Assembly (NCBI RefSeq): GCF_009650215.1
Contig: NZ_CP045851.1
Coordinates: 1,949,001-2,013,000 of the forward strand
Source: Actinomarinicola tropica
Lineage (GTDB): Bacteria; Actinomycetota; Acidimicrobiia; Acidimicrobiales; SKKL01
Reading direction: 5' to 3'
DNA length: 64,000 nucleotides
The position numbers and the translations under genes were made by a program. Shown here piece after piece: positions 1 to 64,000 of this stretch (position 1 is its first letter; each line of letters opens with the position of its first letter). The notes beneath the pieces were generated by a model, which saw only the letters and a list, made by a program, of their open reading frames with translations, was not told the DNA's origin and did not search any database.

Positions 1-845
1 AAGCCGGCCAGCACGAACAGGTCGCCGGCGGCGCGCTCCTCGACCTCGACCCTGCTGACGCCCTCGACGCCGAGCAGCTGGCTCAGCCGTCGACGGACGA
101 GCTCGTCGTCCTCGCCGCAGAGCGCGACCTGGTCGCCCTTGCGGAGTCGCCCGTTGATGACCCGTCCGACCGCGAGGCGGCCGAGGTAGTCCGAGGCGTC
201 GAGGTTGGTGACGATGGCCTGGAGCGGGGCGTCCGGGTCGCCGGCCGGGGGCGGGACGGTGTCGATCAGCGTCTGCAGGAGCGGCCGGAGGTCGGCGTCC
301 TCGCCGGGCATGCCCAGGCCGACGACGCTGCGGCCCTCACGGGCGACCGCGGAGATCACGGGGAACTCGATGTGGTGGTCGTCGGCGTCGAGGTCCATGA
401 ACAGCTGGTAGACCTCGTCGAGCACCTCGGCGGGGCGGGCGTCGCCACGGTCCACCTTGTTGAGCACCACGACGGCGGGCAGGCCGATCGCGAGCGCCTT
501 CGACAGGACGTAGCGGGTCTGGGGCAGGGGCCCCTCGGCGGCGTCCACCAGGAGCAGCACGCCGTCGACCATCGTGAGCGCCCGCTCGACCTCGCCGCCG
601 AAGTCGGCGTGCCCCGGGGTGTCGACGAGGTTGATCCGCACGCCCTCCCAGGTGATCGAGGCCGCCTTCGCGAGGATCGTGATGCCCCGCTCGCGCTCCT
701 GGTCGCCGGAGTCGAGGACGCGCTCGGCCACCGCCTCGTTCTCGCGGAAGGTTCCCGCCGCCTTCAGGAGGGCGTCGACGAGGGTGGTCTTGCCGTGGTC
801 GACGTGGGCGACGATGGCGACGTTGCGGAGGCTGGTGGGAGGCAC
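1..845 (-). CDS. typA: Translational GTPase TypA/BipA (N-terminal part, cut by window edge)
   Basis: Ribosome-associated GTPase of the EF-G-like family that acts in ribosome assembly and stress adaptation. About 281 N-terminal residues are visible. The G domain is complete: P-loop AHVDHGKTT near residues 12-20, switch I RERGITI, G3 [14 protein letters not shown] and G4 NKVD. They are followed by the start of domain 2. The switch I/G3 spacing and the EVERAL context fit TypA better than LepA or EF-G. The start is GTG, placed so that the P-loop lies close to the N-terminus, as is usual for TypA; no strong Shine-Dalgarno (SD) sequence is visible. It diverges from the CLC gene across about 70 bp. 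The C-terminal half lies outside the window. Confidence 0.93.
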
Positions 846-913
846 GAAGGGGAGATGCTACCGGTCTGGTAGGAAGGCTCCATGCACACGAGGCCGGGAG
901 CTGACGCCAGGCG

Positions 914-2578
914 ATGACGGCGAACGCGTCTCGCCTCCTCCTCGCGGCCATCCTCACCGGCATCCTCGTCGGGCTCACGGTCGCCGGGTTCGAGTGGCTG
1001 ACGACCGAGCTCGTGCTCCACGCGCTGCTCGAACGCCCGACGTGGCAGCTCGCCCTCGCCCCGGGCGTCGGCCTCGTGACCTGCGCCCTCCTCCTCCGCT
1101 GGGTGGCCGGCGGCGCAGGTCCGAGCACGTCGGACGAGTACGTCCGCGAGTTCCACGCCCGCAGCCCACGGCTCCCGATCCGCCAGATGCCGGGGAAGCT
1201 GCTCGCCGGCGTGGCCACGATCGGGTCCGGCGGCGCCCTCGGGCTGGAGGGCCCCTCGGTCTACGCCGGCTCGACGCTCGGCCTCGAGGTCTCCGCCCGC
1301 CTGCGGCGCTGGTTGGCTCTCGACGACGCCCGCCTCCTGCTCTCCGCGGGCGCGGCCGCGGGCATCGCCGCCGTCTTCCAGACGCCGGCGACCGGCGTGA
1401 TCTTCGCCCTGGAGTCCCCCTACAAGGACGACGTCGCCCGCCGGGCGCTGCTCCCCGCCCTGCTCGCGTCCGCGGCCAGCTACATCACCTTCGTCGTCGT
1501 GCTCCAGCCCGAGGACGCCCTCCCCGTGCTCGGCCTGCGCCCCGGCCCGATCGAGGCGACCGAGCTGATCGGCGCCGCGATCCTCGGGGTGCTGGCCGGC
1601 CTGTTCGGGCGGGGGACGGCGTGGATGGTGACGGTCACGAAGGAGATCGTCGGCCGGGTCCGCCTGCGGTACAGGATCGTGGTCGCCGCGACGGTGCTCG
1701 CCGCCCTCGTCGTCGTCAGCGAGGCGCTCTTCGAGGCGCCCCTGTCGCTCGGACCCGGCATCCAGGCCATCGAGTGGGTGACCGACCCGGAGCGGTCGCT
1801 CACCCTGATCGCCGCGCTCTTCGTCGTCCGCATCCTCGCCACGCTCTCGACCCTCGGGGGGAGCGGGTCGGGTGGGCTGTTCATCCCCCTGGTCGTCCAG
1901 GGCGTCATCCTCGGTCGGTTCGTCGGCGGTCTGCTGCCGGGCACCGAGGCGTCCTCGAGCCTCTGGCCCACGCTGGGCCTGGCTGCCTTCCTCGGCGCCG
2001 GCTACCGGGCGCCGATCGCGGCGGTGATGTTCGTCGCCGAGAGCACGAGCGGCGACAGCTACGTCGTGCCGGCGCTCATCGCCGCGGCGGTCTCACAGCT
2101 CGTGGCCGGCTCCACGACGGTGGCGAGCGGCCAGCGCTCGGCACGGATCGGCCACCTGGAGGGGCGCCTCCAGCTCCCGATCGTCGCCGTGATGTCGACC
2201 GACGAGCTCACGGTGCCACCCGACGCCGCGCTGTCGGAGTTCATGGACCTCCACGTGCTCGGGCGTCGGCGCCGCACCGTCGCCGTCGTCGACGGCGACA
2301 CGTACCTCGGCACGTGCTCGCTCGCCGACGTCGCGACCGTGGAGCGGGAGCGCTGGGAGATCACGAGCGTCGCCGAGGTCATGCGCACGGACGCGCCGAC
2401 GGGACGCCCGGGGTGGACGCTGAAGGAGGCCGTCGCCGCCATGGAGCGCAACGACCTCGACGTGCTGGCCGTGACCGACGAGTCGGGCACGTTCGTCGGC
2501 ATCGTGGACGCCGACGAGGTCGTCCGCCTGGATCAGATCCTCGACGAGACGGATCCGTCGAGCCAGGGGACGGAGTGA
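914..2578 (+). CDS. CLC-family chloride channel/transporter with C-terminal CBS pair
   Basis: Polytopic membrane protein of 554 residues: roughly 400 residues of CLC transmembrane core, then two CBS domains (about 425-545) that in this family bind adenine nucleotides. The gating-glutamate motif is present as GLEGPS near residue 107, and [13 protein letters not shown] and [14 protein letters not shown] match later CLC signatures. Two departures are visible. The GSGIPE selectivity-filter motif is replaced by a GAGPS stretch, and the internal proton glutamate (E203 of E. coli ClcA, in IIEEM) aligns with Ser in FALESP. ATG start with GGGAG about 13 bases upstream. It could be a channel rather than a 2Cl-/H+ exchanger; that is inference from residue alignment only. 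Confidence 0.9.
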
Positions 2579-2582
2579 GCGG

Positions 2583-2756
2583 TCAGTCCTCGTCCTCGTC
2601 GTCGGCGTACTCCGACCACTCGGGGTGCTCGTCGTCGCCCTCCGGCGACGCCGGCCGCTCCGATTGGAGGGACTCGAACAACCCTTCGATGTCGATGTCC
2701 TGCGAGCGCTTCAGGGCTCGCGCTTCTTCGAACCGCCGGTGGCGACCCTTCTTCAC
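2583..2756 (-). CDS. Small acidic-tailed conserved actinobacterial protein, 57 aa
   Basis: Short gene of unknown function. The N-terminus is very basic ([17 protein letters not shown]) and the C-terminus very acidic (ends YADDEDED), typical of a small nucleic-acid- or ribosome-associated protein, though that role is only a guess. I recognise the [16 protein letters not shown] opening as a recurrent short actinobacterial protein. GTG start with AGGAG seven bases upstream, which decides the start and strongly supports expression. It converges on the CLC gene (4 bp after its stop) and lies back to back with the TauE gene. Confidence 0.75.
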
Positions 2757-2891
2757 GGGCCAGCTCCTGTCGTGCGAAAGACGTTCCTGGCGTCACCATA
2801 CCCCCTCGGCGTCCGTGATCCTGGCACCACGCACGATCCTCCTCGTTCCCCCTCGTGGTGCGCCGTTCCCCGTCGTCCCCCGGGGGCCCCG

Positions 2892-3713
2892 GTGATCGAC
2901 GTCCCGTGGCTCGTCGTGCTCGCCGTGGGCTCGGCGGCGGTCGGGGCCCTCGGGGGCCTCGGGGGCGCGGTCTTCCTCGTCCCCGCGCTGGTGGTGGGCG
3001 GCGTGGAGCCGATCGACGCCGCGCCCCTCGGGCTCATCTCCGTCGCCGCCGGATCGCTGGCTGCGGCGCCGCGCCAGCTCGAGCACGGGTTGGTCCACCA
3101 CCGCCTCGGCATCACCCTCGAGGTGGCGGCCTCGGCCGCCGCGGTGGTCGCCGCCGTCGTGTCCTCGGAGGTGTCCGGCGACCTGCTGCGGGTGGTCCTC
3201 GCGGTCAGCGCCGGTGGCGCGGGCGTGGCCGGCCTCCTCCGCAGCGAGGTGCGCAACGTCGCGCTGCCCGAGTTCGCAGGTGAGCCGCCGGCGGAGTGGC
3301 CGGGGACGCTCGGCGGGGCCTACGCCGGACCGGGCGGCGTCATCCCCTATCGGGCCCGCAACGTGCCGCAGGGACTGGTGGCGATGGTCGTCGCCGGTGC
3401 CATCACCGGCCTGTCCGGGGTCAGCGCGGGGTTCGTGAAGACGCCGGCCATGCGCGAGCTGATGTACATCCCCGTGAAGGTGGCCGCCGCCACCACCACG
3501 TTCACGGTGGGCATCACCGCGGCGACGTCGCTGCTCGTCTTCGCCGGCCAGGGCCGCATCGACGTCGCCGCGGGATCGGCGGTGGCGCTCGGCGGCCTCG
3601 TCGGCGGTGTCATCGGCGCGGCGGTGCAGGAGCGGCTGTCCCCGAAGGGCGTTCGCCGTGCGCTCTCGATCGTGCTCGTCGTCGTCGCCGTCGTCGTCCT
3701 GGTGGACCCGTGA
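2892..3713 (+). CDS. TauE/SafE (TSUP) family membrane transporter
   Basis: Predicted anion exporter of the TSUP family (sulfite/organosulfonate-type, real substrate unknown), 273 residues with about eight hydrophobic segments. The two half-repeats begin with [16 protein letters not shown] near the N-terminus and [16 protein letters not shown] in the middle, the Gly-rich motifs that open each TSUP repeat. The start is GTG just before the first membrane segment; upstream codons in frame would run through the small gene on the other strand. Its stop overlaps the next gene by 4 bp (GTGA), so the two are almost certainly co-translated. Confidence 0.85.
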
Positions 3714-3997
3714 GCGCGCCGGGCCCCCATCCCCTCGTCGGCCGCCAGCGCCACCTCGTGACGTTCCTGCGGGCGCTGTACGTGCTCGCCTTCGCGCTGG
3801 CGCTGGCCGGCGTCGTCCTGCCCGGCGAGGCGGGCGACGCCGCGGGCACCGCGCTCGTCGCCACCCTCGTCGCCGCGCCGGTGCTCCGCATCGCGTGGCT
3901 GCTCGTCCGTTGGATCCGCCGCCGCGACCTGCGCTTCGCCGCCGTGGCCTTCGGTCTGCTCGTCGTCATCGGCGCAGGGGCCGCGACGACGATCTGA
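3710..3997 (+). CDS. DUF1634-like small membrane protein
   Basis: A 95-residue protein with three predicted membrane helices. The segment APVLRIAWLLVRWIRRRD followed by a hydrophobic FGLLVVI stretch closely follows the PvlRva...rD...vLi pattern of DUF1634, a family commonly found beside TauE/SafE transporters. The gene starts inside the stop codon of the TSUP gene (GTGA overlap), which strengthens the assignment. Probable role: partner or accessory subunit of the transporter; the biochemical function of DUF1634 is not established. Confidence 0.75.
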   Translation: MSAPGPHPLVGRQRHLVTFLRALYVLAFALALAGVVLPGEAGDAAGTALVATLVAAPVLRIAWLLVRWIRRRDLRFAAVAFGLLVVIGAGAATTI

Positions 3998-4001
3998 CGC
4001 G

Positions 4002-5183
4002 TCAGCCCTGGGGGGCGCCGCGCAGCGGCAGGTGCGAGCGCACCTCGAGGACCAGCCCGCCCTTGCCGTCGAAGGCCAGTGCGGCCTCGCCGGCGACGAG
4101 ACGGCGGATCGGCTCGCCCACGAGCTCGGCCCGCCACCCCTGCGCCAGGCGTGCGTCCTCGTCACCCCGGAGCAGCGCTTCGAGATCGGCGCGGGTGGCG
4201 AGGAGGGCGGTGTCGATGTCCTCCTCCCGAGCGAGCTGGCTGACCCAGGACGACACGAGGCCGACGGCCGGTCGCAGCTCCCGGGAGAGCTCGCCGTTCG
4301 TGGTGGGTTCGGCGGGCGCCGGCCCCGCAGCGGCGCCCTCGGCGACCGCCTCGAGGATCTGCCGGGCGACCTCGCCCTTCGCGTGTCGGTCGTCGACACC
4401 CCGGATCGATCGCAGCTCGTCCGGTGTGGTGGGCGCCCGCTGCGCGATCGCCACGATCGCGAGGTCGGCGAGCACGAAGCGGACCGGCTGGTCGACCTCC
4501 ATCGCCCGCCGCTCCCGCCACGCCGCGACGGCCCGGGCGATCGCCCGTGCTCGCCCGCGCAGCTGACGGACCTCCTTGATGCGGGACCACGCCTCGTCCG
4601 GCGGGCGGTTGACCCGAGCCCGGTTGCGCAGGGCGTCGCACTCGTCGAGCGCCCAACCGAGGCGACCCCGCGCCTCGAGCGCCGCGACCTGCCGACCGTG
4701 GATCTCGACGAGGTGGGCGACGTCGGAGGCGGCGTAGGCGAGCTGCGCGTCGGTGAGGGGCCGCTGGAGCCAGTCGGTGAGCCGGTCGCCCTTCGGGAGG
4801 CGCACGCCGACCTCGCGCTCGACGAGCGATCCGAGCGACGGGTTCGACATGCCGAGGAAGCCGGCGGCGATCTGGGTGTCGAAGAGCTGACGGGGCACCG
4901 TCCCGCAGCACCGCAGCAGCACCTCGAGGTCCTGGGAGGCGGCGTGGACGACCGTGGTGGTGCCCTCGGCGTCGAGGATCTCGGCGAGGGGGGCGAGGTC
5001 GACCGCGAGGGGGTCGACGATCGCCACCTCGTCGCGCCAGGCGAGCTGGACCAGCGCGATGCGCGGGTAGTAGGTGCGCTCCCGGTGGAACTCGGTGTCG
5101 AGGGCGACGACGTGCTCGCCGCGCAGCTCCTCGACGACGGTGGCGAACCGCGCCGGGTCGGTGATCGGCTCGAGGCGGCTCAC
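4002..5183 (-). CDS. rnd: Ribonuclease D (3'-5' exonuclease plus HRDC)
   Basis: DEDD-type 3'-5' exoribonuclease that trims structured RNAs such as tRNA precursors; cytoplasmic. 393 residues: exonuclease domain (about 5-190) with VALDTEFHRERTYYP (Exo I, D and E), VHAASQDLEVL (Exo II) and LAYAASDVAHL (Exo III, Y..D), then an HRDC domain (about 205-290) and a C-terminal extension. The GTG start overlaps the stop of the rhodanese gene by 4 bp (GTGA), and the domain begins immediately after, so the longer upstream reading is not used. It is the last gene of a minus-strand run beginning near 9.45 kb or earlier. Confidence 0.93.
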   Translation of the reverse strand: MSRLEPITDPARFATVVEELRGEHVVALDTEFHRERTYYPRIALVQLAWRDEVAIVDPLAVDLAPLAEILDAEGTTTVVHAASQDLEVLLRCCGTVPRQLFDTQIAAGFLGMSNPSLGSLVEREVGVRLPKGDRLTDWLQRPLTDAQLAYAASDVAHLVEIHGRQVAALEARGRLGWALDECDALRNRARVNRPPDEAWSRIKEVRQLRGRARAIARAVAAWRERRAMEVDQPVRFVLADLAIVAIAQRAPTTPDELRSIRGVDDRHAKGEVARQILEAVAEGAAAGPAPAEPTTNGELSRELRPAVGLVSSWVSQLAREEDIDTALLATRADLEALLRGDEDARLAQGWRAELVGEPIRRLVAGEAALAFDGKGGLVLEVRSHLPLRGAPQG

Positions 5184-5497
5184 GCGCCGGTGGCGACGTC
5201 GCGGCCCGAGTCGATCCAGGCGAGCATGCCGCCCGCGACGTTCGTGGCGTCGTAGCCGGCACCGCGCAGCGCCTCGGTGGCCGCGGCGCTCCTGGCCCCC
5301 GACCGGCAGATCACGAGGATCGCCCTGTCGCGCGGCAGCTCGTCGAGGTGGTCCGGCAGCGTGTCGAGGGTGATGAGCGTGGCCGCACCGATGTGCGCCT
5401 CGTCCCACTCGTCGGGTCGGCGCACGTCGACCAGCAGGTCGTCGCCCCTCTCCAGGCGGTCGGCCAGCTCGTCGACGTCGATCTCGGGGATGTCCAC
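5180..5497 (-). CDS. Single-domain rhodanese (sulfurtransferase)
   Basis: 105-residue rhodanese-homology protein, the GlpE/ThiI-like single-domain type that moves sulfane sulfur from a donor to a thiol acceptor through a cysteine persulfide. The active-site loop CRSGARS (near residue 64) has the catalytic Cys and the CxxGxR pattern, and DVRRPDEWDEAHI is the usual N-terminal rhodanese signature. The GTG start is the only one placing DVR at the normal distance. Its stop overlaps the start of RNase D. The physiological acceptor cannot be read from the sequence; MobA-like and flavin-reductase neighbours are compatible with sulfur/molybdenum chemistry but do not prove it. Confidence 0.9.
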   Translation of the reverse strand: MDIPEIDVDELADRLERGDDLLVDVRRPDEWDEAHIGAATLITLDTLPDHLDELPRDRAILVICRSGARSAAATEALRGAGYDATNVAGGMLAWIDSGRDVATGA

Positions 5498-5533
5498 CTG
5501 TGCGCTGCTCCTCGGCTCTCGGGGGAGGTCAGG

Positions 5534-6136
5534 CTAGTTCCGGGCGTCGCCGGTCGTCAGGTCCTCCGGGCGGTCCGCGTCGACGGTGGCCGCGGCCGCG
5601 AGTCCGTCGAGCTCGACGACGCGGAGGCCCTGGACGGCGCGGTGGACGGCCCGCTCGCCGTCCGCGAAGGCGCGGCGCACGTGCGGACCGGCGGTGCTCC
5701 GTCGCCACACGCCGTGCAGCCACTGCACGCGGCCGGCCGCGACGGGGACGACGAGGTCGACGTCGTCGACCGCCGCGTCGACGCAGCGCCGGACGGCCAC
5801 CGGGTCCGGCTGGAGCAGGTCGGTGGCGAGCACGGCGACGAGCTCCTCGACGCCGGGGGTGCCGAGCGCGGTGAGGACGCCGGCGAGCGGCCCGTCACCC
5901 GGATGGATGTCGGCGACGGCCTCGAGCCCGGCGCGGCGCAGAGCGTCGAGGTCGCCCCCGACGCAGATCACCCGCGTGGCTCCCGCCTCGTGCAGCGCCC
6001 CGACGACCCGTCCGGCGAGCGGCCGGCCGTCCAGGTCGATCAGTGCCTTGTCGCGCCCCATGCGGCGCGACGCCCCTCCTGTCAGGACCGCGCCGCTGAA
6101 CGGCACCCGGTCCGAGGCCGGCACGGACCCGCTCAT
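5534..6136 (-). CDS. mobA: MobA-like nucleotidyltransferase (molybdenum cofactor guanylyltransferase)
   Basis: 200-residue NTP-transferase of the MobA family, which attaches GMP to molybdopterin to form the MGD cofactor. The signature LTGGASRRMGRDKAL lies near residues 18-32, GDGPLAGV is the second conserved loop, and VAVLATDLL carries the metal-binding Asp of the DxP/D motif in a slightly changed form (TDL rather than CDMP). ATG start overlaps the upstream flavin-reductase stop (ATGA). MocA/CofC-type cytidylyl- or guanylyltransferases share the fold, so the exact nucleotide and acceptor remain open; no other Moco gene is in the window. Confidence 0.8.
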   Translation of the reverse strand: MSGSVPASDRVPFSGAVLTGGASRRMGRDKALIDLDGRPLAGRVVGALHEAGATRVICVGGDLDALRRAGLEAVADIHPGDGPLAGVLTALGTPGVEELVAVLATDLLQPDPVAVRRCVDAAVDDVDLVVPVAAGRVQWLHGVWRRSTAGPHVRRAFADGERAVHRAVQGLRVVELDGLAAAATVDADRPEDLTTGDARN

Positions 6137-6708
6137 CCCCCGTAGTTCATCCGGGTGTCCTCCATGCGGAGGACGTCGGCCTCCTCGTCGCCGAGGAAGG
6201 CGGCGTCGACCACCTCGCCGATGAAGAACGTGTGGTTGCCGAGCTCGACCGACTGGCGCACCTCGCAGTCGAGGTAGGCCGGGGCGCTCGCGAGGATCGG
6301 GGCCCCGGTGACCGCCTCGACGTACGGGAAGCCGTTGAGGGTCTGGGCGTCGGGGTCGTCCTCGGCCGGCTTGGTGAACTTGCGGACCACCGCACGGTCG
6401 TCGCGGGCGATCGTGCACAGCGAGAAGACGCCGCCGGCGCTGATGAGCTCGTGGGTCCACGCCGGCCGCTCGACGCCGATGCCGACGAGCTTCGGCTCGA
6501 AGCTGACCTGCGTGGCCCAGTTCAACGTCATGAGGTTGCGGCGGACCTCGCCGTCGACCTCGGCGCGGCTCCCGACCACGTAGAGCCCGTAGGGCAGCGT
6601 CCAGAGCACGCGCCGACGGAGGCGGTCGTACTCGTCGTGGCCCTCCTCGGTGTCGGGCACGCGGGGTGGGTACGGGCCGATCGGGCCGGAGCCTCCGGGT
6701 GTCGCCAT
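6133..6708 (-). CDS. Flavin reductase-like FMN-binding protein
   Basis: 191-residue member of the flavin reductase-like (HpaC/split-barrel) family, which binds FMN and typically supplies reduced flavin or acts as a small redox partner. Recognisable are LPYGLYVVGSR at the start of the barrel, NLMTLNWATQVSFEPKLVGI (FMN-loop pattern of the family) and GGVFSLCTIARD. The C-terminus ends NYGG after a GEVVDAAF strand, as in HpaC-type proteins. The ATG start (MATPGGSG) is chosen because it sits just before the folded region. Overlaps the MobA-like gene by 4 bp and shares its direction, so the two are probably one transcript. Confidence 0.85.
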   Translation of the reverse strand: MATPGGSGPIGPYPPRVPDTEEGHDEYDRLRRRVLWTLPYGLYVVGSRAEVDGEVRRNLMTLNWATQVSFEPKLVGIGVERPAWTHELISAGGVFSLCTIARDDRAVVRKFTKPAEDDPDAQTLNGFPYVEAVTGAPILASAPAYLDCEVRQSVELGNHTFFIGEVVDAAFLGDEEADVLRMEDTRMNYGG

Positions 6709-6757
6709 GGGGCCACCGTACCGCTGCGCGCCGACCCGTCCCGCCGACGTGCGCCGC

Positions 6758-7204
6758 TCAGAGGTCGGCAGGCGGCCAGGCGGGATCGAGCTGGCGGAGG
6801 AACGTGGCGCAGCGCTCCGCCTCGTCCTCCTCGCCGATCGCGGCCGCCGTCCGTTGGAGCCCGGCGAGGGCCCGCAGGAACCCGCGGTTCGCCTCGTGCT
6901 CCCACCGCACGTAGCCCGAGCCTCGCCACCCGTTGGCGCGCAGGCGGTCGAGGCCACGGTGGTAGCCGACGCGGTAGGCGGCGTAGGACTCGACCACGTC
7001 GCGCCCGTGGTCGCCCAGGCGGGCCCAGGCGTCGAGGTCGCGGGGCCAGCGGGACACCACCTCGGCGACGGCGGCGCGACGCTCGGCCGCCTCGGTGCCG
7101 CGCAGGGCGGCGGCGAGGGCCTCGCGGGCGGCAGCCGGCTCGTCGTCGAGGATCGTCTCGGGCGGGCCGGAGGTGGACAGGTTGACGGGTCGGGCGTCGC
7201 TCAT
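6758..7204 (-). CDS. DUF3151 family protein
   Basis: 148-residue protein that I recognise as DUF3151, a family largely confined to Actinobacteria with no established biochemical role. Diagnostic are YAAYRVGYHRGLDRLRANGW (about residues 75-94), GSGYVRWEHEANRGFLRALA and IGEEDEAERCATFL near the C-terminus. No signal peptide or membrane segment. ATG start eight bases before the upstream hydrolase stop. The family is usually soluble and helical; whether it binds a ligand is unknown. Confidence 0.88.
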   Translation of the reverse strand: MSDARPVNLSTSGPPETILDDEPAAAREALAAALRGTEAAERRAAVAEVVSRWPRDLDAWARLGDHGRDVVESYAAYRVGYHRGLDRLRANGWRGSGYVRWEHEANRGFLRALAGLQRTAAAIGEEDEAERCATFLRQLDPAWPPADL

Positions 7205-7213
7205 GGCACGAGG

Positions 7214-8016
7214 CTAGGCAGCGACGGCCAGGTCCACGGCCCGTCGCACGAAGGAGGCGAACTCGTCGGGGTGCGTCAGGTGGGCCCCGTGGCGCGCACC
7301 CTCGACCACCACGAGCTCGCCGTGGCGCACCTGGTCGACCAGCTCCTCGCTGGCCCTGGCGTGGTGGTCGCCCGACCCGCTCCCCGCGCCGGCGACCACC
7401 GGGCACCTGATCGCGGCGTCGTCGTAGGCGGGCGATCGGATCGTGGTCATGTCCGCCACGAGGGCCGGACCCTCGGCGCGCCGCGTGGCGCGGCTCCGCG
7501 CGGGCAGGCGCTCCCACCGGGCGTCGCCGATCATCCGGCGCATGAAGCGCTCCGCGGCCGTGGCCGCGTCGACCTCGCCGTCCTCCACCGCACGGGAGCC
7601 CGGCGACGCCGCCGGCCACCACGGCACCCACGGGCGCGGCGACTCGAACGCGCCGACGGCGAGGACGGCGTCGGGGTGCCGGGCGGCAGCCGCCAGGGCG
7701 ATCGTGCCGCCCATCGAGTGGCCGACGACGACGCTCGGGGTGCCGTCGAGGACGTCGAGCAGGTCGGCGACGTGCTCGTCGACGGACGCCGGGACCGGCC
7801 AGGGGTGCCCCTGCGGATCGAGGCGGGAGTCGCCGTAGCCCCTCCGGTCGTAGCGCACGACGCGGAGCTCCGGGAGGCGGCGGGCGACCTTCGCCAGGCT
7901 CGTGGCCCGGTCCATCGTCCCGTGGACGAGCACGACCGGGGGCAGCATCGGGCGGGACCCGTCGGCGTCGTGCTCGTGGATGGCGAGCCCGTACCGGCCG
8001 GCCCGGCGGGCGACGC

Positions 8017-8020
<4 letters not shown>
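7214..8020 (-). CDS. Alpha/beta-hydrolase
   Basis: 268-residue alpha/beta-hydrolase fold enzyme, probably an esterase or C-C/epoxide-type hydrolase of unknown substrate. VLVHGTMDRATS is the oxyanion-hole HG motif, VVVGHSMGGT the nucleophile elbow with catalytic Ser, and EGARHGAHLTHPDEF carries the catalytic His near the C-terminus. The GTG start overlaps the stop of pyruvate kinase by 4 bp (GTGA), and this decides the start over longer upstream readings. No secretion signal, so cytoplasmic. Its placement directly after pyk is translational coupling rather than evidence of function. Confidence 0.87.
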
Positions 8021-9450
<1,430 letters not shown>

Positions 9451-9493
9451 GGGCGTCACGCTACAGACCGCAGGCCGCCGGCCTGGGCGACGC

Positions 9494-10702
9494 TCAGGAG
9501 CGGGGCACCTCGACCCAGGGCCGGTCCTTGTCGACGCGGACGTCGCCGGGGAGTCCGAGGACGCGCTCGCCGAGGATGTTCTTCATGATCTCGGTGGTGC
9601 CGCCCTCGATCGAGTTGGCGCGCATGCGCAGGAAGCCGCGCTGGGGGGTCGAGGCGTCGGCCGCGGTCTCGGGACGGCGCATCGCGTAGTCGTCGTAGAG
9701 GAAGGCGTCGGAGCCCATCGCGTTCATGGTGAACGCGGTGATCTCCTTGTTGAGCTCGGCCGAGGCCAGCTTTCCGACCGATCCCTCCGGCCCCGGGACG
9801 CCGGCCTTGCGGTTCTCCGCGGCGCGGATGTTCGTGAGGCGCAGGACCTCGGCGCGCACCCACAGCGCCATCAACTGGTCCTTCTTCGCCGCCCGCTCCG
9901 CCGGGGTCATGCCAGGGGCCCGCTCGGTGAACTCGCGCACGGCCGTGGCGATGTACCCCGATCCGCGCGGCGCGACCGTGCCCCCGATCGAGACCCGCTC
10001 GTTCATCAGCGTGGTGAGCGACACCTTCCAGCCCTCACCGATGTCGCCGAGCCGCTCGGCGTCGGGGATCCGGACGTCGGTGAAGTAGACCTCGTTGAAC
10101 TCCGCGTCGCCGGTCATCTGGCGCAGCGGGCGCACGTCGACGCCGGGGGCCTCCATGTCGACCACGAAGTAGGTGAGGCCCTTGTGCTTGGGCTGGTCCG
10201 GGTCGGTGCGGGCGACGAGCATGCCCCAGCGCGAGAGGTGGGCGAGCGTGGTCCAGACCTTCTGGCCGTTGACGATCCACTCGTCGCCGTCGCGGATGGC
10301 CCGGGTCGACAGCCCGGCGACGTCGGAGCCCGCCCCCGGCTCGCTGAAGAGCTGGCACCAGATCTCCTCGCCGGTGAACAGCGGCCGCAGGTAGCGCTGC
10401 TTCTGCTCCTCGGAGCCGTGCGTGACGACGGTGGGCGCACCCATGCCGTAGCCGATCGGGTTGCGGCCGTAGGGGCTCGGCGCGTGCACCTTCGCCAGCT
10501 CGGTGTTGACGACGTTCTGCAGCTTCGGCGAGAGGCCGAGACCACCGTGGCCCTCGGGGAAGTGCACCCAGGCGAGCCCGAGGTCGAACTGCGCCCCGAG
10601 GAACCCCGTGACGTCGGAGGGGTCGTGCTCGGCGACGAGCCGGCCGACCAGGTCGCGCACCCGCGCCTCGTCGGTGTCCACGGTGGTGTCGGTGGCGGTC
10701 AT
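9494..10702 (-). CDS. Acyl-CoA dehydrogenase
   Basis: 402-residue FAD-dependent acyl-CoA dehydrogenase that introduces the alpha-beta double bond into an acyl-CoA and passes electrons to ETF. Signatures are CQLFSEPGAGSDVAGL (FAD/substrate loop), IVNGQKVWTT (second FAD signature) and SIEGGTTEIMKNILGERVLG at the C-terminus. The substrate class (fatty acid, sterol or branched acid) cannot be fixed by reading. It diverges from an acyl-CoA synthetase across 76 bp; with the crotonase and second synthetase nearby it suggests local acyl-CoA catabolism. ATG start. Confidence 0.92.
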   Translation of the reverse strand: MTATDTTVDTDEARVRDLVGRLVAEHDPSDVTGFLGAQFDLGLAWVHFPEGHGGLGLSPKLQNVVNTELAKVHAPSPYGRNPIGYGMGAPTVVTHGSEEQKQRYLRPLFTGEEIWCQLFSEPGAGSDVAGLSTRAIRDGDEWIVNGQKVWTTLAHLSRWGMLVARTDPDQPKHKGLTYFVVDMEAPGVDVRPLRQMTGDAEFNEVYFTDVRIPDAERLGDIGEGWKVSLTTLMNERVSIGGTVAPRGSGYIATAVREFTERAPGMTPAERAAKKDQLMALWVRAEVLRLTNIRAAENRKAGVPGPEGSVGKLASAELNKEITAFTMNAMGSDAFLYDDYAMRRPETAADASTPQRGFLRMRANSIEGGTTEIMKNILGERVLGLPGDVRVDKDRPWVEVPRS

Positions 10703-10766
10703 CTGGCTCGGTTCCCCCTGTCGGACGGGCGTGTGCTCGGCGTCACACCCTACTCGTCGCTGCGTC

Positions 10767-10772
10767 TATGTT
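10767..10772 (+). promoter_or_regulatory. Candidate -10 element for a leaderless acyl-CoA synthetase mRNA
   Basis: TATGTT fits the actinobacterial TANNNT -10 pattern and ends six bases before the ATG of the synthetase, so transcription would begin at or next to the start codon. No SD precedes that ATG, which agrees with a leaderless transcript. No good -35 is visible at the expected distance. Single-motif evidence. Confidence 0.4.
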
Positions 10773-10778
10773 GACAGC

Positions 10779-12335
10779 ATGTCGAACTACCCGGGCCACT
10801 TCGCCACCACCCGTCCCGACCACCCGGCCTACGTCATGGCCTCCACCGATCGGGCCGTGACCTACAAGGAGCTCGACGACCGGGCGAACCAGGTCTCGCA
10901 GCTGATCCGGGCCGCCGGCGTCCAGGAGGGCGAGCACGTCGCGTTCTGCCTCGAGAACCACGTCGACTTCTACCCGATCGCCTGGGGCTGCGCCTATGCC
11001 GGCGTCTACTGGACCGCGATGAGCTCGCGCCTCACCCACGAGGAGATGGAGTACATCCTCGACGACTGCGGCGCGAAGGTGTTCATCACCAGCGCCTACA
11101 AGGAGGACGCCGCCCGCACCCTCCTCGGCCGCAACCCCGGGATCACCCACCGCTACATCCTCGACATGGACCTCGAGGGCTACGAGCGGCTCGAGGACGC
11201 CATCGCTGCGCAGCCCGCCGAGCCGCTGCCCGACCCCCGCTGCGAGGGCCCGGACATGCTGTACTCGTCCGGCACGACGGGGCGCCCCAAGGGCGTGAAG
11301 ATCCCGCTGCCCGGCACCGAGCTGGGCACGCCGACCGCGCTGGCCGGCGTCGCCCAGCTGCTCTTCGGCTTCGACGAGGACGCCGTCTACCTCTCCCCCG
11401 CGCCGCTGTACCACGCCGCGCCGCTGCGCTTCTCGATGGGCGTGCACCGCGTCGGCGGCACCGTCGTGGTCATGGACCGCTTCGACCCCGAGCTCGCGCT
11501 CCGCAACATCGAGCGCTACCGGGTCACCACCTCCCAGTGGGTGCCGACGATGTTCGTCCGCATGCTGAAGCTCCCCCAGGAGATCCGCGACCGCTACGAC
11601 GTGTCGAGCCTGAAGGTCGCCATCCACGCCGCCGCCCCCTGCCCCGTCCCGGTCAAGGAGCAGATGATCGAGTGGTGGGGCCCGGTGCTGCACGAGTACT
11701 ACGCGGGCACCGAGGGCAACGGCTTCGTCTACACGAACTCCGAGGACTGGCTCGCCCACAGGGGCTCGGTCGGCAAGGCGCTCACCGGCACCATCCACAT
11801 CCTCGACGAGAACGGCGACGAGGTGCCGGTCGGGTCGGAGGGCACCGTCTACTTCGAGAGCGAGGCCTCCTTCGAGTACCACAACGACCCGGACAAGACC
11901 CGCGACTCGCGGGATCCGAAGGGCCGCGGCTGGTCGACCCTGGGCGACATCGGCAAGCTCGACGAGGACGGGTTCCTCTACCTCACCGACCGCAAGGCGT
12001 ACATGATCATCACCGGCGGCGTGAACGTCTACCCCCAGGAGGCCGAGAACGTCCTCACCATGCACCCGGCGGTGCTCGACGTCGCCGTCATCGGCGTGCC
12101 GAACGAGGACTTCGGCGAGGAGGTCAAGGCCGTCGTGCAGCCGGCCGAGGGCCACGCGGGCACCCCGGAGCTGGCGAGCGAGCTCATCGCCTACTGCCGC
12201 GAGCACCTGGCCGACGTGAAGTGCCCCCGATCGGTCGACTTCCGCGACGAGCTGCCCCGCCACCCCACCGGCAAGCTCTACAAGCGGCTCCTGCGCGACG
12301 AGTACTGGGCCGGGCACGACTCGCGCCTCGTCTGA
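10779..12335 (+). CDS. Acyl-CoA synthetase (AMP-binding, FadD-like)
   Basis: 518-residue adenylate-forming ligase that activates a carboxylic acid with ATP and CoA. The P-loop-like A3 motif YSSGTTGRPKG lies near residues 165-175, EYYAGTEG is the A5 motif, STLGDIGKLDEDGFLYLTDR covers A7-A8, and PRHPTGKLYKRLL has the A10 catalytic Lys. Length and domain order match FadD-type ligases. Start ATG without SD (see the -10 call). It forms a divergent pair with the acyl-CoA dehydrogenase. The next gene follows after 10 bp, so they probably share a transcript. Specificity unknown. Confidence 0.92.
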   Translation: MSNYPGHFATTRPDHPAYVMASTDRAVTYKELDDRANQVSQLIRAAGVQEGEHVAFCLENHVDFYPIAWGCAYAGVYWTAMSSRLTHEEMEYILDDCGAKVFITSAYKEDAARTLLGRNPGITHRYILDMDLEGYERLEDAIAAQPAEPLPDPRCEGPDMLYSSGTTGRPKGVKIPLPGTELGTPTALAGVAQLLFGFDEDAVYLSPAPLYHAAPLRFSMGVHRVGGTVVVMDRFDPELALRNIERYRVTTSQWVPTMFVRMLKLPQEIRDRYDVSSLKVAIHAAAPCPVPVKEQMIEWWGPVLHEYYAGTEGNGFVYTNSEDWLAHRGSVGKALTGTIHILDENGDEVPVGSEGTVYFESEASFEYHNDPDKTRDSRDPKGRGWSTLGDIGKLDEDGFLYLTDRKAYMIITGGVNVYPQEAENVLTMHPAVLDVAVIGVPNEDFGEEVKAVVQPAEGHAGTPELASELIAYCREHLADVKCPRSVDFRDELPRHPTGKLYKRLLRDEYWAGHDSRLV

Positions 12336-12345
12336 TCGGTCCGAC

Positions 12346-13110
12346 GTGCCCCGGTCCGACGTCGCCTTCCTCGACCACCCCGGCCCGCTGCCCTTCGCCC
12401 ACCGGGGCGGGGCCGGGGACTGGCCCGAGAACACGATGCCCGCGTTCGAGGGAGCGGTCGCGCTCGGGTACCGCTACGTCGAGACCGACGTGCACGTCAC
12501 CGCCGACGGCGTCCTCGTCGCCTTCCACGACGAGTCGCTCGACCGGGTCACCGACCGATCGGGGCTGATCCGCGACCTGCCCTGGTCGGAGGTCGGCGCG
12601 GCCCGCGTCGACGGTCGCGAACCCATCCCGCTCCTCGAGGACATCCTCGGCACCTGGCCCGACCTCCGCGTCAACATCGACCCCAAGCACGACAGCTCGG
12701 TCGAGGCGCTGGTCGACGCGATCCGCCGCACCGGGTCGCTGCGGCGGGTGTGCATCGGCTCGTTCTCCGACCGCCGCCTCGCCCGGGTGCGCGAGGAGCT
12801 CGGACCCGAGCTGTGCACGTCGCTCGGCCCGAAGGGCACCGCCAAGCTCAAGGCGGCGGGCTACGGGGCGCCCGTCCGCCTGCCCGCCCAGTGTGCGCAG
12901 GTGCCGGTGCGGTCCGGGCGGGTCGTCGTCACCGACGAGCGCTTCGTGCGGGCGGCCCACAAGCTCGGCCTCCAGGTCCACGTGTGGACGATCGACGACC
13001 CGGCCGAGATGCACCGACTGCTCGACATGGGTGTCGATGGGATCATGACCGACCGGCCCGCCGTGCTGCGCGAGGTCCTCGAGCAGCGCGGCGAGTGGGT
13101 GGGCGGCTGA
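12346..13110 (+). CDS. Glycerophosphodiester phosphodiesterase
   Basis: 254-residue GDPD-family enzyme hydrolysing glycerophosphodiesters to glycerol-3-phosphate and an alcohol. AHRGGAGDWPENTMPAF and ETDVHVTADGVLVAFHD contain the His pair and the Glu/Asp metal ligands of the family, and VNIDPKH matches the second metal-binding strand. The C-terminus has VHVWTIDDPAEMHRLLDMG and DGIMTDRP, the usual end of the TIM barrel. No signal peptide, so cytoplasmic. GTG start 10 bp after the synthetase stop. Confidence 0.92.
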   Translation: MPRSDVAFLDHPGPLPFAHRGGAGDWPENTMPAFEGAVALGYRYVETDVHVTADGVLVAFHDESLDRVTDRSGLIRDLPWSEVGAARVDGREPIPLLEDILGTWPDLRVNIDPKHDSSVEALVDAIRRTGSLRRVCIGSFSDRRLARVREELGPELCTSLGPKGTAKLKAAGYGAPVRLPAQCAQVPVRSGRVVVTDERFVRAAHKLGLQVHVWTIDDPAEMHRLLDMGVDGIMTDRPAVLREVLEQRGEWVGG

Positions 13111-13138
13111 TCGCCGACGGGTGCTAGGAAGCGGTCCC

Positions 13139-13543
13139 ATGGCGATCGGACCGATGACCAAGGACCAGCGCGAGGCGTTCCTCGCCGACGTGCACGTGGG
13201 GATCCTCGCGATCGACGAGCCCGGTCGGGGGCCGTTCGCGCTGCCGATCTGGTACGTCTACGAGGAGGGCGAGGTGCGGGCCTGGACGATGCCGGGCACG
13301 CTGAAGCACCGCCTCGTCGAGGCCGCGGGGCGGGCGACCCTCACCGTGCAGACCGAGACGCCGCCGTACCGCTACGTCAGCGTCGAGGGCCCGGTCGTCT
13401 GCGACGACGGGCCGCGCGACGTCTCGGTGGCCATCCGCTACCTCGGCGAGAAGCTCGGCACCGCGTACGGCGGCAGCGGCCGCGGCGGGGTCCGCATGCG
13501 GCTGACCCCCGAGCACTGGCGCACCGCCGACTACGACCGGTAG
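13139..13543 (+). CDS. Pyridoxamine 5'-phosphate oxidase-like split-barrel protein
   Basis: 134-residue member of the PNPOx-like FMN/F420-binding split-barrel superfamily. It has the short layout (no dimer-extension of true PdxH) with LADVHVGILAID near the N-terminus and LPIWYVYEEGEVRAWTMPGTLKHRLV forming the ligand-binding strands. YRYVSVEGPV is the conserved later strand. In Actinobacteria such proteins often bind F420 or heme-degradation cofactors; the cofactor here is unknown. ATG chosen because AGGAA sits eight bases upstream; the GTG 18 bases earlier lacks one. Confidence 0.8.
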   Translation: MAIGPMTKDQREAFLADVHVGILAIDEPGRGPFALPIWYVYEEGEVRAWTMPGTLKHRLVEAAGRATLTVQTETPPYRYVSVEGPVVCDDGPRDVSVAIRYLGEKLGTAYGGSGRGGVRMRLTPEHWRTADYDR

Positions 13544-13565
13544 CCCGCCTCGTCCGTCTCCGCGG

Positions 13566-14936
13566 TCATCGGCGCTCGGGCACGAGGACGCCGGGGTTGA
13601 GGATTCCCGCCGGGTCGAGCGCGTCCTTGATCGACCGGAAGGCGGCGATCTCCTCGGGCGTCCGGTTCAGGTGGAGCCACGGGCGCTTGGCGCGCCCGAT
13701 GCCGTGCTCGGCGCTGATCGACCCACCGGAACCGGCCACGAGCTCGACGACGGCCCGGTCGACCGTCTCGTCGTCGGGGGCCAGGCCGGTGACGTTGACG
13801 TGGAGGTTGCCGTCGCCGGCGTGGCCGAACAGCCACAGGCGGGCCGCGGGGGCGAGGTCCGCGACGAGGGCCCGGACCTCCTCGACGAACCGTCCCAGAC
13901 GGTCGAGCGGCACGGTCACGTCGAGCTTGTGCGGCGGGGTGTCCCCCACCTGGTTGATGACGTCGGTGTGGTCGTCGCGCCAGCGCCACAGCTCCTCGCA
14001 GCGCGGACCGTCGGTGGCCACGGCGGTGTCGACGACGCCGTCGAGGTCGGCGAGCACGGGCGCCAGGCCCTCGAGCAGGTCGCCGGAACCGGCCACCTCG
14101 ACGAGCAGGAGCGCGGCGGCCCCGTCGAACGGGGGTCGGGCCCCGCGGGCCTCCCCCACGGCGGCGACGCCGTCGGCGAAGACGAGCTCCAGCGCCTCGA
14201 GGGCCGGGAGCCGCCGTCGCAGGGGGCCGATCGCCGCGACGGCGGCCGCGGTGCCGGTGAAGCCGACGAGGGCGACGGCGCGCTGCTCGACCGCCGGGAC
14301 GAGGGCGAGCCGTGCCGCCGTGATGACGCCGAGCGTGCCCTCGCTGCCGCACAGCAGACCGGCGAGGTCGTAGCCCGTGTTGTCCTTCACCAGGCCGCCG
14401 AGGTGCGAGATCACGCTCCCGTCGGGCAGGACGGCCTCGACGCCGACGACGTGGCGGCGGGTCATCCCGTGGCGGACGACGTGGTGCCCACCGGCGTTCG
14501 TGGCGATCGTCCCGCCGACCGTCGCCGTGTCCCGCGCCGCGAGGTCGACCGCGTAGCGCCAGCCGGCAGCCGCCGCCGCGGCCTGCACCGCGGCGAGGGT
14601 GGCACCCGCGCCAGCGGTGATCTGACCCGTCGAGTCGTCGACCTCCCCGACGGCGTCGAGGCGCCGGGTGGAGACGACGACCGAGCCGACGGCGGGCACC
14701 GAGCCCGCCACCAGACCGGTGTTGCCGCCCTGGGGGACCACGGGGACACCTGCCGCCGCGCAGGCCCGCACGACCGCCGCCGCCTCGGCCGTGGAGCCGG
14801 GTCGGACGACGGCGCGGCACTCCCCGGTCCAGCGGCCGGTCCAATCGGTGCGGAAGGGGAGGGTCGTGCCCTCGTCGGTCAGGACGTGGGTCGCCCCGAC
14901 GACCTCGGCGAGCGCCGCGAGGAGGTCGTCCGCCAC
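13566..14936 (-). CDS. FAD-linked oxidase, GlcD / D-2-hydroxyacid dehydrogenase type
   Basis: 456-residue flavoenzyme of the GlcD/D-lactate/D-2-hydroxyglutarate dehydrogenase family. The PCMH FAD-binding domain shows VPQGGNTGLVAGSVP (pyrophosphate loop) and TVGGTIATNAGG. The C-terminal substrate domain shows FGHAGDGNLHVNV and ISAEHGIGRAKRPWL, the metal/substrate His and Glu motifs of this class. Oxidation of a D-2-hydroxy acid to the keto acid is expected, with electrons to a quinone or ETF. The GTG start is one base past the crotonase stop, so the two form a unit. The true acid is unknown. Confidence 0.9.
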   Translation of the reverse strand: MADDLLAALAEVVGATHVLTDEGTTLPFRTDWTGRWTGECRAVVRPGSTAEAAAVVRACAAAGVPVVPQGGNTGLVAGSVPAVGSVVVSTRRLDAVGEVDDSTGQITAGAGATLAAVQAAAAAAGWRYAVDLAARDTATVGGTIATNAGGHHVVRHGMTRRHVVGVEAVLPDGSVISHLGGLVKDNTGYDLAGLLCGSEGTLGVITAARLALVPAVEQRAVALVGFTGTAAAVAAIGPLRRRLPALEALELVFADGVAAVGEARGARPPFDGAAALLLVEVAGSGDLLEGLAPVLADLDGVVDTAVATDGPRCEELWRWRDDHTDVINQVGDTPPHKLDVTVPLDRLGRFVEEVRALVADLAPAARLWLFGHAGDGNLHVNVTGLAPDDETVDRAVVELVAGSGGSISAEHGIGRAKRPWLHLNRTPEEIAAFRSIKDALDPAGILNPGVLVPERR

Positions 14937-14937
14937 G

Positions 14938-15762
14938 TCAGTCCTCGTAGACGGGATCCCGCTTCTCGAAGTAGGCGCTCACCGACTCGAGCTGGTTGGG
15001 CGAGCCGATCAGCGAGCCCATCGTGCGGGCCTCGTCGGCGAACTGCTCGGCCACCGTGACCTGCCCGACCTGCGACAGGAGGCGCTTGCCGTGCCGGATG
15101 GCGTCGGGGCTCTTCGAGGCGATCTCGCGGGCCAGCGCCATGGCGTCGGCGTGGGGGTCGTCGCTCAGGTGGGTGGCGAGGCCGAGCTCGACGCACTCGG
15201 TGCCCGGCACCATGCGACCGGTGAACGTCAGCTCCTTCGCCACGTCGAGCCCGACGAGGCGCGGGAGCATCTGGGTGCCGGTCATGTCCGGGATGAGACC
15301 CCAGCGGATCTCGAGGACGCTCATCGTGGCCTCGGGGTGGATGAAGCGGATGTCGGCGCCGAGGGCCAGCTGGAAGCCGGCGCCGAGGGCGGGACCGTGG
15401 ACGGCGGCGATCACCGGGACGGCCTGCTCGGTCCAGGTGTAGACGGCCTGTTGGCCCCGTGAGGTGATGCGGCCCTCGTTGTCGAGCAGGCGCTCGCCGC
15501 TGCCGCCGCCCTCGCGCCGCGGTCCCGACGCCATGGCCTGGAAGCTGCCGAAGTCGAGGCCGGCGCAGAACCCACGGCCCTCGCCGGACAGGACGATCGC
15601 CCGGATGGATCGGTCGGCGGCGCAGATGTCGCCGGCCTCGATCAGGGCCTCGAACATGGCGCCGTCGACGGCGTTCATCTTCTCGGCCCGCACGAGTCGG
15701 ACGTCGGCGACGCCCTCCGAGACGTCGATCGACACCCGATCCTTCACGACCTGCTGGCTCAT
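14938..15762 (-). CDS. Enoyl-CoA hydratase/isomerase (crotonase family)
   Basis: 274-residue crotonase-fold protein. LSGEGRGFCAGLDF provides the first oxyanion-hole region and AAVHGPALGAGFQLALGADI the second. The region where typical hydratases carry the second catalytic Glu reads LEIRWGLIPDMTGTQ, which keeps an Asp rather than the usual GGTQ glycine loop; it may be an isomerase or a hydrolase-type crotonase rather than a plain hydratase. ATG with AGGAGGGG ideally spaced upstream, the best SD in this region. The FAD oxidase follows immediately. Confidence 0.9.
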   Translation of the reverse strand: MSQQVVKDRVSIDVSEGVADVRLVRAEKMNAVDGAMFEALIEAGDICAADRSIRAIVLSGEGRGFCAGLDFGSFQAMASGPRREGGGSGERLLDNEGRITSRGQQAVYTWTEQAVPVIAAVHGPALGAGFQLALGADIRFIHPEATMSVLEIRWGLIPDMTGTQMLPRLVGLDVAKELTFTGRMVPGTECVELGLATHLSDDPHADAMALAREIASKSPDAIRHGKRLLSQVGQVTVAEQFADEARTMGSLIGSPNQLESVSAYFEKRDPVYED

Positions 15763-15840
15763 GTCCCCTCCTCGCGGTGCGTCGGAGCACCCTAACGGAG
15801 GCTGGTGCGGTCCACCGGAGCGCCGATGTGGAGGAGGATG

Positions 15841-17115
15841 ATGGTTCCCGCCATGACCGCTCCCCCTCCCGCTCCCCCTCGTCGTCGGCGCGCCCGCCTG
15901 CGGCTGCTCGCCCCGCTGGTCGCCCTCGGCGCGCTCGGCGCCGCCCCGGCGTCGGGCCAGGAGACGCCGGCCCCCGAGGAGGCGCCGGCCGCCCCCGTCC
16001 TCGGGGCGATCGAGGCCGCCCGCCAGGAGCTGCCCGAGCACCTCCGCCGCGTGCCGGCCGCGAGCGGAGCCCTGCGCGCCGCCGAGGCGCGCGTGCTCGA
16101 GATCGAGCGGACGATCGTCACCAACCGCGAGATCCGCGACACCGCGAACCTGCAGCTGGTCGACCTCGGGGTGCGCCGGGAGGAGCAGCGCACGACGATC
16201 ACGGTCCAGCGGGCCCGACGGCTCGACGCCGGGGTCCGGGCCCAGGGCCTCCGGGACCGGCTGTCCGAGCTGGCGGTGGCAGCCTACGTGGGCGGGGGTC
16301 GCACCGAGGACGCGCTCCCCCTCGGCGCCGGGTCGGCGAACGACGCGAGCCGCCAGCAGATCCTCGTCGACGCGGCCGACTCCACCCTGCGCGACCGCCT
16401 GGCCGAGGCCGAGGCCGAGGTCGACGCGGCGTCGGACGCAGTGGCCACGGCGCGCGACGCCCTCGACGGGATCGTGGCGGAGATCCAGGAGACGACGGGA
16501 CGCCGCGACGCCGCCCAGGCGGAGCTGGCCTGGGCCGAGCCCGCGCTGGCGCCGGCCCAGCAGGCCTATCGGGACGCGTTCATGGAGTCGGGGATCGCCG
16601 GCGTCGAGCTGCTCTCGGTCGTCGCCTACGACGCCTATCGACGTGCCGCCGACGGTCAGGGCGCGTGCGGCATCAGCTGGACGGTCCTCGCCGGCATCGG
16701 CCGGGTCGAGAGCCGCCACGGGACCTACGGCGGCTCCCGCCTGCAGTCGGACGGGACGACGAGCCCGCGGATCATCGGGATCCCGCTCGACGGTCGTCCC
16801 GGGATCGCCACGATCACCGACACCGACGGCGGGGCGTTCGACGGCGACCCGGTGTACGACCGGGCGATCGGGCCGATGCAGTTCATCCCCTCGACGTGGC
16901 GCGCGTTCGGGCGCGACGGCGACGGCGACGGACGGGCCGATCCCCACAACCTCTACGACGCCGCGGCCGCGGCCGCCGGGTACCTGTGCCGGTCCAGCGG
17001 CAACCTGGGCGACGCCGGCAACCTCAACGCCGCGATCCTCTCCTACAACCGGTCGCAGGCCTACGTGGACGCCGTGCTCGGCCACCGGCGGGACTACGAC
17101 CGCCTGGGCCTCTGA
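15841..17115 (+). CDS. Secreted coiled-coil lytic transglycosylase
   Basis: 424-residue exported protein. An Arg-rich n-region and LRLLAPLVALGALGAAPASG form a signal peptide; a long helical section (about 60-240) has heptad-like Leu/Ala/Glu composition; the last 170 residues are an SLT/MltB-like domain. VLAGIGRVESRHG carries the catalytic Glu, and AIGPMQFIPSTWRAFGRDG with PHNLYDAAAAAAGYLC is the transglycosylase core. It should cleave peptidoglycan glycan strands outside the membrane, as RipA-/RPF-associated enzymes do in actinobacteria. ATG chosen because GGAGG is six bases upstream; later ATGs lack that spacing. Confidence 0.88.
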   Translation: MVPAMTAPPPAPPRRRRARLRLLAPLVALGALGAAPASGQETPAPEEAPAAPVLGAIEAARQELPEHLRRVPAASGALRAAEARVLEIERTIVTNREIRDTANLQLVDLGVRREEQRTTITVQRARRLDAGVRAQGLRDRLSELAVAAYVGGGRTEDALPLGAGSANDASRQQILVDAADSTLRDRLAEAEAEVDAASDAVATARDALDGIVAEIQETTGRRDAAQAELAWAEPALAPAQQAYRDAFMESGIAGVELLSVVAYDAYRRAADGQGACGISWTVLAGIGRVESRHGTYGGSRLQSDGTTSPRIIGIPLDGRPGIATITDTDGGAFDGDPVYDRAIGPMQFIPSTWRAFGRDGDGDGRADPHNLYDAAAAAAGYLCRSSGNLGDAGNLNAAILSYNRSQAYVDAVLGHRRDYDRLGL

Positions 17116-17169
17116 CCAGGCGATCCGCGCCGATCACAAGGATGTCCACAGGCGTCGACGCACCGGTAA

Positions 17170-17199
17170 TTGACATACCGACAACCGCGTGAATACCGT
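17170..17199 (+). promoter_or_regulatory. Candidate sigma-70-type promoter upstream of the ABC ATPase pair
   Basis: TTGACA (17170-17175) is a perfect -35 consensus, and TACCGT begins 18 bp later (17194-17199) as a TANNNT -10. The expected start near 17206 leaves about 200 nt of leader before the first ATPase. The CRP-like palindrome lies just downstream of the start, a position where binding usually represses. Confidence 0.5.
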
Positions 17200-17210
17200 C
17201 TGCGCACGCT

Positions 17211-17230
17211 CCTGTGACCGGCATCACAGG
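17211..17230. promoter_or_regulatory. CRP/FNR-type operator palindrome
   Basis: CCTGTGACCGGCATCACAGG contains TGTGA-N6-TCACA, the exact CRP half-site arrangement, with two extra matching bases on each side (7-bp perfect arms). It lies about 5-25 bp downstream of the predicted transcription start of the peptide-transporter ATPase genes. Interpretation as a Crp-like site is by consensus only; the regulator is not in the window. Confidence 0.6.
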
Positions 17231-17262
17231 CGCCGCACGACCATGAAGGGGGGACACGCCTG

Positions 17263-17411
17263 GTGACGACGACAACGGCGCAGGAGCGCTCGGCCCGACG
17301 CCGGCGCCCGCACCACCACCGGGCCTTCCCGTCCACCCCGCACCACCACACCGCCGTCGCAGGCCGCGCCGTGCGCAGCCTGCCGATCCGTGATCCCCAG
17401 GAGCCCACTCC

Positions 17412-17415
<4 letters not shown>
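17263..17415 (+). CDS. Possible small His-rich leader ORF, 50 codons
   Basis: GTG-initiated frame of 50 codons that ends in a TGA overlapping the ATG of the first ABC ATPase (ATGA), the layout used for translational coupling. The peptide is Arg/His-rich, with two HHH clusters (RPHHHRAF and TPHHHTAV). A GGGGGG run lies about 10 bases upstream as a poor SD. It may be a genuine leader peptide, or non-coding leader sequence that happens to be open. No homologue is recognised. Confidence 0.3.
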
Positions 17416-18542
<1,127 letters not shown>

Positions 18543-18544
18543 CG

Positions 18545-19567
18545 ATGGCCGGATCAGGTACCGCCCACCTCCGACCCGAGAAGGACCCGCTCCTCTCGAT
18601 CGAGAACCTCACCGTCGAGTTCCCGCTCGGCGGCGGGGCCAAGGTCCACGCCGTCAGCAACATCAGCCTCGACGTGCTCGACGGCGAGACCCTCGGGCTC
18701 GTCGGCGAGTCGGGCTGCGGCAAGTCCACCACCGGGCGAGCGATCATGCAGCTGCCGCCCCCGACCGCGGGGAAGGTCGTCTTCAAGGGCACCGACCTCA
18801 CCGAGCTCCACGGCGAGGCGCTCCGCCGCCTCCGACCCGAGCTGCAGATGATCTTCCAGGACCCGATCTCGTCGCTCAACCCGCGGCGCCGCATCGGCGA
18901 TCTGGTCGGCGAGCCGCTCGACATCTGGGGGCGGGGCTCGAAGAAGGAGCAGGAGGAGCTGGTCGATCGGGTCCTCAGCTCGGTCGGGCTCGACCCGGTC
19001 GTGGCCCGACCCAAGCGGGCCCACGAGTTCTCCGGCGGCCAGTGCCAGCGCATCTCGATCGCCCGCTCCCTGGTGCTCGACCCCAAGGTGATCATCTGCG
19101 ACGAGCCGGTCTCGGCCCTCGACGTCTCGGTCCAGGCGCAGATCCTCAACCTCCTCGAGGACATGAAGGAGGAGTACCAGCTCACCCTCGTGTTCATCGC
19201 CCACGACCTCGCCGTCGTGAAGAACGTCAGCGACCGGGTCGCGGTCATGTACCTCGGCAAGCTGTGCGAGGTCGCCGGACCCGACGACCTCTACGCCGCG
19301 CCTGCGCACCCCTACACCGAGGCGCTCCTCGGGTCCATCCCCGTGCCCGACCCCACGGTCCGGCCCGAGGACCGCGACACCATCCGCGGCGAGCTCCCCT
19401 CGCCGATCGCCCCGCCGAGCGGCTGCCGCTTCCGGACCCGCTGCCCGCGGGCCGAGGACCGGTGCGCCCACCACGAGCCCACCATGCGGCGCGTCGGCGA
19501 GGACCACTGGGTGGCGTGCCACTTCCCGCTGAGCCCCGTGATCGAGGAACCGGCGCCGACGGCGTGA
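18545..19567 (+). CDS. Oligopeptide/dipeptide ABC transporter ATP-binding protein (DppF/OppF-like)
   Basis: 340-residue second ATPase of the pair. Walker A GESGCGKSTTG, Q-loop FQDPISSLNPRR, signature FSGGQCQRISIA, Walker B IICDEPVSALDVS and H-loop IAHDLAVVKN are all complete, so the heterodimer should be active. The oligo_HPY tail has CRFRTRCPRAEDRC, the Cys cluster that usually pairs with that of the DppD partner. Starts 2 bp after the first ATPase stop. A TetR-type gene follows 44 bp later and may respond to the same conditions. Confidence 0.92.
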   Translation: MAGSGTAHLRPEKDPLLSIENLTVEFPLGGGAKVHAVSNISLDVLDGETLGLVGESGCGKSTTGRAIMQLPPPTAGKVVFKGTDLTELHGEALRRLRPELQMIFQDPISSLNPRRRIGDLVGEPLDIWGRGSKKEQEELVDRVLSSVGLDPVVARPKRAHEFSGGQCQRISIARSLVLDPKVIICDEPVSALDVSVQAQILNLLEDMKEEYQLTLVFIAHDLAVVKNVSDRVAVMYLGKLCEVAGPDDLYAAPAHPYTEALLGSIPVPDPTVRPEDRDTIRGELPSPIAPPSGCRFRTRCPRAEDRCAHHEPTMRRVGEDHWVACHFPLSPVIEEPAPTA

Positions 19568-19611
19568 CGCCGGCGCCAGGGACGCGCACGGCTCGGTCGA
19601 AGGAGGCGCGG

Positions 19612-20232
19612 GTGGCACGACGCAACAACGGACCCCGGACCCGGCTGGCGCCGGAGCTCCGGAGAGCACAGATCATCGAGGCCGCCATCGAGGTGTTCGC
19701 GGGGCGCGAGCCGTCGGAGGTCACGTTCGAGGAGATCGCTGAGGCGGCGGGGGTGTCGCGCGCCCTCGTCTACAACTACTTCGGTGACCGCGGCGGGCTC
19801 CTCGGCGCGGTGTGCCTGCGCTGCTTCGAGCAGCTCGACGACGCGATCGCGCCGGCGTTCGACCCGTCGCTGCGACCGTCGCAGCAGGCCCGCGAGTGGA
19901 TCCGCCGCTACCTGACCTTCGCGGCCGAGAACCCGGCCCCGTGGAGCATGATCGGCTCGGCGACGGCCAGCCAGCACCCCGCGGTGCAGGAGGCCCGCCA
20001 GCGGCGCATCGAGAGCGTCGTCGAGCGCTGGGGCGGCGGGCCCGAGGTCCGCATCATCGCGGCGTCGATCAACGGGCTCCTGCTCGCGGGCATGTCGGCC
20101 TACGAGGAGCTCGACGACGACCTCGAGTTCGACCGGCTGGTCGACATCCTCGGCGTGTTCGCCTGGAAGGGCCTGGGCCAGCTCATCCCGTCCGGCATCG
20201 CGACGCACCCGCCCGCCTTCGCCAAGACCTAG
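19612..20232 (+). CDS. TetR-family transcriptional regulator
   Basis: 206-residue repressor-type protein. The N-terminal HTH is clear: RAQIIEAAIEVFAG, then FEEIAEAAGVSRALVYNYFGDRGGLLGAV (helices 2-4), followed by an all-helical ligand-binding domain of unknown effector. The GTG start is chosen because AGGAGG lies five bases upstream; a GTG overlapping the ATPase stop would add 16 residues without an SD. Its location after the peptide-transporter ATPases makes them the first candidate targets; no operator for it was recognised. Confidence 0.88.
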   Translation: MARRNNGPRTRLAPELRRAQIIEAAIEVFAGREPSEVTFEEIAEAAGVSRALVYNYFGDRGGLLGAVCLRCFEQLDDAIAPAFDPSLRPSQQAREWIRRYLTFAAENPAPWSMIGSATASQHPAVQEARQRRIESVVERWGGGPEVRIIAASINGLLLAGMSAYEELDDDLEFDRLVDILGVFAWKGLGQLIPSGIATHPPAFAKT

Positions 20233-20254
20233 GTCGCCGTGGGAGCATGGCCGC

Positions 20255-20731
20255 ATGGCCAACCCCCCTGCGATGACCATCGACACCGACGCCCTCTACC
20301 GGGTCACGATCAGCACCGGCAAGGGCGACATCGTGATGGAGCTCGACCCCGCGCTCGCCCCGGTGACGGTGAACAACTTCGTCTCCCTGGCGCGTGACGG
20401 CTTCTACGACGGCCTCACCTTCCACCGGGTCGTGCCCGGCTTCGTGATCCAGGGCGGGTGCCCCGAGGGCTCGGGGCGTGGCGGGCCGGGCTACCGGTTC
20501 GAGGACGAGCCGGTGAAGGGCGACTACCACCTCGGCGCAGTGGCCATGGCCAACGCCGGCCCGAACACGAACGGCTCGCAGTTCTTCATCTGCATCGAGA
20601 ACCTGAAGGGCCGCCTCGACAAGAACTACAACTACTTCGGCAAGGTCACCGACGGCATGGAGACCGCCCTCGCCATCGAGGTCGGCGACGTCATGGACGC
20701 CGTGTCGGTCGAGGAGCTCCCCAAGGGCTGA
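20255..20731 (+). CDS. Cyclophilin-type peptidyl-prolyl cis-trans isomerase
   Basis: 158-residue single-domain cyclophilin that isomerises X-Pro bonds. FHRVVPGFVIQGGCPEGSG carries the catalytic Arg and the neighbouring Phe; NGSQFFI carries the Gln and Phe of the active-site wall; GKVTDGMETAL matches the C-terminal end. No signal or anchor, so cytoplasmic. ATG with GGGAG nine bases upstream. The synthetase follows after 6 bp, though function links are not evident. Confidence 0.93.
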   Translation: MANPPAMTIDTDALYRVTISTGKGDIVMELDPALAPVTVNNFVSLARDGFYDGLTFHRVVPGFVIQGGCPEGSGRGGPGYRFEDEPVKGDYHLGAVAMANAGPNTNGSQFFICIENLKGRLDKNYNYFGKVTDGMETALAIEVGDVMDAVSVEELPKG

Positions 20732-20737
20732 CCGCCG

Positions 20738-22381
20738 GTGGAGCTCAACCTGCCGCAGATCCACGAGGCGATCGCGGCGGCGGTCCCCGACCGCGAGTGC
20801 CTCGTCCACCGGGACCGCCACCTCACCTGGGCCCAGGTCCACGACCGCACGCGCCGGTTCGCCGCCGGCCTCGCCGCGCGCGGCATCGGACGCCACGGAC
20901 GGCTCGACGACCTGGCCGGGTGGGAGTCGCCGCACGACCACGTCGCGCTCCACCTCCACAACGGCGTCGAGTACCTCGAGGCGATGCTCGGCACGATGAA
21001 GGCCGGCGCCGCCGCGGTGAACGTCAACTACCGCTACGTCGCCGAGGAGCTCCGCTACCTGCTCGCCGACGCCCGCGCCCGGGTGGTGGTCCACCACGAG
21101 GCGTTCACCCCAGTCCTCGCCGAGGTCCTCCCGGAGCTGCCCGACGTCGAGCTGCTCGTCCGGGTGCCCGACGGCTCCGGGCACGATCCGCTCCCTCGCT
21201 CGGTCGACTACGAGGTGCTGCTCGCCGAGGCCGATCCCGGCGACGTCGACGAGCTGGCCCGGGACTGGTCCGGCGACGACCTCTACCTGCTCTACACCGG
21301 CGGCACCACGGGGATGCCGAAGGGGGTCTGCTGGCGCCAGGCCGACTTCCTCGTCGCAGCCCTCGGCGTCCGGCGCAAGGACGGCACCGAGCACGACGAC
21401 CTCGGGCCCCTGGTCGACAAGGCGCGTGGCGGGACGCTCCGTGCGCTCCCCTCGGCCCCGTTCATGCACGGGGCTGCGCACTGGAACGCCATCAGCGCGT
21501 GGATCGCCGGCGGCACCGTCGTCGTCCAGGACCGGACCGACCGCCTCGACGCTGCCGACGTGCTCGACACCTGCGCCCGGGAGGCGGTCACGTCGCTTCT
21601 CATCGTCGGCGACGCCTTCGCTCGGCCCCTGGTCGAGGAGCTCGAGCGCCGCCCCCGGCAGCTGCCGGACCTCCGCTTCGTGATGACCGGCGGCGCCGCG
21701 CTCGGTCCCCGGCTCACCGCCCGGCTGCACGAGCTCCTGCCCGACGCCACCATCCTCGACGTGCTCGGCTCCTCGGAGAGCGGCCGTCAGGGCACCCGGT
21801 CGAGCCGTGGCGACGCCGGCGGGGCGCCGGGTCGCTTCGCACCCTCGGCGGGCTCGGTCGTCCTGTCCGACGACCGCACGCGGGTCCTCACGCCGGGCGA
21901 CGACGAGATCGGCTGGCTGGCCCAGTCCGGACGGACCCCGCGTGGCTACCTGGGAGATCCCGAGAAGTCGGCGGCGACCTTCCCCACGATCGACGGCGTC
22001 CGCTACTCCGTGCCCGGTGACCGGGCGCGGCTGCTCGCCGACGGCACCATCGAGCTCCACGGTCGCGACTCGGTCACGATCAACACCGGCGGCGAGAAGG
22101 TGTTCGCCGAAGAGGTCGAAGCGGCGCTGAAGCACCACCCCGACGTCGACGACGTCGTCGTCGTCGGGCGCCCGTCGGACCGCTGGGGCCAGGAGGTGGT
22201 CGCCGTGGTGGCCCTGCGGCCGGGCACCTCGCCCACCGACGACGAGCTCCTCGCGACCGCCGGCGACCACATCGCCCGCTACAAGCTCCCCAAGGCGATC
22301 GTGCGCCGCGAGGCGGTCCTGCGCAGCCCCGCGGGCAAGGCCGACTACCGGTGGGCCTCCGCGCAGGCGGTCAGTCCTTGA
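20738..22381 (+). CDS. Acyl-CoA synthetase, FadD19/FadD17-like
   Basis: 547-residue adenylate-forming ligase. The A3 motif YTGGTTGMPKGVCWRQ has the TGGTTGMPKGVxWRQ pattern seen in FadD19/FadD17, ligases for C24-branched steroid side-chain acids in mycobacteria; this is a recalled family signature, not a search. Other motifs: DVLGSSESG (A5), VPGDRARLLADGTIELHGR (A7-A8) and a terminal SPAGKADYRWA with the A10 Lys. GTG start. The 3' end overlaps the convergent zinc-ribbon gene by 11 bp. Steroid or branched-acid activation is the leading hypothesis. Confidence 0.9.
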   Translation: MELNLPQIHEAIAAAVPDRECLVHRDRHLTWAQVHDRTRRFAAGLAARGIGRHGRLDDLAGWESPHDHVALHLHNGVEYLEAMLGTMKAGAAAVNVNYRYVAEELRYLLADARARVVVHHEAFTPVLAEVLPELPDVELLVRVPDGSGHDPLPRSVDYEVLLAEADPGDVDELARDWSGDDLYLLYTGGTTGMPKGVCWRQADFLVAALGVRRKDGTEHDDLGPLVDKARGGTLRALPSAPFMHGAAHWNAISAWIAGGTVVVQDRTDRLDAADVLDTCAREAVTSLLIVGDAFARPLVEELERRPRQLPDLRFVMTGGAALGPRLTARLHELLPDATILDVLGSSESGRQGTRSSRGDAGGAPGRFAPSAGSVVLSDDRTRVLTPGDDEIGWLAQSGRTPRGYLGDPEKSAATFPTIDGVRYSVPGDRARLLADGTIELHGRDSVTINTGGEKVFAEEVEAALKHHPDVDDVVVVGRPSDRWGQEVVAVVALRPGTSPTDDELLATAGDHIARYKLPKAIVRREAVLRSPAGKADYRWASAQAVSP

Positions 22382-22583
22382 GCGCCACCGCGTTCGGCGT
22401 GACGTTCATCTTCGGCACGTAGTCCTCGGCGACGATCTCTCGCGCCTGACCGCCGAGCGAGGCCCGCAGGTCGTCACGACAGGAGCCGCAGGGGCCGAAG
22501 AAGCGCTCCTCGGCGGGCGTGCCGCACCGGGGGCACGTGATCTCGACGAGGTCCGTGGGCGGGTCGAGGCGGGTGGGCTCCAT
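22371..22583 (-). CDS. Small zinc-ribbon protein, 70 aa
   Basis: Small Cys-rich protein with two knuckles, CPRCG and CGSC, about 18 residues apart, in the order expected for a zinc ribbon. The C-terminal segment EDYVPKMNVTPNAVALKD looks conserved rather than random. No DNA-binding domain is attached; it could be a zinc-binding accessory protein. ATG start at MEPTRL; a longer reading upstream would run through the inverted repeat between the two divergent genes. Overlaps the synthetase 3' end by 11 bp. Confidence 0.75.
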   Translation of the reverse strand: MEPTRLDPPTDLVEITCPRCGTPAEERFFGPCGSCRDDLRASLGGQAREIVAEDYVPKMNVTPNAVALKD

Positions 22584-22613
22584 CGCCCCATCATGGCCGA
22601 GCTGTGGACGCGA

Positions 22614-22643
22614 CCCTGTGGATGGGGCGCGAGATCCACAGGG
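22614..22643. repeat. 10-bp perfect inverted repeat with DnaA-box-like cores
   Basis: CCCTGTGGAT and ATCCACAGGG are exact reverse complements separated by 10 bases. Each arm contains TGTGGAT/ATCCACA, seven bases of a DnaA box, and another TGTGGAC lies at 22603-22609. The element sits between two divergent small genes. It could be an operator for both, a DnaA-responsive site, or a weak hairpin. Confidence 0.5.
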
Positions 22644-22708
22644 TTGCACCTCTTCCACCCCACAGGGCCGGCCCCGTACCGTCGGTGGTGACGACGAGGA
22701 GGACCGAC

Positions 22709-23032
22709 GTGGCGATGTACACGGTGACGCTGACGGACCGGACGATCGAGCAGATCGACGGGGCGGACGCCTACCAGCAGGAGGGGCAGATGACGACGTT
22801 CTTCGCGACGCGCCGTGAGGTCATCGACTCGTGGAGCACGCGCCTGGCGTCGTTCCGGACGAGCGAGATCCTGAGCGTGCGACGGGTGGACGCCGACCTC
22901 GATCAGGGCGCGGGGGCGATCCGCTCGACCCACATCGGCTCGAACACCTCGGCGGGGCGCGCGGCGACCACCGTCTCGAGCAGGCCCTCCGAGGCGAGCA
23001 GGTCACGCACCTCCTCGCACTGCGTGTCGTAG
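22709..23032 (+). CDS. Small conserved protein with 3' antisense overlap
   Basis: The first about 65 residues (starting VAMYTVTLTDRTIEQI, then DAYQQEGQMTTFF, then VIDSWSTRLASFRTSEIL) look like a real small protein. The rest, about 43 codons, is read through the complementary strand of the GT39-like gene. AGGAGG six bases before the GTG decides the start and supports translation. Either the tail is genuine or a frameshift has extended a roughly 65-residue protein. No domain recognised; cytoplasmic. Confidence 0.6.
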   Translation: MAMYTVTLTDRTIEQIDGADAYQQEGQMTTFFATRREVIDSWSTRLASFRTSEILSVRRVDADLDQGAGAIRSTHIGSNTSAGRAATTVSSRPSEASRSRTSSHCVS

Positions 23033-24444
23033 GTGGCGTAGCCGCCCATCCACACGAGCCAGATCGTGCCGCCCTCGGCACGCTCGCCCACCTCGGCGGC
23101 GATCGCTGCGGGATCGGCCGCCTCGTTGCGCTCGCCGTAGTCCCGCCAGTCCACCCGCTCCGGGCCGGCGAGCGTCGGGTACGTCAGGACCTCGAGGTCC
23201 GGGCCGGACGCGAGGCCCCGCGAGAGCGCGGGCCCCAGCTGGTCGGGGCAGACGAGCACGACGTCGCCGGGGGCGGCGCCGGAGAGGATCGCTGCGGCTG
23301 CGTCCCCGCCCTGCGTGCGCTCCTCGAGCGCGCCGGCGACCGCGACGACGGCGAAGACGAGCGCCACGACGCCGCCGAGGGCCACGGCCAGGCGCCGTGG
23401 GGCGGCGGTGACGCCGACCCCGGCCGCCACGAGGAGCACCGGCATCGAGATCGCCGCGTACCGGCTGGCGAAGGTCGCACCGCTCAGCCACGTGACCGTG
23501 GTCCCGACGACGAGCGCCCCGACGGCGACGGCGACGTCCAGCCGGACGCCGGGCACCGTGCGCAGGTCGAGCTCGATCGACCACGGCGGTCGGGGGACCC
23601 CGGTGAGTCCGAGGACGAGCAGGAGCGCGAGGAGGACCGCGCCGACGATCGCCTCGGTGATCACGCCGCCCCCGGCGAAGTCGAGCAGGGCGATCGAGAC
23701 CGACATCGTGGGTCGCTGAGGATCGCCCCACGGCGTCCCCGTGCGCTCCAGCTGGTCGAGCATGATCGGCACCCACGGCAGGAAGGCCACGCCGGCCGCC
23801 ACGAGCGCCCCTGCGCCGCGCGCCGCCCCGCGCCGGACCTCCGGTGTCGCTCCCCGCCACCACAGGAGGAGCAGGAGGATCCCGGTCGTGCCGAGGATCC
23901 AGACCGACCAGTAGTGCGTGTAGAGCAGGAGCACGGCCACGAGCCAGGTCCCGAGCAGGGAGGCCCACCTGCCGTGCCGCACGACGTCATCGAGCAGCCA
24001 CCAGCCGACGGCGACGAGCAGCATCACGAGGGCGTACATCCGCGCCTCGGTGCCGTAGCGCGTGGCGTAGGGAAGGAGCGCGGCGAGGACCACGGTCCAG
24101 AGGGCGGCGAGGAGACCCCGGCGCCGCAGCGCCATCACGCCGAGGACGGGCAGCGTGGCGACCGAGAGCAGGCCCGACAGCGCCCTCACCGCGGCGTCTC
24201 CCTCACCGACGACGGACATCCACGCGTGGAGGAGGACGTAGTAGAGCGGCGGGTGCCCGTCCTGGCGCAGGGCGTCGGGCAGGTCCGCCAGCGGCAGGGC
24301 GGCGATGTTGGCGCTGAGGGCCTCGTCGAGCCACAGGTCGGAGTGGGTCACGAGGCGCAGCACGACACCGCCGAGCACGGCGCCGACGAGGACGACGAGC
24401 TCGAGGGCGCGCGGGGTGGACGAGGCGTCGGCGGGGGCGGGCAC
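22903..24444 (-). CDS. Polytopic GT39-like glycosyltransferase (GT-C fold)
   Basis: 513-residue membrane protein with about 11-12 helices. The N-terminal loop HSDLWLDEALSANIA is the acidic first periplasmic loop of GT39/ArnT-like enzymes (Asp-Glu pair), and QDGHPPLYYVLLHAW and YGTEARMYALVML match further loop motifs. Such enzymes use a polyprenyl-phosphate sugar and act outside the membrane. The C-terminal 150 residues form a soluble domain. GTG start. It is the first gene of the glycan island and shares a 103-bp divergent region with the flavoprotein gene. Confidence 0.8.
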   Translation of the reverse strand: MPAPADASSTPRALELVVLVGAVLGGVVLRLVTHSDLWLDEALSANIAALPLADLPDALRQDGHPPLYYVLLHAWMSVVGEGDAAVRALSGLLSVATLPVLGVMALRRRGLLAALWTVVLAALLPYATRYGTEARMYALVMLLVAVGWWLLDDVVRHGRWASLLGTWLVAVLLLYTHYWSVWILGTTGILLLLLWWRGATPEVRRGAARGAGALVAAGVAFLPWVPIMLDQLERTGTPWGDPQRPTMSVSIALLDFAGGGVITEAIVGAVLLALLLVLGLTGVPRPPWSIELDLRTVPGVRLDVAVAVGALVVGTTVTWLSGATFASRYAAISMPVLLVAAGVGVTAAPRRLAVALGGVVALVFAVVAVAGALEERTQGGDAAAAILSGAAPGDVVLVCPDQLGPALSRGLASGPDLEVLTYPTLAGPERVDWRDYGERNEAADPAAIAAEVGERAEGGTIWLVWMGGYATYDTQCEEVRDLLASEGLLETVVAARPAEVFEPMWVERIAPAP

Positions 24445-24547
24445 GGCGCAAAGCTAGTGGTGCCCGGACGGGCCCCGGGATGAGCGGATCTCGACAGGTC
24501 CTCGTCTACTCTGTGTCGTCGCGCCCGCCCCTGGAGACACCACCTCG

Positions 24548-26071
24548 ATGACCGAACAGACTCCCGTCCCAACGTCCGACGCGCCCCGTGTGGTCGTGAT
24601 CGGCGCCGGCCCCGCAGGGTTGACCGCGGCCTACGAGCTGGGCAAGCGCGGCGTCCCCGTCACCGTGCTCGAGGGCACCGACCAGGTCGGTGGCATCAGC
24701 CGGACGGTCGAGCGCGACGGGTGGCGGTTCGACATCGGCGGCCACCGCTTCTTCACCAAGGTGCAGGAGGTGGAGGACCTGTGGCACGAGATCCTCCCCG
24801 ACGAGGACTTCCTCCTGCGTCCGCGCATGAGCCGGATCTTCTACCGGGGCAAGTACTACGACTACCCGCTGAAGGCCACGAACGCCCTGACGAACCTCGG
24901 TCCGGTCGAGGCCGTGCGCTGCGTGGCGTCCTACGCCTACGCCCAGGTGCGCCCGCCGGCCAACCAGGACAAGTTCGAGGGCTGGGTCACCGCCAGGTTC
25001 GGCAAGCGGCTCTACCAGCACTTCTTCAAGAGCTACACCGAGAAGGTGTGGGGCATCCCCGCCGACGAGCTCGAGGCCGACTTCGCCGCCCAGCGGATCA
25101 AGAACCTCGACCTGCGCAAGGCGATCATCAACGCCGTCATGCCCAAGCGGAACCAGAAGGAGATCACCTCCCTCATCGAGGAGTTCCAGTACCCGAAGTA
25201 CGGGCCCGGGATGATGTGGGAGGTCTGCCGGGACAAGGTGCTCGCCCAGGGCTCGACCGTCCACATGGAGACCAAGGTCCGTGAGATCCGTCACCGCGAC
25301 GGCCGGGCCTACGAGGTCGTGGCCGAGCACCCCGACGGCACCCGCAGCACCTTCCCGTGCGACCACGTCATCTCGTCGATGCCGTTCACCAAGCTGGTGA
25401 CGGGCATGGACCCCTCCCCCGACCCGCAGGTCGTCGAGGCGGCCGAGGACATCAGCTACCGGGACTTCCTCTCGGTCGCTCTGGTGGTCCCCGAGGAGTA
25501 CGCCTTCCCGGACAACTGGATCTACATCCACGCGCCCGAGGTCGAGGTCGGGCGCATCCAGAACTACGGCTCGTGGTCGCCCTACATGGTGAAGGAGGGG
25601 CGCACCTGCCTCGGGCTCGAGTACTTCGTGTTCGAGGACGACGAGATGTGGTCGAAGTCCGACGAGGACCTCATCGAGCAGGCCAAGGACGAGCTGGCCT
25701 TCCTCGGCCTCGTCGACCGGGAGCGCATCGAGCTCGGCCACGTCGTGCGGGTCCCGAAGGCGTACCCGACCTACGACGAGGGCTACACGGACCGGGTCGA
25801 GACGCTCCGCAAGTGGATCGAGACCACGACCCCGAACGTGCACCCCGTCGGCCGCAACGGCATGCACCGCTACAACAACCAGGACCACTCGATGCTCACG
25901 GCGATGCTCACCGTCGAGAACATCGTCGACGGCACCACCCACGACGTGTGGTCGGTGAACGTCGAGGAGGACTACCACGAGGAGGCCACCTCGTCGGTGA
26001 AGGAGTCCGGCACCCGCACCACGGGCACCGGCCGCGACGCGCCGGTCCTGCCGCGGAAGCCCCGCCGGTGA
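24548..26071 (+). CDS. FAD-dependent UDP-galactopyranose-mutase-like / amine-oxidase-like protein
   Basis: 507-residue flavoprotein. VVVIGAGPAGLTAAYELGKR is the Rossmann FAD-binding motif, GGISRT and FDIGGHRFF the following family loops, and EKVWGIPADEL the central domain. This layout is found in polysaccharide clusters and is usually labelled UDP-galactopyranose mutase-like or COG1232; the active-site arginines of true Glf could not be verified by reading. If it is a mutase it would supply a furanose donor, which would fit the AftD-like enzyme nearby. ATG start. Overlaps the FkbM gene by 4 bp (GTGA). Confidence 0.75.
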   Translation: MTEQTPVPTSDAPRVVVIGAGPAGLTAAYELGKRGVPVTVLEGTDQVGGISRTVERDGWRFDIGGHRFFTKVQEVEDLWHEILPDEDFLLRPRMSRIFYRGKYYDYPLKATNALTNLGPVEAVRCVASYAYAQVRPPANQDKFEGWVTARFGKRLYQHFFKSYTEKVWGIPADELEADFAAQRIKNLDLRKAIINAVMPKRNQKEITSLIEEFQYPKYGPGMMWEVCRDKVLAQGSTVHMETKVREIRHRDGRAYEVVAEHPDGTRSTFPCDHVISSMPFTKLVTGMDPSPDPQVVEAAEDISYRDFLSVALVVPEEYAFPDNWIYIHAPEVEVGRIQNYGSWSPYMVKEGRTCLGLEYFVFEDDEMWSKSDEDLIEQAKDELAFLGLVDRERIELGHVVRVPKAYPTYDEGYTDRVETLRKWIETTTPNVHPVGRNGMHRYNNQDHSMLTAMLTVENIVDGTTHDVWSVNVEEDYHEEATSSVKESGTRTTGTGRDAPVLPRKPRR

Positions 26072-26838
26072 AGCTGGACGTCGCGTCGCTCAAGGCGGCG
26101 CTGGTCGACGTCCTCCCCGATCCGCTCGTCTACCGGATCGCCCCGCTCATCTACCGGGGCCAGGAGCCCGAGCTCGCCCGCCTGCGGAGCTTCGTGCCGC
26201 GAGGTCGCAACGCCGTCGACGTCGGCGGCTGGCTCGGCCCCTGGACCCGCGAGCTGTCGCGCTGGTGCGGGCGCGTCGACACCTTCGAGCCCCAGCCCGA
26301 CCTCGCGGCGTTCCTCCGCAAGGTGGTGCCGGCCAACGTCACGGTGCACGAGGTGGCGGTGTCGGACGCCGCCGGTCGCACCCGACTGGTCGTCCCGTCG
26401 TCGCGCCACGGGGAGAACGCTCTGGCGTCGGTGCGTCCCGGTGCAGCCGACGCCGATCCCGACGCCATCGTCCACGAGGTCGACGTCGTCCGCCTCGACG
26501 ACCTCGGGTTCACCGACGTCGGGTTCCTCAAGGTCGACGTCGAGGGCCACGAGCGGGAGGTGCTCGACGGCGCGACCGCGCTCATCGGTCGGGACCGACC
26601 GCGGATCCTGCTCGAGGCCGAGCAGCGGCACCTCGACACGCCGCTCCACGAGCTGTTCGACCACGTCGGCGCGCTGGGCTACCGCGGGTGGTTCCTGCAC
26701 GGTGGCGGCTGGCACGCCCTCGACACGTTCGACGTGGAGCAGCGCCAGACCGCGCACCTCGACGACCTCACCGGGCCGGACTACGTGAACAACTTCCTCT
26801 TCGTCCCCACCGAGGACGAGTTCACCCCGACGACCTGA
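26068..26838 (+). CDS. FkbM-family SAM-dependent methyltransferase
   Basis: 256-residue methyltransferase. NAVDVGGWLGPWTREL is the SAM-binding loop, VDTFEPQPDL the acidic ribose-binding strand, and FLKVDVEGHEREVLDGA the FkbM hallmark. FkbM enzymes methylate sugar hydroxyls in lipopolysaccharide, glycopeptide and polyketide pathways. The GTG start lies in the stop of the flavoprotein gene, so the two are co-translated and probably act on the same glycan. The 3' end overlaps the opposing membrane-protein gene by 17 bp. Confidence 0.88.
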   Translation: MKLDVASLKAALVDVLPDPLVYRIAPLIYRGQEPELARLRSFVPRGRNAVDVGGWLGPWTRELSRWCGRVDTFEPQPDLAAFLRKVVPANVTVHEVAVSDAAGRTRLVVPSSRHGENALASVRPGAADADPDAIVHEVDVVRLDDLGFTDVGFLKVDVEGHEREVLDGATALIGRDRPRILLEAEQRHLDTPLHELFDHVGALGYRGWFLHGGGWHALDTFDVEQRQTAHLDDLTGPDYVNNFLFVPTEDEFTPTT

Positions 26839-28897
26839 GCCGCTCGCACAGGTCCGAGTCCCGCGGCTGCACCTCGACGTCAGGGGTGAGGGTCTGCACC
26901 GGCCCACCCGCGAGCGAGCGGCCGGGTGCGACGCCGTCACGAGGGTGGAAGCGATAGCCCTCGAACGCGAGCCGGTCGTCGACCTGGACGCGGATCTCCA
27001 CGGTGACCGGGTCGAACACCGCCGTCACCGTCGACCGGGCGCGTCGCGGCACCCAGCGTCCGAGGTCGACGTGGCGTCCGTCCGGGTCGTCCCAGACGTA
27101 GCCGATGCGCACCTCGTCCTCGCGCACCTCGGCCACGAGCGCGTTCGCTCCGTCGGCATCGCCGCTGCCGAGCAGCGGCCACAGCTCCCCCGGCTGGGCT
27201 CCCTCCGGCCAGGGCACGTGGAGCGTCCACCCGCCGGCCTCCTCGGTGCGCTCCACGCCTCGCCACCGGTCGCCCTCGCCCCAGTAGACCCCGCGGCAGT
27301 CGTCGAGGGCGACGAGGTCCCCGGCGGTGACGTCGCGAGGCAGCTCCTCGACCCAGCGCACCCGTGGAGCGGTCGCGCCTGGCACCGCCTCGGCCACCGA
27401 CACCTGGTCCGACACCAGCGCACCACGCAGCGCCTCCGACACGTCGGGCGCCTCCTGGCGCTGGTAGAGGAGGCCGAGCGCCCCGTTCGCCGCCACGCCC
27501 CACGCCGCCAGGGCGGCGATCGCCACCGTGGCGACGACCACGGTGCGACGGCCGTGCCGCCCCGCCCGCTCGATCGCGACGTGCACGGCCGGCAGCGTGG
27601 TGACGAGGAGGAACGGGAGGACGTCGGTCGTGTAGCGGTGGGCGACGTAGCCGATCGTGAGCACCCCGAGGGCGCTCGCCGCCGAGCCGACGGCCGGCAG
27701 TGCGAGGCACCGCAGCGGGTGCCCGCGCCGCCAGGCGACGGCGAGCACGCCGAGACCGGCGACCGAGCCCAGCGCGAGCAGGGGCGTGGAGGACGGGAGG
27801 CTCGCGGTCGGGTCCAGGGTGTCGAACGCGACGTCGCCCACGACGTCGACGCCGTCGCGGAAGCCGATGAAGGGGTAGGTCCGACCGAGCGCGACGCCGT
27901 CGGGCCGCAGGTACTGCAGCGCGGTCGTCGGCACGAACTGCGGCCCGAAGAGGCTCCCGTCGTTGGCGTCGAGGACCTCTTGGCGCTCCTCGCTGATCCG
28001 CACGTAGGTCTGGGCCTCGAGCGGCAGGCGGAACGGCTCGCCGAAGCGGGCGAGGTTGACCGCGGCGTAGGAGCCGACGGCGACGGTGCCCGTGACCGCG
28101 AGGAGGGCGACGACCTGGCGCCCGCCACCGGCCAGGCGCCACGGGCGGGTACGCCAGCGGGCCGCACCGAGCGCGACCAGCTCGGCCCCGCCCACGAGGC
28201 CGAGCGCGACGAGGGCGCCGGCGCCGACCGACGCCCGGCTGTGGAGCGCGGCCACGGCGGCCGCCCCCGCGACGCCGAGGGCGGGCAGCGAACCGCCCGC
28301 CAGGTGGCGCACGAGGGCCGCCAGCGACACCAGGGCCCACGCGCTGCCCCACAGCAGCGCCTCGTGGTACACCCAGGCGCGTCCGGCGAGGTACAGCACC
28401 ACCGATCCCGCCACGACGACGCCGGTGGTGGCGCCGGCCACGACGAGGTCACGCCGGTCCACGGCTCGGTCGCCACGCACCGCCCATCGGACCGACCACC
28501 CGAGCGAGGTGGCGGCGCCGGCGAGCACGCACACCGCCCCCACCATCGAGAGCTGCGTGAGCCGACCGTCGAGGCGGTCGGTGATGGCGACCACCGGTAC
28601 GCGGAGCAGCGTGGGGACGATCCCGAAGTAGGTCTGCTCCCGCCCGTCGATCTCGAACGCCTCGATGCCGAGGACGCCGGGGTCGAGGTCCCAACGACCC
28701 TCGAGCCAGCTGCGGGCCTGCGCCTCGTGGAAGTCCGCGGCGCGCGGCTGGGGGGCCAGCAGCTCGAAGGTCCCGGCGGTGAGCAGCCAGCAGAACGGCA
28801 GGAGGGCGGCGAGCAGGCCGACCGCAGCGGCCAGCCGGACCGGCCGGGGGACGGGCGGCGGCCCCGGTGCCGCCTCAGTCGCCGGGACGGGGTCCAC
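26822..28897 (-). CDS. Polytopic GT-C-like membrane protein A (paralogue of the 38.7-40.8 kb gene)
   Basis: 691 residues: about 11 membrane helices (20-455) and a soluble C-terminal domain (about 510-691). FHEAQARSWLEGRWDL follows the first helix with an acidic loop, as in GT-C transferases. The gene is clearly homologous to the 710-residue protein at 38698-40830: AWVYHEALLWG / PWVYHEALVWG, FVPTTALQYLRPD / FIPTTLLQYFRPD, VDDRLAFEGY / LDGRLVFEGH. The C-terminal domain resembles a LamG/concanavalin-like beta-sandwich and may bind the glycan. Start GTG overlaps the upstream GT2-methyltransferase gene by 23 bp. Substrate unknown. Confidence 0.75.
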   Translation of the reverse strand: MDPVPATEAAPGPPPVPRPVRLAAAVGLLAALLPFCWLLTAGTFELLAPQPRAADFHEAQARSWLEGRWDLDPGVLGIEAFEIDGREQTYFGIVPTLLRVPVVAITDRLDGRLTQLSMVGAVCVLAGAATSLGWSVRWAVRGDRAVDRRDLVVAGATTGVVVAGSVVLYLAGRAWVYHEALLWGSAWALVSLAALVRHLAGGSLPALGVAGAAAVAALHSRASVGAGALVALGLVGGAELVALGAARWRTRPWRLAGGGRQVVALLAVTGTVAVGSYAAVNLARFGEPFRLPLEAQTYVRISEERQEVLDANDGSLFGPQFVPTTALQYLRPDGVALGRTYPFIGFRDGVDVVGDVAFDTLDPTASLPSSTPLLALGSVAGLGVLAVAWRRGHPLRCLALPAVGSAASALGVLTIGYVAHRYTTDVLPFLLVTTLPAVHVAIERAGRHGRRTVVVATVAIAALAAWGVAANGALGLLYQRQEAPDVSEALRGALVSDQVSVAEAVPGATAPRVRWVEELPRDVTAGDLVALDDCRGVYWGEGDRWRGVERTEEAGGWTLHVPWPEGAQPGELWPLLGSGDADGANALVAEVREDEVRIGYVWDDPDGRHVDLGRWVPRRARSTVTAVFDPVTVEIRVQVDDRLAFEGYRFHPRDGVAPGRSLAGGPVQTLTPDVEVQPRDSDLCERLRSSG

Positions 28898-30422
28898 CGG
28901 GCGCCCGGCCGACGAGCAGGATCGACAGGCCGACGGGCACGTCGGCGCTGCGGAGCACGCGCCGCTCCGCCGTCGCGATCCAGCCGAGGAGCCGGTTGAC
29001 GTGCGGGTGCACGTAGCTGACCTCCTCCTCGTCGCCGCGCACCAGGCGGCGGATCGGGGTCTTGCGGACGACGGCGGCCAGCGGGGTGAGCCACGAGTGG
29101 AAGTACGTGACCCTCTCCACCTCCACGCCGGCGGCGTCCGCGACGTCGCGCAGGCGCGCTGCGGTGTAGCGACGGCGGTGGCCGAGCACCTCGTCGTGGC
29201 GGCTCCACGCCCACTGGTACGCGGGCACGGTGAGGAGGATCAGCCCTCCGGGACGGACGACCCGGCGGTACTCCCGCAGCGCGGCCACATCGTCGTCGAG
29301 GTGCTCGACCACGTCGAGGCTCGTGAGGACGTCGACCGACCCCGACGCCAGCGGCAGCTCGCCCGCCGATCCGCGGACCACGGCCACGCCGGCCGCCTGT
29401 CGGGAGGACGCGAGGGCGGCCGCGTGTCCGTCGAACTCGACACCGATCACCGAGTCGGCGTGGGCGGTGAGCACGGGTAGCGTGCTCCCCGTTCCGCAGC
29501 CGACGTCGCACGCCACGCCCGAGCCGTCATGGCGGCGGCCCAGCTCCAGCTCCAGGAGCCGCTGCTTGGCGCGGAACCACCAGTGGTCCCGCTCGAGGCG
29601 GGACATGATCTCGAACTTCTCGACCGCCATCTGGCCCCCCGCTCCGGGGGCCGGAACCGAGGGCCCGGCACGGCGGATCGCCCGGCGCAGCGCGATCACG
29701 TCGCGGAGCATCGCCGCCCCGTCGCGGAGGGGTCGGACCCGGCTGGCGTCCACGTGCGACCACTCCAGCGGCATCCGGACGATGCGCATGCCGTCGCGCT
29801 CGGCGAGGGCGAGGACCTCGACGTCGAACGCGAAGCCCTCGATGGTGACGGCGCTGAAGATCGTGTGGGCGGCGTCGGCCGTGAAGCCCTTCAGGCCGCA
29901 CTGCGTGTCGAGCTCGGTCGTCAGGCGGAAGGTCCGCAGCACGAGGTTGAACGCCCGCCCTGTGGCCACCCGGTGCCCCGGCTGCGAGTCGGCGATCGTG
30001 CTGTCGGGGTGCGCGCGGCTCGCGAAGACGACGTCGGCCTGCTCGGCGACCAACGTGTCGAAGCAGCGGATGATGTCGTCGACGCCTGCGGAGAGGTCGG
30101 CGTCGGCGAAGACCCGGAGGTGGCCTCGCGCGGCGAGCATCCCGGCGCGCACCGCGGCGCCCTTCCCCCGGTTGAGCGCGGAGCGGATGACCCGGGCGTT
30201 GGCCAGACCGAGCTCGGCGATCTGCTTCTCGGCCAGCTCCGCGGTGCCGTCGGCGCTCCCGTCGTCGACGAGCAGCAGCTCGTGGCCCTCACCGGCGAGC
30301 GGCGAGCCGGCGAGCAGGCGCAGCGTGCCGCCGATCCGCTCCGCCTCGTCGAACATCGGGATCACCAACGAGCGCCGGACCTCGTCCGGATGCGTCGTCG
30401 GAGGTGGAACCATCGGCGGCAT
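28875..30422 (-). CDS. Fused GT2 (polyprenyl-phosphate sugar synthase-like) and SAM methyltransferase
   Basis: 515-residue two-domain protein. Residues about 15-240 are a GT2 of the ALG5/DPG-synthase type: VIPMFDEAERI, LLVDDGSADGTAEL, NRGKGAAVRAGML, VFADADLSAG, DTQCGLKGF. Residues about 270-510 are a class I methyltransferase: ACDVGCGTGSTLPVL, LTSLDVVEHLDDDVA. A proline/glycine linker joins them. The first domain would make a polyprenyl-phosphate sugar; the second would methylate a substrate, perhaps that sugar, though this is inference. It is upstream of and overlaps membrane protein A. A second, unrelated GT2-methyltransferase fusion occurs at 40838-42292. Confidence 0.85.
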   Translation of the reverse strand: MPPMVPPPTTHPDEVRRSLVIPMFDEAERIGGTLRLLAGSPLAGEGHELLLVDDGSADGTAELAEKQIAELGLANARVIRSALNRGKGAAVRAGMLAARGHLRVFADADLSAGVDDIIRCFDTLVAEQADVVFASRAHPDSTIADSQPGHRVATGRAFNLVLRTFRLTTELDTQCGLKGFTADAAHTIFSAVTIEGFAFDVEVLALAERDGMRIVRMPLEWSHVDASRVRPLRDGAAMLRDVIALRRAIRRAGPSVPAPGAGGQMAVEKFEIMSRLERDHWWFRAKQRLLELELGRRHDGSGVACDVGCGTGSTLPVLTAHADSVIGVEFDGHAAALASSRQAAGVAVVRGSAGELPLASGSVDVLTSLDVVEHLDDDVAALREYRRVVRPGGLILLTVPAYQWAWSRHDEVLGHRRRYTAARLRDVADAAGVEVERVTYFHSWLTPLAAVVRKTPIRRLVRGDEEEVSYVHPHVNRLLGWIATAERRVLRSADVPVGLSILLVGRAPGGPRPGD

Positions 30423-30506
30423 CGATCCTTTCCGGGCGACGTCCAGCGGGGCGGTGCGAGGAGCCCCGGCGCCTCGGCGCCCCCGAGCCCGGGCGGGTCG
30501 GTGGCG

Positions 30507-30512
30507 TATAGT
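30507..30512 (+). promoter_or_regulatory. Candidate -10 element before the GT4 gene
   Basis: TATAGT is a near-consensus -10 in an otherwise GC-rich, 128-bp divergent region between the GT2-methyltransferase and GT4 genes. The expected transcription start near 30519 gives a leader of about 32 nt. No convincing -35 at 17 bp. Confidence 0.4.
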
Positions 30513-30550
30513 ACGGACGCCCGTCCGCCGGCTGCAAGAACCCTCCGAGG

Positions 30551-31762
30551 GTGGCTCACCCGCTCGTGCCCGACCAGACGAACCCCACCCGCAGCCGCGA
30601 CGAGACCCTCCGGGACATGGCGGCGACCGCCGACGCGGCAGGGCTGCGACGCATCCACATCGCGACGTTCCGCGATCGCGACCACCCCGAGGCCGGCGGC
30701 TCCGAGGAGCACGCGACGCAGGTGGCCCACCACCTCCACCTGGCCGGCCTGGAGATCGTCCACCACACCGGCGCCGTGCCGGGCGGGCCGGCCGAGCTCG
30801 ATCGCGACGGCGTCCGGGTCGTGCGACGCGGCGGACGCCTCGGCGTCTTCGCCACCACCGTCGTCGACGAGCTGAGCGGACGCCTCGGCCCGCGTGACGG
30901 GCTCGTCGAGGTCTTCCACGGCGTCCCGTTCTTCTCCCCGCTCTGGGCCCGCGGGCCCCGCGTGGCGCTGATCCACCACGTCCACCTGGGCACGTGGCAC
31001 CACCTCCTGCCCTTCCCCGGCGACCGGGTCGGCGACGCGATCGAGCGCCACGTGGTGCCGCTGCTGTACCGGCGGGCCACCGTGGTCACCGCGGCGGCGT
31101 CGGCCCGGGACGAGATCGTCGACGAGCTGCGGCTCCCCGCCCGCAACATCTCCGTGGTCCCCCACGGGATCGACCCGCGCTTCCGTCCCGGCGGCAGCCG
31201 GAGCGCACGCCCCCGGGTCGTGGCCGTGGCGCGGATGATGCCGCAGAAGGGGCTCGCCGACCTGGTGCCGATCCTGGCCGCGGTCCGCCGACGGGTCCCC
31301 GACCTCGAGGCCGTGATCGTCGGCGACGGACCCCAGCGACCGGAGATCGAGCAGCTCCGGCGCGACCACGACGCCGAGGACTGGCTTGAGCTCGCCGGCC
31401 GCGTCGACGACGACGAGCTGGTCGTCCAGTACCAGCAGGCGTGGGTCGCCGTGTCGGCGTCGCACCGGGAGGGCTTCGGCCTCACGCTCACCGAGGCCGC
31501 GGCATGTGGGACGCCGGCGGTCGCGACCCGCATCCCGGGCCACGTGGACGCCATCGCCGAAGGTCGCAGCGGGCGCCTCGCCGAGGGCCCCGACGAGATG
31601 GCCGACGCCCTCGTGTCGATCCTCACCGACCCCGCCGAGCGCGCCGCCCTCAGCCGGGGGGCCCTCGAGTGGGCGTCGTCGTTCACGTGGGCCCACAGCG
31701 CGGCAGGCGTCCTCGACGCCCTCGTGGCCGACGCACGTCGACGCCGCACCCGGCGCCGCTGA
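30551..31762 (+). CDS. GT4-family glycosyltransferase
   Basis: 403-residue GT-B retaining glycosyltransferase, using a nucleotide sugar on the cytoplasmic side. GGSEEHATQVAHHL is the N-terminal acceptor loop; VVAVARMMPQKGLADL, VIVGDGPQ and HREGFGLTLTEAAACGTPAVAT are the C-terminal donor-site motifs, with the EX7E pair of GT4. GTG start; the N-terminal 35 residues before the fold are poorly conserved-looking, so a later start is possible. The AftD-like gene follows after 5 bp. Confidence 0.88.
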   Translation: MAHPLVPDQTNPTRSRDETLRDMAATADAAGLRRIHIATFRDRDHPEAGGSEEHATQVAHHLHLAGLEIVHHTGAVPGGPAELDRDGVRVVRRGGRLGVFATTVVDELSGRLGPRDGLVEVFHGVPFFSPLWARGPRVALIHHVHLGTWHHLLPFPGDRVGDAIERHVVPLLYRRATVVTAAASARDEIVDELRLPARNISVVPHGIDPRFRPGGSRSARPRVVAVARMMPQKGLADLVPILAAVRRRVPDLEAVIVGDGPQRPEIEQLRRDHDAEDWLELAGRVDDDELVVQYQQAWVAVSASHREGFGLTLTEAAACGTPAVATRIPGHVDAIAEGRSGRLAEGPDEMADALVSILTDPAERAALSRGALEWASSFTWAHSAAGVLDALVADARRRRTRRR

Positions 31763-31767
31763 GCCCC

Positions 31768-34700
31768 TTGGAGACCGTCGACCGGACCGTCCGTCGAGCG
31801 TGGCGCGCACGCGGCACCCCGTACGCGGCGCTCGCGCTCCTGTCCTACGTGCCGCTGCTGCTCGCCCGCCCGGGCGTGTTGAACGCCGACACCAAGGGCT
31901 ACCTGTACCTCGATCCCCTCGGCCTGATGGAGCGCGCCCGCTCCCTGTGGGACCCCGTCGTCGGCGGCGGGACGGTCACCCACCAGACGATCGGCTACCT
32001 GTGGCCGATGGGCCCGTTCTACGCCCTGACCGAGGCCGTCGGGCTGCCCGACTGGGTGGCCCAGCGCCTGTGGGTCGGCTCGATCTCGTTCGCCGCGGCG
32101 GCCGGCGCCCTGCACCTCTGGAACCACCTCCTCGGTCGTCGCGGCGTCAACGTCCTCGGCGCCCTCGCCTACGGCCTGTCCCCGTACGTCCTCGGCCACG
32201 TCACCGGCCAGTCGGCGCTCCTCCTCCCCTTCGCCGCCTTCCCGTGGCTCGTCGTGTTCATGGACCGGGCCTGCACCGAGAAGGGGTGGCGCTGGCCGGC
32301 GGCCTACGCCCTCGTCATCGCGACCTGCGGGTCGCTGAACGGCAGCTCGGTGTTCTTCGTCGTGGTCGGCTCGGCGCTCTGGGCGCCCCTGCGTGCCCGC
32401 TCCACGGCCGGCGTCACCCTCCGCGACGCGTTCGTGGCCCTCGTCCGCACCGGCGTGCTCACCCTCGCCACCCAGCTGTGGTGGCTCGTCGGCTACGCCG
32501 TCGGCGGGCGGTACGGGCTCCCCCTGCTCGCCACCACCGAGACGCTCGAGGTGACGTCGGCGACCACCGCGTCGACCGAGGTGCTGCGGGGGCTCGGGTA
32601 CTGGTTCTTCTACGGCACCGACGTCACCGGACCGTGGCTCGAGGGCATCGCCCCGCCGTACATGGAGCACGTCGGCCTGCTCGCCGTCGGCTTCGTCGTG
32701 CCGATCGTGGCCCTGGTCGCCGGGGGCGCCACGGCTTGGGCGCACCGCACGTACTTCGCCACCCTGGCCGCGCTCGGGCTCGTGCTGTCGGTGGGCGCCT
32801 ACTCCGCGGCAGGTCGATCCCCGTTCGGCGCGGCGTTCGCCGCAGGCGCCGACGCGTCGGACCTGCTCTTCAGCCTCCGCAACACCCAGCGCGCCACGCC
32901 GCTGCTCCTCCTCGGGCTGGCCGGCCTGCTCGTCGCCGGCCTCCACGTGCTCGCCGAGCACCGGCCCCGTGGTCGCGTCGTGGTCCACGTCGCGCTCGCC
33001 GTCGCCGTGGTGGCGTCGATCCCCCACCACTGGACGTCGGGCTACATCGCCGAGCGCTTCCACCGGCCCGACGAGCTGCCTGCCCACTGGGTCGATGCCG
33101 CCGACCACCTCGCCGACGGGGAGGGAAGGATCCTCGAGCTGCCCGGCATCGACTTCGCCGCCTACCGCTGGGGCAACACGCTCGACCCGATCACGCCGGG
33201 GCTGGTCGACCGCTCCGTCCTCGCCCGTGAGCTGGTGCCGATGGGATCACCGCCGGGCGTCGACCTGCTGGGGGCGCTCGACCGGTCGATCCAGGAGGGC
33301 ACCTTCGAGCCCGAGGCGCTGGCTCCCGTGGCCCGCCTGCTCGGCGCGTCGGACGTGCTCGTCCGCAGCGACCTGGAGTACGAGCGGTACCGGACCGTCC
33401 GCCCGCGCGTGTTCTGGGACGCGCTGACGCCCACGCCGCCAGGCCTCGGCCCACCGACCACCTTCGGCGACGACCAGGTCAACCGGGCCGACCCCTCCCA
33501 GCCGATGATCGACGAGGTCGAGCTCGGCATCGCACCCGACGCGGCGGAGCCGCCCGCCCTCGCGGTCTTCCCGGTCGAGGACCCCCACGACCTCGTGCGC
33601 GCCGAGCCGACCGCCGGCGGCACGATCCTCGCGGGGGACGGCGAGGGCGTCCTCGCCACGGCCGCGGCCGGCCTCCTCTCCTCCGGACCGCTGCGGTACG
33701 CGGCCGAGGTCACGGACGACCCGGCGGCTCTCGATCTCGCCCTCTCACCCGGCACGCAGGTGGTCCTGACCGACACCAACCGTCTCCGCGGCCACCGCTG
33801 GTACTCGCTGCGCGAGAACCTCGGCGCCGTCGAGGTGCCGGGCCAGCCCGCGCTCGAGGACGATCCCGGCGACGCGCGCATCCCCCCGGTGACCGATCCG
33901 GACCCGTCCTCCCAGACCGTCGCCGAGCACCGGGGTGCGGCGCGCGTGTGGGCCACCGCGTACGGCAACCCGATCACGATGACGCCCGAGAACCGGGCGG
34001 TGCTGGCGTTCGACGGCGACGAGCGCACGGCGTGGACGGTCGAGACCGGCCAGTGGGACGACCCGGTCGTCCTCGGCATCGAGCTCGACCAGGCCGTCGC
34101 CGTCCCGGCCGTCCACCTGCGCCAGGCCGTCGGCCGTCCGGGCATGCGCGCGGTGGAGGAGGTCGAGATCCGACTCGACGGCGGACGTGCCCTGCGGGTG
34201 GCGCTCGACGAGCGCTCGCTCGAGCCCGGGGGCCAGCCGGTGCCGCTCGACGGCGACCCCGTCACCACGGTCGAGGTGGAGGTGCTCCGGTCGGAGCCCG
34301 GCGACGGCCCGACCGGCTTCAGCGAGGTGCGCATCCCCGACGTGCGGGTCGAGGAGGTCCTGCACCTCCCCACCGACCTGGTCGACGCGGTCGGCCCCGG
34401 GCTCGTCGACCACCCGCTCGCGATCGTCCTGACCCGCCACCGGGTCAACCCGGCCGAGGTGGTCCGCAGCGACCCCGAGCTGGCGATGAGCCGGGCGTTC
34501 ACCCTCCCCGCGGCCGGGACGTTCGACGTCTCCGGCACGGCGCGCCTCTCCGCGACCGCACCGGAGCCGACGATCGATCGCACCCTCGGGATCGCCGGCG
34601 CCGCGGACGGCGGCGTCGACGCGACCTCGACGGCCCGACTCGCGGGCGACCTCCGCCACCGCGCCGTGTCCGCCGTCGACGACGACCTCACGACGGCGTG

Positions 34701-36051
34701 GCAGACCACGTTCGGCGACCCGCGCGGCGCCACGATCGAGGTCGCCTCCCCCACCACCTTCACGCTCGACGCCCTGACGCTGGACGTCGTCGCCGACGGG
34801 CGCCACAGCCTCCCTCGCACCCTCGAGGTGCGCGTCGACGGGCAGGGCCCGGTCGTCGTCGAGGTCCCGCCCGTCGCCGAGTCGACCGAGCCCGGAGCGA
34901 CGACCCAGGTGGTGGTGCCGCTCGGGACCACCGTCGAGGGGTCGACCCTGCGCCTGACGGTGGTCGAGATCGACGAGCGCTCGACCCGCGACTGGTACAC
35001 GGGTACGCCGGTCACGCTGCCGGTGGGTCTGGCGGAGATCGAGGTCCCCGGTGCCGAGGTCACCGATCCCGTCCTCGACGAGTCCTGCCGGGCGGACCTG
35101 CTGTCGATCGACGGCACCCCGGTCCCCCTCCGGGTCGTCGGCACCGCCGCCGATGCCGTCGACCGCGCCGGGCTCGACGTCGAGCTGTGCGGCGACCCTG
35201 TCACGCTGGCCGCTGGCGAGCACGTCGTGCGCACGGCGCCGGGTGCGGACACGGCGATCGACCTCGACCGGGTGGTGCTCGAGCTCGCCGGTCCCGCGGC
35301 GTCCGCAGCGGTCCCCGCCCCGGATGCGCCGGCCACGGTCGAGTGGACGCGCCCGTCGGCCACCGCGATCGACGCCACGGTGGTGCCCGAGGGCGACGAG
35401 CCGTTCTGGCTCGTGGTGTCGGAGAGCTGGAACGAGGGGTGGACCGCGACGGCGGACGGCGAGGACCTCGGCGAGCCGGCGATCCACGACGCCTTCGGCA
35501 TGGGGTGGGTCATCGAGCCCGGCGACGGGCCGATCGACGTCGAGCTGCGGTGGGCCCCCCAGCGCACGGTGGACATCGGGCTCGCGGCCTCGGCCCTCGC
35601 CGCCGTCGCGTGCCTCGCGCTCGTCGTGTTCGGTCGGCGGCGGCCCCAGCCGCCACGAGCGGCGCCGACTCTCGTGCGCGACGCGACCTGGTCGCCGCTC
35701 GCGGCACCGGCCGCCCTGGTGGCCGGCGCTCTCCTGGTCCACCCGCTGGCCGGCCTGGTGCTGGGCCTCGTCGTCGGCGCGGGCGTCCTCTGGCCGCGGG
35801 CGCGGCCGGCGGTGCGCCTCCTGCCCGCCATCGCCGTGGCCCTCGCCGCGGCCTACGTCGTCGTCTCGCAGCTCCGGTGGGGCCACCCCGCCGACTTCCG
35901 CTGGCCGGAGCACTTCCTCCGGGTGCACCACCTCGCGCTCGCCGGGCCGGTCCTCCTGGCGGTGCTCGCCTGGTTCGACGCGCCCGCTCAGTCCGGCAGC
36001 CAGGTCGAGCCGTCGGAGCCCTCGACGCGGCCCGACGAGGGCAGCGAGTAG
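31768..36051 (+). CDS. aftD: AftD-like alpha-(1->3)-arabinofuranosyltransferase
   Basis: 1427 residues, the size of mycobacterial AftD. GVLNADTKGYLYLDPLGLM and TIGYLWPMGPFYALTE match the AftD/DUF3367 N-terminal loops (acidic residues of the GT-C site). About ten helices span residues 25-480. A soluble region follows with two discoidin/F5-8C-like segments (AVLAFDGDERTAWTVETG near 740; AVSAVDDDLTTAWQTTFGD near 965). The C-terminus has a beta domain, three to four helices, and an acidic tail. AftD adds branching arabinofuranose in mycobacterial arabinan. TTG is the only reasonable start after the GT4 stop. Overlaps the acyltransferase 3' end by 64 bp. Confidence 0.85.
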   Translation: METVDRTVRRAWRARGTPYAALALLSYVPLLLARPGVLNADTKGYLYLDPLGLMERARSLWDPVVGGGTVTHQTIGYLWPMGPFYALTEAVGLPDWVAQRLWVGSISFAAAAGALHLWNHLLGRRGVNVLGALAYGLSPYVLGHVTGQSALLLPFAAFPWLVVFMDRACTEKGWRWPAAYALVIATCGSLNGSSVFFVVVGSALWAPLRARSTAGVTLRDAFVALVRTGVLTLATQLWWLVGYAVGGRYGLPLLATTETLEVTSATTASTEVLRGLGYWFFYGTDVTGPWLEGIAPPYMEHVGLLAVGFVVPIVALVAGGATAWAHRTYFATLAALGLVLSVGAYSAAGRSPFGAAFAAGADASDLLFSLRNTQRATPLLLLGLAGLLVAGLHVLAEHRPRGRVVVHVALAVAVVASIPHHWTSGYIAERFHRPDELPAHWVDAADHLADGEGRILELPGIDFAAYRWGNTLDPITPGLVDRSVLARELVPMGSPPGVDLLGALDRSIQEGTFEPEALAPVARLLGASDVLVRSDLEYERYRTVRPRVFWDALTPTPPGLGPPTTFGDDQVNRADPSQPMIDEVELGIAPDAAEPPALAVFPVEDPHDLVRAEPTAGGTILAGDGEGVLATAAAGLLSSGPLRYAAEVTDDPAALDLALSPGTQVVLTDTNRLRGHRWYSLRENLGAVEVPGQPALEDDPGDARIPPVTDPDPSSQTVAEHRGAARVWATAYGNPITMTPENRAVLAFDGDERTAWTVETGQWDDPVVLGIELDQAVAVPAVHLRQAVGRPGMRAVEEVEIRLDGGRALRVALDERSLEPGGQPVPLDGDPVTTVEVEVLRSEPGDGPTGFSEVRIPDVRVEEVLHLPTDLVDAVGPGLVDHPLAIVLTRHRVNPAEVVRSDPELAMSRAFTLPAAGTFDVSGTARLSATAPEPTIDRTLGIAGAADGGVDATSTARLAGDLRHRAVSAVDDDLTTAWQTTFGDPRGATIEVASPTTFTLDALTLDVVADGRHSLPRTLEVRVDGQGPVVVEVPPVAESTEPGATTQVVVPLGTTVEGSTLRLTVVEIDERSTRDWYTGTPVTLPVGLAEIEVPGAEVTDPVLDESCRADLLSIDGTPVPLRVVGTAADAVDRAGLDVELCGDPVTLAAGEHVVRTAPGADTAIDLDRVVLELAGPAASAAVPAPDAPATVEWTRPSATAIDATVVPEGDEPFWLVVSESWNEGWTATADGEDLGEPAIHDAFGMGWVIEPGDGPIDVELRWAPQRTVDIGLAASALAAVACLALVVFGRRRPQPPRAAPTLVRDATWSPLAAPAALVAGALLVHPLAGLVLGLVVGAGVLWPRARPAVRLLPAIAVALAAAYVVVSQLRWGHPADFRWPEHFLRVHHLALAGPVLLAVLAWFDAPAQSGSQVEPSEPSTRPDEGSE

Positions 36052-38021
36052 CCCGCGAGTCGCAGCAGCTCCGGGCCCAGCCAGCGCGACACCGACAGGG
36101 CACCGTCGTCGTCGAAGTGGACGCCGTCGGGGCGCAGGTCGGTGTCGAACACGCCGCCGGGCCGGTGCTCCATGTGCCCGGCGAGATCGACGACGCCGAC
36201 GTCCTCGTGATCGGCGACGACGCCGGCCACCAGGTCGTTGACGTGGTCGAGCCGCCGGGGCGTGTCCTCGTCCTCGGCGCTCGGATCGACGCCCGGGTAG
36301 TTCGCCAGCGTGAAGTGGGGGTACGTGAGCCAGGCCACCGTCGCCCCGCCCGCCGTCAGCACCTCGGCGGCGAGGTCGACGTCCCGGCGCAGCGCGGCGT
36401 CGAACGTCGGGTCGCCCGCCCACCGCCACTCGTCGCCCGGCTCGAGGCGGTGGTCGCCGGCGTCCCACGCGCCGACGAGCACGACCACCAGGTCGGGCCG
36501 GAAGGTCTCGATCCGATCGGCGTAGAGGGTCGGCCAGCTCGTGCAGCCCTCGGGGGTCGCGCCCGCGCCGCCCACCGAGCGCACCTCGACGCTGCGGACG
36601 ATGCCGCATCCCGGCGTCCCGGTGTTCCAGACCACGAAGGCCCCCGTCTCGGCCGCCCAGGCGTCGAGCCCGAAGCCGAGCGAGCGCGACACCGAGTCGC
36701 CCACGACGAGGAGGCGCAGCGGCCGGTCGAGGATCGCCGGCACCTCGGGGCCGCCCTCCGCCGCCGCCGGTGCGACGCTGGCCGGCGGCGCCTCGAACGC
36801 CTCCGGCGGGACGCTCGGCGGGGGCGGTGCGCTGGTCTCGGCCCACCGGGGCGGCGCCACCGCCGTCGACCCGACGACGAGGGCCCCGACGACGACGAGA
36901 GCCGGCAGGGCGGCCAGCGGCAGCAGCCGCGGGACGGCCAGCTGCGGCAACCGGCGGATCGGCTGCTCGATCCAGCGGTACGAGACGAGGGCGGCGACCA
37001 GCGTGGCGCCGAGCCGCAGGGCGAGCAGCGGCGGCCCCTCCAGGCCGGTGCGGCCCTCGTCGAGCCAGAGGAACAGGGGCCAGTGGTAGAGGTAGACGCC
37101 GTAGGAGATCCGGCCGAGCCCGGCGAGCGGCGACCACGAGAGCAGCCGCGCCGGGCCCACGCCGCGCACCACGGCGAGCACGACCACCAGGGTCAGGAAC
37201 GGGTGCAGCGGGAGGGCGAACCGGTAGACCCAGAGGTCGGCGGCGGTCGCGGTCGCCCACATCGCCCCCATGGCGGCGATCGCCGGCCAGCTCGCCAGGC
37301 CGAGGAGCCGTGTGCCGCGCTCCGAGAGCGCGGAGCGCACCGACAGACCGCCGAGGACCGCCGCGGCGGCCGCGCCCCAGAGGATCTCGGCCGCTCGGGT
37401 GTGGGTGCCGTAGTAGGCCTGCGTGAGGTGCCCCGCCCCCGCGATCGCGACCATCAGCAGCGTCGACACCACCGCGAGCAGCGCCAGGACCGATCCGACC
37501 GCCTCCCGGCGGCGGGCCAGGTGCAGCACGCCGACGACGACGAGCGGCAGGAGCAGGTAGGCCTGCTCCTCGATGGCGAGGCTCCAGAAGTGGAGGACCG
37601 GGCTCGGCTCGGCGAAGAGGTCGGCGTAGGAGCGCTCGTCGAGGACGAACCGCCAGTTCGCGACCTGGGCCAGGGCGGCGAGGATGTCGCCCCGCAGATC
37701 GAGGCGACCCACGGGGGCGCTGACCGTGAGGCCGAAGGCGGCGATGCCCACGAGGCAGACCAGCGATGCCGGCAGGAGGCGCCGCACGCGTCGACCCCAG
37801 AAGGCGCGCAGGTCGATGCGGTGGTGCTGATCCCACTCGTCGAGCAGGAGGCCCGCGATCAGGAAGCCGGAGAGGGTGAAGAAGGCCGAGACGCCGAGGA
37901 ACCCGCCGGGCATCCAGGTGAGCCCGGCGTGGAACGCCAGGACGCCGAGGACGGCGACGCCACGCAGGCCGTCGAGCGCTGCGACGCGCCCGGCTGCCCT
38001 AGATTCGGCGCCATGAACCAC
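35988..38021 (-). CDS. Acyltransferase-3 with C-terminal SGNH domain (OafA-like)
   Basis: 677 residues. The N-terminal AT3 domain (about 10-345, ten helices) has ALDGLRGVAVLGVLAFHAG, with the R...H motif, and HFWSLAIEEQAYLLLP. After a Pro/Ala-rich linker, a periplasmic SGNH domain has LLVVGDSVSRSLG (block I Ser) and DGVHFDDDGA (block V Asp-His). In OafA-type proteins the membrane domain brings acyl groups across and the SGNH domain O-acylates a glycan. The GTG start is chosen for GAGGAGG eight bases upstream, which lies inside the divergent hydrolase gene. Overlaps AftD by 64 bp. Confidence 0.88.
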   Translation of the reverse strand: MVHGAESRAAGRVAALDGLRGVAVLGVLAFHAGLTWMPGGFLGVSAFFTLSGFLIAGLLLDEWDQHHRIDLRAFWGRRVRRLLPASLVCLVGIAAFGLTVSAPVGRLDLRGDILAALAQVANWRFVLDERSYADLFAEPSPVLHFWSLAIEEQAYLLLPLVVVGVLHLARRREAVGSVLALLAVVSTLLMVAIAGAGHLTQAYYGTHTRAAEILWGAAAAAVLGGLSVRSALSERGTRLLGLASWPAIAAMGAMWATATAADLWVYRFALPLHPFLTLVVVLAVVRGVGPARLLSWSPLAGLGRISYGVYLYHWPLFLWLDEGRTGLEGPPLLALRLGATLVAALVSYRWIEQPIRRLPQLAVPRLLPLAALPALVVVGALVVGSTAVAPPRWAETSAPPPPSVPPEAFEAPPASVAPAAAEGGPEVPAILDRPLRLLVVGDSVSRSLGFGLDAWAAETGAFVVWNTGTPGCGIVRSVEVRSVGGAGATPEGCTSWPTLYADRIETFRPDLVVVLVGAWDAGDHRLEPGDEWRWAGDPTFDAALRRDVDLAAEVLTAGGATVAWLTYPHFTLANYPGVDPSAEDEDTPRRLDHVNDLVAGVVADHEDVGVVDLAGHMEHRPGGVFDTDLRPDGVHFDDDGALSVSRWLGPELLRLAGYSLPSSGRVEGSDGSTWLPD

Positions 38022-38693
38022 CCTCCCGTCCTCCTCGTTCACGGCTTCGCCACCTCGGCCGAGCGTACCTGGCGTGAACCGGGATGGATCGACCTCATCA
38101 CCGAGGCGGGACGCACGGTTCTGGCCCCCGACCTGCTCGGCCACGGCGATGCTCCGAAGCCGCACGAGGTCGACGCCTACGACGCCGTCGAGGACCTCGT
38201 CGCCGACGTCCTGCCCGACGAGCCGGTCGACGCCATCGGCTACTCGATGGGCGCCCGCGTCGTGCTCACCCTGGCCGCCCGGTCGCCGGAGCGCTTCCGC
38301 CGCATCGTCGTCGCCGGCATCGGCGCCAACGTCTTCCGCTCCGAGGCGAGCACCGCTGTGGCCGACGCCGTCGAGGGCCGCTACGACCCCGACAACCGGG
38401 TCCTCGCCCACTTCCACGAGCTCGGGACCACGCCCGGGAACGACCCGCTCGCGCTGGCGGCGTTCATGCGACGCCCCTCGCCGGTGCTGCGGCCCGAGGA
38501 CCTGGCCCGCGTGAGCTGCCCCGTCCTCGTCGTGCTCGGCGAGCAGGACTTCGTCTGGCCGGCGGACGACCTCGTCGCCGCCCTGCCCGACGCCCGGTTC
38601 CTGCCGCTCCCCAAGGTCGACCACTTCGGGACGCCGAAGGACTTCACGTTCATCGACGAGGCCCTCGGCTTCCTCGACGCCCGGCCGTTCTAG
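38013..38693 (+). CDS. Alpha/beta-hydrolase
   Basis: 226-residue alpha/beta-hydrolase. LLVHGFATSAERTW is the HG oxyanion region, AIGYSMGARVV the nucleophile elbow, VLGEQDFVWP the acid strand and KVDHFGTPKDF contributes the catalytic His. Cytoplasmic; substrate unknown. ATG overlaps the start of the divergent acyltransferase by 9 bp, so initiation of the two genes may interfere. The second membrane paralogue begins 4 bp after its stop. Confidence 0.87.
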   Translation: MNHPPVLLVHGFATSAERTWREPGWIDLITEAGRTVLAPDLLGHGDAPKPHEVDAYDAVEDLVADVLPDEPVDAIGYSMGARVVLTLAARSPERFRRIVVAGIGANVFRSEASTAVADAVEGRYDPDNRVLAHFHELGTTPGNDPLALAAFMRRPSPVLRPEDLARVSCPVLVVLGEQDFVWPADDLVAALPDARFLPLPKVDHFGTPKDFTFIDEALGFLDARPF

Positions 38694-38697
38694 CCCT

Positions 38698-40830
38698 GTG
38701 GCGGGCGAGGACCGTCGCCGCCACGGACGGGCGGCCTGGATCGGCACCGCCCTCGGCACGCTCCTCGTCGCCTGGGTCGCCACCGCCGGCTCCTGGGACC
38801 TGCTGCGCTGGGAGCCGCTGAGCGACTTCTACGACGCCCAGGCGGCGGCGTGGCTCGACGGCCGGTGGGACATCGGCATCGACACGCTGGGGGTCGAGTC
38901 GTTCTTCCGCTTCGACGAGGAGGTCGCGGCCCTCGTCGAGCGGGGCTGGCCGATCGACGACGACCCGCTCGTCGCCGACGAGATCCTGCGCAGCCAGCCC
39001 GCGTACATGTACCAGGGGCCCGTACCCGCGCTCCTCCGCGTCCCGACGGCGGCGCTGGCGCCCGACCTGAGCGGTCGGCTCACGACGCTGTCGATCCTCG
39101 CCGCCACCCTGCTCGCCGGCTGGACCAGCGGTCGGATCCTGTGGGAGGCCCGTCGCCGCCTCCGTCCCGACGTCGAGGTCGGTCGTGGCGAGCAGATCGG
39201 GGTGGCGGCGTGGTGTGCGCTCGTCACGGGGGGCTCGAGCCTGGTGTACCTGGCCGCGAAGCCGTGGGTGTACCACGAGGCCCTCGTGTGGGGGGTGGCG
39301 CTCTGCCTGGCCTCGCTGCTCGCCATGGTGCGCTACGTCGACGCGCCCACGACGCGCCGGGTGGTCGTCCTCGGGCTCCTCGTCACCGCCTGCCTGTCGA
39401 CGCGGGCCTCGATCGGTCTCGGTCCGCTGCTCGGGGTGGCGGTCCTCGGCGCCCGCGAGCTCGTCGCCGTGGCGCGACGTCGCGCCGACGGTCGCGACGT
39501 CTGGCCGCCGATCACCCGCGCCGCGGGGCTCGCGGGCGTCGGGGTCGCCGCCCTCGGCACCTACGCCGCGGTCAGCTACGTGAAGTTCCGGACGCTGTTC
39601 AGCGTGCCGTTCGAGACCCAGCTCCACACGATCATCGACCCGACCCGCCAGGAGTTCCTCGCGGAGAACGGCGGGTTCTTCTCCCTCCGCTTCATCCCGA
39701 CGACGCTCCTGCAGTACTTCCGACCCGACGCCTTCCGCCCCACCTCGCTCCTGCCGTGGATCGACTTCGCCCCGGCGCCGGGCCCCATCCTCCTCGACGC
39801 CCGGTTCGACGTGTTCGACCGGACGTCGAGCGTCCCCTCGGCGCTGCCGGCCTTCGTCCTCCTCGGGGTCCTCGCCCTGGTCGCGCTCGGGCGGGGTCGG
39901 ATCGAGTGGTCAGCGCTGCGAGCCTTCCGGGTCCCGCTGGTGGCGGCGGCCGGCTCGGGCCTCGCGGTCCTCGCGTTCGGCTACATCGCCAACCGGTACG
40001 TCGCCGACTTCATGCCCCTGGTGATCGTCGCCGCGGCCATCGGCGTGCAGGCGCTGCTGGCGTGGCGGCCGTCGCGCCCGTGGATCCACCGCACCGCCGT
40101 GTCCGTCGTCGTCCTCGCCGGCGTGTTCGGCGCCTGGCTCAACGTGTCCCACGGGGTGCTCGCCCAGCGGCTCTACGGCCTCACGACCGACGAGGAGCGC
40201 ACCGCGGCGTTCATCGCCACGCAGTCGCGGGTCGAGTCGCTGCTCGGCGGCGAGGAGCTGCCGTCACGCGTGCAGCGCGGCGAGCAGCTGCCGACCGGAT
40301 CGCCCGGGGACCTGTTCGTCCTCGGCAGCTGCGACGCCCTCTACCTCCACGACGGCAACCCGCCGAACACGATCCGGCGCCACTCCTGGATCCCCGTCGA
40401 GCGCACCGAGCGGGCGGGCCGGTACGAGCTGGCCATCCGGTTCGACGCGCTACGCCCGGGCACCTCGTCGCCGATCGTCAGCGGCGAGGACGGCGACAGC
40501 TCGGCGCTACTGGTCGTCGAGGCGACCGACGACGGACACGTCGTCGTCGAGTACTCGGGGGCCGGCCTGCCACGGCGCAGCGCCCCGATCGAGGTCGATC
40601 CCGGGCACACCTACGACGCCGTGCTCGTCGCCGACCCCCGCCTGTCCGAGGTGTCCCTCACCCTCGACGGCCGACTCGTCTTCGAGGGGCACCTCGCCTA
40701 CGACGGGCCGCTCACGTTCGGGCGCGACGTCGTGGGCGGCGCCGACGTGGCGACCTTCGCCGGGTCCATCGAGCGGCGGCCGGGGACCCGCGCCGAGCTG
40801 TGCGCCGACCTGCTGGAGCGGGCGGGCTGA
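38698..40830 (+). CDS. Polytopic GT-C-like membrane protein B (paralogue of the 26.8-28.9 kb gene)
   Basis: 710 residues, with the same order of features as membrane protein A: acidic first loop FYDAQAAAWLDGRWDIG, YQGPVPALLRVP, PWVYHEALVWGVALCL, FIPTTLLQYFRPD, GYIANRYVADFMP, then a soluble C-terminal domain with LFVLGSCDALYL and LTLDGRLVFEGHLAY. It has an extra roughly 25-residue loop near residues 75-100 relative to A. A GT-C transferase with a carbohydrate-binding tail is the best reading; the donor and acceptor are not known. GTG start. Confidence 0.75.
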   Translation: MAGEDRRRHGRAAWIGTALGTLLVAWVATAGSWDLLRWEPLSDFYDAQAAAWLDGRWDIGIDTLGVESFFRFDEEVAALVERGWPIDDDPLVADEILRSQPAYMYQGPVPALLRVPTAALAPDLSGRLTTLSILAATLLAGWTSGRILWEARRRLRPDVEVGRGEQIGVAAWCALVTGGSSLVYLAAKPWVYHEALVWGVALCLASLLAMVRYVDAPTTRRVVVLGLLVTACLSTRASIGLGPLLGVAVLGARELVAVARRRADGRDVWPPITRAAGLAGVGVAALGTYAAVSYVKFRTLFSVPFETQLHTIIDPTRQEFLAENGGFFSLRFIPTTLLQYFRPDAFRPTSLLPWIDFAPAPGPILLDARFDVFDRTSSVPSALPAFVLLGVLALVALGRGRIEWSALRAFRVPLVAAAGSGLAVLAFGYIANRYVADFMPLVIVAAAIGVQALLAWRPSRPWIHRTAVSVVVLAGVFGAWLNVSHGVLAQRLYGLTTDEERTAAFIATQSRVESLLGGEELPSRVQRGEQLPTGSPGDLFVLGSCDALYLHDGNPPNTIRRHSWIPVERTERAGRYELAIRFDALRPGTSSPIVSGEDGDSSALLVVEATDDGHVVVEYSGAGLPRRSAPIEVDPGHTYDAVLVADPRLSEVSLTLDGRLVFEGHLAYDGPLTFGRDVVGGADVATFAGSIERRPGTRAELCADLLERAG

Positions 40831-40837
40831 GCGCCCG

Positions 40838-42292
40838 TCAGCCCTGGTGCACCATCGGGTCGGGACGGAGCGCGAACAGGTACTGGTAGGCGAACAGGTT
40901 CGGCCAGGCGCGCACGCCGCGCCGGTCGACCCAGCGGACGAGGCGGGCCACGGGTGAGCCCGCGACACCACCACCGTCGCCGCCCCTGTCGACCACCTCG
41001 AGGGGCAGCCCGGTCGCGCTCTCCCAGTCGGCGATGTAGCCGGCCCGCCGGGCGACCCGCATGAAGCTGCGGTGGGTGAAGAACCGCAGGTGCCCCCGGT
41101 CGAGGATGCCGCGGCGCTCGTAGTCGAAGCGGCCGAGGACCGTGCGCAGGCGCGGGTACCAGTGGGCGAAGTTCGGGATGGAGGCGAGCAGGGTGCCGTC
41201 GGGCTTCAGGACGGCGAGGATCGAGCGGAGCATGGCGTCGGGGTCCCGGACGTGCTCGATGACGTCGGCGGCGAGGACGACGTCGAACCCGGTGCCCGCC
41301 TCCGCGGGGATGCCGTCGTCGAGGTCGCCCCGGACGAACGCGTCGACGCGCGTGCCGACACCGGGCATCTCGACCACGTCGACGCCGGTGACGTGGTGGC
41401 CGAGCCGCCGGAGCCGGTCGGCCAGCGCGCCGTCCGAGCAGCCGAGGTCGAGCACCTTGCTCGGTGGCCGGTGGGCCATCCACTCGAGGAGCTGGCGGTG
41501 CGAGCTGTCGAGCGAGTCCTTCGTCTCGTAGGCGTCGCTGGCGAAGGCCATCTCGCCGCTGCCGAAGCCGATCTTGTGCAGCCGGTACTTCACGACGTCG
41601 CGCATCACGTCGCCGGCGTACCGCACGCCGTCGACGTAGCAGATCTCGTCCCCGTAGTAGGTGGGGATCGGGACCTCGTGGATCCGCTTCCCGGCCTCGT
41701 GCAGCTGCACGATGATCTGCGTGTCGAAGTTGAAGCCGTCGTCGTTGAGCTCGAAGGGCACGTCGTCGAGCGCCGCGACCCGGTAGGCCCGGTAGCCCGA
41801 GTGCCACTCGCTCAGGGACTCGCCGACGATCGCGTTCTGGGCCTGGGTGAGGATCCGGTTGCCGACGTACTTGTAGAGGGGCATGCCGCCACGCCGGGCG
41901 GCGCCGGGGATCATCATCCGGGACCCGAAGACGGCGTCGGCCTCGCCGGACTCGATGGGCGCGACCATCTCGGGCAGCAGCTCCGGGGCGTACTGGCCGT
42001 CGCCGTGGAGGAGCACCACGATGTCGAGGCCCTGCTCGATCGCCCACCGGTAGCCGGCCTTCTGGTTGCCGCCGTAGCCGAGGTTGCGCGGCCGCCGGAT
42101 CACGGTGATCGGCAGCTCCGAGTTCGCCTCCTGGTACTCGAGCCCCCGCTCGAAGGTCGCGTCGGCGCTGTAGTCGTCCGCGATGAGCACGGTGTCGATG
42201 CGGGAGCGGAAGCCCGAGGGGATGCGATCGAGGACCGCGGCGAGCGTCGCCTCGGCGTTGTACGCGACGACGAGGATCCCGATCCGGTGCAT
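40838..42292 (-). CDS. Fused GT2 (DPM1-like) and SAM methyltransferase, second copy type
   Basis: 484 residues. The GT2 domain (about 1-235) reads ILVVAYNAEATL, VLIADDYSADAT, NLGYGGNQKAGYRWA, LLHGDGQYAPELL (DxD-like DGQ), and EWHSGYRAYR, close to DPM1-type enzymes but of a different subclass from the other fusion. The methyltransferase (about 265-420) has VLDLGCSDGALADRL and VVLAADVIEHVRDPDAML. It converges on membrane protein B with 7 bp between stops, so each membrane paralogue is adjacent to a fusion. The reaction is unproven; a polyprenyl-phosphate sugar plus methylation is plausible. Confidence 0.83.
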   Translation of the reverse strand: MHRIGILVVAYNAEATLAAVLDRIPSGFRSRIDTVLIADDYSADATFERGLEYQEANSELPITVIRRPRNLGYGGNQKAGYRWAIEQGLDIVVLLHGDGQYAPELLPEMVAPIESGEADAVFGSRMMIPGAARRGGMPLYKYVGNRILTQAQNAIVGESLSEWHSGYRAYRVAALDDVPFELNDDGFNFDTQIIVQLHEAGKRIHEVPIPTYYGDEICYVDGVRYAGDVMRDVVKYRLHKIGFGSGEMAFASDAYETKDSLDSSHRQLLEWMAHRPPSKVLDLGCSDGALADRLRRLGHHVTGVDVVEMPGVGTRVDAFVRGDLDDGIPAEAGTGFDVVLAADVIEHVRDPDAMLRSILAVLKPDGTLLASIPNFAHWYPRLRTVLGRFDYERRGILDRGHLRFFTHRSFMRVARRAGYIADWESATGLPLEVVDRGGDGGGVAGSPVARLVRWVDRRGVRAWPNLFAYQYLFALRPDPMVHQG

Positions 42293-42353
42293 CGCGGCAG
42301 CCTACGACATGTGCCAGGATGCGCTCCGCTGCCGACACAAGGGGAACCGAACG

Positions 42354-43442
42354 ATGCGCGCCGCCGTCCTGAACACCATCCCGGGTGAGCTCGAGATCGA
42401 GGAGGTCGCGGTCGCGAGCCCCGGGCCGCACGAGGTCCTCATCCGGGTCGCGGCCGCCGGTCTCTGCCACAGCGACCTCCACTTCATCGAGGGCAAGTAC
42501 CCCTACATGACCCCTGCGGTGCTCGGCCACGAGTCCGCCGGCGTCGTCGAGGCGGTCGGGGACCAGGTCACCTACGTGCAGCCGGGCGACCACGTGATCA
42601 CCTGCCTCTCCGTCTACTGCGGCGGCTGCGAGAACTGCCTCACCGGGCACCCGTCGATCTGCACCGGCGCTGCGGCCACCGAGCGCACCGCCGACCAGCC
42701 GCCGCGCCTGTCCCGCAACGACGGCGAGCCGGTCCACCAGTTCCTGAAGATGTCCTCGTTTGCCGAGATGATGCTCATCCACGAGCACGGCCTGGTGAAG
42801 ATCCGCGAGGACATGCCGCTCGACCGTGCCGCGCTCATCGGCTGCGGCGTCACCACCGGCCTCGGCGCGGTGTTCAACACCGCCAAGGTCGAGCCGGGCA
42901 CGACGGTCGCCGTCATCGGCTGCGGCGGCATCGGCCTGAACGCCATCCAGGGCGCCCGCATCGCCGGGGCGAACCGCATCATCGCCGTCGACATGCTCGA
43001 CTCGAAGCTCGAGCTGGCGAAGGAGTTCGGCGCGACCGACGGCGTCAACGCCGGTGCCGGCGATCCCGTCCAGCAGGTGATGGAGCTCACCGGCGGCGGC
43101 GTGCACCACGCGTTCGAGGCCATCGGCCTGAAGGTCGCCGCCGAGCAGGCGTTCGGCATGCTCCGGGCCGGCGGCACGGCCACGATCATCGGCATGATCC
43201 CCGTCGGCCAGAACGTCGAGCTGCCCGGCGTGGCCTTCCTGTCGGAGAAGAAGATCCAGGGCTCGAACATGGGCTCGAACCGCTTCCGGGTCGACATGCC
43301 CCGCTACATCGAGATGTACATGGACGGGCGGCTGAAGCTCGACGAGCTCGTCTCCCGGCGGATCACGCTCGACGAGGTCAACGACGGGTTCGCGGCGATG
43401 AAGACGGGCGAGCTGGCCCGCAGCGTCATCGTCTTCGACTAG
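42354..43442 (+). CDS. Zinc-dependent alcohol dehydrogenase (MDR, class III-like)
   Basis: 362-residue medium-chain dehydrogenase. CHSDLHFIEGKYPY supplies the catalytic zinc Cys, GHESAGVVEAVG the His-Glu motif, and CGGCENCLTGHPSIC four Cys for structural zinc. VAVIGCGGIGLNAIQGAR is the NAD(P)-binding loop. Closest by feel to NDMA-/mycothiol-dependent class III ADHs of actinobacteria, so formaldehyde or primary alcohols may be substrates; cofactor not determined. ATG with AAGGGGA nine bases upstream. Not obviously linked to the glycan genes. Confidence 0.9.
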   Translation: MRAAVLNTIPGELEIEEVAVASPGPHEVLIRVAAAGLCHSDLHFIEGKYPYMTPAVLGHESAGVVEAVGDQVTYVQPGDHVITCLSVYCGGCENCLTGHPSICTGAAATERTADQPPRLSRNDGEPVHQFLKMSSFAEMMLIHEHGLVKIREDMPLDRAALIGCGVTTGLGAVFNTAKVEPGTTVAVIGCGGIGLNAIQGARIAGANRIIAVDMLDSKLELAKEFGATDGVNAGAGDPVQQVMELTGGGVHHAFEAIGLKVAAEQAFGMLRAGGTATIIGMIPVGQNVELPGVAFLSEKKIQGSNMGSNRFRVDMPRYIEMYMDGRLKLDELVSRRITLDEVNDGFAAMKTGELARSVIVFD

Positions 43443-44062
43443 CTGCTCGGCTCGCCGGCCACCAGCCGGTCCAACCCTCCCGTCGGGTCCTCGAGCAGCG
43501 GTCGCACGGCCACGATCGAGGGGCGTCGCGGCGGATCCGTGAAGCCCACGCCCAGGGGAGGGTGCAGCGGTGCCATCGCGCCCAGGTCCCGCCCGCCGAC
43601 CGACGCCCACGCCTCCCGGGCCGGCCGGTACCGGTCGGCCCGGTACCACTCACGCACCCCCGTCGGGCTCTCACCGAACGTCCGGACGCCCATCGTGGCG
43701 CGGGCCACACGGTCCTCGACCCAGCGGGTGAACCACGCCGGGCGCCGACGCGGGAGCACGAGCCAGGGCCGGCCCGCGGCGATGCCGACGCGGAGCGGTC
43801 CGGCCGTCACCTCAAGGCCGGTGGCGCCACCTTCTGCTGCGACGTCGACGACCGACGTCCGATCGAAGCTGTAGACGGCGGTGATGAACGCCTCGGCCCG
43901 CTCGGTGGGCGACAGCAGGGTGCGCGTGCCGTCGGGCGCGGTCCACATGACGTCGGTGAACGGCCCGATCGGGGAGTCGACCCAGTGACCGACCACGATG
44001 CGATCGCCGGACGCGAACCCGCTGCTCGCGATGACGCCCGCCATGTGGTGGCGCACGGTCAC
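43439..44062 (-). CDS. Conserved hypothetical protein, 207 aa
   Basis: No domain recognised. The sequence is soluble and non-repetitive, with strands such as DRIVVGHWVDSPIGPF and VMWTAPDGTRTLL and a WFTRWVEDRVARATMG helix. Its start (GTG) overlaps the SCO6745-family stop by 4 bp, so the two are translationally coupled. Its stop overlaps the ADH gene by 4 bp. It may be a cofactor-binding partner of the SCO6745 protein, but that is an inference from coupling. Confidence 0.7.
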   Translation of the reverse strand: MTVRHHMAGVIASSGFASGDRIVVGHWVDSPIGPFTDVMWTAPDGTRTLLSPTERAEAFITAVYSFDRTSVVDVAAEGGATGLEVTAGPLRVGIAAGRPWLVLPRRRPAWFTRWVEDRVARATMGVRTFGESPTGVREWYRADRYRPAREAWASVGGRDLGAMAPLHPPLGVGFTDPPRRPSIVAVRPLLEDPTGGLDRLVAGEPSS

Positions 44063-44913
44063 CCGCGTGGGGACGACGCCGGTGGGCGCCCCAGCTCGCC
44101 CGACGCCACGATCGCCCTGCTCAACGGGCGGACGAGCTCACGCAGCCGCTGGACCTCGGGCTCGTCGAGGCGGGACCACGCGGCCATGGCCAGCTCGTCG
44201 GTGCGCCGCTCGATGGCCTCGCGCGCCGCGCGCCCCGCCTCGGTCGCCGCGCCCTCGTCGTCGATCCACCCACGAGCCCGTAGCGCGTCCTCGGCCGCCG
44301 CCCACTCGTCCTCGGGCCACGCCCGGGAGGAGCGCAGCACCCCCGCCGGCACGTCGCCCACCGACGCGTGGCTCACGAGCGCCTCGCAGCCCGAGGCGAT
44401 GCCGGCGTCGAGGAGGGCGACGAGGTGCCCGTCGCCGCGGAACTCGCGGAGCAGGGTCAGCGCGTGCCACAGGGCGAGGTGCGGCTCGTCGGGCCAGTGC
44501 AGGCCGGCGTGGGCGGCGAACAGCGGGCGCCCGGAGATCGGGAGGTCCGTCGCCGCGCGGCGGGCCAGCTCGAGGGCCTCGGCGACCTCGCCGCTGGCGA
44601 CGGCGTCGCCGAGGATGCGCCGCAAGGTCGCGTCGATGCCGCCGTGGCGGGCGTCGAGCACCTCCTGCGGTGTCGTCGCGTCCCACACCCCCGCCATCGC
44701 ACGGCGGACCAGCTCCGGGTGGAAGTTGAAGAAGGTGGCGACGACGACCTCGGCGTCGACCGCCCCCATCGCCGCGGATCGGCTCGCGAAGTAGCCGGAC
44801 CGACCGGCGAGCCCGAGCGCCTCGTACGCCTCCTGCGGCTCGGCGGCGAAGTAGACGATGCCGTGGTACGGCTCGAGGGTGCGGTGGGCGGAGCGGGCGA
44901 GGGCTGGGTCCAT
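44059..44913 (-). CDS. SCO6745-family helix-rich protein
   Basis: 284 residues, recognised as the SCO6745 family of actinobacterial proteins, which are mostly helical with a winged-helix-like C-terminus. Diagnostic are LEPYHGIVYFAAEPQEAY, GYFASRSAAMGAVDAEVV, GRPLFAAHAGLHWPDEPHL, LREFRGDGHLVALL, and WAAAEDALRARGWIDDEG near the C-terminus, which looks like a wing motif. Biochemical role unknown. ATG start; first of a coupled pair with the hypothetical protein. The GT2 stop lies 27 bp upstream. Confidence 0.82.
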   Translation of the reverse strand: MDPALARSAHRTLEPYHGIVYFAAEPQEAYEALGLAGRSGYFASRSAAMGAVDAEVVVATFFNFHPELVRRAMAGVWDATTPQEVLDARHGGIDATLRRILGDAVASGEVAEALELARRAATDLPISGRPLFAAHAGLHWPDEPHLALWHALTLLREFRGDGHLVALLDAGIASGCEALVSHASVGDVPAGVLRSSRAWPEDEWAAAEDALRARGWIDDEGAATEAGRAAREAIERRTDELAMAAWSRLDEPEVQRLRELVRPLSRAIVASGELGRPPASSPRG

Positions 44914-44940
44914 GGGCGGCGACGCTAGCCCGGGCCGCGA

Positions 44941-45837
44941 TCAGCTCGGCTGCAGCCGCGCCGGCGGCGGGCCCAGGCGGCCCCGCAGGAAGTCGACGAT
45001 CGCCCACAGGCGGGCCGACGGGTGGTGGAGGTGGTCCCGGGCGCGTGCATCGACCAGCGATCGGGTGATCTGCGCCAGCGCGACGAGCAGCCGGATCGCC
45101 GCGTGGTAGCGCCCCGAGTGCTCACGTACGAGCAGCAGCGTGTTGCGCAGCTGGAGGTAGGCGACCGCTGCGCTGCCCGGGCCCATCTCGGGGTTCCGGA
45201 CCATCGCGCCGCGCACGAGCCCCACCTCCCAGCCGGCCGCCAGCGCCCGCAGCCCGAGGTCCGCCTCCTCGCAGTAGGCGAAGTAGCGCTCGTCGAAGAG
45301 ACCGACGTCCTCGAGGGCGCGGCGCCGGGCGAGCATGAGCGTGCCGTGCGGGTGGTCGGCAGGTTCGAAGCCCGACTCGACCGACGGCGGCCGGGTGATG
45401 CCGCCGAAGTACGGGTCGACGACCGGGGTCGCCCCGTCGCCCACATCGGCGCTGACGAACCCCAGCCGGGGCCGGGCCGCCGCCACCGCGAGCAGCTCGG
45501 CCAAGGTGCCCTCGTCGGGCATGGCGTCGTGCGGCATGAGGCCGACCCACTCCCCCGCCCCCTCTGCGAGCCAGCGCCGGAACCCCGCGTTGGCGGCCGG
45601 TCCGAACCCGGCGTTGCGCCCGAGCTCGAGCACCTCGGCCCACGCCGGCAGGCCGGACCGCAGGAGGTCCAGCTCCGCGGGGCGCGACCCGTTGTCGACG
45701 ACCAGCGCACGCACCGGGGCGCCCTGCGCGTCCAGGCGCTCCAACGAGCGCAGGCAGTGCGCGGCGCGGTTCCAGTGGACGACGACGACGGTCAGGCGGT
45801 CGTCGCCGCGGCGGTCATCGCCGCTGGTGGAGCTCAG
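44941..45837 (-). CDS. GT2-family glycosyltransferase with probable CTG start, coupled to the conservon
   Basis: 298-residue inverting GT2 with rhamnosyl/mannosyltransferase-like layout: LTVVVVHWN, LVVDNGSRPAEL, ELGRNAGFGPAANAGF, HGTLMLARRRALEDVG, CEEADLGLRALAAGW. The first beta-strand LTVVVV is essential to the fold, but no ATG, GTG or TTG precedes it in frame within reach; the only close candidate is CTG overlapping the stop of the GTPase gene (CTGA). The TTG 93 bases later would delete that strand. Conservons normally end with the GTPase or a cytochrome, so a GT2 here is unusual. Confidence 0.8.
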   Translation of the reverse strand: MSSTSGDDRRGDDRLTVVVVHWNRAAHCLRSLERLDAQGAPVRALVVDNGSRPAELDLLRSGLPAWAEVLELGRNAGFGPAANAGFRRWLAEGAGEWVGLMPHDAMPDEGTLAELLAVAAARPRLGFVSADVGDGATPVVDPYFGGITRPPSVESGFEPADHPHGTLMLARRRALEDVGLFDERYFAYCEEADLGLRALAAGWEVGLVRGAMVRNPEMGPGSAAVAYLQLRNTLLLVREHSGRYHAAIRLLVALAQITRSLVDARARDHLHHPSARLWAIVDFLRGRLGPPPARLQPS

Positions 45838-46436
45838 GTGGACGCGGACGCCCGGACCAGCGCGTGCTGGACGAGCTCGATGAGCGCCACCTTCGTCGAG
45901 TTGCGGTCCCGCGCGTCGCAGGTGGTCATCGGCACGTCCTCCGGCACGGCGAGCGCCTCACGGAGCTCGTCGAGCGAGTGGCTGGGCTCGGCGCCGAAGA
46001 TGTTGTGCGCGACGACGAAGGGCACGTCGCGGCCCTCGAAGTAGTCGACCGCCGGGAACGAGTCCTCCAGGCGGTTGCTGTCGACCAGCACGACCGCGCC
46101 GATGGCGCCACGCACGAGGTCGTCCCACATGAAGTGGAAGCGGGGCTGGCCCGGCGTGCCGAACAGGTAGAGGACGAGGTCGGTCCCGAGCGAGATGCGA
46201 CCGAAGTCCATGGCCACGGTCGTCGACGTCTTGCCGGTCGCCTTCGACAGGTCGTCGATGCCCTCGCTGTGCGAGGTCATCGCCGCTTCGGTCGTCAGCG
46301 GGGCGATCTCGGAGACCGACCCGACGAACGTGGTCTTCCCGACGCCGAAGCCGCCGGCGACGATGATCTTGACGGGCATCGGTGCATCGGCCGACGCGGC
46401 CGGCTGCGCCGGCGCCTCAGAGTGCCTGAAGGCCAT
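45834..46436 (-). CDS. cvnD: Conservon small GTPase (CvnD-like)
   Basis: 200-residue Ras-like/MglA-like ATP/GTP-binding protein. IIVAGGFGVGKTTFVGSV is the P-loop (near residues 24-41), LYLFGTPGQPRFHFMW the atypical G3 region used by CvnD proteins in place of DxxGQ, and VVAHNIFGAEP the NKxD-equivalent, here weak. Conservons pass signals from the CvnA kinase through CvnB/C to CvnD. ATG start; overlaps the DUF742 gene by 20 bp. The GT2 begins inside its stop codon. Confidence 0.9.
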   Translation of the reverse strand: MAFRHSEAPAQPAASADAPMPVKIIVAGGFGVGKTTFVGSVSEIAPLTTEAAMTSHSEGIDDLSKATGKTSTTVAMDFGRISLGTDLVLYLFGTPGQPRFHFMWDDLVRGAIGAVVLVDSNRLEDSFPAVDYFEGRDVPFVVAHNIFGAEPSHSLDELREALAVPEDVPMTTCDARDRNSTKVALIELVQHALVRASAST

Positions 46437-46785
46437 CGAGGACCCTTTCCAGGAGACGCAGGTCGGGGCGGTCCCCGACGTGGCTGGGACGGTTGACGGC
46501 GAGGTAGCCCTCCTCGGCGAGGTCGCCGACGAGGACGCGCGCCACCCCGAGGTGGATGTCGAGGTGGGCGGAGATCTCCGCGAGGGACTGCGGCGTGACG
46601 CACAGCGCCACGATGCGCCCACGTTCCAGCGCGAGGCGGTCCTGGGCGGCCAGCCCCTCGCTCGTGGTCGCGACCATCGCCTCGATGGCCAGGTCGGTCC
46701 CGGGGCGCGTCCGGCCGCCCGTCAGGGCATAGGGACGGATGCGCACGCCGAGATCGTTCTCGGAGGGACCTTCTGGTGTGCTCAC
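46417..46785 (-). CDS. cvnC: DUF742 protein (CvnC-like)
   Basis: 122-residue winged-helix-like conservon protein. RPYALTGGRTRP is the family's opening signature, and CVTPQSLAEISAHLDIHLGVARVLVGDLAEEGYL the helix-turn-helix-like core. In Streptomyces conservons CvnC interacts with the GTPase. GTG start overlaps the roadblock gene's stop (GTGA), so A-B-C-D are read as one unit. Confidence 0.92.
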   Translation of the reverse strand: MSTPEGPSENDLGVRIRPYALTGGRTRPGTDLAIEAMVATTSEGLAAQDRLALERGRIVALCVTPQSLAEISAHLDIHLGVARVLVGDLAEEGYLAVNRPSHVGDRPDLRLLERVLDGLQAL

Positions 46786-47204
46786 CGGGGCAACGCTCCT
46801 TGCAGTTCGGCCCGCAGCTCGGGCGTCAGGACGGCACCAGCCTTCTCGACGAGCAGCGCCATCTCGTAGCCGACGAGGCCGACGTCGCACTCGCTGGTCG
46901 CCACCACAGCGAGGCAGGAGCCGTCGCTGATGCCGGTGACGAACAAGAACGCCCGCTCCATCTCCACGATCACCTCGTTCACGGCGCCGCCGCCGAAACG
47001 GCCGGCCGCACCATAGGCGAGACCGATGAAGCCCGAGGCGACGGCGGCGAACCGGTCGGCCGCCTCCCGCGACAGGCCCTTCGAGACCGCCATGGGGAGG
47101 CCGTCAGAGGAGACCACGACGGCCTCGTTGACGCCCGGGACCCGCTCGACGAAGTTCGAGACCAGCCAGTTGACGTTGCTTGCAGCTGCGCTCAGATCGG
47201 TCAT
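46782..47204 (-). CDS. cvnB: Roadblock/LC7 domain protein (CvnB-like)
   Basis: 140-residue roadblock/LC7 protein, the conservon partner thought to act as a GTPase-activating or scaffolding subunit. NWLVSNFVERVPGVNEAVVVSSDGLPMAVS and ANLRAFLF-like strands (ERAFLFVTGISDGSCLAVVA) give the roadblock fold. ATG start; the stop overlaps the DUF742 start, and it lies 12 bp after the kinase. Confidence 0.93.
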   Translation of the reverse strand: MTDLSAAASNVNWLVSNFVERVPGVNEAVVVSSDGLPMAVSKGLSREAADRFAAVASGFIGLAYGAAGRFGGGAVNEVIVEMERAFLFVTGISDGSCLAVVATSECDVGLVGYEMALLVEKAGAVLTPELRAELQGALPR

Positions 47205-47215
47205 CGACCTTCCTC

Positions 47216-49744
47216 TCAGTTCGATCCCTCGCCGTTCGGCGAGTCGGCTTCACGGCCACGGTGCAGGCCGGAGCGGTAGCGGGACAGCATGGCCCGGACC
47301 TCCTCCGGGGAACGCTGGGTGCGGGCGATGGGCGCCTCGGCCGTGGGCCGGGGCTCCTCCTGGGTGGCGGTGCCCGCGCTCTTCGGCACCCGCTTCACCA
47401 GGCCCGATGCGGTGCGGGCGGGCTCGGGGGCGCTGGCCGTGGCCGGCTCGGCCGCCGGCGCGGGCTCGTCGAAGGACGGAGCGGCATCGACCGGGGCCGG
47501 TGCGGCGAACGGCGCGTCGTGCTCGGTGGCCGGCGCATCGACGTCGTCGCCCATCAGGGCCGCCAGGCCGGCGTCGAAGGCTGCGCCCTCGGGGACGGCG
47601 GTGGCCAGCGAGTCCGGGGCCGGGACGTCGGGGACGTACTCGGCGGCGGGCTCCGGAGTGGCCTGCTCAGCGACCGGGGCGGGCGCGAACGCCGCCGACG
47701 GCGGGGTGGCCGGCTGCGGCTCGGGCTCGGCGACGGTGGCCGCCGGCTCGGGCTGGGCCGGAGCCTCCTCGACGCTGATGCTCGACGACTCGAGGATCGC
47801 GGTGGGCAGCGTCACCAGGGCGGTGACGCCGCCGGTCGGCGAGGAGGTGAGGCGCACGTCGATGGAGAACCGAGCGGCGAGGCGCCCGACGACGGTGAAG
47901 CCGAGCGAGCGGCTGAGGGTCAGGCCGACGAGCGGGGGCTCGGCGAGGAGCTTGTTCGTCTCGGCGAACTGCTCGTCGCTCATGCCGATGCCCTGGTCGG
48001 AGATCGACAGGACGTAGGTGCCGTCGGCGTTCTGGTGGCCGAGGATCTCGACGCTCGTCTCCGGCGGCGAGAACGAGGTGGCGTTCTCCATGAGCTCGGA
48101 GAGGAGGTGGGCGACGTCCATGGCCGCGGCGCCGGTGACGACGGCGTCGTCCATGGCGACGAGGTTCAGCCGGGCGAAGTCCTCGACCTCGCCGATGGCC
48201 ACGCGGACCACGTCGGCGAGCGCCACGGGGCGGGACCGGCGGTGCCCGGTCTCGATGCCCGCGAGCACGAGCAGCGACTCGGCGTTGCGCCGCATGCGGG
48301 TGGCGAGGTGGTCGAGCTTGAACAGGTCCTCGAGGACGTCGGGGTCCTCCTCCTGCGACTCCAGCTGGTCGATGAACTCGATCTGGCGGTCGAGGAGCGT
48401 CTGGTTGCGGCGGGCGAGGTTGACGAAGATGTCGCCGATGCCCTTCTTGAGGAGCGACTGCTGCTCCTCGGCGACCTCGACCGTCACCCGCTGGATCGAG
48501 TCGAACGCGTCGGCCAGGTGGCCGATCTCGTCGCTGCGGTTCATGGAGATGGGCTCGAGGATGACCTCGCCGCCGCCGGAGCTCGGGCTCTTGAGCCGCT
48601 CGACCAGGGCCGGCAGCTGCTCGCCGGAGAGGCGGTCGGCCGCCTCGGTGAGGCTGCGGAGCGGACGGGTGATCCGCCGGGCCACGAGGAAGGCGAGGGC
48701 CGCGGAGCCGATCACCGAGGCGACGGCGACGAGGAGGAAGATCAGCGCCTCACGCTCGGTGTCGGAGCGGGCGTCGCTGACGGTGGACTCGACCGAGTCG
48801 AGCATCTCGAGGCCGACGACCGCCTGGGCCGCGACGACCTGGTCGCTCAGCGTGATCCACTCCTGGGGGGTGAGCGCCTCGACCGGCGGCTCGAGGTCGT
48901 CGAGGGCGGCGGCGATCGAGTTGGCCCGACCGTCGTTGTCCTCACCGCTGGTGAGCCACTGGATGTAGGGGGCCATGGCGTCGATCACCGAGAGGCGGAA
49001 CTCCGTGGCACGCGTGGCGTCCTGGCTCTGGAGCTGGCGCCGGACGGCGGCGGCCTGCTCGGGGGTGGCCATGGCGAAGAACAGCTCGCCGTACTCCTCG
49101 GCGTTGCTGGTGGCCTCGACGAGGACACGCCACTGGCGGCCGGCGACGTCGAACTCGTCCTGGCCAAGCGCCAGGGTGAGGGCCGACTGGACCTGGGCGG
49201 CGCCCTCCCAGGCACGAGCGAGCGACACCAGCGCGGTCAGGTCGGCGGACACCTCGGGGAACGGCACCTCGTTCGACACGCCCGTCGCCACGTCGAGCTG
49301 GCGGGCGATGGTGTCGATGTACCAGGTGTTGACGATCAGCGGGTCGATCGAGCCGCGGTCGACCGAGGCCCGGATCGTGGCGATGTCGGCCTGGCGGGCG
49401 ACGGCGGCGTCGCCGATGACCCGCAGCGGATCGGTCGTGCCCAGGTCGTCGACCTGGTCGGCGAAGTCGGCCAGCGTGGCGTCGGTGGCGCTGCGCTGCT
49501 GCTCGAGGCCCTCGGCGGCGTCGGGGTCGACGACGGCGAGGACGGACAGCGAGCGCTCGTTCTGGAGGGCGTCCATGGCGAACGCCGACGAACGGGCCAG
49601 CTCGACGTAGGTCTCGGCGGTGCGGGCGTCGGCGGCTTCGTCGAGCCGGTCCTTCGCGCCGATCCCCGCCACGGCCACCAGGACCAGCAGCGGTGGGAGC
49701 ACGACGGCCAGGAGCTTCGTCCCCACCTTCATGTTTCGGAGCAT
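47216..49744 (-). CDS. cvnA: Conservon sensor histidine kinase (CvnA-like, NIT-type sensor)
   Basis: 842-residue membrane kinase. The first helix (about 8-28) is followed by an extracytoplasmic nitrate/nitrite-sensing-like (NIT) domain to about 325; a second helix (LIFLLVAVASVIGSAALAFL) leads to a HAMP (RRITRPLRSLTEAADRL). The kinase part reads VNLARRNQTLLDRQ, LDHLATRMRRNAESLL (phosphoacceptor His), LLSELMENATSF (N box) and ISDQGIGMS (G1). A 240-residue Pro/Ala/Glu-rich tail is of unknown role. The ATG has GAGGGA five bases upstream. First gene of the conservon. Confidence 0.9.
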   Translation of the reverse strand: MLRNMKVGTKLLAVVLPPLLVLVAVAGIGAKDRLDEAADARTAETYVELARSSAFAMDALQNERSLSVLAVVDPDAAEGLEQQRSATDATLADFADQVDDLGTTDPLRVIGDAAVARQADIATIRASVDRGSIDPLIVNTWYIDTIARQLDVATGVSNEVPFPEVSADLTALVSLARAWEGAAQVQSALTLALGQDEFDVAGRQWRVLVEATSNAEEYGELFFAMATPEQAAAVRRQLQSQDATRATEFRLSVIDAMAPYIQWLTSGEDNDGRANSIAAALDDLEPPVEALTPQEWITLSDQVVAAQAVVGLEMLDSVESTVSDARSDTEREALIFLLVAVASVIGSAALAFLVARRITRPLRSLTEAADRLSGEQLPALVERLKSPSSGGGEVILEPISMNRSDEIGHLADAFDSIQRVTVEVAEEQQSLLKKGIGDIFVNLARRNQTLLDRQIEFIDQLESQEEDPDVLEDLFKLDHLATRMRRNAESLLVLAGIETGHRRSRPVALADVVRVAIGEVEDFARLNLVAMDDAVVTGAAAMDVAHLLSELMENATSFSPPETSVEILGHQNADGTYVLSISDQGIGMSDEQFAETNKLLAEPPLVGLTLSRSLGFTVVGRLAARFSIDVRLTSSPTGGVTALVTLPTAILESSSISVEEAPAQPEPAATVAEPEPQPATPPSAAFAPAPVAEQATPEPAAEYVPDVPAPDSLATAVPEGAAFDAGLAALMGDDVDAPATEHDAPFAAPAPVDAAPSFDEPAPAAEPATASAPEPARTASGLVKRVPKSAGTATQEEPRPTAEAPIARTQRSPEEVRAMLSRYRSGLHRGREADSPNGEGSN

Positions 49745-49863
49745 GTCGTCCCTCGTGGACTCGGCGGTCGGGCCCGGTCGACGAGCCCTCCTTGACGTGG
49801 TTCCATCGGTCCTCGCTACGTGAACTTGAGCACACCACGAAGAGGGGTCGAACGGCCTAGATG

Positions 49864-49888
49864 CCCCCGTGACCTGCGACGACGGGGG
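49864..49888. repeat. Inverted repeat in the kinase/DUF4388 divergent region
   Basis: CCCCCGT (49864-49870) and ACGGGGG (49882-49888) are perfect complements around an 11-base loop, within the 157-bp gap between the two start codons. Could be an operator for the conservon or for the DUF4388 gene; no T-run follows, so it is not an obvious terminator. Confidence 0.4.
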
Positions 49889-49901
49889 TAGCGTGCGCCA
49901 G

Positions 49902-50621
49902 ATGAGCTCCAGCACCTCCGGACTCGAAGGTCGCCTCGACGAGGTCGCGTTCGCCGACGTCCTCCGCCTCCTCAGGGCGTCCCGACAGGATGGCACGCTC
50001 CACCTCGACGCAGAGACCTCTCACGTGGCCGTCGTCGTCGGCCCCGAGGTCGTGCGCATCGCGACAACCGGCCTCGAGGGGTTGCGCGCGGCCGTCGTGG
50101 GCAGCGGCGTCGTCGATCCGGGGGCCTGGGACGCTCTGGTCGAGGCCGGCGACGAGTCCCCCGGCGCGGCCCTGGAGCAGCTGGTCTCGAGCGGCGCCGA
50201 TCCCGACCGCCTACGGGCCCGCCTCTACGACCACACCGTGAACACGTTGTTCGAGCTGCTCCTGCCGAGCACCGCCCGGTTCGAGTTCCACGCCGGACGC
50301 TCCCACCCCTTCGCCGCCGATCCGGGCTACCCGTTCGAGGACGTGCTCGACGACGTCCGCCACCGCGTCGACGAGTGGCGCACCATCGCCGCCTCGATCC
50401 CGAGCACCTCGGTCGTGCTGCGTCGGGCCCCGCGCCTGCCGCTGACGAGCGGGCCGATCACCCTCAACCACGAGGAGTTCGAGCTCCTCGGGCTGCTCGA
50501 CGGCCGTCGCGACGTCGCCGAGCTCGTCCAGCTCCTCGGCATGTCGGCGTTCCGGGTGATGACCACACTGCACCGACTCATCACCCTCGGGGCCGTCCTC
50601 CCCCCGGACCGCGACGCATGA
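49902..50621 (+). CDS. DUF4388 (PATAN) domain protein
   Basis: 239 residues. GLEGRLDEVAFADVLRLLRASRQDGTL is the classic DUF4388/PATAN start, a domain found in response-regulator and GTPase-linked signalling of Myxococcus and cyanobacteria. The C-terminal half has helices resembling a winged helix (VAELVQLLGMSAFRVMTTLHRLI). It diverges from the conservon and may take part in the same signalling pathway, by position only. ATG start; the stop overlaps the aminopeptidase start (ATGA). Confidence 0.82.
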   Translation: MSSSTSGLEGRLDEVAFADVLRLLRASRQDGTLHLDAETSHVAVVVGPEVVRIATTGLEGLRAAVVGSGVVDPGAWDALVEAGDESPGAALEQLVSSGADPDRLRARLYDHTVNTLFELLLPSTARFEFHAGRSHPFAADPGYPFEDVLDDVRHRVDEWRTIAASIPSTSVVLRRAPRLPLTSGPITLNHEEFELLGLLDGRRDVAELVQLLGMSAFRVMTTLHRLITLGAVLPPDRDA

Positions 50622-51928
50622 GGTCGACGCCGATCACCGTCCCCGACGAGACGCGGGACCTGCTCCGCTTCATCGACGCCAGCCCGTCGCCGTACCACGC
50701 CGCCCGCAACGCCGCGGACCGACTGGTCGCGGGTGGGTTCACCGCACTCGACCCGATGGCGGCCTGGCCCGCCGGTGTCCGCCGCGGCGTCGTCACCGAC
50801 GGCGGCGCCCTGGTCGCGTGGTCCGCGCCGGCGGGCTCGCCGCCCGATGCCCCGTTCCGCATCGTGGGCGCCCACACGGACAGCCCGAACCTCCGGGTGA
50901 AGGCCAAGCCGGACGTGGGCCGCGCCGGGTGGCGCCAGATCGGCGTGGAGGTCTACGGCGGCGCCCTCGTCAACTCCTGGCTCGACCGCGACCTCGGCAT
51001 CTCCGGACGGGTCGCCGTCCGCGACGGGGAGTCGCCCCGGGGACACCGTGAGGTCCTGGTCAAGATCGACCGCCCGCTCCTGCGCGTGCCGCAGCTGGCC
51101 ATCCACCTCGATCGCGAGATCAACGAGAAGGGCCTGCAGCTCAACAAGCAGCAGCACCTCGTTCCGGTGTGGGGGCTCGGTGCCCGCCGCCCCGGCGAGC
51201 TCGTGGAGCTCGTCGCCGACGAGGCGGGGGTGGCCTGGCACGAGGTCCTCGGGTGGGACCTGATGCTCCACGACCTCACCCCCTCCGCGGTCGGCGGCGC
51301 CTCCGACGAGCTGATCTTCGCCCCGCGCCTCGACAACCTCCTCTCGTCGCACGCCGGCCTCGTCGCCATGGAGCGCCTGGCGCCCGCGTCGTCCGATGCC
51401 ATCGCGGTGCTGTGCCTCTTCGACCACGAGGAGGTCGGCAGCACGACGGCCACCGGTGCCGCCGGCACGCTGCTGGCCCGACTGCTCGAGCAGTCGGTCG
51501 CCGCCCGCGGCGGCGACCGCGCCGCCTTCCTCCGGGCCCTCTCCCGATCGACGTGCGTGTCCGCCGACATGGCCCACGCCACCCACCCCAACTACGCCGA
51601 GCGCCACGAGCCCGATCACCTCATCACCCTCGACGGCGGCCCGGTCATCAAGATCAACGCCAACCAGCGCTACGCCTCTGATGCCACGAGCGTGGCCACC
51701 TTCCAGCTGGCCTGCGACGACGCCGGCGTGCCCACGCAGCGCTACATCCACCGCACCGACCTCGCGTGCGGCTCGACGATCGGCCCGATCACCGCTGCGG
51801 GGCTGGCGGTCTCGACCGTGGACGTCGGCGTCCCCCAGCTCTCGATGCACTCCGCGCGCGAGCTGGCCAGCTCCACCGAGCCGGCGCGCTTCATCGCCGC
51901 GCTCACCGCGTTCCTCTCTCCCGCCTGA
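50618..51928 (+). CDS. apeB: M18 family aminopeptidase (aspartyl aminopeptidase)
   Basis: 436-residue metallopeptidase that removes N-terminal acidic residues; cytosolic and probably a large oligomer. Zinc ligands are visible: GAHTDSPNL (His), FAPRLDNL (Asp), FDHEEVGS (Glu-Glu) and QLSMHSARE (last His). ADMAHATHPNY and RTDLACGSTIGPI are further M18 motifs. Length and domain order match bacterial ApeB. Coupled to DUF4388 by ATGA, so a shared transcript is expected. Confidence 0.93.
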   Translation: MRSTPITVPDETRDLLRFIDASPSPYHAARNAADRLVAGGFTALDPMAAWPAGVRRGVVTDGGALVAWSAPAGSPPDAPFRIVGAHTDSPNLRVKAKPDVGRAGWRQIGVEVYGGALVNSWLDRDLGISGRVAVRDGESPRGHREVLVKIDRPLLRVPQLAIHLDREINEKGLQLNKQQHLVPVWGLGARRPGELVELVADEAGVAWHEVLGWDLMLHDLTPSAVGGASDELIFAPRLDNLLSSHAGLVAMERLAPASSDAIAVLCLFDHEEVGSTTATGAAGTLLARLLEQSVAARGGDRAAFLRALSRSTCVSADMAHATHPNYAERHEPDHLITLDGGPVIKINANQRYASDATSVATFQLACDDAGVPTQRYIHRTDLACGSTIGPITAAGLAVSTVDVGVPQLSMHSARELASSTEPARFIAALTAFLSPA

Positions 51929-51945
51929 ACCCGCGCCCGCGGCGG

Positions 51946-53271
51946 TCATGCGGGTGGTGTGGTGGGTGTGCGGTCGGGGCGGTGGATGGTCCAGGTGCCG
52001 TCGGGTGCGCGGGTGGGGTGCCAGCCGTGGTTCTTGAGCCGGTTGTGGGTGTCGCAGAGGACGGCGGCGTTGGCTTGGTCGGTGGGTCCGCCTCGGCTCG
52101 CGTCGATGGTGTGGTCGATCTGCAGGCCGCGTTGTCGGTGGCAGCCGTTCCAGATGCAGTGGAGGCCGTCGGGGTGGGCGAGGGTGTTGGTGAGCTCGGC
52201 AGCCTGGCGGGCCGAGCCGGTGAAGAACCGCCGGCGGCGTCCGAGGTCGATCACGTTGGAGTTGGCGTCGATGATCACGCGGCGGACCTGGCCGGCCAGT
52301 GCCGCGGCGACCACGTCGGACGGTGCGAGGGGCACCCCCGACACGGTGCGGCACACGCGCGGGCCGGTCGTCCGCGGCACCTGCGGGGCTTCAGCCGGCT
52401 CGCCGCCGGTGAGGGCGGTCTCGAAGGTGTGCAGGTCGACGACGATGTTGACCAGCGGCACGGCCCGGCCGACGGTGGAGGCCGCCCGGGCGAAGATCGC
52501 CGCGAGGGCGTCGGCGCCGCGCTGGGCGGCGCTGCGGGGCAGGTCGGCCTCGGTGGCGGCGTCACCGAGCCGGGCCCGGGCGTCGGCCCAGTCCGCGAGG
52601 AGCTCGGCGCGGGCGAACCACTCGAAGGTCTCCGCGATCGCGGCGCCCTGCAGGTTCCCGAACCCACCGGTGAGGGTGAACCCGCCGTCGTAGTTCTCCA
52701 CCACCGATCCGGTCCGTCGTGCGTGGGACGTCTCGGCGTCCTGTTCGGTGCCGTCGACATCGACCAGGCGTTCCCACTCCCGCAACCACCGACAGAACCC
52801 CTCATGGGAGTGGTCCCGTGCCATCTCCACGATCACGTCCTCCACCACCGGCAACAGGTCCACGACCCGCGGGTTGCGCGCCACCCGTGCCACCGCCCGC
52901 ACATGCCCGGTCGGCACCTCCCCCGCCCGATGCGCCGCAGCGAGGGCCGGCAGGTCCCGCAACACACGGGCGCAGTGCACCCGCGCCCGCGCCTCGCCGC
53001 GCGGCAACCGACCCAGGTGACGCACCGCCACCGCCGCCGACGCCAACCCGTCGACCGCGAACGCCTGCGAGCGGTCCAGATGCCCCGCCAGCTGATCGGT
53101 CACCGCGTCCAACCGGCGGCGCAGGACCTCCACGTCGCGCACCAACCGCATCTCCGAGCGGGCATCCAACGCATCGAGATCCACCGCCCCGAGCAGATCC
53201 ACCGCCCGCGCCAACGCCGACAACGCCCCAGCCACCGTCGACTCCGCTTCCCCGACATCGAGCAGCACCAC
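51946..53271 (-). CDS. DUF222 / HNH endonuclease (13E12 repeat family)
   Basis: 441 residues: DUF222 (about 1-300) with the ARARVHCARVLRDLP and GHVRAVARVARNP motifs, then an HNH nuclease (about 355-425). CIWNGCHRQRGLQIDH, with its metal-site His, and AAVLCDTHNRLKNH give the Cys and HNH residues. It belongs to the multi-copy family also called REP13E12 in actinobacteria, often next to insertion sequences. The GTG start with GGGAGG eight bases upstream is preferred over earlier GTGs. Confidence 0.88.
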   Translation of the reverse strand: MVLLDVGEAESTVAGALSALARAVDLLGAVDLDALDARSEMRLVRDVEVLRRRLDAVTDQLAGHLDRSQAFAVDGLASAAVAVRHLGRLPRGEARARVHCARVLRDLPALAAAHRAGEVPTGHVRAVARVARNPRVVDLLPVVEDVIVEMARDHSHEGFCRWLREWERLVDVDGTEQDAETSHARRTGSVVENYDGGFTLTGGFGNLQGAAIAETFEWFARAELLADWADARARLGDAATEADLPRSAAQRGADALAAIFARAASTVGRAVPLVNIVVDLHTFETALTGGEPAEAPQVPRTTGPRVCRTVSGVPLAPSDVVAAALAGQVRRVIIDANSNVIDLGRRRRFFTGSARQAAELTNTLAHPDGLHCIWNGCHRQRGLQIDHTIDASRGGPTDQANAAVLCDTHNRLKNHGWHPTRAPDGTWTIHRPDRTPTTPPA

Positions 53272-53660
53272 CGGTGCCACCTCCCACTCGCCATCGCCGC
53301 ACACAAGCCGGCACCGAAGCCGACGAACACGGCAGTCCGGACCCGGGGAAGAACGACCCGACCACCTGCACACCACCCTACGCAGGGGGTGTGACAGTCA
53401 TGATCGTTCTGCCGGTCCGGAACGGCGTGGAGGAGACTCCCCGGTGGTGGCCCCGCTGTTCGGGTCTGACCCTGGTGTGTGACTGACCGTCGTGTCCTTG
53501 TGATGAAGCGTCGGCCTGTCCTGGCGGGACCACCACCTCGGGATTCTCGGCCGTTCGGAGTGACCTCATAGGAGCCTGTTCGCGCAGACTCGCGACTGTC
53601 TTGTCCTCCCGGTCGGTGATCCCTCCGCCTCGTGTGACCGAACCGAAGGGATCGAAGACG
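53272..53660 (+). ncRNA. IS110 left non-coding region; possible bridge RNA locus
   Basis: 389 bp without a coding sequence, between the HNH gene and the IS110 transposase start. IS110 elements encode a structured bridge RNA in this position (5' non-coding region for the IS110 subgroup). TGACCTCATAGGAGCCT at 53561-53577 closely repeats the segment right after the transposase stop (TGACATCTATAGGAGCTT, 56285-56302), as expected if the RNA carries a copy of the element end. The exact left end and RNA boundaries cannot be read. Its promoter and structure were not tested. Confidence 0.35.
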
Positions 53661-53712
53661 ATGATGACAGCCCCAGCCCGCCGTGTCACCGGTGGGGTCG
53701 ACACCCACGGCG

Positions 53713-53720
53713 ATGTCCAT
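53713..53720. repeat. Target-site duplication, left copy
   Basis: ATGTCCAT; identical to 55125-55132 at the other end of the insertion, the 8-bp duplication expected of IS256 elements. The next base is also shared, so 9 bp cannot be excluded. Confidence 0.85.
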
Positions 53721-55124
53721 GATCGTGCCCCGTGGAGTGGTGGAAGTAGGTCTGTGAGCCTTGGCTTCGCCAGCCTGAGGTTACGCGGCTGGCAGCGCAG
53801 GGTTCGTCGTGGTCACCTCCGTGGGGTCGGGATCGATGGCGGCCATGCTCTCTTCGGAGAGGTAGCGGCGTTCGGAGATGGCCCAGTCGTCGTGTTGGTC
53901 GAGCAGGACGGCGCCGACGAGGCGGATGACCGAGGCGTCGTCGGGGAAGATCCCGACGACGTTGCTGCGGCGCTTGATCTCTTTGTTGATCCGCTCGAGG
54001 GGGTTCGTGGAGGCGATCTTGCGCCAATGCGCCCGGGGGAACGCGGTGTGGGCCAACACGTCCGCTTCGGCGCCCTCCAAGATCGCGGCGGCCTTGGGGA
54101 ACTGACCCTCGAGGACCCCGACGACCTCATGCAGCTGGGCCCGGCACCCCTCTGCGGAGGGCTGGGCGAAGATCGTGCGGACCGTCGCGGCGACCATGTC
54201 TTTGGACGCGGAGGGCACGGTGCCCAAGATGTTGCGCATCAGATGCACCTTGCAGCGCTGCCAGGACGCGCCGGCGAGCACTCGTGGGATCGACGCCTTC
54301 AGCCCGGCGTGGGCGTCGGAGATGACGAGGCGCACTCCGCTGAGGCCTCGGTCCTTGAGGCCGCGGAGGAACGCGGTCCAGAACACCTCGTCTTCGCTGT
54401 CGCCGACGTCGACACCGAGGACCTCGCGGTCACCATTGGCGGTGACACCGGTGGCGACCACGACGGCCCGGGAGATGATCCGGTGGTTGATGCGGGCCTT
54501 GATGTAGGTGGCGTCGAGGTACAGGTAGGGGAACTCGACGTGGTCCAGGCGTCGGGTGCGGAACACGGCGACCTCTTCGTCGATCCCCGCGCAGATCCGC
54601 GACACCGTCGACTTCGACACCCCCGACTCACACCCCAGCGCCTGGACCAGATCGTCGACCTTCCGGGTCGAGGTGCCGGTGGTGTAGGCGGTCATGATCA
54701 CACCCCACAGCGCCTTGTCGACCCGCCGGCGCGGCTCGAGCAGCGACGGGAAGAACGACCCGACCCGCACCTTGGGGATCCGCAGCTCCACATCACCCGC
54801 CGGCGTGGACAGCAGTCGGCTCCGAGAGCCGTTGCGCTGGTTGGTGCGGCTGTCGGTTCGCTCGTGGGGGCCGGCACCGATCGCGGCGGTGAGCTCGGCG
54901 TCGATCAACTCCTGCATCCCCGCCTCGAGCAGCCGGCGGAACAGCTCCTTGCTGTCACCATCGCCCAGACGCGCCAGCAGGTCAGCAACTCGGGCATCAT
55001 CGTCATGGGTCATCGCGTGAGTTCCTTCCAGTGAGTGCTTTCGCAGGTCTCACCAAGGCTCACGCGATGGCCCAACCCATGGGGGGACCGTCTCGCTACC
55101 TACACCACCTCACGGGACGCCAAC
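53721..55124 (-). mobile_element. Complete IS256-family insertion sequence (about 1404 bp)
   Basis: Bounded by ATGTCCAT direct repeats and carrying imperfect terminal inverted repeats. The left end begins GATCGTGCCCCGTG and the right end, read inward, GTTGGCGTCCCGTG; about 21 of 29 positions match. One intact transposase fills it, with 60 bp to the left end and about 110 bp to the right. It is inserted in the IS110 transposase opposite to its direction. Confidence 0.9.
53781..55013 (-). CDS. IS256-family (mutator-type) transposase
   Basis: 410-residue DDE transposase that appears intact. Motifs: YLDATYIKARIN (first Asp), VLVIS-type strand ending ISDAHAGLKASI (second Asp), and HWRKIASTNPLERINKEIKRR-type C-terminal segment with the catalytic Glu in NPLERINKE. 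N-terminal TNQRNGSRSRLL is the usual zinc-independent DNA-binding part. ATG start with GGAAGGAA seven bases upstream. Its integrity and the clean duplication suggest recent insertion. Confidence 0.93.
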   Translation of the reverse strand: MTHDDDARVADLLARLGDGDSKELFRRLLEAGMQELIDAELTAAIGAGPHERTDSRTNQRNGSRSRLLSTPAGDVELRIPKVRVGSFFPSLLEPRRRVDKALWGVIMTAYTTGTSTRKVDDLVQALGCESGVSKSTVSRICAGIDEEVAVFRTRRLDHVEFPYLYLDATYIKARINHRIISRAVVVATGVTANGDREVLGVDVGDSEDEVFWTAFLRGLKDRGLSGVRLVISDAHAGLKASIPRVLAGASWQRCKVHLMRNILGTVPSASKDMVAATVRTIFAQPSAEGCRAQLHEVVGVLEGQFPKAAAILEGAEADVLAHTAFPRAHWRKIASTNPLERINKEIKRRSNVVGIFPDDASVIRLVGAVLLDQHDDWAISERRYLSEESMAAIDPDPTEVTTTNPALPAA

Positions 55125-55132
55125 ATGTCCAT
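55125..55132. repeat. Target-site duplication, right copy
   Basis: ATGTCCAT, matching the left copy; flanks the element and continues directly into the IS110 reading frame (codons GTC CAT GTC GCT). Confidence 0.85.
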
Positions 55133-56330
55133 GTCGCTGCCGTTCTCGACAGCGCGACGGGCCGATGCCTCGGCGTCGAGTCCTTCCCCGCCGAGCGGGC
55201 CGGTTACGCGGCGTTGCACGCCTGGTTGGCCGGCCACGGCGAGGTTGACGCGGTCGGGGTCGAGTCGACCGGATCCTGGGGTGCGGGACTGTCCCGGCAC
55301 CTGACCGCCGCCGGCGTCGGGGTGATCGAGGTCGACCGGCCCGACCGCAAGACCCGCCGGCAGGAAGGCAAATCCGACCCCATCGACGCCCAGGCCGCCG
55401 CTCGGGCGGTGCTCTCGGGCCGGGCCACTGGCACGCCGAAGTCCGGGGACGGGCCCGTTGAAGCGATCCGGGCGCTCGAGATCGTCTGCCACGGCGCCAC
55501 CCGCGACCGCACCCGGGCGATCAACCAGTTCAAGGCTCTGCTCGTCACCGCCCCCGCCGACCTGCGAGAACACCTCGCCGGGCTCTCCTTCTCCCGACAG
55601 CTCGAGCTCGCCCGCCGCTTCCGCGACCACGACGACATCGTCGAGGCCCAGGTCCGGTTCGCGCTCAAGACCCTCGCCCGCAAGATCACGTTCCTCGACC
55701 AGCAGATCAACGACCTCGAAGCCCGCATGAACACCCTCACCGGCCAAGCCGCCCCGGCGCTCGCCGGAACCTTCGGCGTCGGCCCCCACGTCGCCGCCCA
55801 GCTCCTCGCCGCCCTCGGCGACAACCCCGAACGGATCAGCAGCGAAGCCGCGTTCGCCAAGCTCTGCGCCGCCTGCCCCATCCCCGCATCGAGCGGCAAG
55901 ACCACCCGCCACCGGCTCAACCCCGGCGGCGACCGGCGAGCGAACAACGCCCTCTACACCATCGTCCTGGTCCGCATGCGCCACCACGCACCGACACGCG
56001 CCTACGTCGCCCGCCGCACCGCCGAGGGCAAGACCCGCCTCGAGATCATGCGCTGCCTCAAGCGCTACGTCGCCCGCGAGATCTTCAACGTCGTCACCCG
56101 ACCGCCAGCGGTCCCCACCGGACACGACATCCGCCAACGACGCCTCCAAGCCGGCATCACCCTCACCGCCCTCGCCAACACCCTCGACATCGCCCCCATC
56201 CGGCTCTCACGCCTCGAACGAGGTCTCGACTTCAACAACGACCTCGCCACCCGAGCCGCCACCTGGCTCACCCAGAACGCCGCTTGACATCTATAGGAGC
56301 TTCACCCGAACCGGCCGAGCGGTGCGGTGC

Positions 56331-56360
56331 TTGACCTTCGCCGACGCCCGGACCTAGGTT
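56331..56360 (+). promoter_or_regulatory. Promoter of the DtxR-family gene
   Basis: TTGACC (56331-56336) and TAGGTT (56355-56360) are separated by 18 bp, a good actinobacterial sigma-70-type arrangement. The expected start near 56367 lies inside the inverted repeat that follows. About 31 bp after the IS110 fragment end, so the promoter is outside the transposon. Confidence 0.55.
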
Positions 56361-56376
56361 TCCGGCGCCCGAAAAC
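56358..56376. promoter_or_regulatory. Candidate operator for the DtxR-family regulator
   Basis: GTTTCCGGCGCCCGAAAAC is a 19-bp inverted repeat: GTTTCCGG against CCGAAAAC with a 3-base centre, 7 of 8 pairs. Length and placement over the -10/start region match DtxR/IdeR operators, though the bases differ from the iron-box consensus; autoregulation is the simplest reading. Confidence 0.5.
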
Positions 56377-56424
56377 TCTGATTGGGCCGCACGCGAGCGG
56401 CCCGGGGGATCGCCGAGAGCCGAC

Positions 56425-57135
56425 GTGCCGGACCAGCTGAGCCGCTCCGACCGAGAGATGCTGAAGGCCATCTACCGACAGACCGTCGGACACACCGCCG
56501 ACCCCGACCGGTTCGCTCACACCGGCGACCTCGCCGAGGCGATGGGCACCTCGCCCGGCACGGCCACGAGCCACGTCAAGCGCCTCGCCGACCGAGGTCT
56601 CGTGAGCCACACCCCCTACATCGGGGTCCGCCTCACCGACACCGGCCGTGCCGCGGCCGTCGGCGCGATCCGCCGCCACCGGCTGGTCGAGCGCTTCCTC
56701 GCCGACTACCTCGGCTACGAGTGGACCGACGCCGACCGGCTCGCCACCACCTTCGAGCACGACCTCCCCGACGAGGTCGAGCAGCGCCTCTTCCTCGCGC
56801 TCGGCGAGCCGACGAGCTGCCCTCACGGCTTCCCCATCCCCGCGGCGACCGACGTCGAGGTCGTCCCGCTCCCCCCGCTCTACGACCTCGAGCCCGGCGA
56901 TGTCGCCGTGGTCGCGGTCCCCGGGTCGACCGACCCGGCACTGGTCGAGTACCTCGACACCATCGGGCTCCGGCCCGGTGCCCACGTCGAGGTGCGCGAG
57001 AAAGAACCGTTCGACGGGCCCGTCCTGGTGCGCGTCGACGGGCAGGACCGAGCCCTGGGGCGCACCGTCGCCACCCAGGTGTTCGTCAGGGCGCTCGACG
57101 GCTCGCCGCCGCCGGGCGACCACCCAGCAGCCTGA
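56425..57135 (+). CDS. DtxR/MntR-family metal-dependent regulator
   Basis: 236 residues: an N-terminal winged helix (TGDLAEAMGTSPGTATSHVKRLADRGLV), a metal-binding and dimer domain (about 70-140) with RHRLVERFLADYLGY, FEHDLPDEVEQRL and TSCPHGFPI (Cys and His of the primary metal site), and a C-terminal FeoA/SH3-like domain (LEPGDVAVVAVPG). The residues that distinguish iron from manganese sensing were not resolved. GTG start; a promoter and operator lie immediately upstream. The pyrophosphatase gene follows after 28 bp. Confidence 0.9.
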   Translation: MPDQLSRSDREMLKAIYRQTVGHTADPDRFAHTGDLAEAMGTSPGTATSHVKRLADRGLVSHTPYIGVRLTDTGRAAAVGAIRRHRLVERFLADYLGYEWTDADRLATTFEHDLPDEVEQRLFLALGEPTSCPHGFPIPAATDVEVVPLPPLYDLEPGDVAVVAVPGSTDPALVEYLDTIGLRPGAHVEVREKEPFDGPVLVRVDGQDRALGRTVATQVFVRALDGSPPPGDHPAA

Positions 57136-57163
57136 CCCCAACCGTCTCGCAGAGGAGACCTTC

Positions 57164-59275
57164 GTGGAAGCAGTTCCCTACCTGGCCGTGTTGGCGGCGG
57201 TCGCCGCGCTCGGCCTCGCCGCCTTCTTCTACGGCAACGTCAAGAAGGCCAGCCCCGGCGACGAGCGCATGGTCTTCCTCATGACCGAGATCCAGAAGGG
57301 CGCCAAGGCGTTCCTGAAGCAGGAGTACACCTGGGTCTCGGGCTTCGTCGTGGTCATGGCGGTCCTCATCGCCCTGGTGATCGCACCGCTCGGCGCGGTG
57401 TCCTACGTCCTCGGCGCGGTGCTCTCCGCGGGTGCCGGCTACATCGGCATGACCGTGGCGACGATGGCCAACGCCCGCACGACCGAGGCCGCGAAGGACG
57501 GGCCCGCCAAGGCTCTGCCGCTCGCGTTCCGTGGCGGCGCGGTCATGGGCTTCTCGGTCGCCGGTCTGGCCCTGCTCGGCCTCAGCACCTGCTACATCCT
57601 CTTCGTCCTCGGCACGGGCGGTGAGGACGCGTTCGAGATCATCACCGCGTACGGCCTCGGTGGCTCGACCATCGCCCTGTTCTCTCGCGTCGGTGGCGGC
57701 ATCTACACCAAGGCCGCCGACGTCGGCGCCGACCTCGTCGGCAAGGTCGAGGCCGGCATCCCCGAAGACGACCCCCGCAACCCGGCCACGATCGCCGACA
57801 ACGTGGGCGACAACGTCGGCGACGTCGCCGGCATGGGCGCCGACCTCTTCGAGTCCTACGCCGGGTCGATCCTGGCGCCCATCTCGCTCACGGCATTCGC
57901 CCTGTCGATCGACGCCGACGCCATCGACGCCAGCATCCACGTCCCGCTGCTCATGTTCCCGATGGCCGTCGCGTTCGTCGGCATGATCGCCTCGATCATC
58001 GGCTCGTTCACCGTCCGGGGCGGCACGTCCACGGACAGCTCGGCGCTCTCGAAGGCGCTGCACCTCGGCACCAACATCGCGATGGGCCTCACGCTCGTCG
58101 CCACCGTCGGCCTCGCATACTGGCTGTTCGCAGGCGACGACTTCGAGGCCCCCTACGGCCTCGCCGTCTCGGTCATCGGTGGTCTCGTCGTCGGCTGGGC
58201 TCTCGGCAAGACGGCGGAGTTCTACACCTCGGACCACTACGGCCCGGTGAAGAAGATCGCCAACCAATCCGAGACCGGCCCTGCCACGACGATCCTCGGC
58301 GGCATCTCCGCCGGCATGGTGTCGGTCGCCGCCTCCGTCGCCCTCATCGTGATCGGCGTCGGCGTCGCCTACTGGGGCGGGCAGATCACCCTCGAGCAGC
58401 TCGCTCTCGACAACCCGGCCATCCCGGTCGGCTTCGGCGGCATCTATGGCATCGCCCTGGCGGCCATCGGCATGCTCGCCACCACCGGCGTCGTCGTCTC
58501 CGTCGACGCCTACGGCCCCATCGCCGACAACGCCGGCGGCATCGCCGAGATGGCCGAGCTCGACCCGTCGGTCCGCGAGGTCACCGATGCCCTCGACTCG
58601 CTCGGCAACACCACCGCTGCGGTGGCCAAGGGCTTCGCGGTCGGCTCGGCGGCGCTCACGGCGCTGGCCCTGTTCAAGTCGTTCGAGTTCGCCGTGGCCA
58701 AGGCCGGCGGCGAGCTGTCGCTGAACGTCGGCGAGGTCGAGGTGTTCATCGGCCTGATCATCGGTGCCGGCCTCCCGTTCCTCTTCGCAGCCCTCACGAT
58801 CGACGCCGTCGGTCGCGCCGCCCAGCAGATGATCGAGGAGGTCCGCCGGCAGTTCCGGGAGATCCCGGGCCTCCGCGAGGGCAAGCCGGGCGTCAACCCG
58901 GACTCGGCCCGTTGCGTGGCCATCTCGACCAAGGCCTCGCTGCGAGAGATGGTCATCCCCGGCTCCCTCGCCGTGGTCGTGCCGCTCGTCGTCGGGTTCA
59001 TCGACGTCGGCGCCCTCGGCGGCCTCCTGGCCGGCGCCCTCGTCACCGGCTTCGCGCTCGCCATCTTCATGGCCAACGCCGGCGGCGCGTGGGACAACGC
59101 CAAGAAGTACATCGAGGCCGGCCACCACGGCGGCAAGGGCTCCGACCCGCACAAGGCCGCCGTCGTCGGCGACACGGTGGGCGACCCCTTCAAGGACACG
59201 TCCGGTCCGGCGATGAACATCCTCATCAAGGTGATGACCATCGTGGCCCTGGTGTTCGCCTCGGCCTTCGTCTGA
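57164..59275 (+). CDS. hppA: Membrane-bound proton/sodium-pumping pyrophosphatase (HppA)
   Basis: 703-residue integral membrane pyrophosphatase coupling PPi hydrolysis to ion transport. [11 protein letters not shown] and [19 protein letters not shown] carry the PPi/Mg site, and the C-terminal [14 protein letters not shown] is equally diagnostic. At the position that sorts the family, the motif reads [10 protein letters not shown]: Ala where K+-independent pumps have Lys, so the K+-dependent class is predicted. H+ or Na+ specificity is not settled. GTG start with GAGGAG about eight bases upstream; followed by a candidate hairpin terminator. Confidence 0.93.
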
Positions 59276-59288
59276 TCCTGTCCGCTCC

Positions 59289-59334
59289 CGCCGGGCGGGC
59301 TCCGTCGACCGATGTCGGCGGGGTCCGCCCGGCG
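59289..59334 (+). terminator. Candidate hairpin terminator after hppA
   Basis: CGCCGGGCGG (59289-59298) pairs perfectly with CCGCCCGGCG (59325-59334) around a 26-base loop, 14 bp after the hppA stop. No T-run, common for actinobacterial terminators. Confidence 0.5.
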
Positions 59335-59384
59335 GCGCGTCCGGGTGCTGTGCAGACCAGAGATCGTTCAGGCACACTAACTAT

Positions 59385-59828
59385 GTGCCCGTCGAACGAA
59401 TCTCCCGCGAGGCCGCCCACGCCGCCGCCGTCCTGGCCAAGAGCGTCGAGCGCGCCCTGCACGACGCCGACCTCTCGCCGTCGCAGTACCGGCTGCTCGT
59501 CTACCTGAGCGATGCCCCCTCGGCCGCCACCGCCCTGGCCAAGAAGCTGTCGGTCACGCGGCCGAGCCTGACCGCGCTCGTCGACACGCTCGAGCAGCGC
59601 GGCTACGTGGTGCGGGGCAACGACCCGACCGACCGGCGCCGGGTGACCCACGAGATCTCCGCCGAGGGCCGCGCCGCGGTGGCCCGGGCCGACGCCACGA
59701 TCCAGCAGCGGCTGGGCACCTGGCTCGACGCCCACCTCACCCCCGACGAGGTGGCGGCCGTCAACACCGGGCTCGAGCTCTGGCTCACCGCCCTCCGCAA
59801 CGCCAGCGCCCGCCGGGTCGAGGCGTGA
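59385..59828 (+). CDS. MarR-family transcriptional regulator
   Basis: 147-residue winged-helix regulator. LSPSQYRLLVYLSDAPSAATALAKKL and SVTRPSLTALVDTLEQRGYV form the HTH; DPTDRRRVTHEISAEGRA is the wing. GTG start; the overlapping ATG is out of frame. Its stop overlaps the first ABC transporter gene (GTGA), so it is probably the local repressor of the exporter operon. Confidence 0.9.
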   Translation: MPVERISREAAHAAAVLAKSVERALHDADLSPSQYRLLVYLSDAPSAATALAKKLSVTRPSLTALVDTLEQRGYVVRGNDPTDRRRVTHEISAEGRAAVARADATIQQRLGTWLDAHLTPDEVAAVNTGLELWLTALRNASARRVEA

Positions 59829-61819
59829 GGAGCACCCTCGAGCGCGACGTCGAGGCCCTGGGCACGCGCGACCAGGCGGCGCCCCGCTCCCCGTTCGAGC
59901 CGTTCTCGGTCGAGGAGCGCCACCCCGCGCCGCTCGCGGGGATCGACCCCGACCGGGAGAAGGGGTGGATCCGCCGGATCGCCCCGATGCTGCGGGCCCG
60001 CCGCCACCTCTTCGCCGCGGCGCTGTCGCTGTCGGCCCTGTCGATGGTCGCGAACGTCGCGGTCCCCCGGGTCGTCGGCCTCACGATCAACGAGGCGCTC
60101 GACGCCCGCACGGCCGAGCTCACCACGTTCGTCTGGATCCTGCTCGGCCTCGCCGTGGCGCGCGGCGTGACCACGCTGGCGTCGCGGTTCTTCCTCTTCA
60201 AGGTGGCCTACGGGCTGGAGTACGACCTGCGGGTCACGGTCTACGAGCACCTCTCCCGGCTGTCGTTCTCCTACTTCGACCGGGTGCAGTCGGGACAGCT
60301 GATCTCCCGCGCCAACTCCGACATCCGGTCGGTCCAGATGTTCCTCACGTTCGCGCCGATGATCTCGCTCCAGGCGCTCACGTTCGTGCTCGCCTTCGGG
60401 CTCATGCTCACGGTGCACGTGCCGCTCACGTTGGTCGCGCTGCTCCCCCTGCCCTTCGTGTTCCTGGTCGGCGTGCGGATGCGGTCGTTCATGTTCCCGA
60501 TCTCCTGGGTCGTGCAGTCGCGCACCGCCGACGTGGCGACGATCGTCGAGGAGGACGTGAGCGGCATCCGGGTGGTGAAGTCCTTCGCCGCCGAGCAGCA
60601 GCAGGTGAACGCGCTCGCGGCCGCCGCCGACCGCCTGCGCTGGGCGACGACCAAGCAGATCGACCTGCGCGCCACCTACGCGCCGATGATGGAGAACCTG
60701 CCGCGGCTCGGCACCGCGATCGTGCTGCTCTACGGCGGCTGGCTCGCCATCGACGGGGCGATCCGGATCGGCGACATCGTCACCTTCACCAGCTACGTCG
60801 TGATGCTCCAGGCGCCGTTTCGCATGATCGGCATGCTGATGATGATGAGCCAGCGCGCCGCGGCGTCGGCGGCGCGGATCTACGAGATCCTCGACGAGCG
60901 GCCGGAGATCGTCGACCGCCCGGGCGCCGTCGACCTCGTCGATCCGGTCGGCGACGTCCGGTTCCGCGACGTGCACTTCTCCTACGCCAGCGGACACCAG
61001 GTGCTCGACGGCCTGGACCTGGAGGTCGGGGCCGGCGAGACCGTCGCCATCGTCGGCCGGACCGGGAGCGGCAAGTCCACCGTCGTCCGCCTGCTCACCC
61101 GCTTCTACGACGTCGACGACGGGGCGGTCGAGATCGACGGGCACGACGTCCGCGACCTCACCCTGCGCAGCCTGCGGCACCACGTGGGGATCGTCCTCGA
61201 CGAGCCGTTCCTCTTCTCCACCTCGATCCGGGACAACATCGCCTACGGACGACCGGACGCGCCGATGGAGGAGGTCGTCGCCGCGGCGGCCGCCGCCAAC
61301 GCCGCCGAGTTCGTCGACCGGCTCCCCGACGGCTACGACACGCTGGTCGGCGAGAGGGGCTACACGCTGTCGGGCGGCCAGCGCCAGCGCCTGGCCATCG
61401 CACGCACGCTGGTCGTCAACCCCAAGGTGCTCGTGCTCGACGACGCCACCAGCGCGATCGACGTGCGGATCGAGGAGCAGATCCACGAGGCGCTCGCCCG
61501 CCTGATGGCGGACCGCACCACCATCGTCATCGCCCACCGCCTGTCGACGATCAGCCTGGCCGACCGCGTCGCCCTCCTCGAGGGCGGACGGATCGTCGCC
61601 CAGGGCACGCACGCCGACCTGATGGCGGAGGAGCCGCGCTACCAGGCCGTGCTCGCCCACCTCGAGGAGGACCAGGCGGCCCGTGCGGCGGCCCACGCCG
61701 CGCGCGCCGAGGCCCAGGCGACACGCGCGGCGGCGCTCGACCGGCTCCAGCAGCGCGCGACCGGCGGCGGGTTCGACGGGCCCGGCGGGATGCCGGGCGG
61801 CTTCGGAGGGGGACGCTGA
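59825..61819 (+). CDS. ABC exporter half-transporter, degenerate-site subunit
   Basis: 664 residues: six-helix membrane domain (about 60-335), NBD (350-590), and a Gly/Ala-rich tail. Walker A GRTGSGKST and signature LSGGQRQRLAIA are canonical. The Walker B motif ends LVLDDATSAID with Asp in place of the catalytic Glu, and the Q-loop reads VLDEPFLF rather than PQEPFLF. This is the pattern of the non-catalytic subunit in heterodimeric exporters. GTG start coupled to marR; its partner begins at the stop codon. Drug or lipid export is likely; substrate unknown. Confidence 0.92.
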   Translation: MRSTLERDVEALGTRDQAAPRSPFEPFSVEERHPAPLAGIDPDREKGWIRRIAPMLRARRHLFAAALSLSALSMVANVAVPRVVGLTINEALDARTAELTTFVWILLGLAVARGVTTLASRFFLFKVAYGLEYDLRVTVYEHLSRLSFSYFDRVQSGQLISRANSDIRSVQMFLTFAPMISLQALTFVLAFGLMLTVHVPLTLVALLPLPFVFLVGVRMRSFMFPISWVVQSRTADVATIVEEDVSGIRVVKSFAAEQQQVNALAAAADRLRWATTKQIDLRATYAPMMENLPRLGTAIVLLYGGWLAIDGAIRIGDIVTFTSYVVMLQAPFRMIGMLMMMSQRAAASAARIYEILDERPEIVDRPGAVDLVDPVGDVRFRDVHFSYASGHQVLDGLDLEVGAGETVAIVGRTGSGKSTVVRLLTRFYDVDDGAVEIDGHDVRDLTLRSLRHHVGIVLDEPFLFSTSIRDNIAYGRPDAPMEEVVAAAAAANAAEFVDRLPDGYDTLVGERGYTLSGGQRQRLAIARTLVVNPKVLVLDDATSAIDVRIEEQIHEALARLMADRTTIVIAHRLSTISLADRVALLEGGRIVAQGTHADLMAEEPRYQAVLAHLEEDQAARAAAHAARAEAQATRAAALDRLQQRATGGGFDGPGGMPGGFGGGR

Positions 61820-63747
61820 TGGGGATGATGGGAGCAGGTGGCGGAGGCGCCTTCGCCGCTGCACGTGGCGGCGCGGCGCAGTCCGGGCTGCCGTTCGCCG
61901 GCATCCCGCCGGAGCTGCAGAAGAAGGTCGACGACCTCCTCGCCACCGAGCCGGACACCCCGGCACCCACCGTCGAGTTCAGCCACAGCCGCTACGACCG
62001 GCGCCGCCTCCGGCTGCGCACCCTGCTCGCCCCGCACGCGCTGGCGCTGGTCGGCGCGTTCGGCCTCGTCCTGCTCGAGACGCTCGCCCTCCAGGCCGGC
62101 CCGGTGCTCACCCAGATCGGCATCGACCACGGCATCCGCGCCGGCGACAAGGGCGTCCTCGTCGTCGTCGCCGCGATCTACCTCGTCAGCATCGTGGCCA
62201 ACGTGTACGCCGCCCGTGCCCGGGTCGCCTGGTCCGGGCGGGTGGGCGAACGACTGATGTACGCCCTGCGGGTGCGGGTCTTCTCCCACCTCCAGCGCCT
62301 CGACGTGGGCTACTTCACCGGCGAGAAGGCCGGACGGCTGATGAGCCGGATGACGAGCGACATCGAGAGCCTCACCCAGCTGTTCCACGAGGGCCTCATC
62401 CAGATGGTCGTCCAGGCGCTCACGCTGATCGTGGTGGTGGTCGCCCTGTTCACCTACGACGTGCAGCTGGCGATGGTGACGCTGTTCGTCATCGTGCCGT
62501 TCATGCTCGTCATGACGGTGTGGTTCCGGTCCGCCTCCGACCGGGGCTACGTGGTCGTCCGCGACCGGATCGCCGACGTGCTGGCCCACCTCCAGGAGAG
62601 CCTCTCCGGGGTGCGGATCGTCGCGGCCCACAACCGCCAGCGCCAGAACGTGGCCGAGCACCGCAACGAGGCCGGCAGCTACCGGGAGGCCAACGACTAC
62701 ACGGCCAAGGTCGGCGCGGCCTACAGCGCCGGCACCGAGGTGGTGGGTATCGCGGGCCAGGCCATCATCCTGCTCGTCGGCGGGCGGATGGTCCTCGACG
62801 GCGAGCTGACGGTGGGTCAGCTGACCGCCTTCGTGCTCTTCCTCTCGACCTTCTTCGCACCGATCCAGCAGCTGGTGAACCTCTACAACACGTACCAGAA
62901 GGGCCAGGCGTCGATGAGCAAGCTCGCCGACCTGTTGGCCACCGAGCCGCTCACCGCGGAGCGCGACGGCGCCGTCGAGCTCCCGCCGGTCGACGGCGAG
63001 ATCTCCTTCGAGGACGTCGAGTTCGCCTACGTGCCGGGCACGCCGGTCCTCACCGACCTCGACCTCACGATCCGGGCCGGGGAGGTGTTCGCCCTCGTCG
63101 GCGCCACCGGTGCCGGCAAGTCGACGATCGCCAACCTCGTCACCCGGTTCTACGACCCGACCCGCGGCACGGTCCGCATCGACGGCCACGACCTGCGCGA
63201 CGTCACGCTGTCGTCGCTCCGGCGCCAGCTCGGCATCGTCCCCCAGGAGCCGTTCCTCTTCGGCGGGTCGATCCGCGACAACATCGCCTTCGCCCGTCCT
63301 GACGCCACCGACGAGGAGGTGGCCGAGGCGTGCGCTGCCGTCGGCATCGACGACCTGGTCGCCCGGCTGCCCCAAGGGGTCGACACGCCGTGCCACGAGC
63401 GCGGCGTGTCGCTCTCCTCCGGTGAGCGCCAGCTGCTCGCCCTCGCCCGGGCCTTCCTCGCCCGGCCTCGCGTGCTCGTCCTCGACGAGGCCACCTCGAA
63501 CCTCGACCTGCGCTCCGAGGCCAAGATCGAGCGGGCCCTCGACACGTTGCTCGAGGGCCGCACGGCGATCATCATCGCCCACCGGTTGGCCACGGCCATG
63601 CGGGCCGATCGGATCGCCGTCGTCGACGGCGGCCGGATCGTCGAGCTCGGCAGCCACGACGAGCTGGTGGCGCTCGGGGGCGAGTACGCCGACATGTACG
63701 CGACCTGGGAGCGCCACGCCGCCGGCGAGCGCACGGCCGAGGTGTAG
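61819..63747 (+). CDS. ABC exporter half-transporter, catalytic-site subunit
   Basis: 642 residues. N-terminal GLPFAGIPPELQKKVDDLL precedes a six-helix domain (about 70-350) and an NBD (395-630). Walker A GATGAGKST, PQEPFLF Q-loop and Walker B LVLDEATSNLD are canonical, but the signature is LSSGERQ rather than LSGGQ. With the partner's intact signature this makes one consensus and one degenerate ATP site, complementary to the upstream subunit. ATG overlaps the upstream stop (TGATG); GGAGGGGG lies six bases before it. Confidence 0.92.
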   Translation: MGMMGAGGGGAFAAARGGAAQSGLPFAGIPPELQKKVDDLLATEPDTPAPTVEFSHSRYDRRRLRLRTLLAPHALALVGAFGLVLLETLALQAGPVLTQIGIDHGIRAGDKGVLVVVAAIYLVSIVANVYAARARVAWSGRVGERLMYALRVRVFSHLQRLDVGYFTGEKAGRLMSRMTSDIESLTQLFHEGLIQMVVQALTLIVVVVALFTYDVQLAMVTLFVIVPFMLVMTVWFRSASDRGYVVVRDRIADVLAHLQESLSGVRIVAAHNRQRQNVAEHRNEAGSYREANDYTAKVGAAYSAGTEVVGIAGQAIILLVGGRMVLDGELTVGQLTAFVLFLSTFFAPIQQLVNLYNTYQKGQASMSKLADLLATEPLTAERDGAVELPPVDGEISFEDVEFAYVPGTPVLTDLDLTIRAGEVFALVGATGAGKSTIANLVTRFYDPTRGTVRIDGHDLRDVTLSSLRRQLGIVPQEPFLFGGSIRDNIAFARPDATDEEVAEACAAVGIDDLVARLPQGVDTPCHERGVSLSSGERQLLALARAFLARPRVLVLDEATSNLDLRSEAKIERALDTLLEGRTAIIIAHRLATAMRADRIAVVDGGRIVELGSHDELVALGGEYADMYATWERHAAGERTAEV

Positions 63748-63753
63748 GCAACG

Positions 63754-63795
63754 CCGGGCCGGTGGCGGGAACTGGGGGTCCCGCCACCGGCCCGG
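63754..63795. terminator. Strong bidirectional hairpin terminator
   Basis: A perfect 17-bp stem (CCGGGCCGGTGGCGGGA against TCCCGCCACCGGCCCGG) with an 8-base loop, exactly between convergent stop codons of the ABC operon and the next gene. No T-tract on either side; the stem itself is among the most stable in the window. Confidence 0.8.
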
Positions 63796-63804
63796 ACACC
63801 GTGG

Positions 63805-64000
63805 CTAGGAGGCGTCCTCCCGGCCCGTGCGGGGCGGGTACTGCGGCGACCGGTCGCCCTCCGGCCGCTCGGTGAACCAGACGATCGAGCCGTCCTCCTC
63901 GAACAGGGGCCCGATGTCGCCGAGCTCGCCCGGCAGGTACCGCCGACAGCCGTCGATGCACCGGTAGACGCCGAGGACCTCCTCGTTCTCCTCCCGAGGG
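63805..64000 (-). CDS. Partial conserved protein with Cys pair (C-terminal end)
   Basis: 64 C-terminal residues before the right edge. VYRCIDGCRRYLPGEL has a CxxxC pair; the end is proline/acid-rich (GDRSPQYPPRTGREDAS). May be a whole small protein whose start is just outside, or the tail of a larger one. No family recognised. Confidence 0.6.
   Translation of the reverse strand, partial: PREENEEVLGVYRCIDGCRRYLPGELGDIGPLFEEDGSIVWFTERPEGDRSPQYPPRTGREDAS

Follow-up and report, generated by a model that had tools for sequence, protein, structure and literature searches.

AftD is an enzyme for building the arabinose portion of the wall of the tuberculosis bacterium, a wall thought to be special to the Mycobacteriales and their kin; like the other Aft enzymes, DprE1, UbiA and Emb, it is under study as a drug target in tuberculosis. 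The presence of an AftD-like gene in the marine actinobacterium Actinomarinicola tropica, within a window of 64,000 nucleotides (the whole stretch of DNA that was analysed), raises the question of which sugar such an enzyme would transfer in this organism. In the literature searched, nothing linking Acidimicrobiia to arabinofuranosyltransferases was found, either in full text by both words or in the titles listed.

Pfam, sequence and fold confirmed that the gene encodes a full-length AftD-family membrane glycosyltransferase (Table 1). A Pfam search placed GT-C_AftD (PF11847) on the catalytic domain with an E value of 2.3e-87 (293.9 bits, cut-off 26) and CBM_AftD (PF24607) on residues 730-841 (38.6 bits, cut-off 27), and the mycobacterial AftD structures 6w98 and 6wbx were the sole solved sequence relatives at E 0.01 (E 3.5e-35). 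When residues 1-1200 were modelled with AlphaFold (mean pLDDT 89.8) and compared with 6w98, 1029 residues aligned at Z 35.9, rmsd 4.1 and 23% identity. The initial annotation had proposed a full-length AftD relative outside the Mycobacteriales with two discoidin-like modules, and both claims were borne out, the first module being clear and the second resting on the model together with a PF00754 match at residues 965-1067 that lies below its cut-off (16.4 bits against 28.2); a single row of the structural match 8ayr_B covers both modules. It had also taken TTG as the only start that fits; the TTG at 31768, 5 nt past the upstream stop, does fit best, but in-frame GTG codons at 31669 and 31687 are possible, and no clear ribosome-binding site was seen. 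D41, N191, W239, E258, R371 and nine further residues are invariant in 36 aligned rows. As D41 lies after the first helix in the model, and a conserved acidic residue in the first periplasmic loop of GT-CA enzymes is described in an excerpt of PMC12041299, D41 is presumed by analogy to be the catalytic acid. Membership of the AftD family is established from sequence and model, and arabinofuranose transfer by this protein is putative.

Table 1. Features of the AftD-family gene and of the surrounding island (positions within the window)
Feature	Position	Strand	Remarks
PMT-like membrane glycosyltransferase	22903..24444	-	PF13231 4.6e-4, 20.9 bits, cut-off 26.1 (weak)
UGM-like flavoprotein, PRK07208 type	24548..26071	+	NF005548 808.9 bits, cut-off 389
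Membrane protein, presumed GT-C	26822..28897	-	Homologue of 38698-40830 (alignment)
GT2-methyltransferase fusion	28875..30422	-	GT2 half resembles polyprenyl-phosphate-sugar synthases
GT4 glycosyltransferase	30551..31762	+	PF00534 2.1e-30; stops 5 nt before AftD start
AftD-family GT-C glycosyltransferase	31768..36051	+	1427 aa, TTG start most likely; PF11847 and 6w98 sequence/fold
GT-C catalytic domain	31855..33849	+	Residues 30-694, PF11847
D41 codon	31888-31890	+	Invariant; presumed catalytic acid of first periplasmic loop
Discoidin/CBM32-like module 1	33934..34341	+	Residues 723-858; PF24607; CBM32 structures Z about 15
Discoidin-like module 2	34600..35052	+	About residues 945-1095; sub-threshold PF00754 and modelled beta-sandwich
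C-terminal transmembrane segments	35575..35988	+	Residues about 1270-1407; hydropathy
Acyltransferase-3 with SGNH domain	35988..38783	-	PF01757 1.1e-23; start uncertain, called frame overlaps AftD end
Membrane protein, GT-C fold nearest AftB	38698..40830	+	Galectin/LamG-like C-terminal module
GT2-methyltransferase fusion	40838..42292	-	GT2 half like dolichol-phosphate-mannose synthase; 5mlz E 2e-12

An arabinan-like wall polymer had been suggested for this organism, and the absence of DprE1 and of UbiA (DPPR synthase) had been named beforehand as telling against it. Known genes for the decaprenyl-phosphate-arabinose donor, that for a UbiA-type DPPR synthase and that for DprE1, are lacking in A. 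tropica, and searches of its genome for AftA and Emb were likewise negative; the suggestion is not supported for A. tropica itself and holds up better for its relatives, many of which carry both donor genes. The family of A. tropica (f1) was sampled by four genomes from two genera (G000, which is A. tropica, G431, G445 and G446). AftD was found in all four, whereas none contained a protein above the DprE1 cut-off of NF053785 (best 65.4 against 500 bits). Each encodes exactly two UbiA-family (PF01040) proteins, which NCBIfam assigns to heme O synthase and MenA in G000 and G431, the two genomes classified, and no third UbiA-type protein was found in any of the four. The sole region of the A. tropica genome matching PF04030 (C1:1645250-1645888, one protein) was considered as DprE1 and rejected as an alditol/lactone-oxidase relative. 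An assembly gap behind the missing genes was ruled out, as the A. tropica genome is a single contig and the three relatives agree with it. With the donor genes absent from four genomes of two genera, their loss appears to be old, and in the absence of DprE1 and of a third UbiA-type protein from the family, the A. tropica AftD probably adds a different sugar.

The AftD gene itself is no oddity within the Acidimicrobiales, PF11847 having been found in 21 of the 29 genomes sampled from the order besides A. tropica. Across 60 genomes, DprE1 and DPPR synthase agreed without exception (both present in 33, neither in 27), which indicates that the searches were able to find the donor pathway. AftD was present in 41 of these genomes, 14 of which lack both donor genes, nine of the 14 being at least 95% complete. 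AftD and the donor genes are still associated over the 60 genomes, which counts against a different donor: donor genes accompanied AftD in 27/41 genomes and occurred in 6/19 genomes without it (Fisher p 0.024 over the 60 genomes, kinship ignored); within the order only, the corresponding counts were 20/23 and 6/8 (p 0.58). Tested examples of the relatives' DPPR synthase and DprE1 exceed the curated equivalog cut-offs. In family f2, which holds Ilumatobacter, UbiA, DprE1 and DprE2 lie within 3-21 kb of AftD, and the island of one member (G188) comprises UbiA, DprE1, DprE2, a GT4, two relatives of the AftB-like proteins of the window, a GT2-methyltransferase and AftD, the same set as in A. tropica except for the donor genes. 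This donor pathway, present in most relatives as UbiA and DprE1, speaks for a pentofuranose or arabinan product there. Strain Hal317, described against Iamiaceae type strains and with a genome not placed among the sampled set, is listed in an excerpt of its description with rhamnose, ribose, mannose and galactose and no arabinose (PMC12263773).

In a quick version of an AftD tree (55 frames matched, 53 past the length rule and 51 after removal of duplicates), in which several forks inside the Acidimicrobiia are weak, the A. tropica copy falls in the Acidimicrobiia clade on a long branch. Horizontal gain from Mycobacteriales was rejected on this position within the clade. The place of the copy in the tree has weak support (0.72 for the f1 clade). 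Of 74 GT-C columns that are otherwise conserved, seven carry changes shared by the A. tropica protein and its orthologue in G446; the nine other pairs of more than 50% identity share 0 to 4. In a separate comparison, the group labelled DPA+ includes five named contigs of presumed donor-gene status. Five of the seven shared changes lie at most 5 residues in sequence from the invariant N191, W239, E258 or R371; the changes are nevertheless few and may reflect drift on the long branch. Of 36 columns without variation in six Mycobacteriales-type rows and with at least 90% agreement among Acidimicrobiia, A. tropica also keeps 34, and the active site may consequently still suit arabinofuranose.

This conservation of the catalytic domain, together with the match of the AftD, AftB-like and GT4 genes to the islands of donor-gene-bearing relatives, would be expected if the protein were a true arabinofuranosyltransferase, with decaprenyl-phosphate-arabinose made in A. 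tropica by enzymes that have no relationship to UbiA or DprE1. We consider this unlikely, as UbiA and DprE1 co-occur throughout the 60 genomes and AftA and Emb are missing too; to our knowledge, no route to decaprenyl-phosphate-arabinose without UbiA/DprE1 has been described.

The island is read as one for surface-glycan synthesis. A GT4 gene lies directly 5' of AftD in 11 of the 34 loci examined, A. tropica included. The island GT2 proteins missed every curated NCBIfam cut-off; structural relatives of the GT2 half of the fusion at 28875..30422 were ArnC, GpgS and DPM synthase by search, with a PpgS (NF058614) score of 62 bits that is far under the cut-off of 370, and the fusion at 40838..42292 scored 73.7 bits against AglJ (cut-off 325). 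A model of the membrane protein at 38698..40830 (pLDDT 72.2) aligned 366 residues with 9dlh at Z 20.4, rmsd 3.8 and 12% identity; neither it nor its homologue matched Pfam or NCBIfam, and a PDB sequence search by profile of both found nothing. The PMT-like gene is conserved in G284 and G446. A phage search was negative, and Rfam gave no match in the window. The UGM-like flavoprotein, given initially as a neighbour of AftD, does belong to the same island but is not adjacent, ending 5.7 kb upstream with one glycosyltransferase gene and two reverse-strand genes in between.

Were this flavoprotein to supply a furanose, AftD could extend a galactofuranose or other hexofuranose glycan with a lipid-linked furanose. 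The flavoprotein is kept in the island at 6 of 33 other loci, with 84% identity in G446, and among solved structures it is closest to eukaryotic UDP-galactopyranose mutases. It scores, however, only 34.9 bits with the bacterial UGM model TIGR00031 (cut-off 303.75), its substrate assignment is putative, and no polyprenyl-phosphate-galactofuranose synthase was identified; the idea is accordingly rated as improbable. A decaying AftD remnant, left behind after loss of the donor genes, is the most doubtful proposal, for although the long branch and the finding in G445 of only a fragment of one AftD copy, at a contig end, would fit it, intact full-length frames occur in G000 and G446, with two more in G431, and the G000 and G446 copies share about 62% identity and a conserved neighbourhood.

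The reading preferred here, with moderate confidence, is that the AftD-fold enzyme of A. tropica is a polyprenyl-phosphate-sugar transferase of the surface-glycan island, with a donor most likely other than decaprenyl-phosphate-arabinose. The enzyme would represent an old Acidimicrobiales branch of the AftD family, encoded in a cell-surface polysaccharide island, and would move a sugar outside the membrane from a polyprenyl-phosphate carrier onto a glycan, with D41 as the probable catalytic acid and the discoidin-like modules holding the acceptor. In most AftD-bearing relatives the donor can be decaprenyl-phosphate-arabinose, made via UbiA, DprE1 and DprE2; in A. tropica and its family another polyprenyl-phosphate sugar would take its place, perhaps produced by the island's DPM-like GT2-methyltransferase fusions. 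A broader scenario is put forward tentatively, in which AftD proteins are general polyprenyl-phosphate-sugar polymerases across actinobacteria outside the Mycobacteriales and not arabinan enzymes by origin, Acidimicrobiales rely on a UbiA-DprE1-DprE2 cassette, and on AftB-fold enzymes that Pfam does not cover, to make a pentofuranose or arabinan glycan of their own, and one family dropped the donor and re-tooled AftD for another lipid-linked sugar. As a mostly aquatic order of actinobacteria in which several such enzymes occur, partly in one island, the Acidimicrobiales offer an outgroup for the origin of arabinan, and a family with AftD and without the donor genes is a natural test of the sugars that AftD can transfer.

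Among known systems, the eukaryotic UGM 4dsg aligns with the flavoprotein along 456 residues (12-467 with 9-459, E 2.4e-25), and two Arg and two Tyr, which we take to be UGM catalytic residues, appear aligned, although the flavoprotein belongs to the uncharacterised PRK07208 family. The three-component GT136 pentofuranose systems of the Citrobacter O antigen resemble the proposed enzyme in combining a GT-C domain with a carbohydrate-binding module and in drawing on a lipid-linked sugar at the outer side of the membrane, but require, according to an excerpt of PMC11127046, a polyprenyl-phosphoribose synthase of the UbiA type, an enzyme that A. tropica lacks. Mycobacterial and corynebacterial AftD (GT53; 6w98, 6wbx, 6wby) shares the GT-C domain, the invariant first-loop Asp, the discoidin/CBM modules, the C-terminal transmembrane segments and the overall size, yet stands apart from the A. 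tropica protein, which lies on a separate deep branch in a genome without DprE1, DPPR synthase, AftA or Emb; an acyl carrier protein is bound at the cytoplasmic face of the mycobacterial enzyme, as excerpted from PMC12041299. In Ilumatobacter, Iamia and Rhabdothermincola, further Acidimicrobiales most of whose genomes carry UbiA and DprE1 in contrast to f1, the AftD proteins share with that of A. tropica the clade, full length, island genes and 33-44% identity.

The initial annotation had read the 31768-36051 protein as a full-length AftD-like enzyme, and this was borne out by a Pfam search, in which both the AftD GT-C domain (2.3e-87) and the AftD carbohydrate-binding module were detected. 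Among solved structures, a sequence search at E 0.01 found mycobacterial AftD alone. A structure model of residues 1-1200, built from a 36-row alignment (mean pLDDT 89.8), was superposed on AftD 6w98 over 1029 residues (Z 35.9), and the AftD layout is therefore complete, extending beyond the GT-C domain alone. Of the two discoidin-like modules originally described, the one at residues 723-858 was supported by matches to CBM32 structures (Z about 15), while the assignment of the second, placed at roughly residues 945-1095, carries more doubt. The gene probably starts at TTG 31768, as first proposed, although not as the sole fitting start, since in-frame GTGs further upstream are also possible.

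Features of the presumed surface-glycan island and of the genes beside it (window positions)
Feature	Position	Strand	Remark
AftD-family frame	31768-36051	+	1427 residues
Flavoprotein	24548-26071		PRK07208 family
Membrane protein, first of homologous pair	26822-28897	-	Mutual homology by alignment
Membrane protein, second of homologous pair	38698-40830	+	Mutual homology by alignment
Nitrate-sensor-type histidine kinase, Roadblock/LC7 protein and GTPase-like frame, with DUF742-like frame between	45834-49996	-	

The presence of an AftD relative outside mycobacteria in A. tropica (3,715,454 bases, 98.84% complete) was upheld. Across the phylum, 60 of the 396 genomes surveyed carried PF11847; within the order, A. 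tropica itself left out, 21 of the 29 surveyed did. The Acidimicrobiia proteins formed a clade separate from the Mycobacteriales-type proteins in the tree, and several genomes carried two copies. An AftD relative outside Mycobacteriales is therefore ordinary for the order. AftD relatives in two records titled Thermoanaerobacterales and Bifidobacterium breve (L022, L023), with titles that are probably wrong, fell inside the Acidimicrobiia clade. Public contig JAENWR010000094.1 (L024; Acidimicrobiia MAG 5_8_m_bin22) gave matches identical to those of G445:C66, from a genome of A. tropica's genus.

Mycobacterial DprE1 and DPPR synthase from the G392 wall cluster were searched for in 60 genomes and were concordant in all of them (both in 33, neither in 27). 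One relative's DprE1 scored 601 bits against a curated cut-off of 500, and one decaprenyl-phosphate phosphoribosyltransferase 374 against 207. In the family that holds Ilumatobacter, DprE1 lay 2.8-21.3 kb from AftD in 6/6 genomes with both on one contig; three further members of the class have the two genes 100-492 kb apart. Relatives outside Mycobacteriales thus probably make lipid-linked pentofuranose for AftD-type enzymes, in line with the earlier general idea of arabinan-type chemistry beyond that order. Six genomes of the order (G080, G241, G274, G349, G366, G390) have both donor genes yet no AftD match, and the donor must therefore serve a different enzyme there.

The donor genes on which the initial annotation hinged were, however, found neither in A. 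tropica nor in the three other genomes of its family, all four of which carry AftD. The best DprE1 match was 37 bits in A. tropica and 65 in the family (cut-off 500), and each genome held exactly two UbiA-family proteins, classified in two of them as heme O synthase and MenA. AftA was found in 3/60 genomes searched and Emb above cut-off in 2/44, none of the order in either case. Both donor genes were missing from 14 of 41 AftD-positive genomes (nine at least 95% complete); AftD without the donor pathway therefore extends beyond this family. Three of these (G214, G085, G307), listed as 100% complete, have AftD of Mycobacteriales-like type, with scores intermediate between Mycobacteriaceae-like and Acidimicrobiia ones.

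Within the island, the label 'UGM-like' for the flavoprotein was fair, its closest solved relatives being eukaryotic UDP-galactopyranose mutases, despite a score below the bacterial UGM cut-off. A GT4 gene lies immediately upstream of AftD in 11/34 loci, A. tropica counted, several loci being incomplete. The membrane proteins had no match in Pfam or NCBIfam; the modelled member showed a GT-C fold and a galectin/LamG-like C-terminal module, with donor-analogue-bound AftB as top structural match (Z 20.4, 366 aligned, 12% identity) and oligosaccharyltransferases within 1 of that score. Homologues of the pair occur near AftD in relatives, and in G188, of the Ilumatobacter family, a like set of island genes adjoins UbiA-DprE1-DprE2. 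The gene kinds of 45834-49996, which we take to be a conservon-type cluster, also flank the island in two family genomes, G446 and G431 (L161, L138).

The AftD-family protein would move sugar from a polyprenyl-phosphate carrier to a surface glycan. The island's two GT2-methyltransferase fusions have GT2 halves like DPM synthase or ArnC, and as a first guess, with at best an even chance of being right, the A. tropica donor may be the product of these DPM-like enzymes. Six Mycobacteriales-type rows are identical to one another at 95 columns; A. tropica AftD has kept 53 of these, and 34 of the 36 that Acidimicrobiia likewise keep. At 74 conserved GT-C columns it shares seven departures with its G446 orthologue, against 0-4 in nine other close pairs. 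Five of the seven, including S372N, which also occurs in a G431 copy, lie at most 5 residues from invariant N191, W239, E258 or R371, a pattern that faintly hints at a shifted active site. D41 is invariant; in GT-CA enzymes, according to PMC12041299, the first juxtamembrane helix bears at its tip a functional acidic residue, thought to be the general base in inverting arabinosyltransferases. The AftD of C. glutamicum is described in PMC6034362 as an alpha-1,5 arabinofuranosyltransferase.

What the first reader, a model, noticed from the sequence alone, without database searches (positions are those of the whole stretch)
53561..56302. Candidate IS110 bridge RNA with a copy of the element end
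TGACxxC(T)ATAGGAGC occurs upstream of the split transposase (53561-53575) and immediately after its stop (56285-56300). In bridge-RNA-guided IS110 elements, the RNA's donor loop matches element ends, which is the pattern seen. Here the RNA gene would be separated from a dead transposase and may still be usable in trans.
Basis: inference. Interest (0 to 1): 0.6.

Follow-up and report, generated by a model that had tools for sequence, protein, structure and literature searches.

The report
IS110 bridge RNA aimed at damage promoter
The repeat is the donor guide of a real bridge RNA in an IS110 jumping gene whose enzyme gene was broken by another insertion; its target guide matches the promoter box that switches on DNA-repair genes in this bacterium, and all three related elements in the genome sit on such boxes.

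Summary
Observation confirmed. Window 53396-56303 is one IS110-group element; an IS256-type element (53722-55124, 9-bp target duplication) breaks its recombinase. The same genome holds an intact copy, so both repeat copies lie inside the element: one in the long left non-coding end, one at the right end.
The left end encodes a bridge RNA (structured part about 53443-53623). Across 49 homologous loci all four guides match their own element's ends or flanks far better than other elements' (z 13.2, 12.7, 11.6, 7.8; still 4.9-7.4 after thinning to under 55% protein identity). Stems show compensatory changes. ATAGGAGC (53568-53575) is the left donor guide. Joining RE to LE makes a 17-nt-spaced promoter.
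New here: the target guide reads a DNA-damage promoter box (P1/RecA-NDp class). The box occurs 15 times in this genome, upstream of recA, radA, sbcD-like and DUF222 genes, and all three elements the RNA model finds sit on one. A Streptomyces relative's guide carries the classical form of the box.
A member of a known kind; I found no report of this target. No experiment was done; mobilisation in trans is untested. In passing: another IS110 inserts into bridge-RNA donor guides in four genomes.

The parts
53396..56303 (+). IS110-group element (about 1.5 kb without the inserted IS256). End assignment uncertain by one base: the C at 53395 and at 56303 is shared by both junctions.
   Evidence: Identity to the intact second copy L009 begins and ends here. 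The box on the left, the joined flanks of relatives and the junction-promoter spacing fix the same edges.
53375..53396 (-). Target-site remnant: TGTCACACCCCCTGCGTAGGGT, the DNA-damage promoter box (P1/RecA-NDp class) of the DUF222 gene 51946-53376; its first T is now supplied by the element's first base.
   Evidence: 15 boxes of this form genome-wide, 0 in the reversed control (stricter form 13); upstream of recA, radA, sbcD-like and DUF222 genes; consensus tTGTCRgtg-8nt-TannnT in PMC5656591.
53396..53660 (+). Left end (LE), long non-coding region 5' of the recombinase gene
   Evidence: 99% identical in the intact copy; conserved in relatives.
53443..53623 (+). Bridge RNA: target-binding domain about 53443-53537, donor-binding domain about 53540-53623
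   Evidence: MFE fold; consensus structure with 13 of 24 pairs changed on both sides; covariance model hit 53454-53616, E 1.5e-27, with this copy among the training sequences.
53474..53483 (+). Left target guide (LTG) GGTGTGTGAC, matches the left flank GGGGTGTGAC (53386-53395)
   Evidence: LTG-flank matching across 47 loci z=12.7 against permutation.
53498..53509 (+). Right target guide region (RTG) TTGTGATGAAGC, pairs with GCTTCA at the RE/right-flank junction
   Evidence: RTG-right flank pairing across 33 loci z=11.6. Weak in this copy beyond GCTTCA.
53568..53575 (+). Left donor guide (LDG) ATAGGAGC = the finding's first repeat
   Evidence: Identical to the RE at 56293-56300; LDG and RE change together in relatives (GGGGC, GGAAC, GAAGC variants; z=7.8).
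53594..53600 (+). Right donor guide (RDG) GACTGTC, reverse complement of LE start GACAGTC (53393-53399)
   Evidence: RDG-LE pairing across 49 loci z=13.2. One base 5' (53593) is C here but T in the intact copy, where the match extends to 8 nt.
53661..53721 (+). First 20 codons of the IS110 recombinase, with the first catalytic Asp (GVDTHGDVH)
   Evidence: Sequence; intact 404-aa product in L009.
53722..55124 (-). Inserted IS256/Mutator-family element (1403 bp, imperfect terminal inverted repeats); transposase 53781-55013 (-)
   Evidence: PF00872 E 2.6e-132; other copies in the genome; 9-bp duplication ATGTCCATG at 53713-53721 and 55125-55133.
55134..56287 (+). Rest of the IS110 recombinase (part of open frame 55031-56287; DEDD_Tnp_IS110, Transposase_20, C-terminal HTH_3); lacks the first catalytic Asp
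   Evidence: Pfam; ORF.
56284..56303 (+). Right end (RE) TTGACATCTATAGGAGCTTC, with -35 box TTGACA and the left-donor sequence = the finding's second repeat
   Evidence: in the circular form TTGACA-17 nt-CATGAT.

Best explanation
The left end of this IS110 element encodes a bridge RNA. Its donor loop reads the element's own ends: ATAGGAGC matches the right end and GACTGTC pairs with the left end. Its target loop reads the host site GGGGTGTGAC, the distal edge of the DNA-damage promoter box TGTCACACCCCC...TAGGGT. After excision as a circle, the abutted ends form a TTGACA-17-CATGAT promoter that would transcribe RNA and recombinase. The recombinase would then join the circle into another such box between C and A, without a target duplication. 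Because the element begins with A, the T of TGTC is restored and the host promoter box stays whole. In the window copy an IS256-type element has killed the recombinase gene but left RNA gene and ends in place; an intact copy 1.2 Mb away could move it in trans. Shown by sequence: anatomy, intact copy, guide-end co-variation, RNA structure, junction promoter spacing, box occupancy. Inferred: transcription, RNA binding by the protein, strand exchange, trans mobilisation, damage control by PafBC.
For: Intact copy in the same genome with the repeat inside. Recombinase domains and similarity to the solved bridge recombinases IS621 and ISCro4. Permutation tests of all four guides on up to 49 loci: RDG z=13.2, LTG 12.7, RTG 11.6, LDG 7.8; none (RDG, LTG, RTG) or at most 3 (LDG) of 5000 permutations reach the observed value in any set, including the one thinned to under 55% protein identity. 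Stem co-variation, 92% of cells paired, 0/500 shuffles for four of five measures. A -10-like hexamer 17-18 nt from TTGAC in 28/30 reconstructed junctions. 15 genome boxes versus 0 control, next to recA, radA, sbcD-like and DUF222 genes. All three elements found by the RNA model sit on a box. TAnnnT at the exact P1 spacing in 7/47 left flanks and 0-1 at other offsets. The joined flanks of Streptomyces copy L112 give TTGTCAGTGGCGGTGGCTACGGT, matching the published consensus.
Against: No RNA or protein experiment. The MFE of the single sequence is unremarkable (z -1.1); the support is comparative. RTG pairing in the window copy is short. Only one C, not a dinucleotide, is shared by both junctions across relatives. 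The window copy's RDG has one mismatch. The empty site in the sister genome is too diverged to read base by base. Damage induction of the boxes is inferred from motif and gene content only.
Confidence: 0.9

Rival explanations
1. The repeat is a subterminal binding site for the transposase protein (a short direct repeat at both ends) and no guide RNA is involved.
For: A conserved ATAGGAGC near both ends would look like this; it is among the most conserved stretches of the left end.
Against: The two copies are not at symmetric positions (172 nt and 3 nt from the ends). Three further element-specific matches (RDG-LE, LTG-left flank, RTG-right flank) and paired stems are unexplained by protein sites.
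Confidence: 0.03
2. The guide-end matches are only shared ancestry of related elements, and the insertion at damage boxes is hitch-hiking with duplicated DUF222 genes.
For: Several boxes precede DUF222 paralogues and two of the three elements sit beside DUF222 genes; the homologs are related.
Against: Permutations use other family members as controls, and the signal survives thinning to under 55% identity. The intact copy lies upstream of a sigma-factor gene, with a different spacer in its box. Relatives in other genera sit at boxes with unrelated spacers.
Confidence: 0.05
3. The bridge RNA is real but the window copy is a fossil: dead in cis and no longer mobilised in trans.
For: Recombinase gene broken; RDG mismatch at 53593; third copy decayed.
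Against: An intact 404-aa recombinase with its own bridge RNA exists in the genome. The window copy's ends and its LTG, RTG and LDG are unchanged from it.
Confidence: 0.35

Closest known systems
IS621 (IS110 group) and its bridge RNA, PMC11208160 / PDB 8WT6
   Same: DEDD recombinase with Transposase_20 domain, long LE with an RNA of two internal loops; LTG/RTG and LDG/RDG arranged left guide 5', right guide 3'; promoter rebuilt at the RE-LE junction.
   Different: Only remote protein similarity (E 3e-6); C-terminal HTH here; invariant C instead of a CT core; the target is a damage promoter box, whereas IS621 goes to repetitive extragenic palindromes.
ISEc21 and other seekRNA elements, PMC11187229
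   Same: RNA from the non-coding end selects the target; no target duplication; RNA works in trans; the target can be a conserved functional motif (codons of a transposase DDE residue).
   Different: Different target and RNA sequence. One side branch found here (L021, L030, L033, L045, L102) appears to target IS3 transposase codons, comparable to ISEc21.
P1 / RecA-NDp promoters of actinobacteria (PafBC regulon), PMC5656591, PMC6789036
   Same: tTGTCR...TannnT with the same spacing, in front of recA and other repair genes.
   Different: The box in this genome reads TGTCACACCCC where the classical one has TTGTCAGTG; its regulation here is not shown.

Membership tests
IS110 group bridge-RNA element | DEDD_Tnp_IS110 plus Transposase_20 recombinase | tested here: met
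   PF01548 and PF02371 over cut-off in the intact and the broken copy.
IS110 group bridge-RNA element | Long left and short right non-coding end (opposite of IS1111) | tested here: met
   LE 265 nt, RE 16 nt after the stop codon.
IS110 group bridge-RNA element | Structured RNA in LE with a target loop and a donor loop | tested here: met
IS110 group bridge-RNA element | LTG, RTG, LDG and RDG complementary to target and donor, co-varying across relatives | tested here: met
   Permutation tests.
IS110 group bridge-RNA element | Promoter rebuilt at the RE-LE circle junction | tested here: met
   Spacing 17-18 nt in 28/30 loci, in silico only.
IS110 group bridge-RNA element | Dinucleotide core shared by donor and target | tested here: inconclusive
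   Only one C is common to both junctions in all relatives; CA fits this genome's copies but not others.
IS110 group bridge-RNA element | RNA bound by the recombinase; RNA-guided recombination | not testable with these tools
   Needs in vitro or plasmid assays.
IS1111 group | RNA in the right end, long subterminal inverted repeats | tested here: not met
   RE is 16 nt; the RNA is in LE.
Curated RNA family in Rfam 15 | Match to a curated covariance model | tested here: not met
   No relevant match in 50000-60000 at E up to 1; a model was built here instead.
P1/RecA-NDp damage promoter (target site) | tTGTCR with 12 nt between GTC and TannnT | tested here: met
   15 sites; spacing equals the consensus quoted in PMC5656591.
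P1/RecA-NDp damage promoter (target site) | Upstream of recA and repair genes | tested here: met
   RecA TIGR02012 over cut-off; RadA TIGR00416 best match (fragment given); SbcD-like.
P1/RecA-NDp damage promoter (target site) | PafBC-dependent induction by DNA damage | not testable with these tools
   Two neighbouring WYL-domain matches that could be pafBC at C1:1905853-1906997; not identified further.

The most novel reading that the evidence does not exclude
This actinobacterial IS110 clade has bridge RNAs specialised for the host's DNA-damage promoter box. The target guide follows the host lineage's version of the box (TGTCACACC in this genome, TTGTCAGTGGC in Streptomyces), and insertion restores the box, so the element docks next to repair-type genes without breaking their control and may share their damage response.
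Probability: 0.6. Interest if true: 0.65.

Novelty: new member of a known kind. Interest (0 to 1): 0.5.

Why it matters
It gives an actinobacterial bridge-RNA system with an intact recombinase, a readable guide set, and a natural target that is short, repeated in the genome and functionally defined. It shows RNA-guided insertion tuned to a host regulatory motif that is likely to be present in any new host of the same lineage, and it raises a testable question: whether the element keeps or borrows damage control of the neighbouring gene. The broken window copy is a natural test of trans mobilisation.

Tried and rejected
Rfam scan: no bridge-RNA family matched. The empty site in the sister genome was too diverged to read single bases, so edges were taken from copy comparison, the box consensus and junction promoter spacing. 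The viral-contig scan gave no relative. First versions of the guide extraction mis-picked the RDG in many loci (superseded, where a few guides are still mis-cut, which weakens rather than strengthens the signal). A CT or other fixed dinucleotide core was sought and not found: only C is common. L104/L105/L106 sit in similar plasmid contexts, so they were used as one locus. Single-sequence folding energy was not informative (z -1.1). Literature: no paper in the held library has both IS110 and PafBC; subscription papers and supplementary target logos were not searchable.

Full report
What is there. The window repeat TGACCTCATAGGAGC (53561-53575) / TGACATCTATAGGAGC (56285-56300) is real and unique in the window. 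The open frame 55031-56287 is an IS110-family recombinase (DEDD_Tnp_IS110, Transposase_20, C-terminal HTH_3). Its first 20 codons lie at 53661-53721, and between them sits an IS256/Mutator-family element, 53722-55124, with a 9-bp target duplication ATGTCCATG and further copies elsewhere in the genome. The broken gene lost the codons for the first catalytic Asp (GVDTHGD; role inferred from the IS110 family), so the window copy is most likely dead in cis.

Intact copy. The same genome carries an uninterrupted copy on the other strand at C1:3198336-3199860 (L009), 404 aa, 99-100% identical. Identity runs from the GGGGTGTGAC around 53386 to TTCACC at 56306, so both repeats are inside the element: one 172 nt into a 265-nt left end, the other 3 nt from the right edge.

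Bridge RNA. The left end of relatives was collected from whole genomes, GTDB contigs and plasmids. The RNA has a target-binding stem-loop (53443-53537) and a donor-binding stem-loop (53540-53623) in the single-sequence fold. In an alignment of 20 sequences, 24 consensus pairs are 92% paired, 13 show changes on both sides, and 0 of 500 shuffles reach the observed cells paired, double-changed cells, pair types or covariation score. Each guide was cut out by RNA motifs and scored against its own element's end or flank and against those of all other elements. RDG against LE: mean score 14.98 versus 11.47, z 13.2. LTG against left flank: 6.62 of 8 identical versus 4.70, z 12.7. RTG against right flank: 12.15 versus 5.61, z 11.6, and z 10.4 on the five bases beyond the element. 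LDG against RE: 7.79 of 8 versus 7.43, z 7.8. With proteins thinned to under 55% identity the z-values are 7.4, 7.1, 6.3 and 4.9. Related elements share ancestry, so z is not an exact probability, but the controls are relatives too. Examples: L032 RDG GTGTAAGTC / LE GACTTACAT; L028 ATGAGAGTC / GACTCTCAT; L094 RTG complement TTCATATCC / RE and flank TTCATATCC; L040 LDG GGAAC / RE GGAAC. The upstream repeat of the finding is therefore the left donor guide. A covariance model built here finds it in the window at E 1.5e-27 (the window copy was one of the training sequences).

Edges and circle. Joining RE (...TTC) to LE (AGTC...) puts TTGACA 17 nt from CATGAT. Across 30 relatives a NANNNT hexamer lies 17 or 18 nt after the -35-like hexamer in 28 (20 at 17 and 8 at 18), in line with the promoter rebuilt in IS621 circles (PMC11208160). 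Only a C is common to both junctions in all relatives, so the crossover core is left open.

Target. The left flank, read backwards, is TGTCACACCCCCTGCGTAGGGT in the window and TGTCACACCCCGGGCGTACGAT at the intact copy. The pattern GTCRCACCC-N6-TANNNT occurs 15 times in the 3.7-Mb genome and never in the reversed control (the stricter form 13 times). These boxes lie just upstream of recA, radA, an sbcD-like gene, a DUF2786 gene, a sigma-70 factor gene and several DUF222 genes. The published LexA-independent damage promoter is tTGTCRgtg-8 nt-TannnT (PMC5656591), which has exactly this spacing. The RNA model finds three elements in the genome: the two copies and a third, decayed one (about 50% protein identity, L152). 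The third also sits on a box, GGGGGTGTGAC|ACTCATGATGG. Among 47 relatives TAnnnT falls at the P1 offset in 7 left flanks and in 0-1 at each other offset. The joined flanks of a Streptomyces plasmid copy (L112) read TTGTCAGTGGCGGTGGCTACGGT, and its LTG reads GCCACTGAC. Insertion leaves the box whole, because the element's first base replaces the displaced one. Other members of the wider family have other targets, so this is a property of part of the clade.

Mechanism and limits. Best reading: a standard IS110 bridge-RNA system whose target loop is set to the host's damage promoter box. Not shown here: transcription, binding, recombination, PafBC dependence, and mobilisation of the broken copy in trans. 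The window RDG differs by one base from the intact copy (C for T at 53593), shortening its match with LE from 8 to 7 nt.

What is known. Bridge or seek RNAs are predicted in most IS110 and IS1111 elements (PMC11208160, PMC11187229), and each IS has its own target. The element itself is thus a new member of a known kind; the target class was not found in the held literature, which excludes most subscription papers.

Noticed in passing
L012/L153 (G001:C68:16179-17475), L148/L165 (G165:C21), L154 (G195:C86); one junction only in L075 (G289): A second IS110-family element (1274-1289 bp, 344-aa recombinase in L012) is inserted at the same point and orientation inside the left donor guide of the bridge-RNA gene of homologs of the window element (TGACCTCATAG / insert / GGAGCCTG). 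Its own RNA carries CTCATAG and, in two of three, GGCTCC stretches that fit this target: apparently an RNA-guided element that disables other bridge RNAs.
   Followed up: partly
L021, L030, L033, L045, L102: A side branch of the family whose joined flanks read as a conserved IS3-type transposase motif (DSYDNA...E): LTG/RTG appear set to transposase catalytic codons, as reported for ISEc21.
   Followed up: partly
window 55031-56287; L009, L041, L042, L112: Recombinases of part of this clade end in an XRE-like helix-turn-helix domain (HTH_3/HTH_31) after Transposase_20; the relatives L105 and L032 show none in Pfam.
   Followed up: partly
L152, C1:2196957 onward: A third, decayed IS110 element in the same genome with a deletion in its donor loop and a broken recombinase, also on a damage promoter box upstream of a DUF222 gene.
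   Followed up: yes
C1:1905853-1906997: Two neighbouring WYL-domain matches on one strand, candidates for pafB/pafC.
   Followed up: no
L108 compared with L107/L109: Streptomyces plasmid copies with the same recombinase, of which one has its left end replaced upstream of about 174 nt before the gene while the rest of the RNA gene is kept.
   Followed up: no
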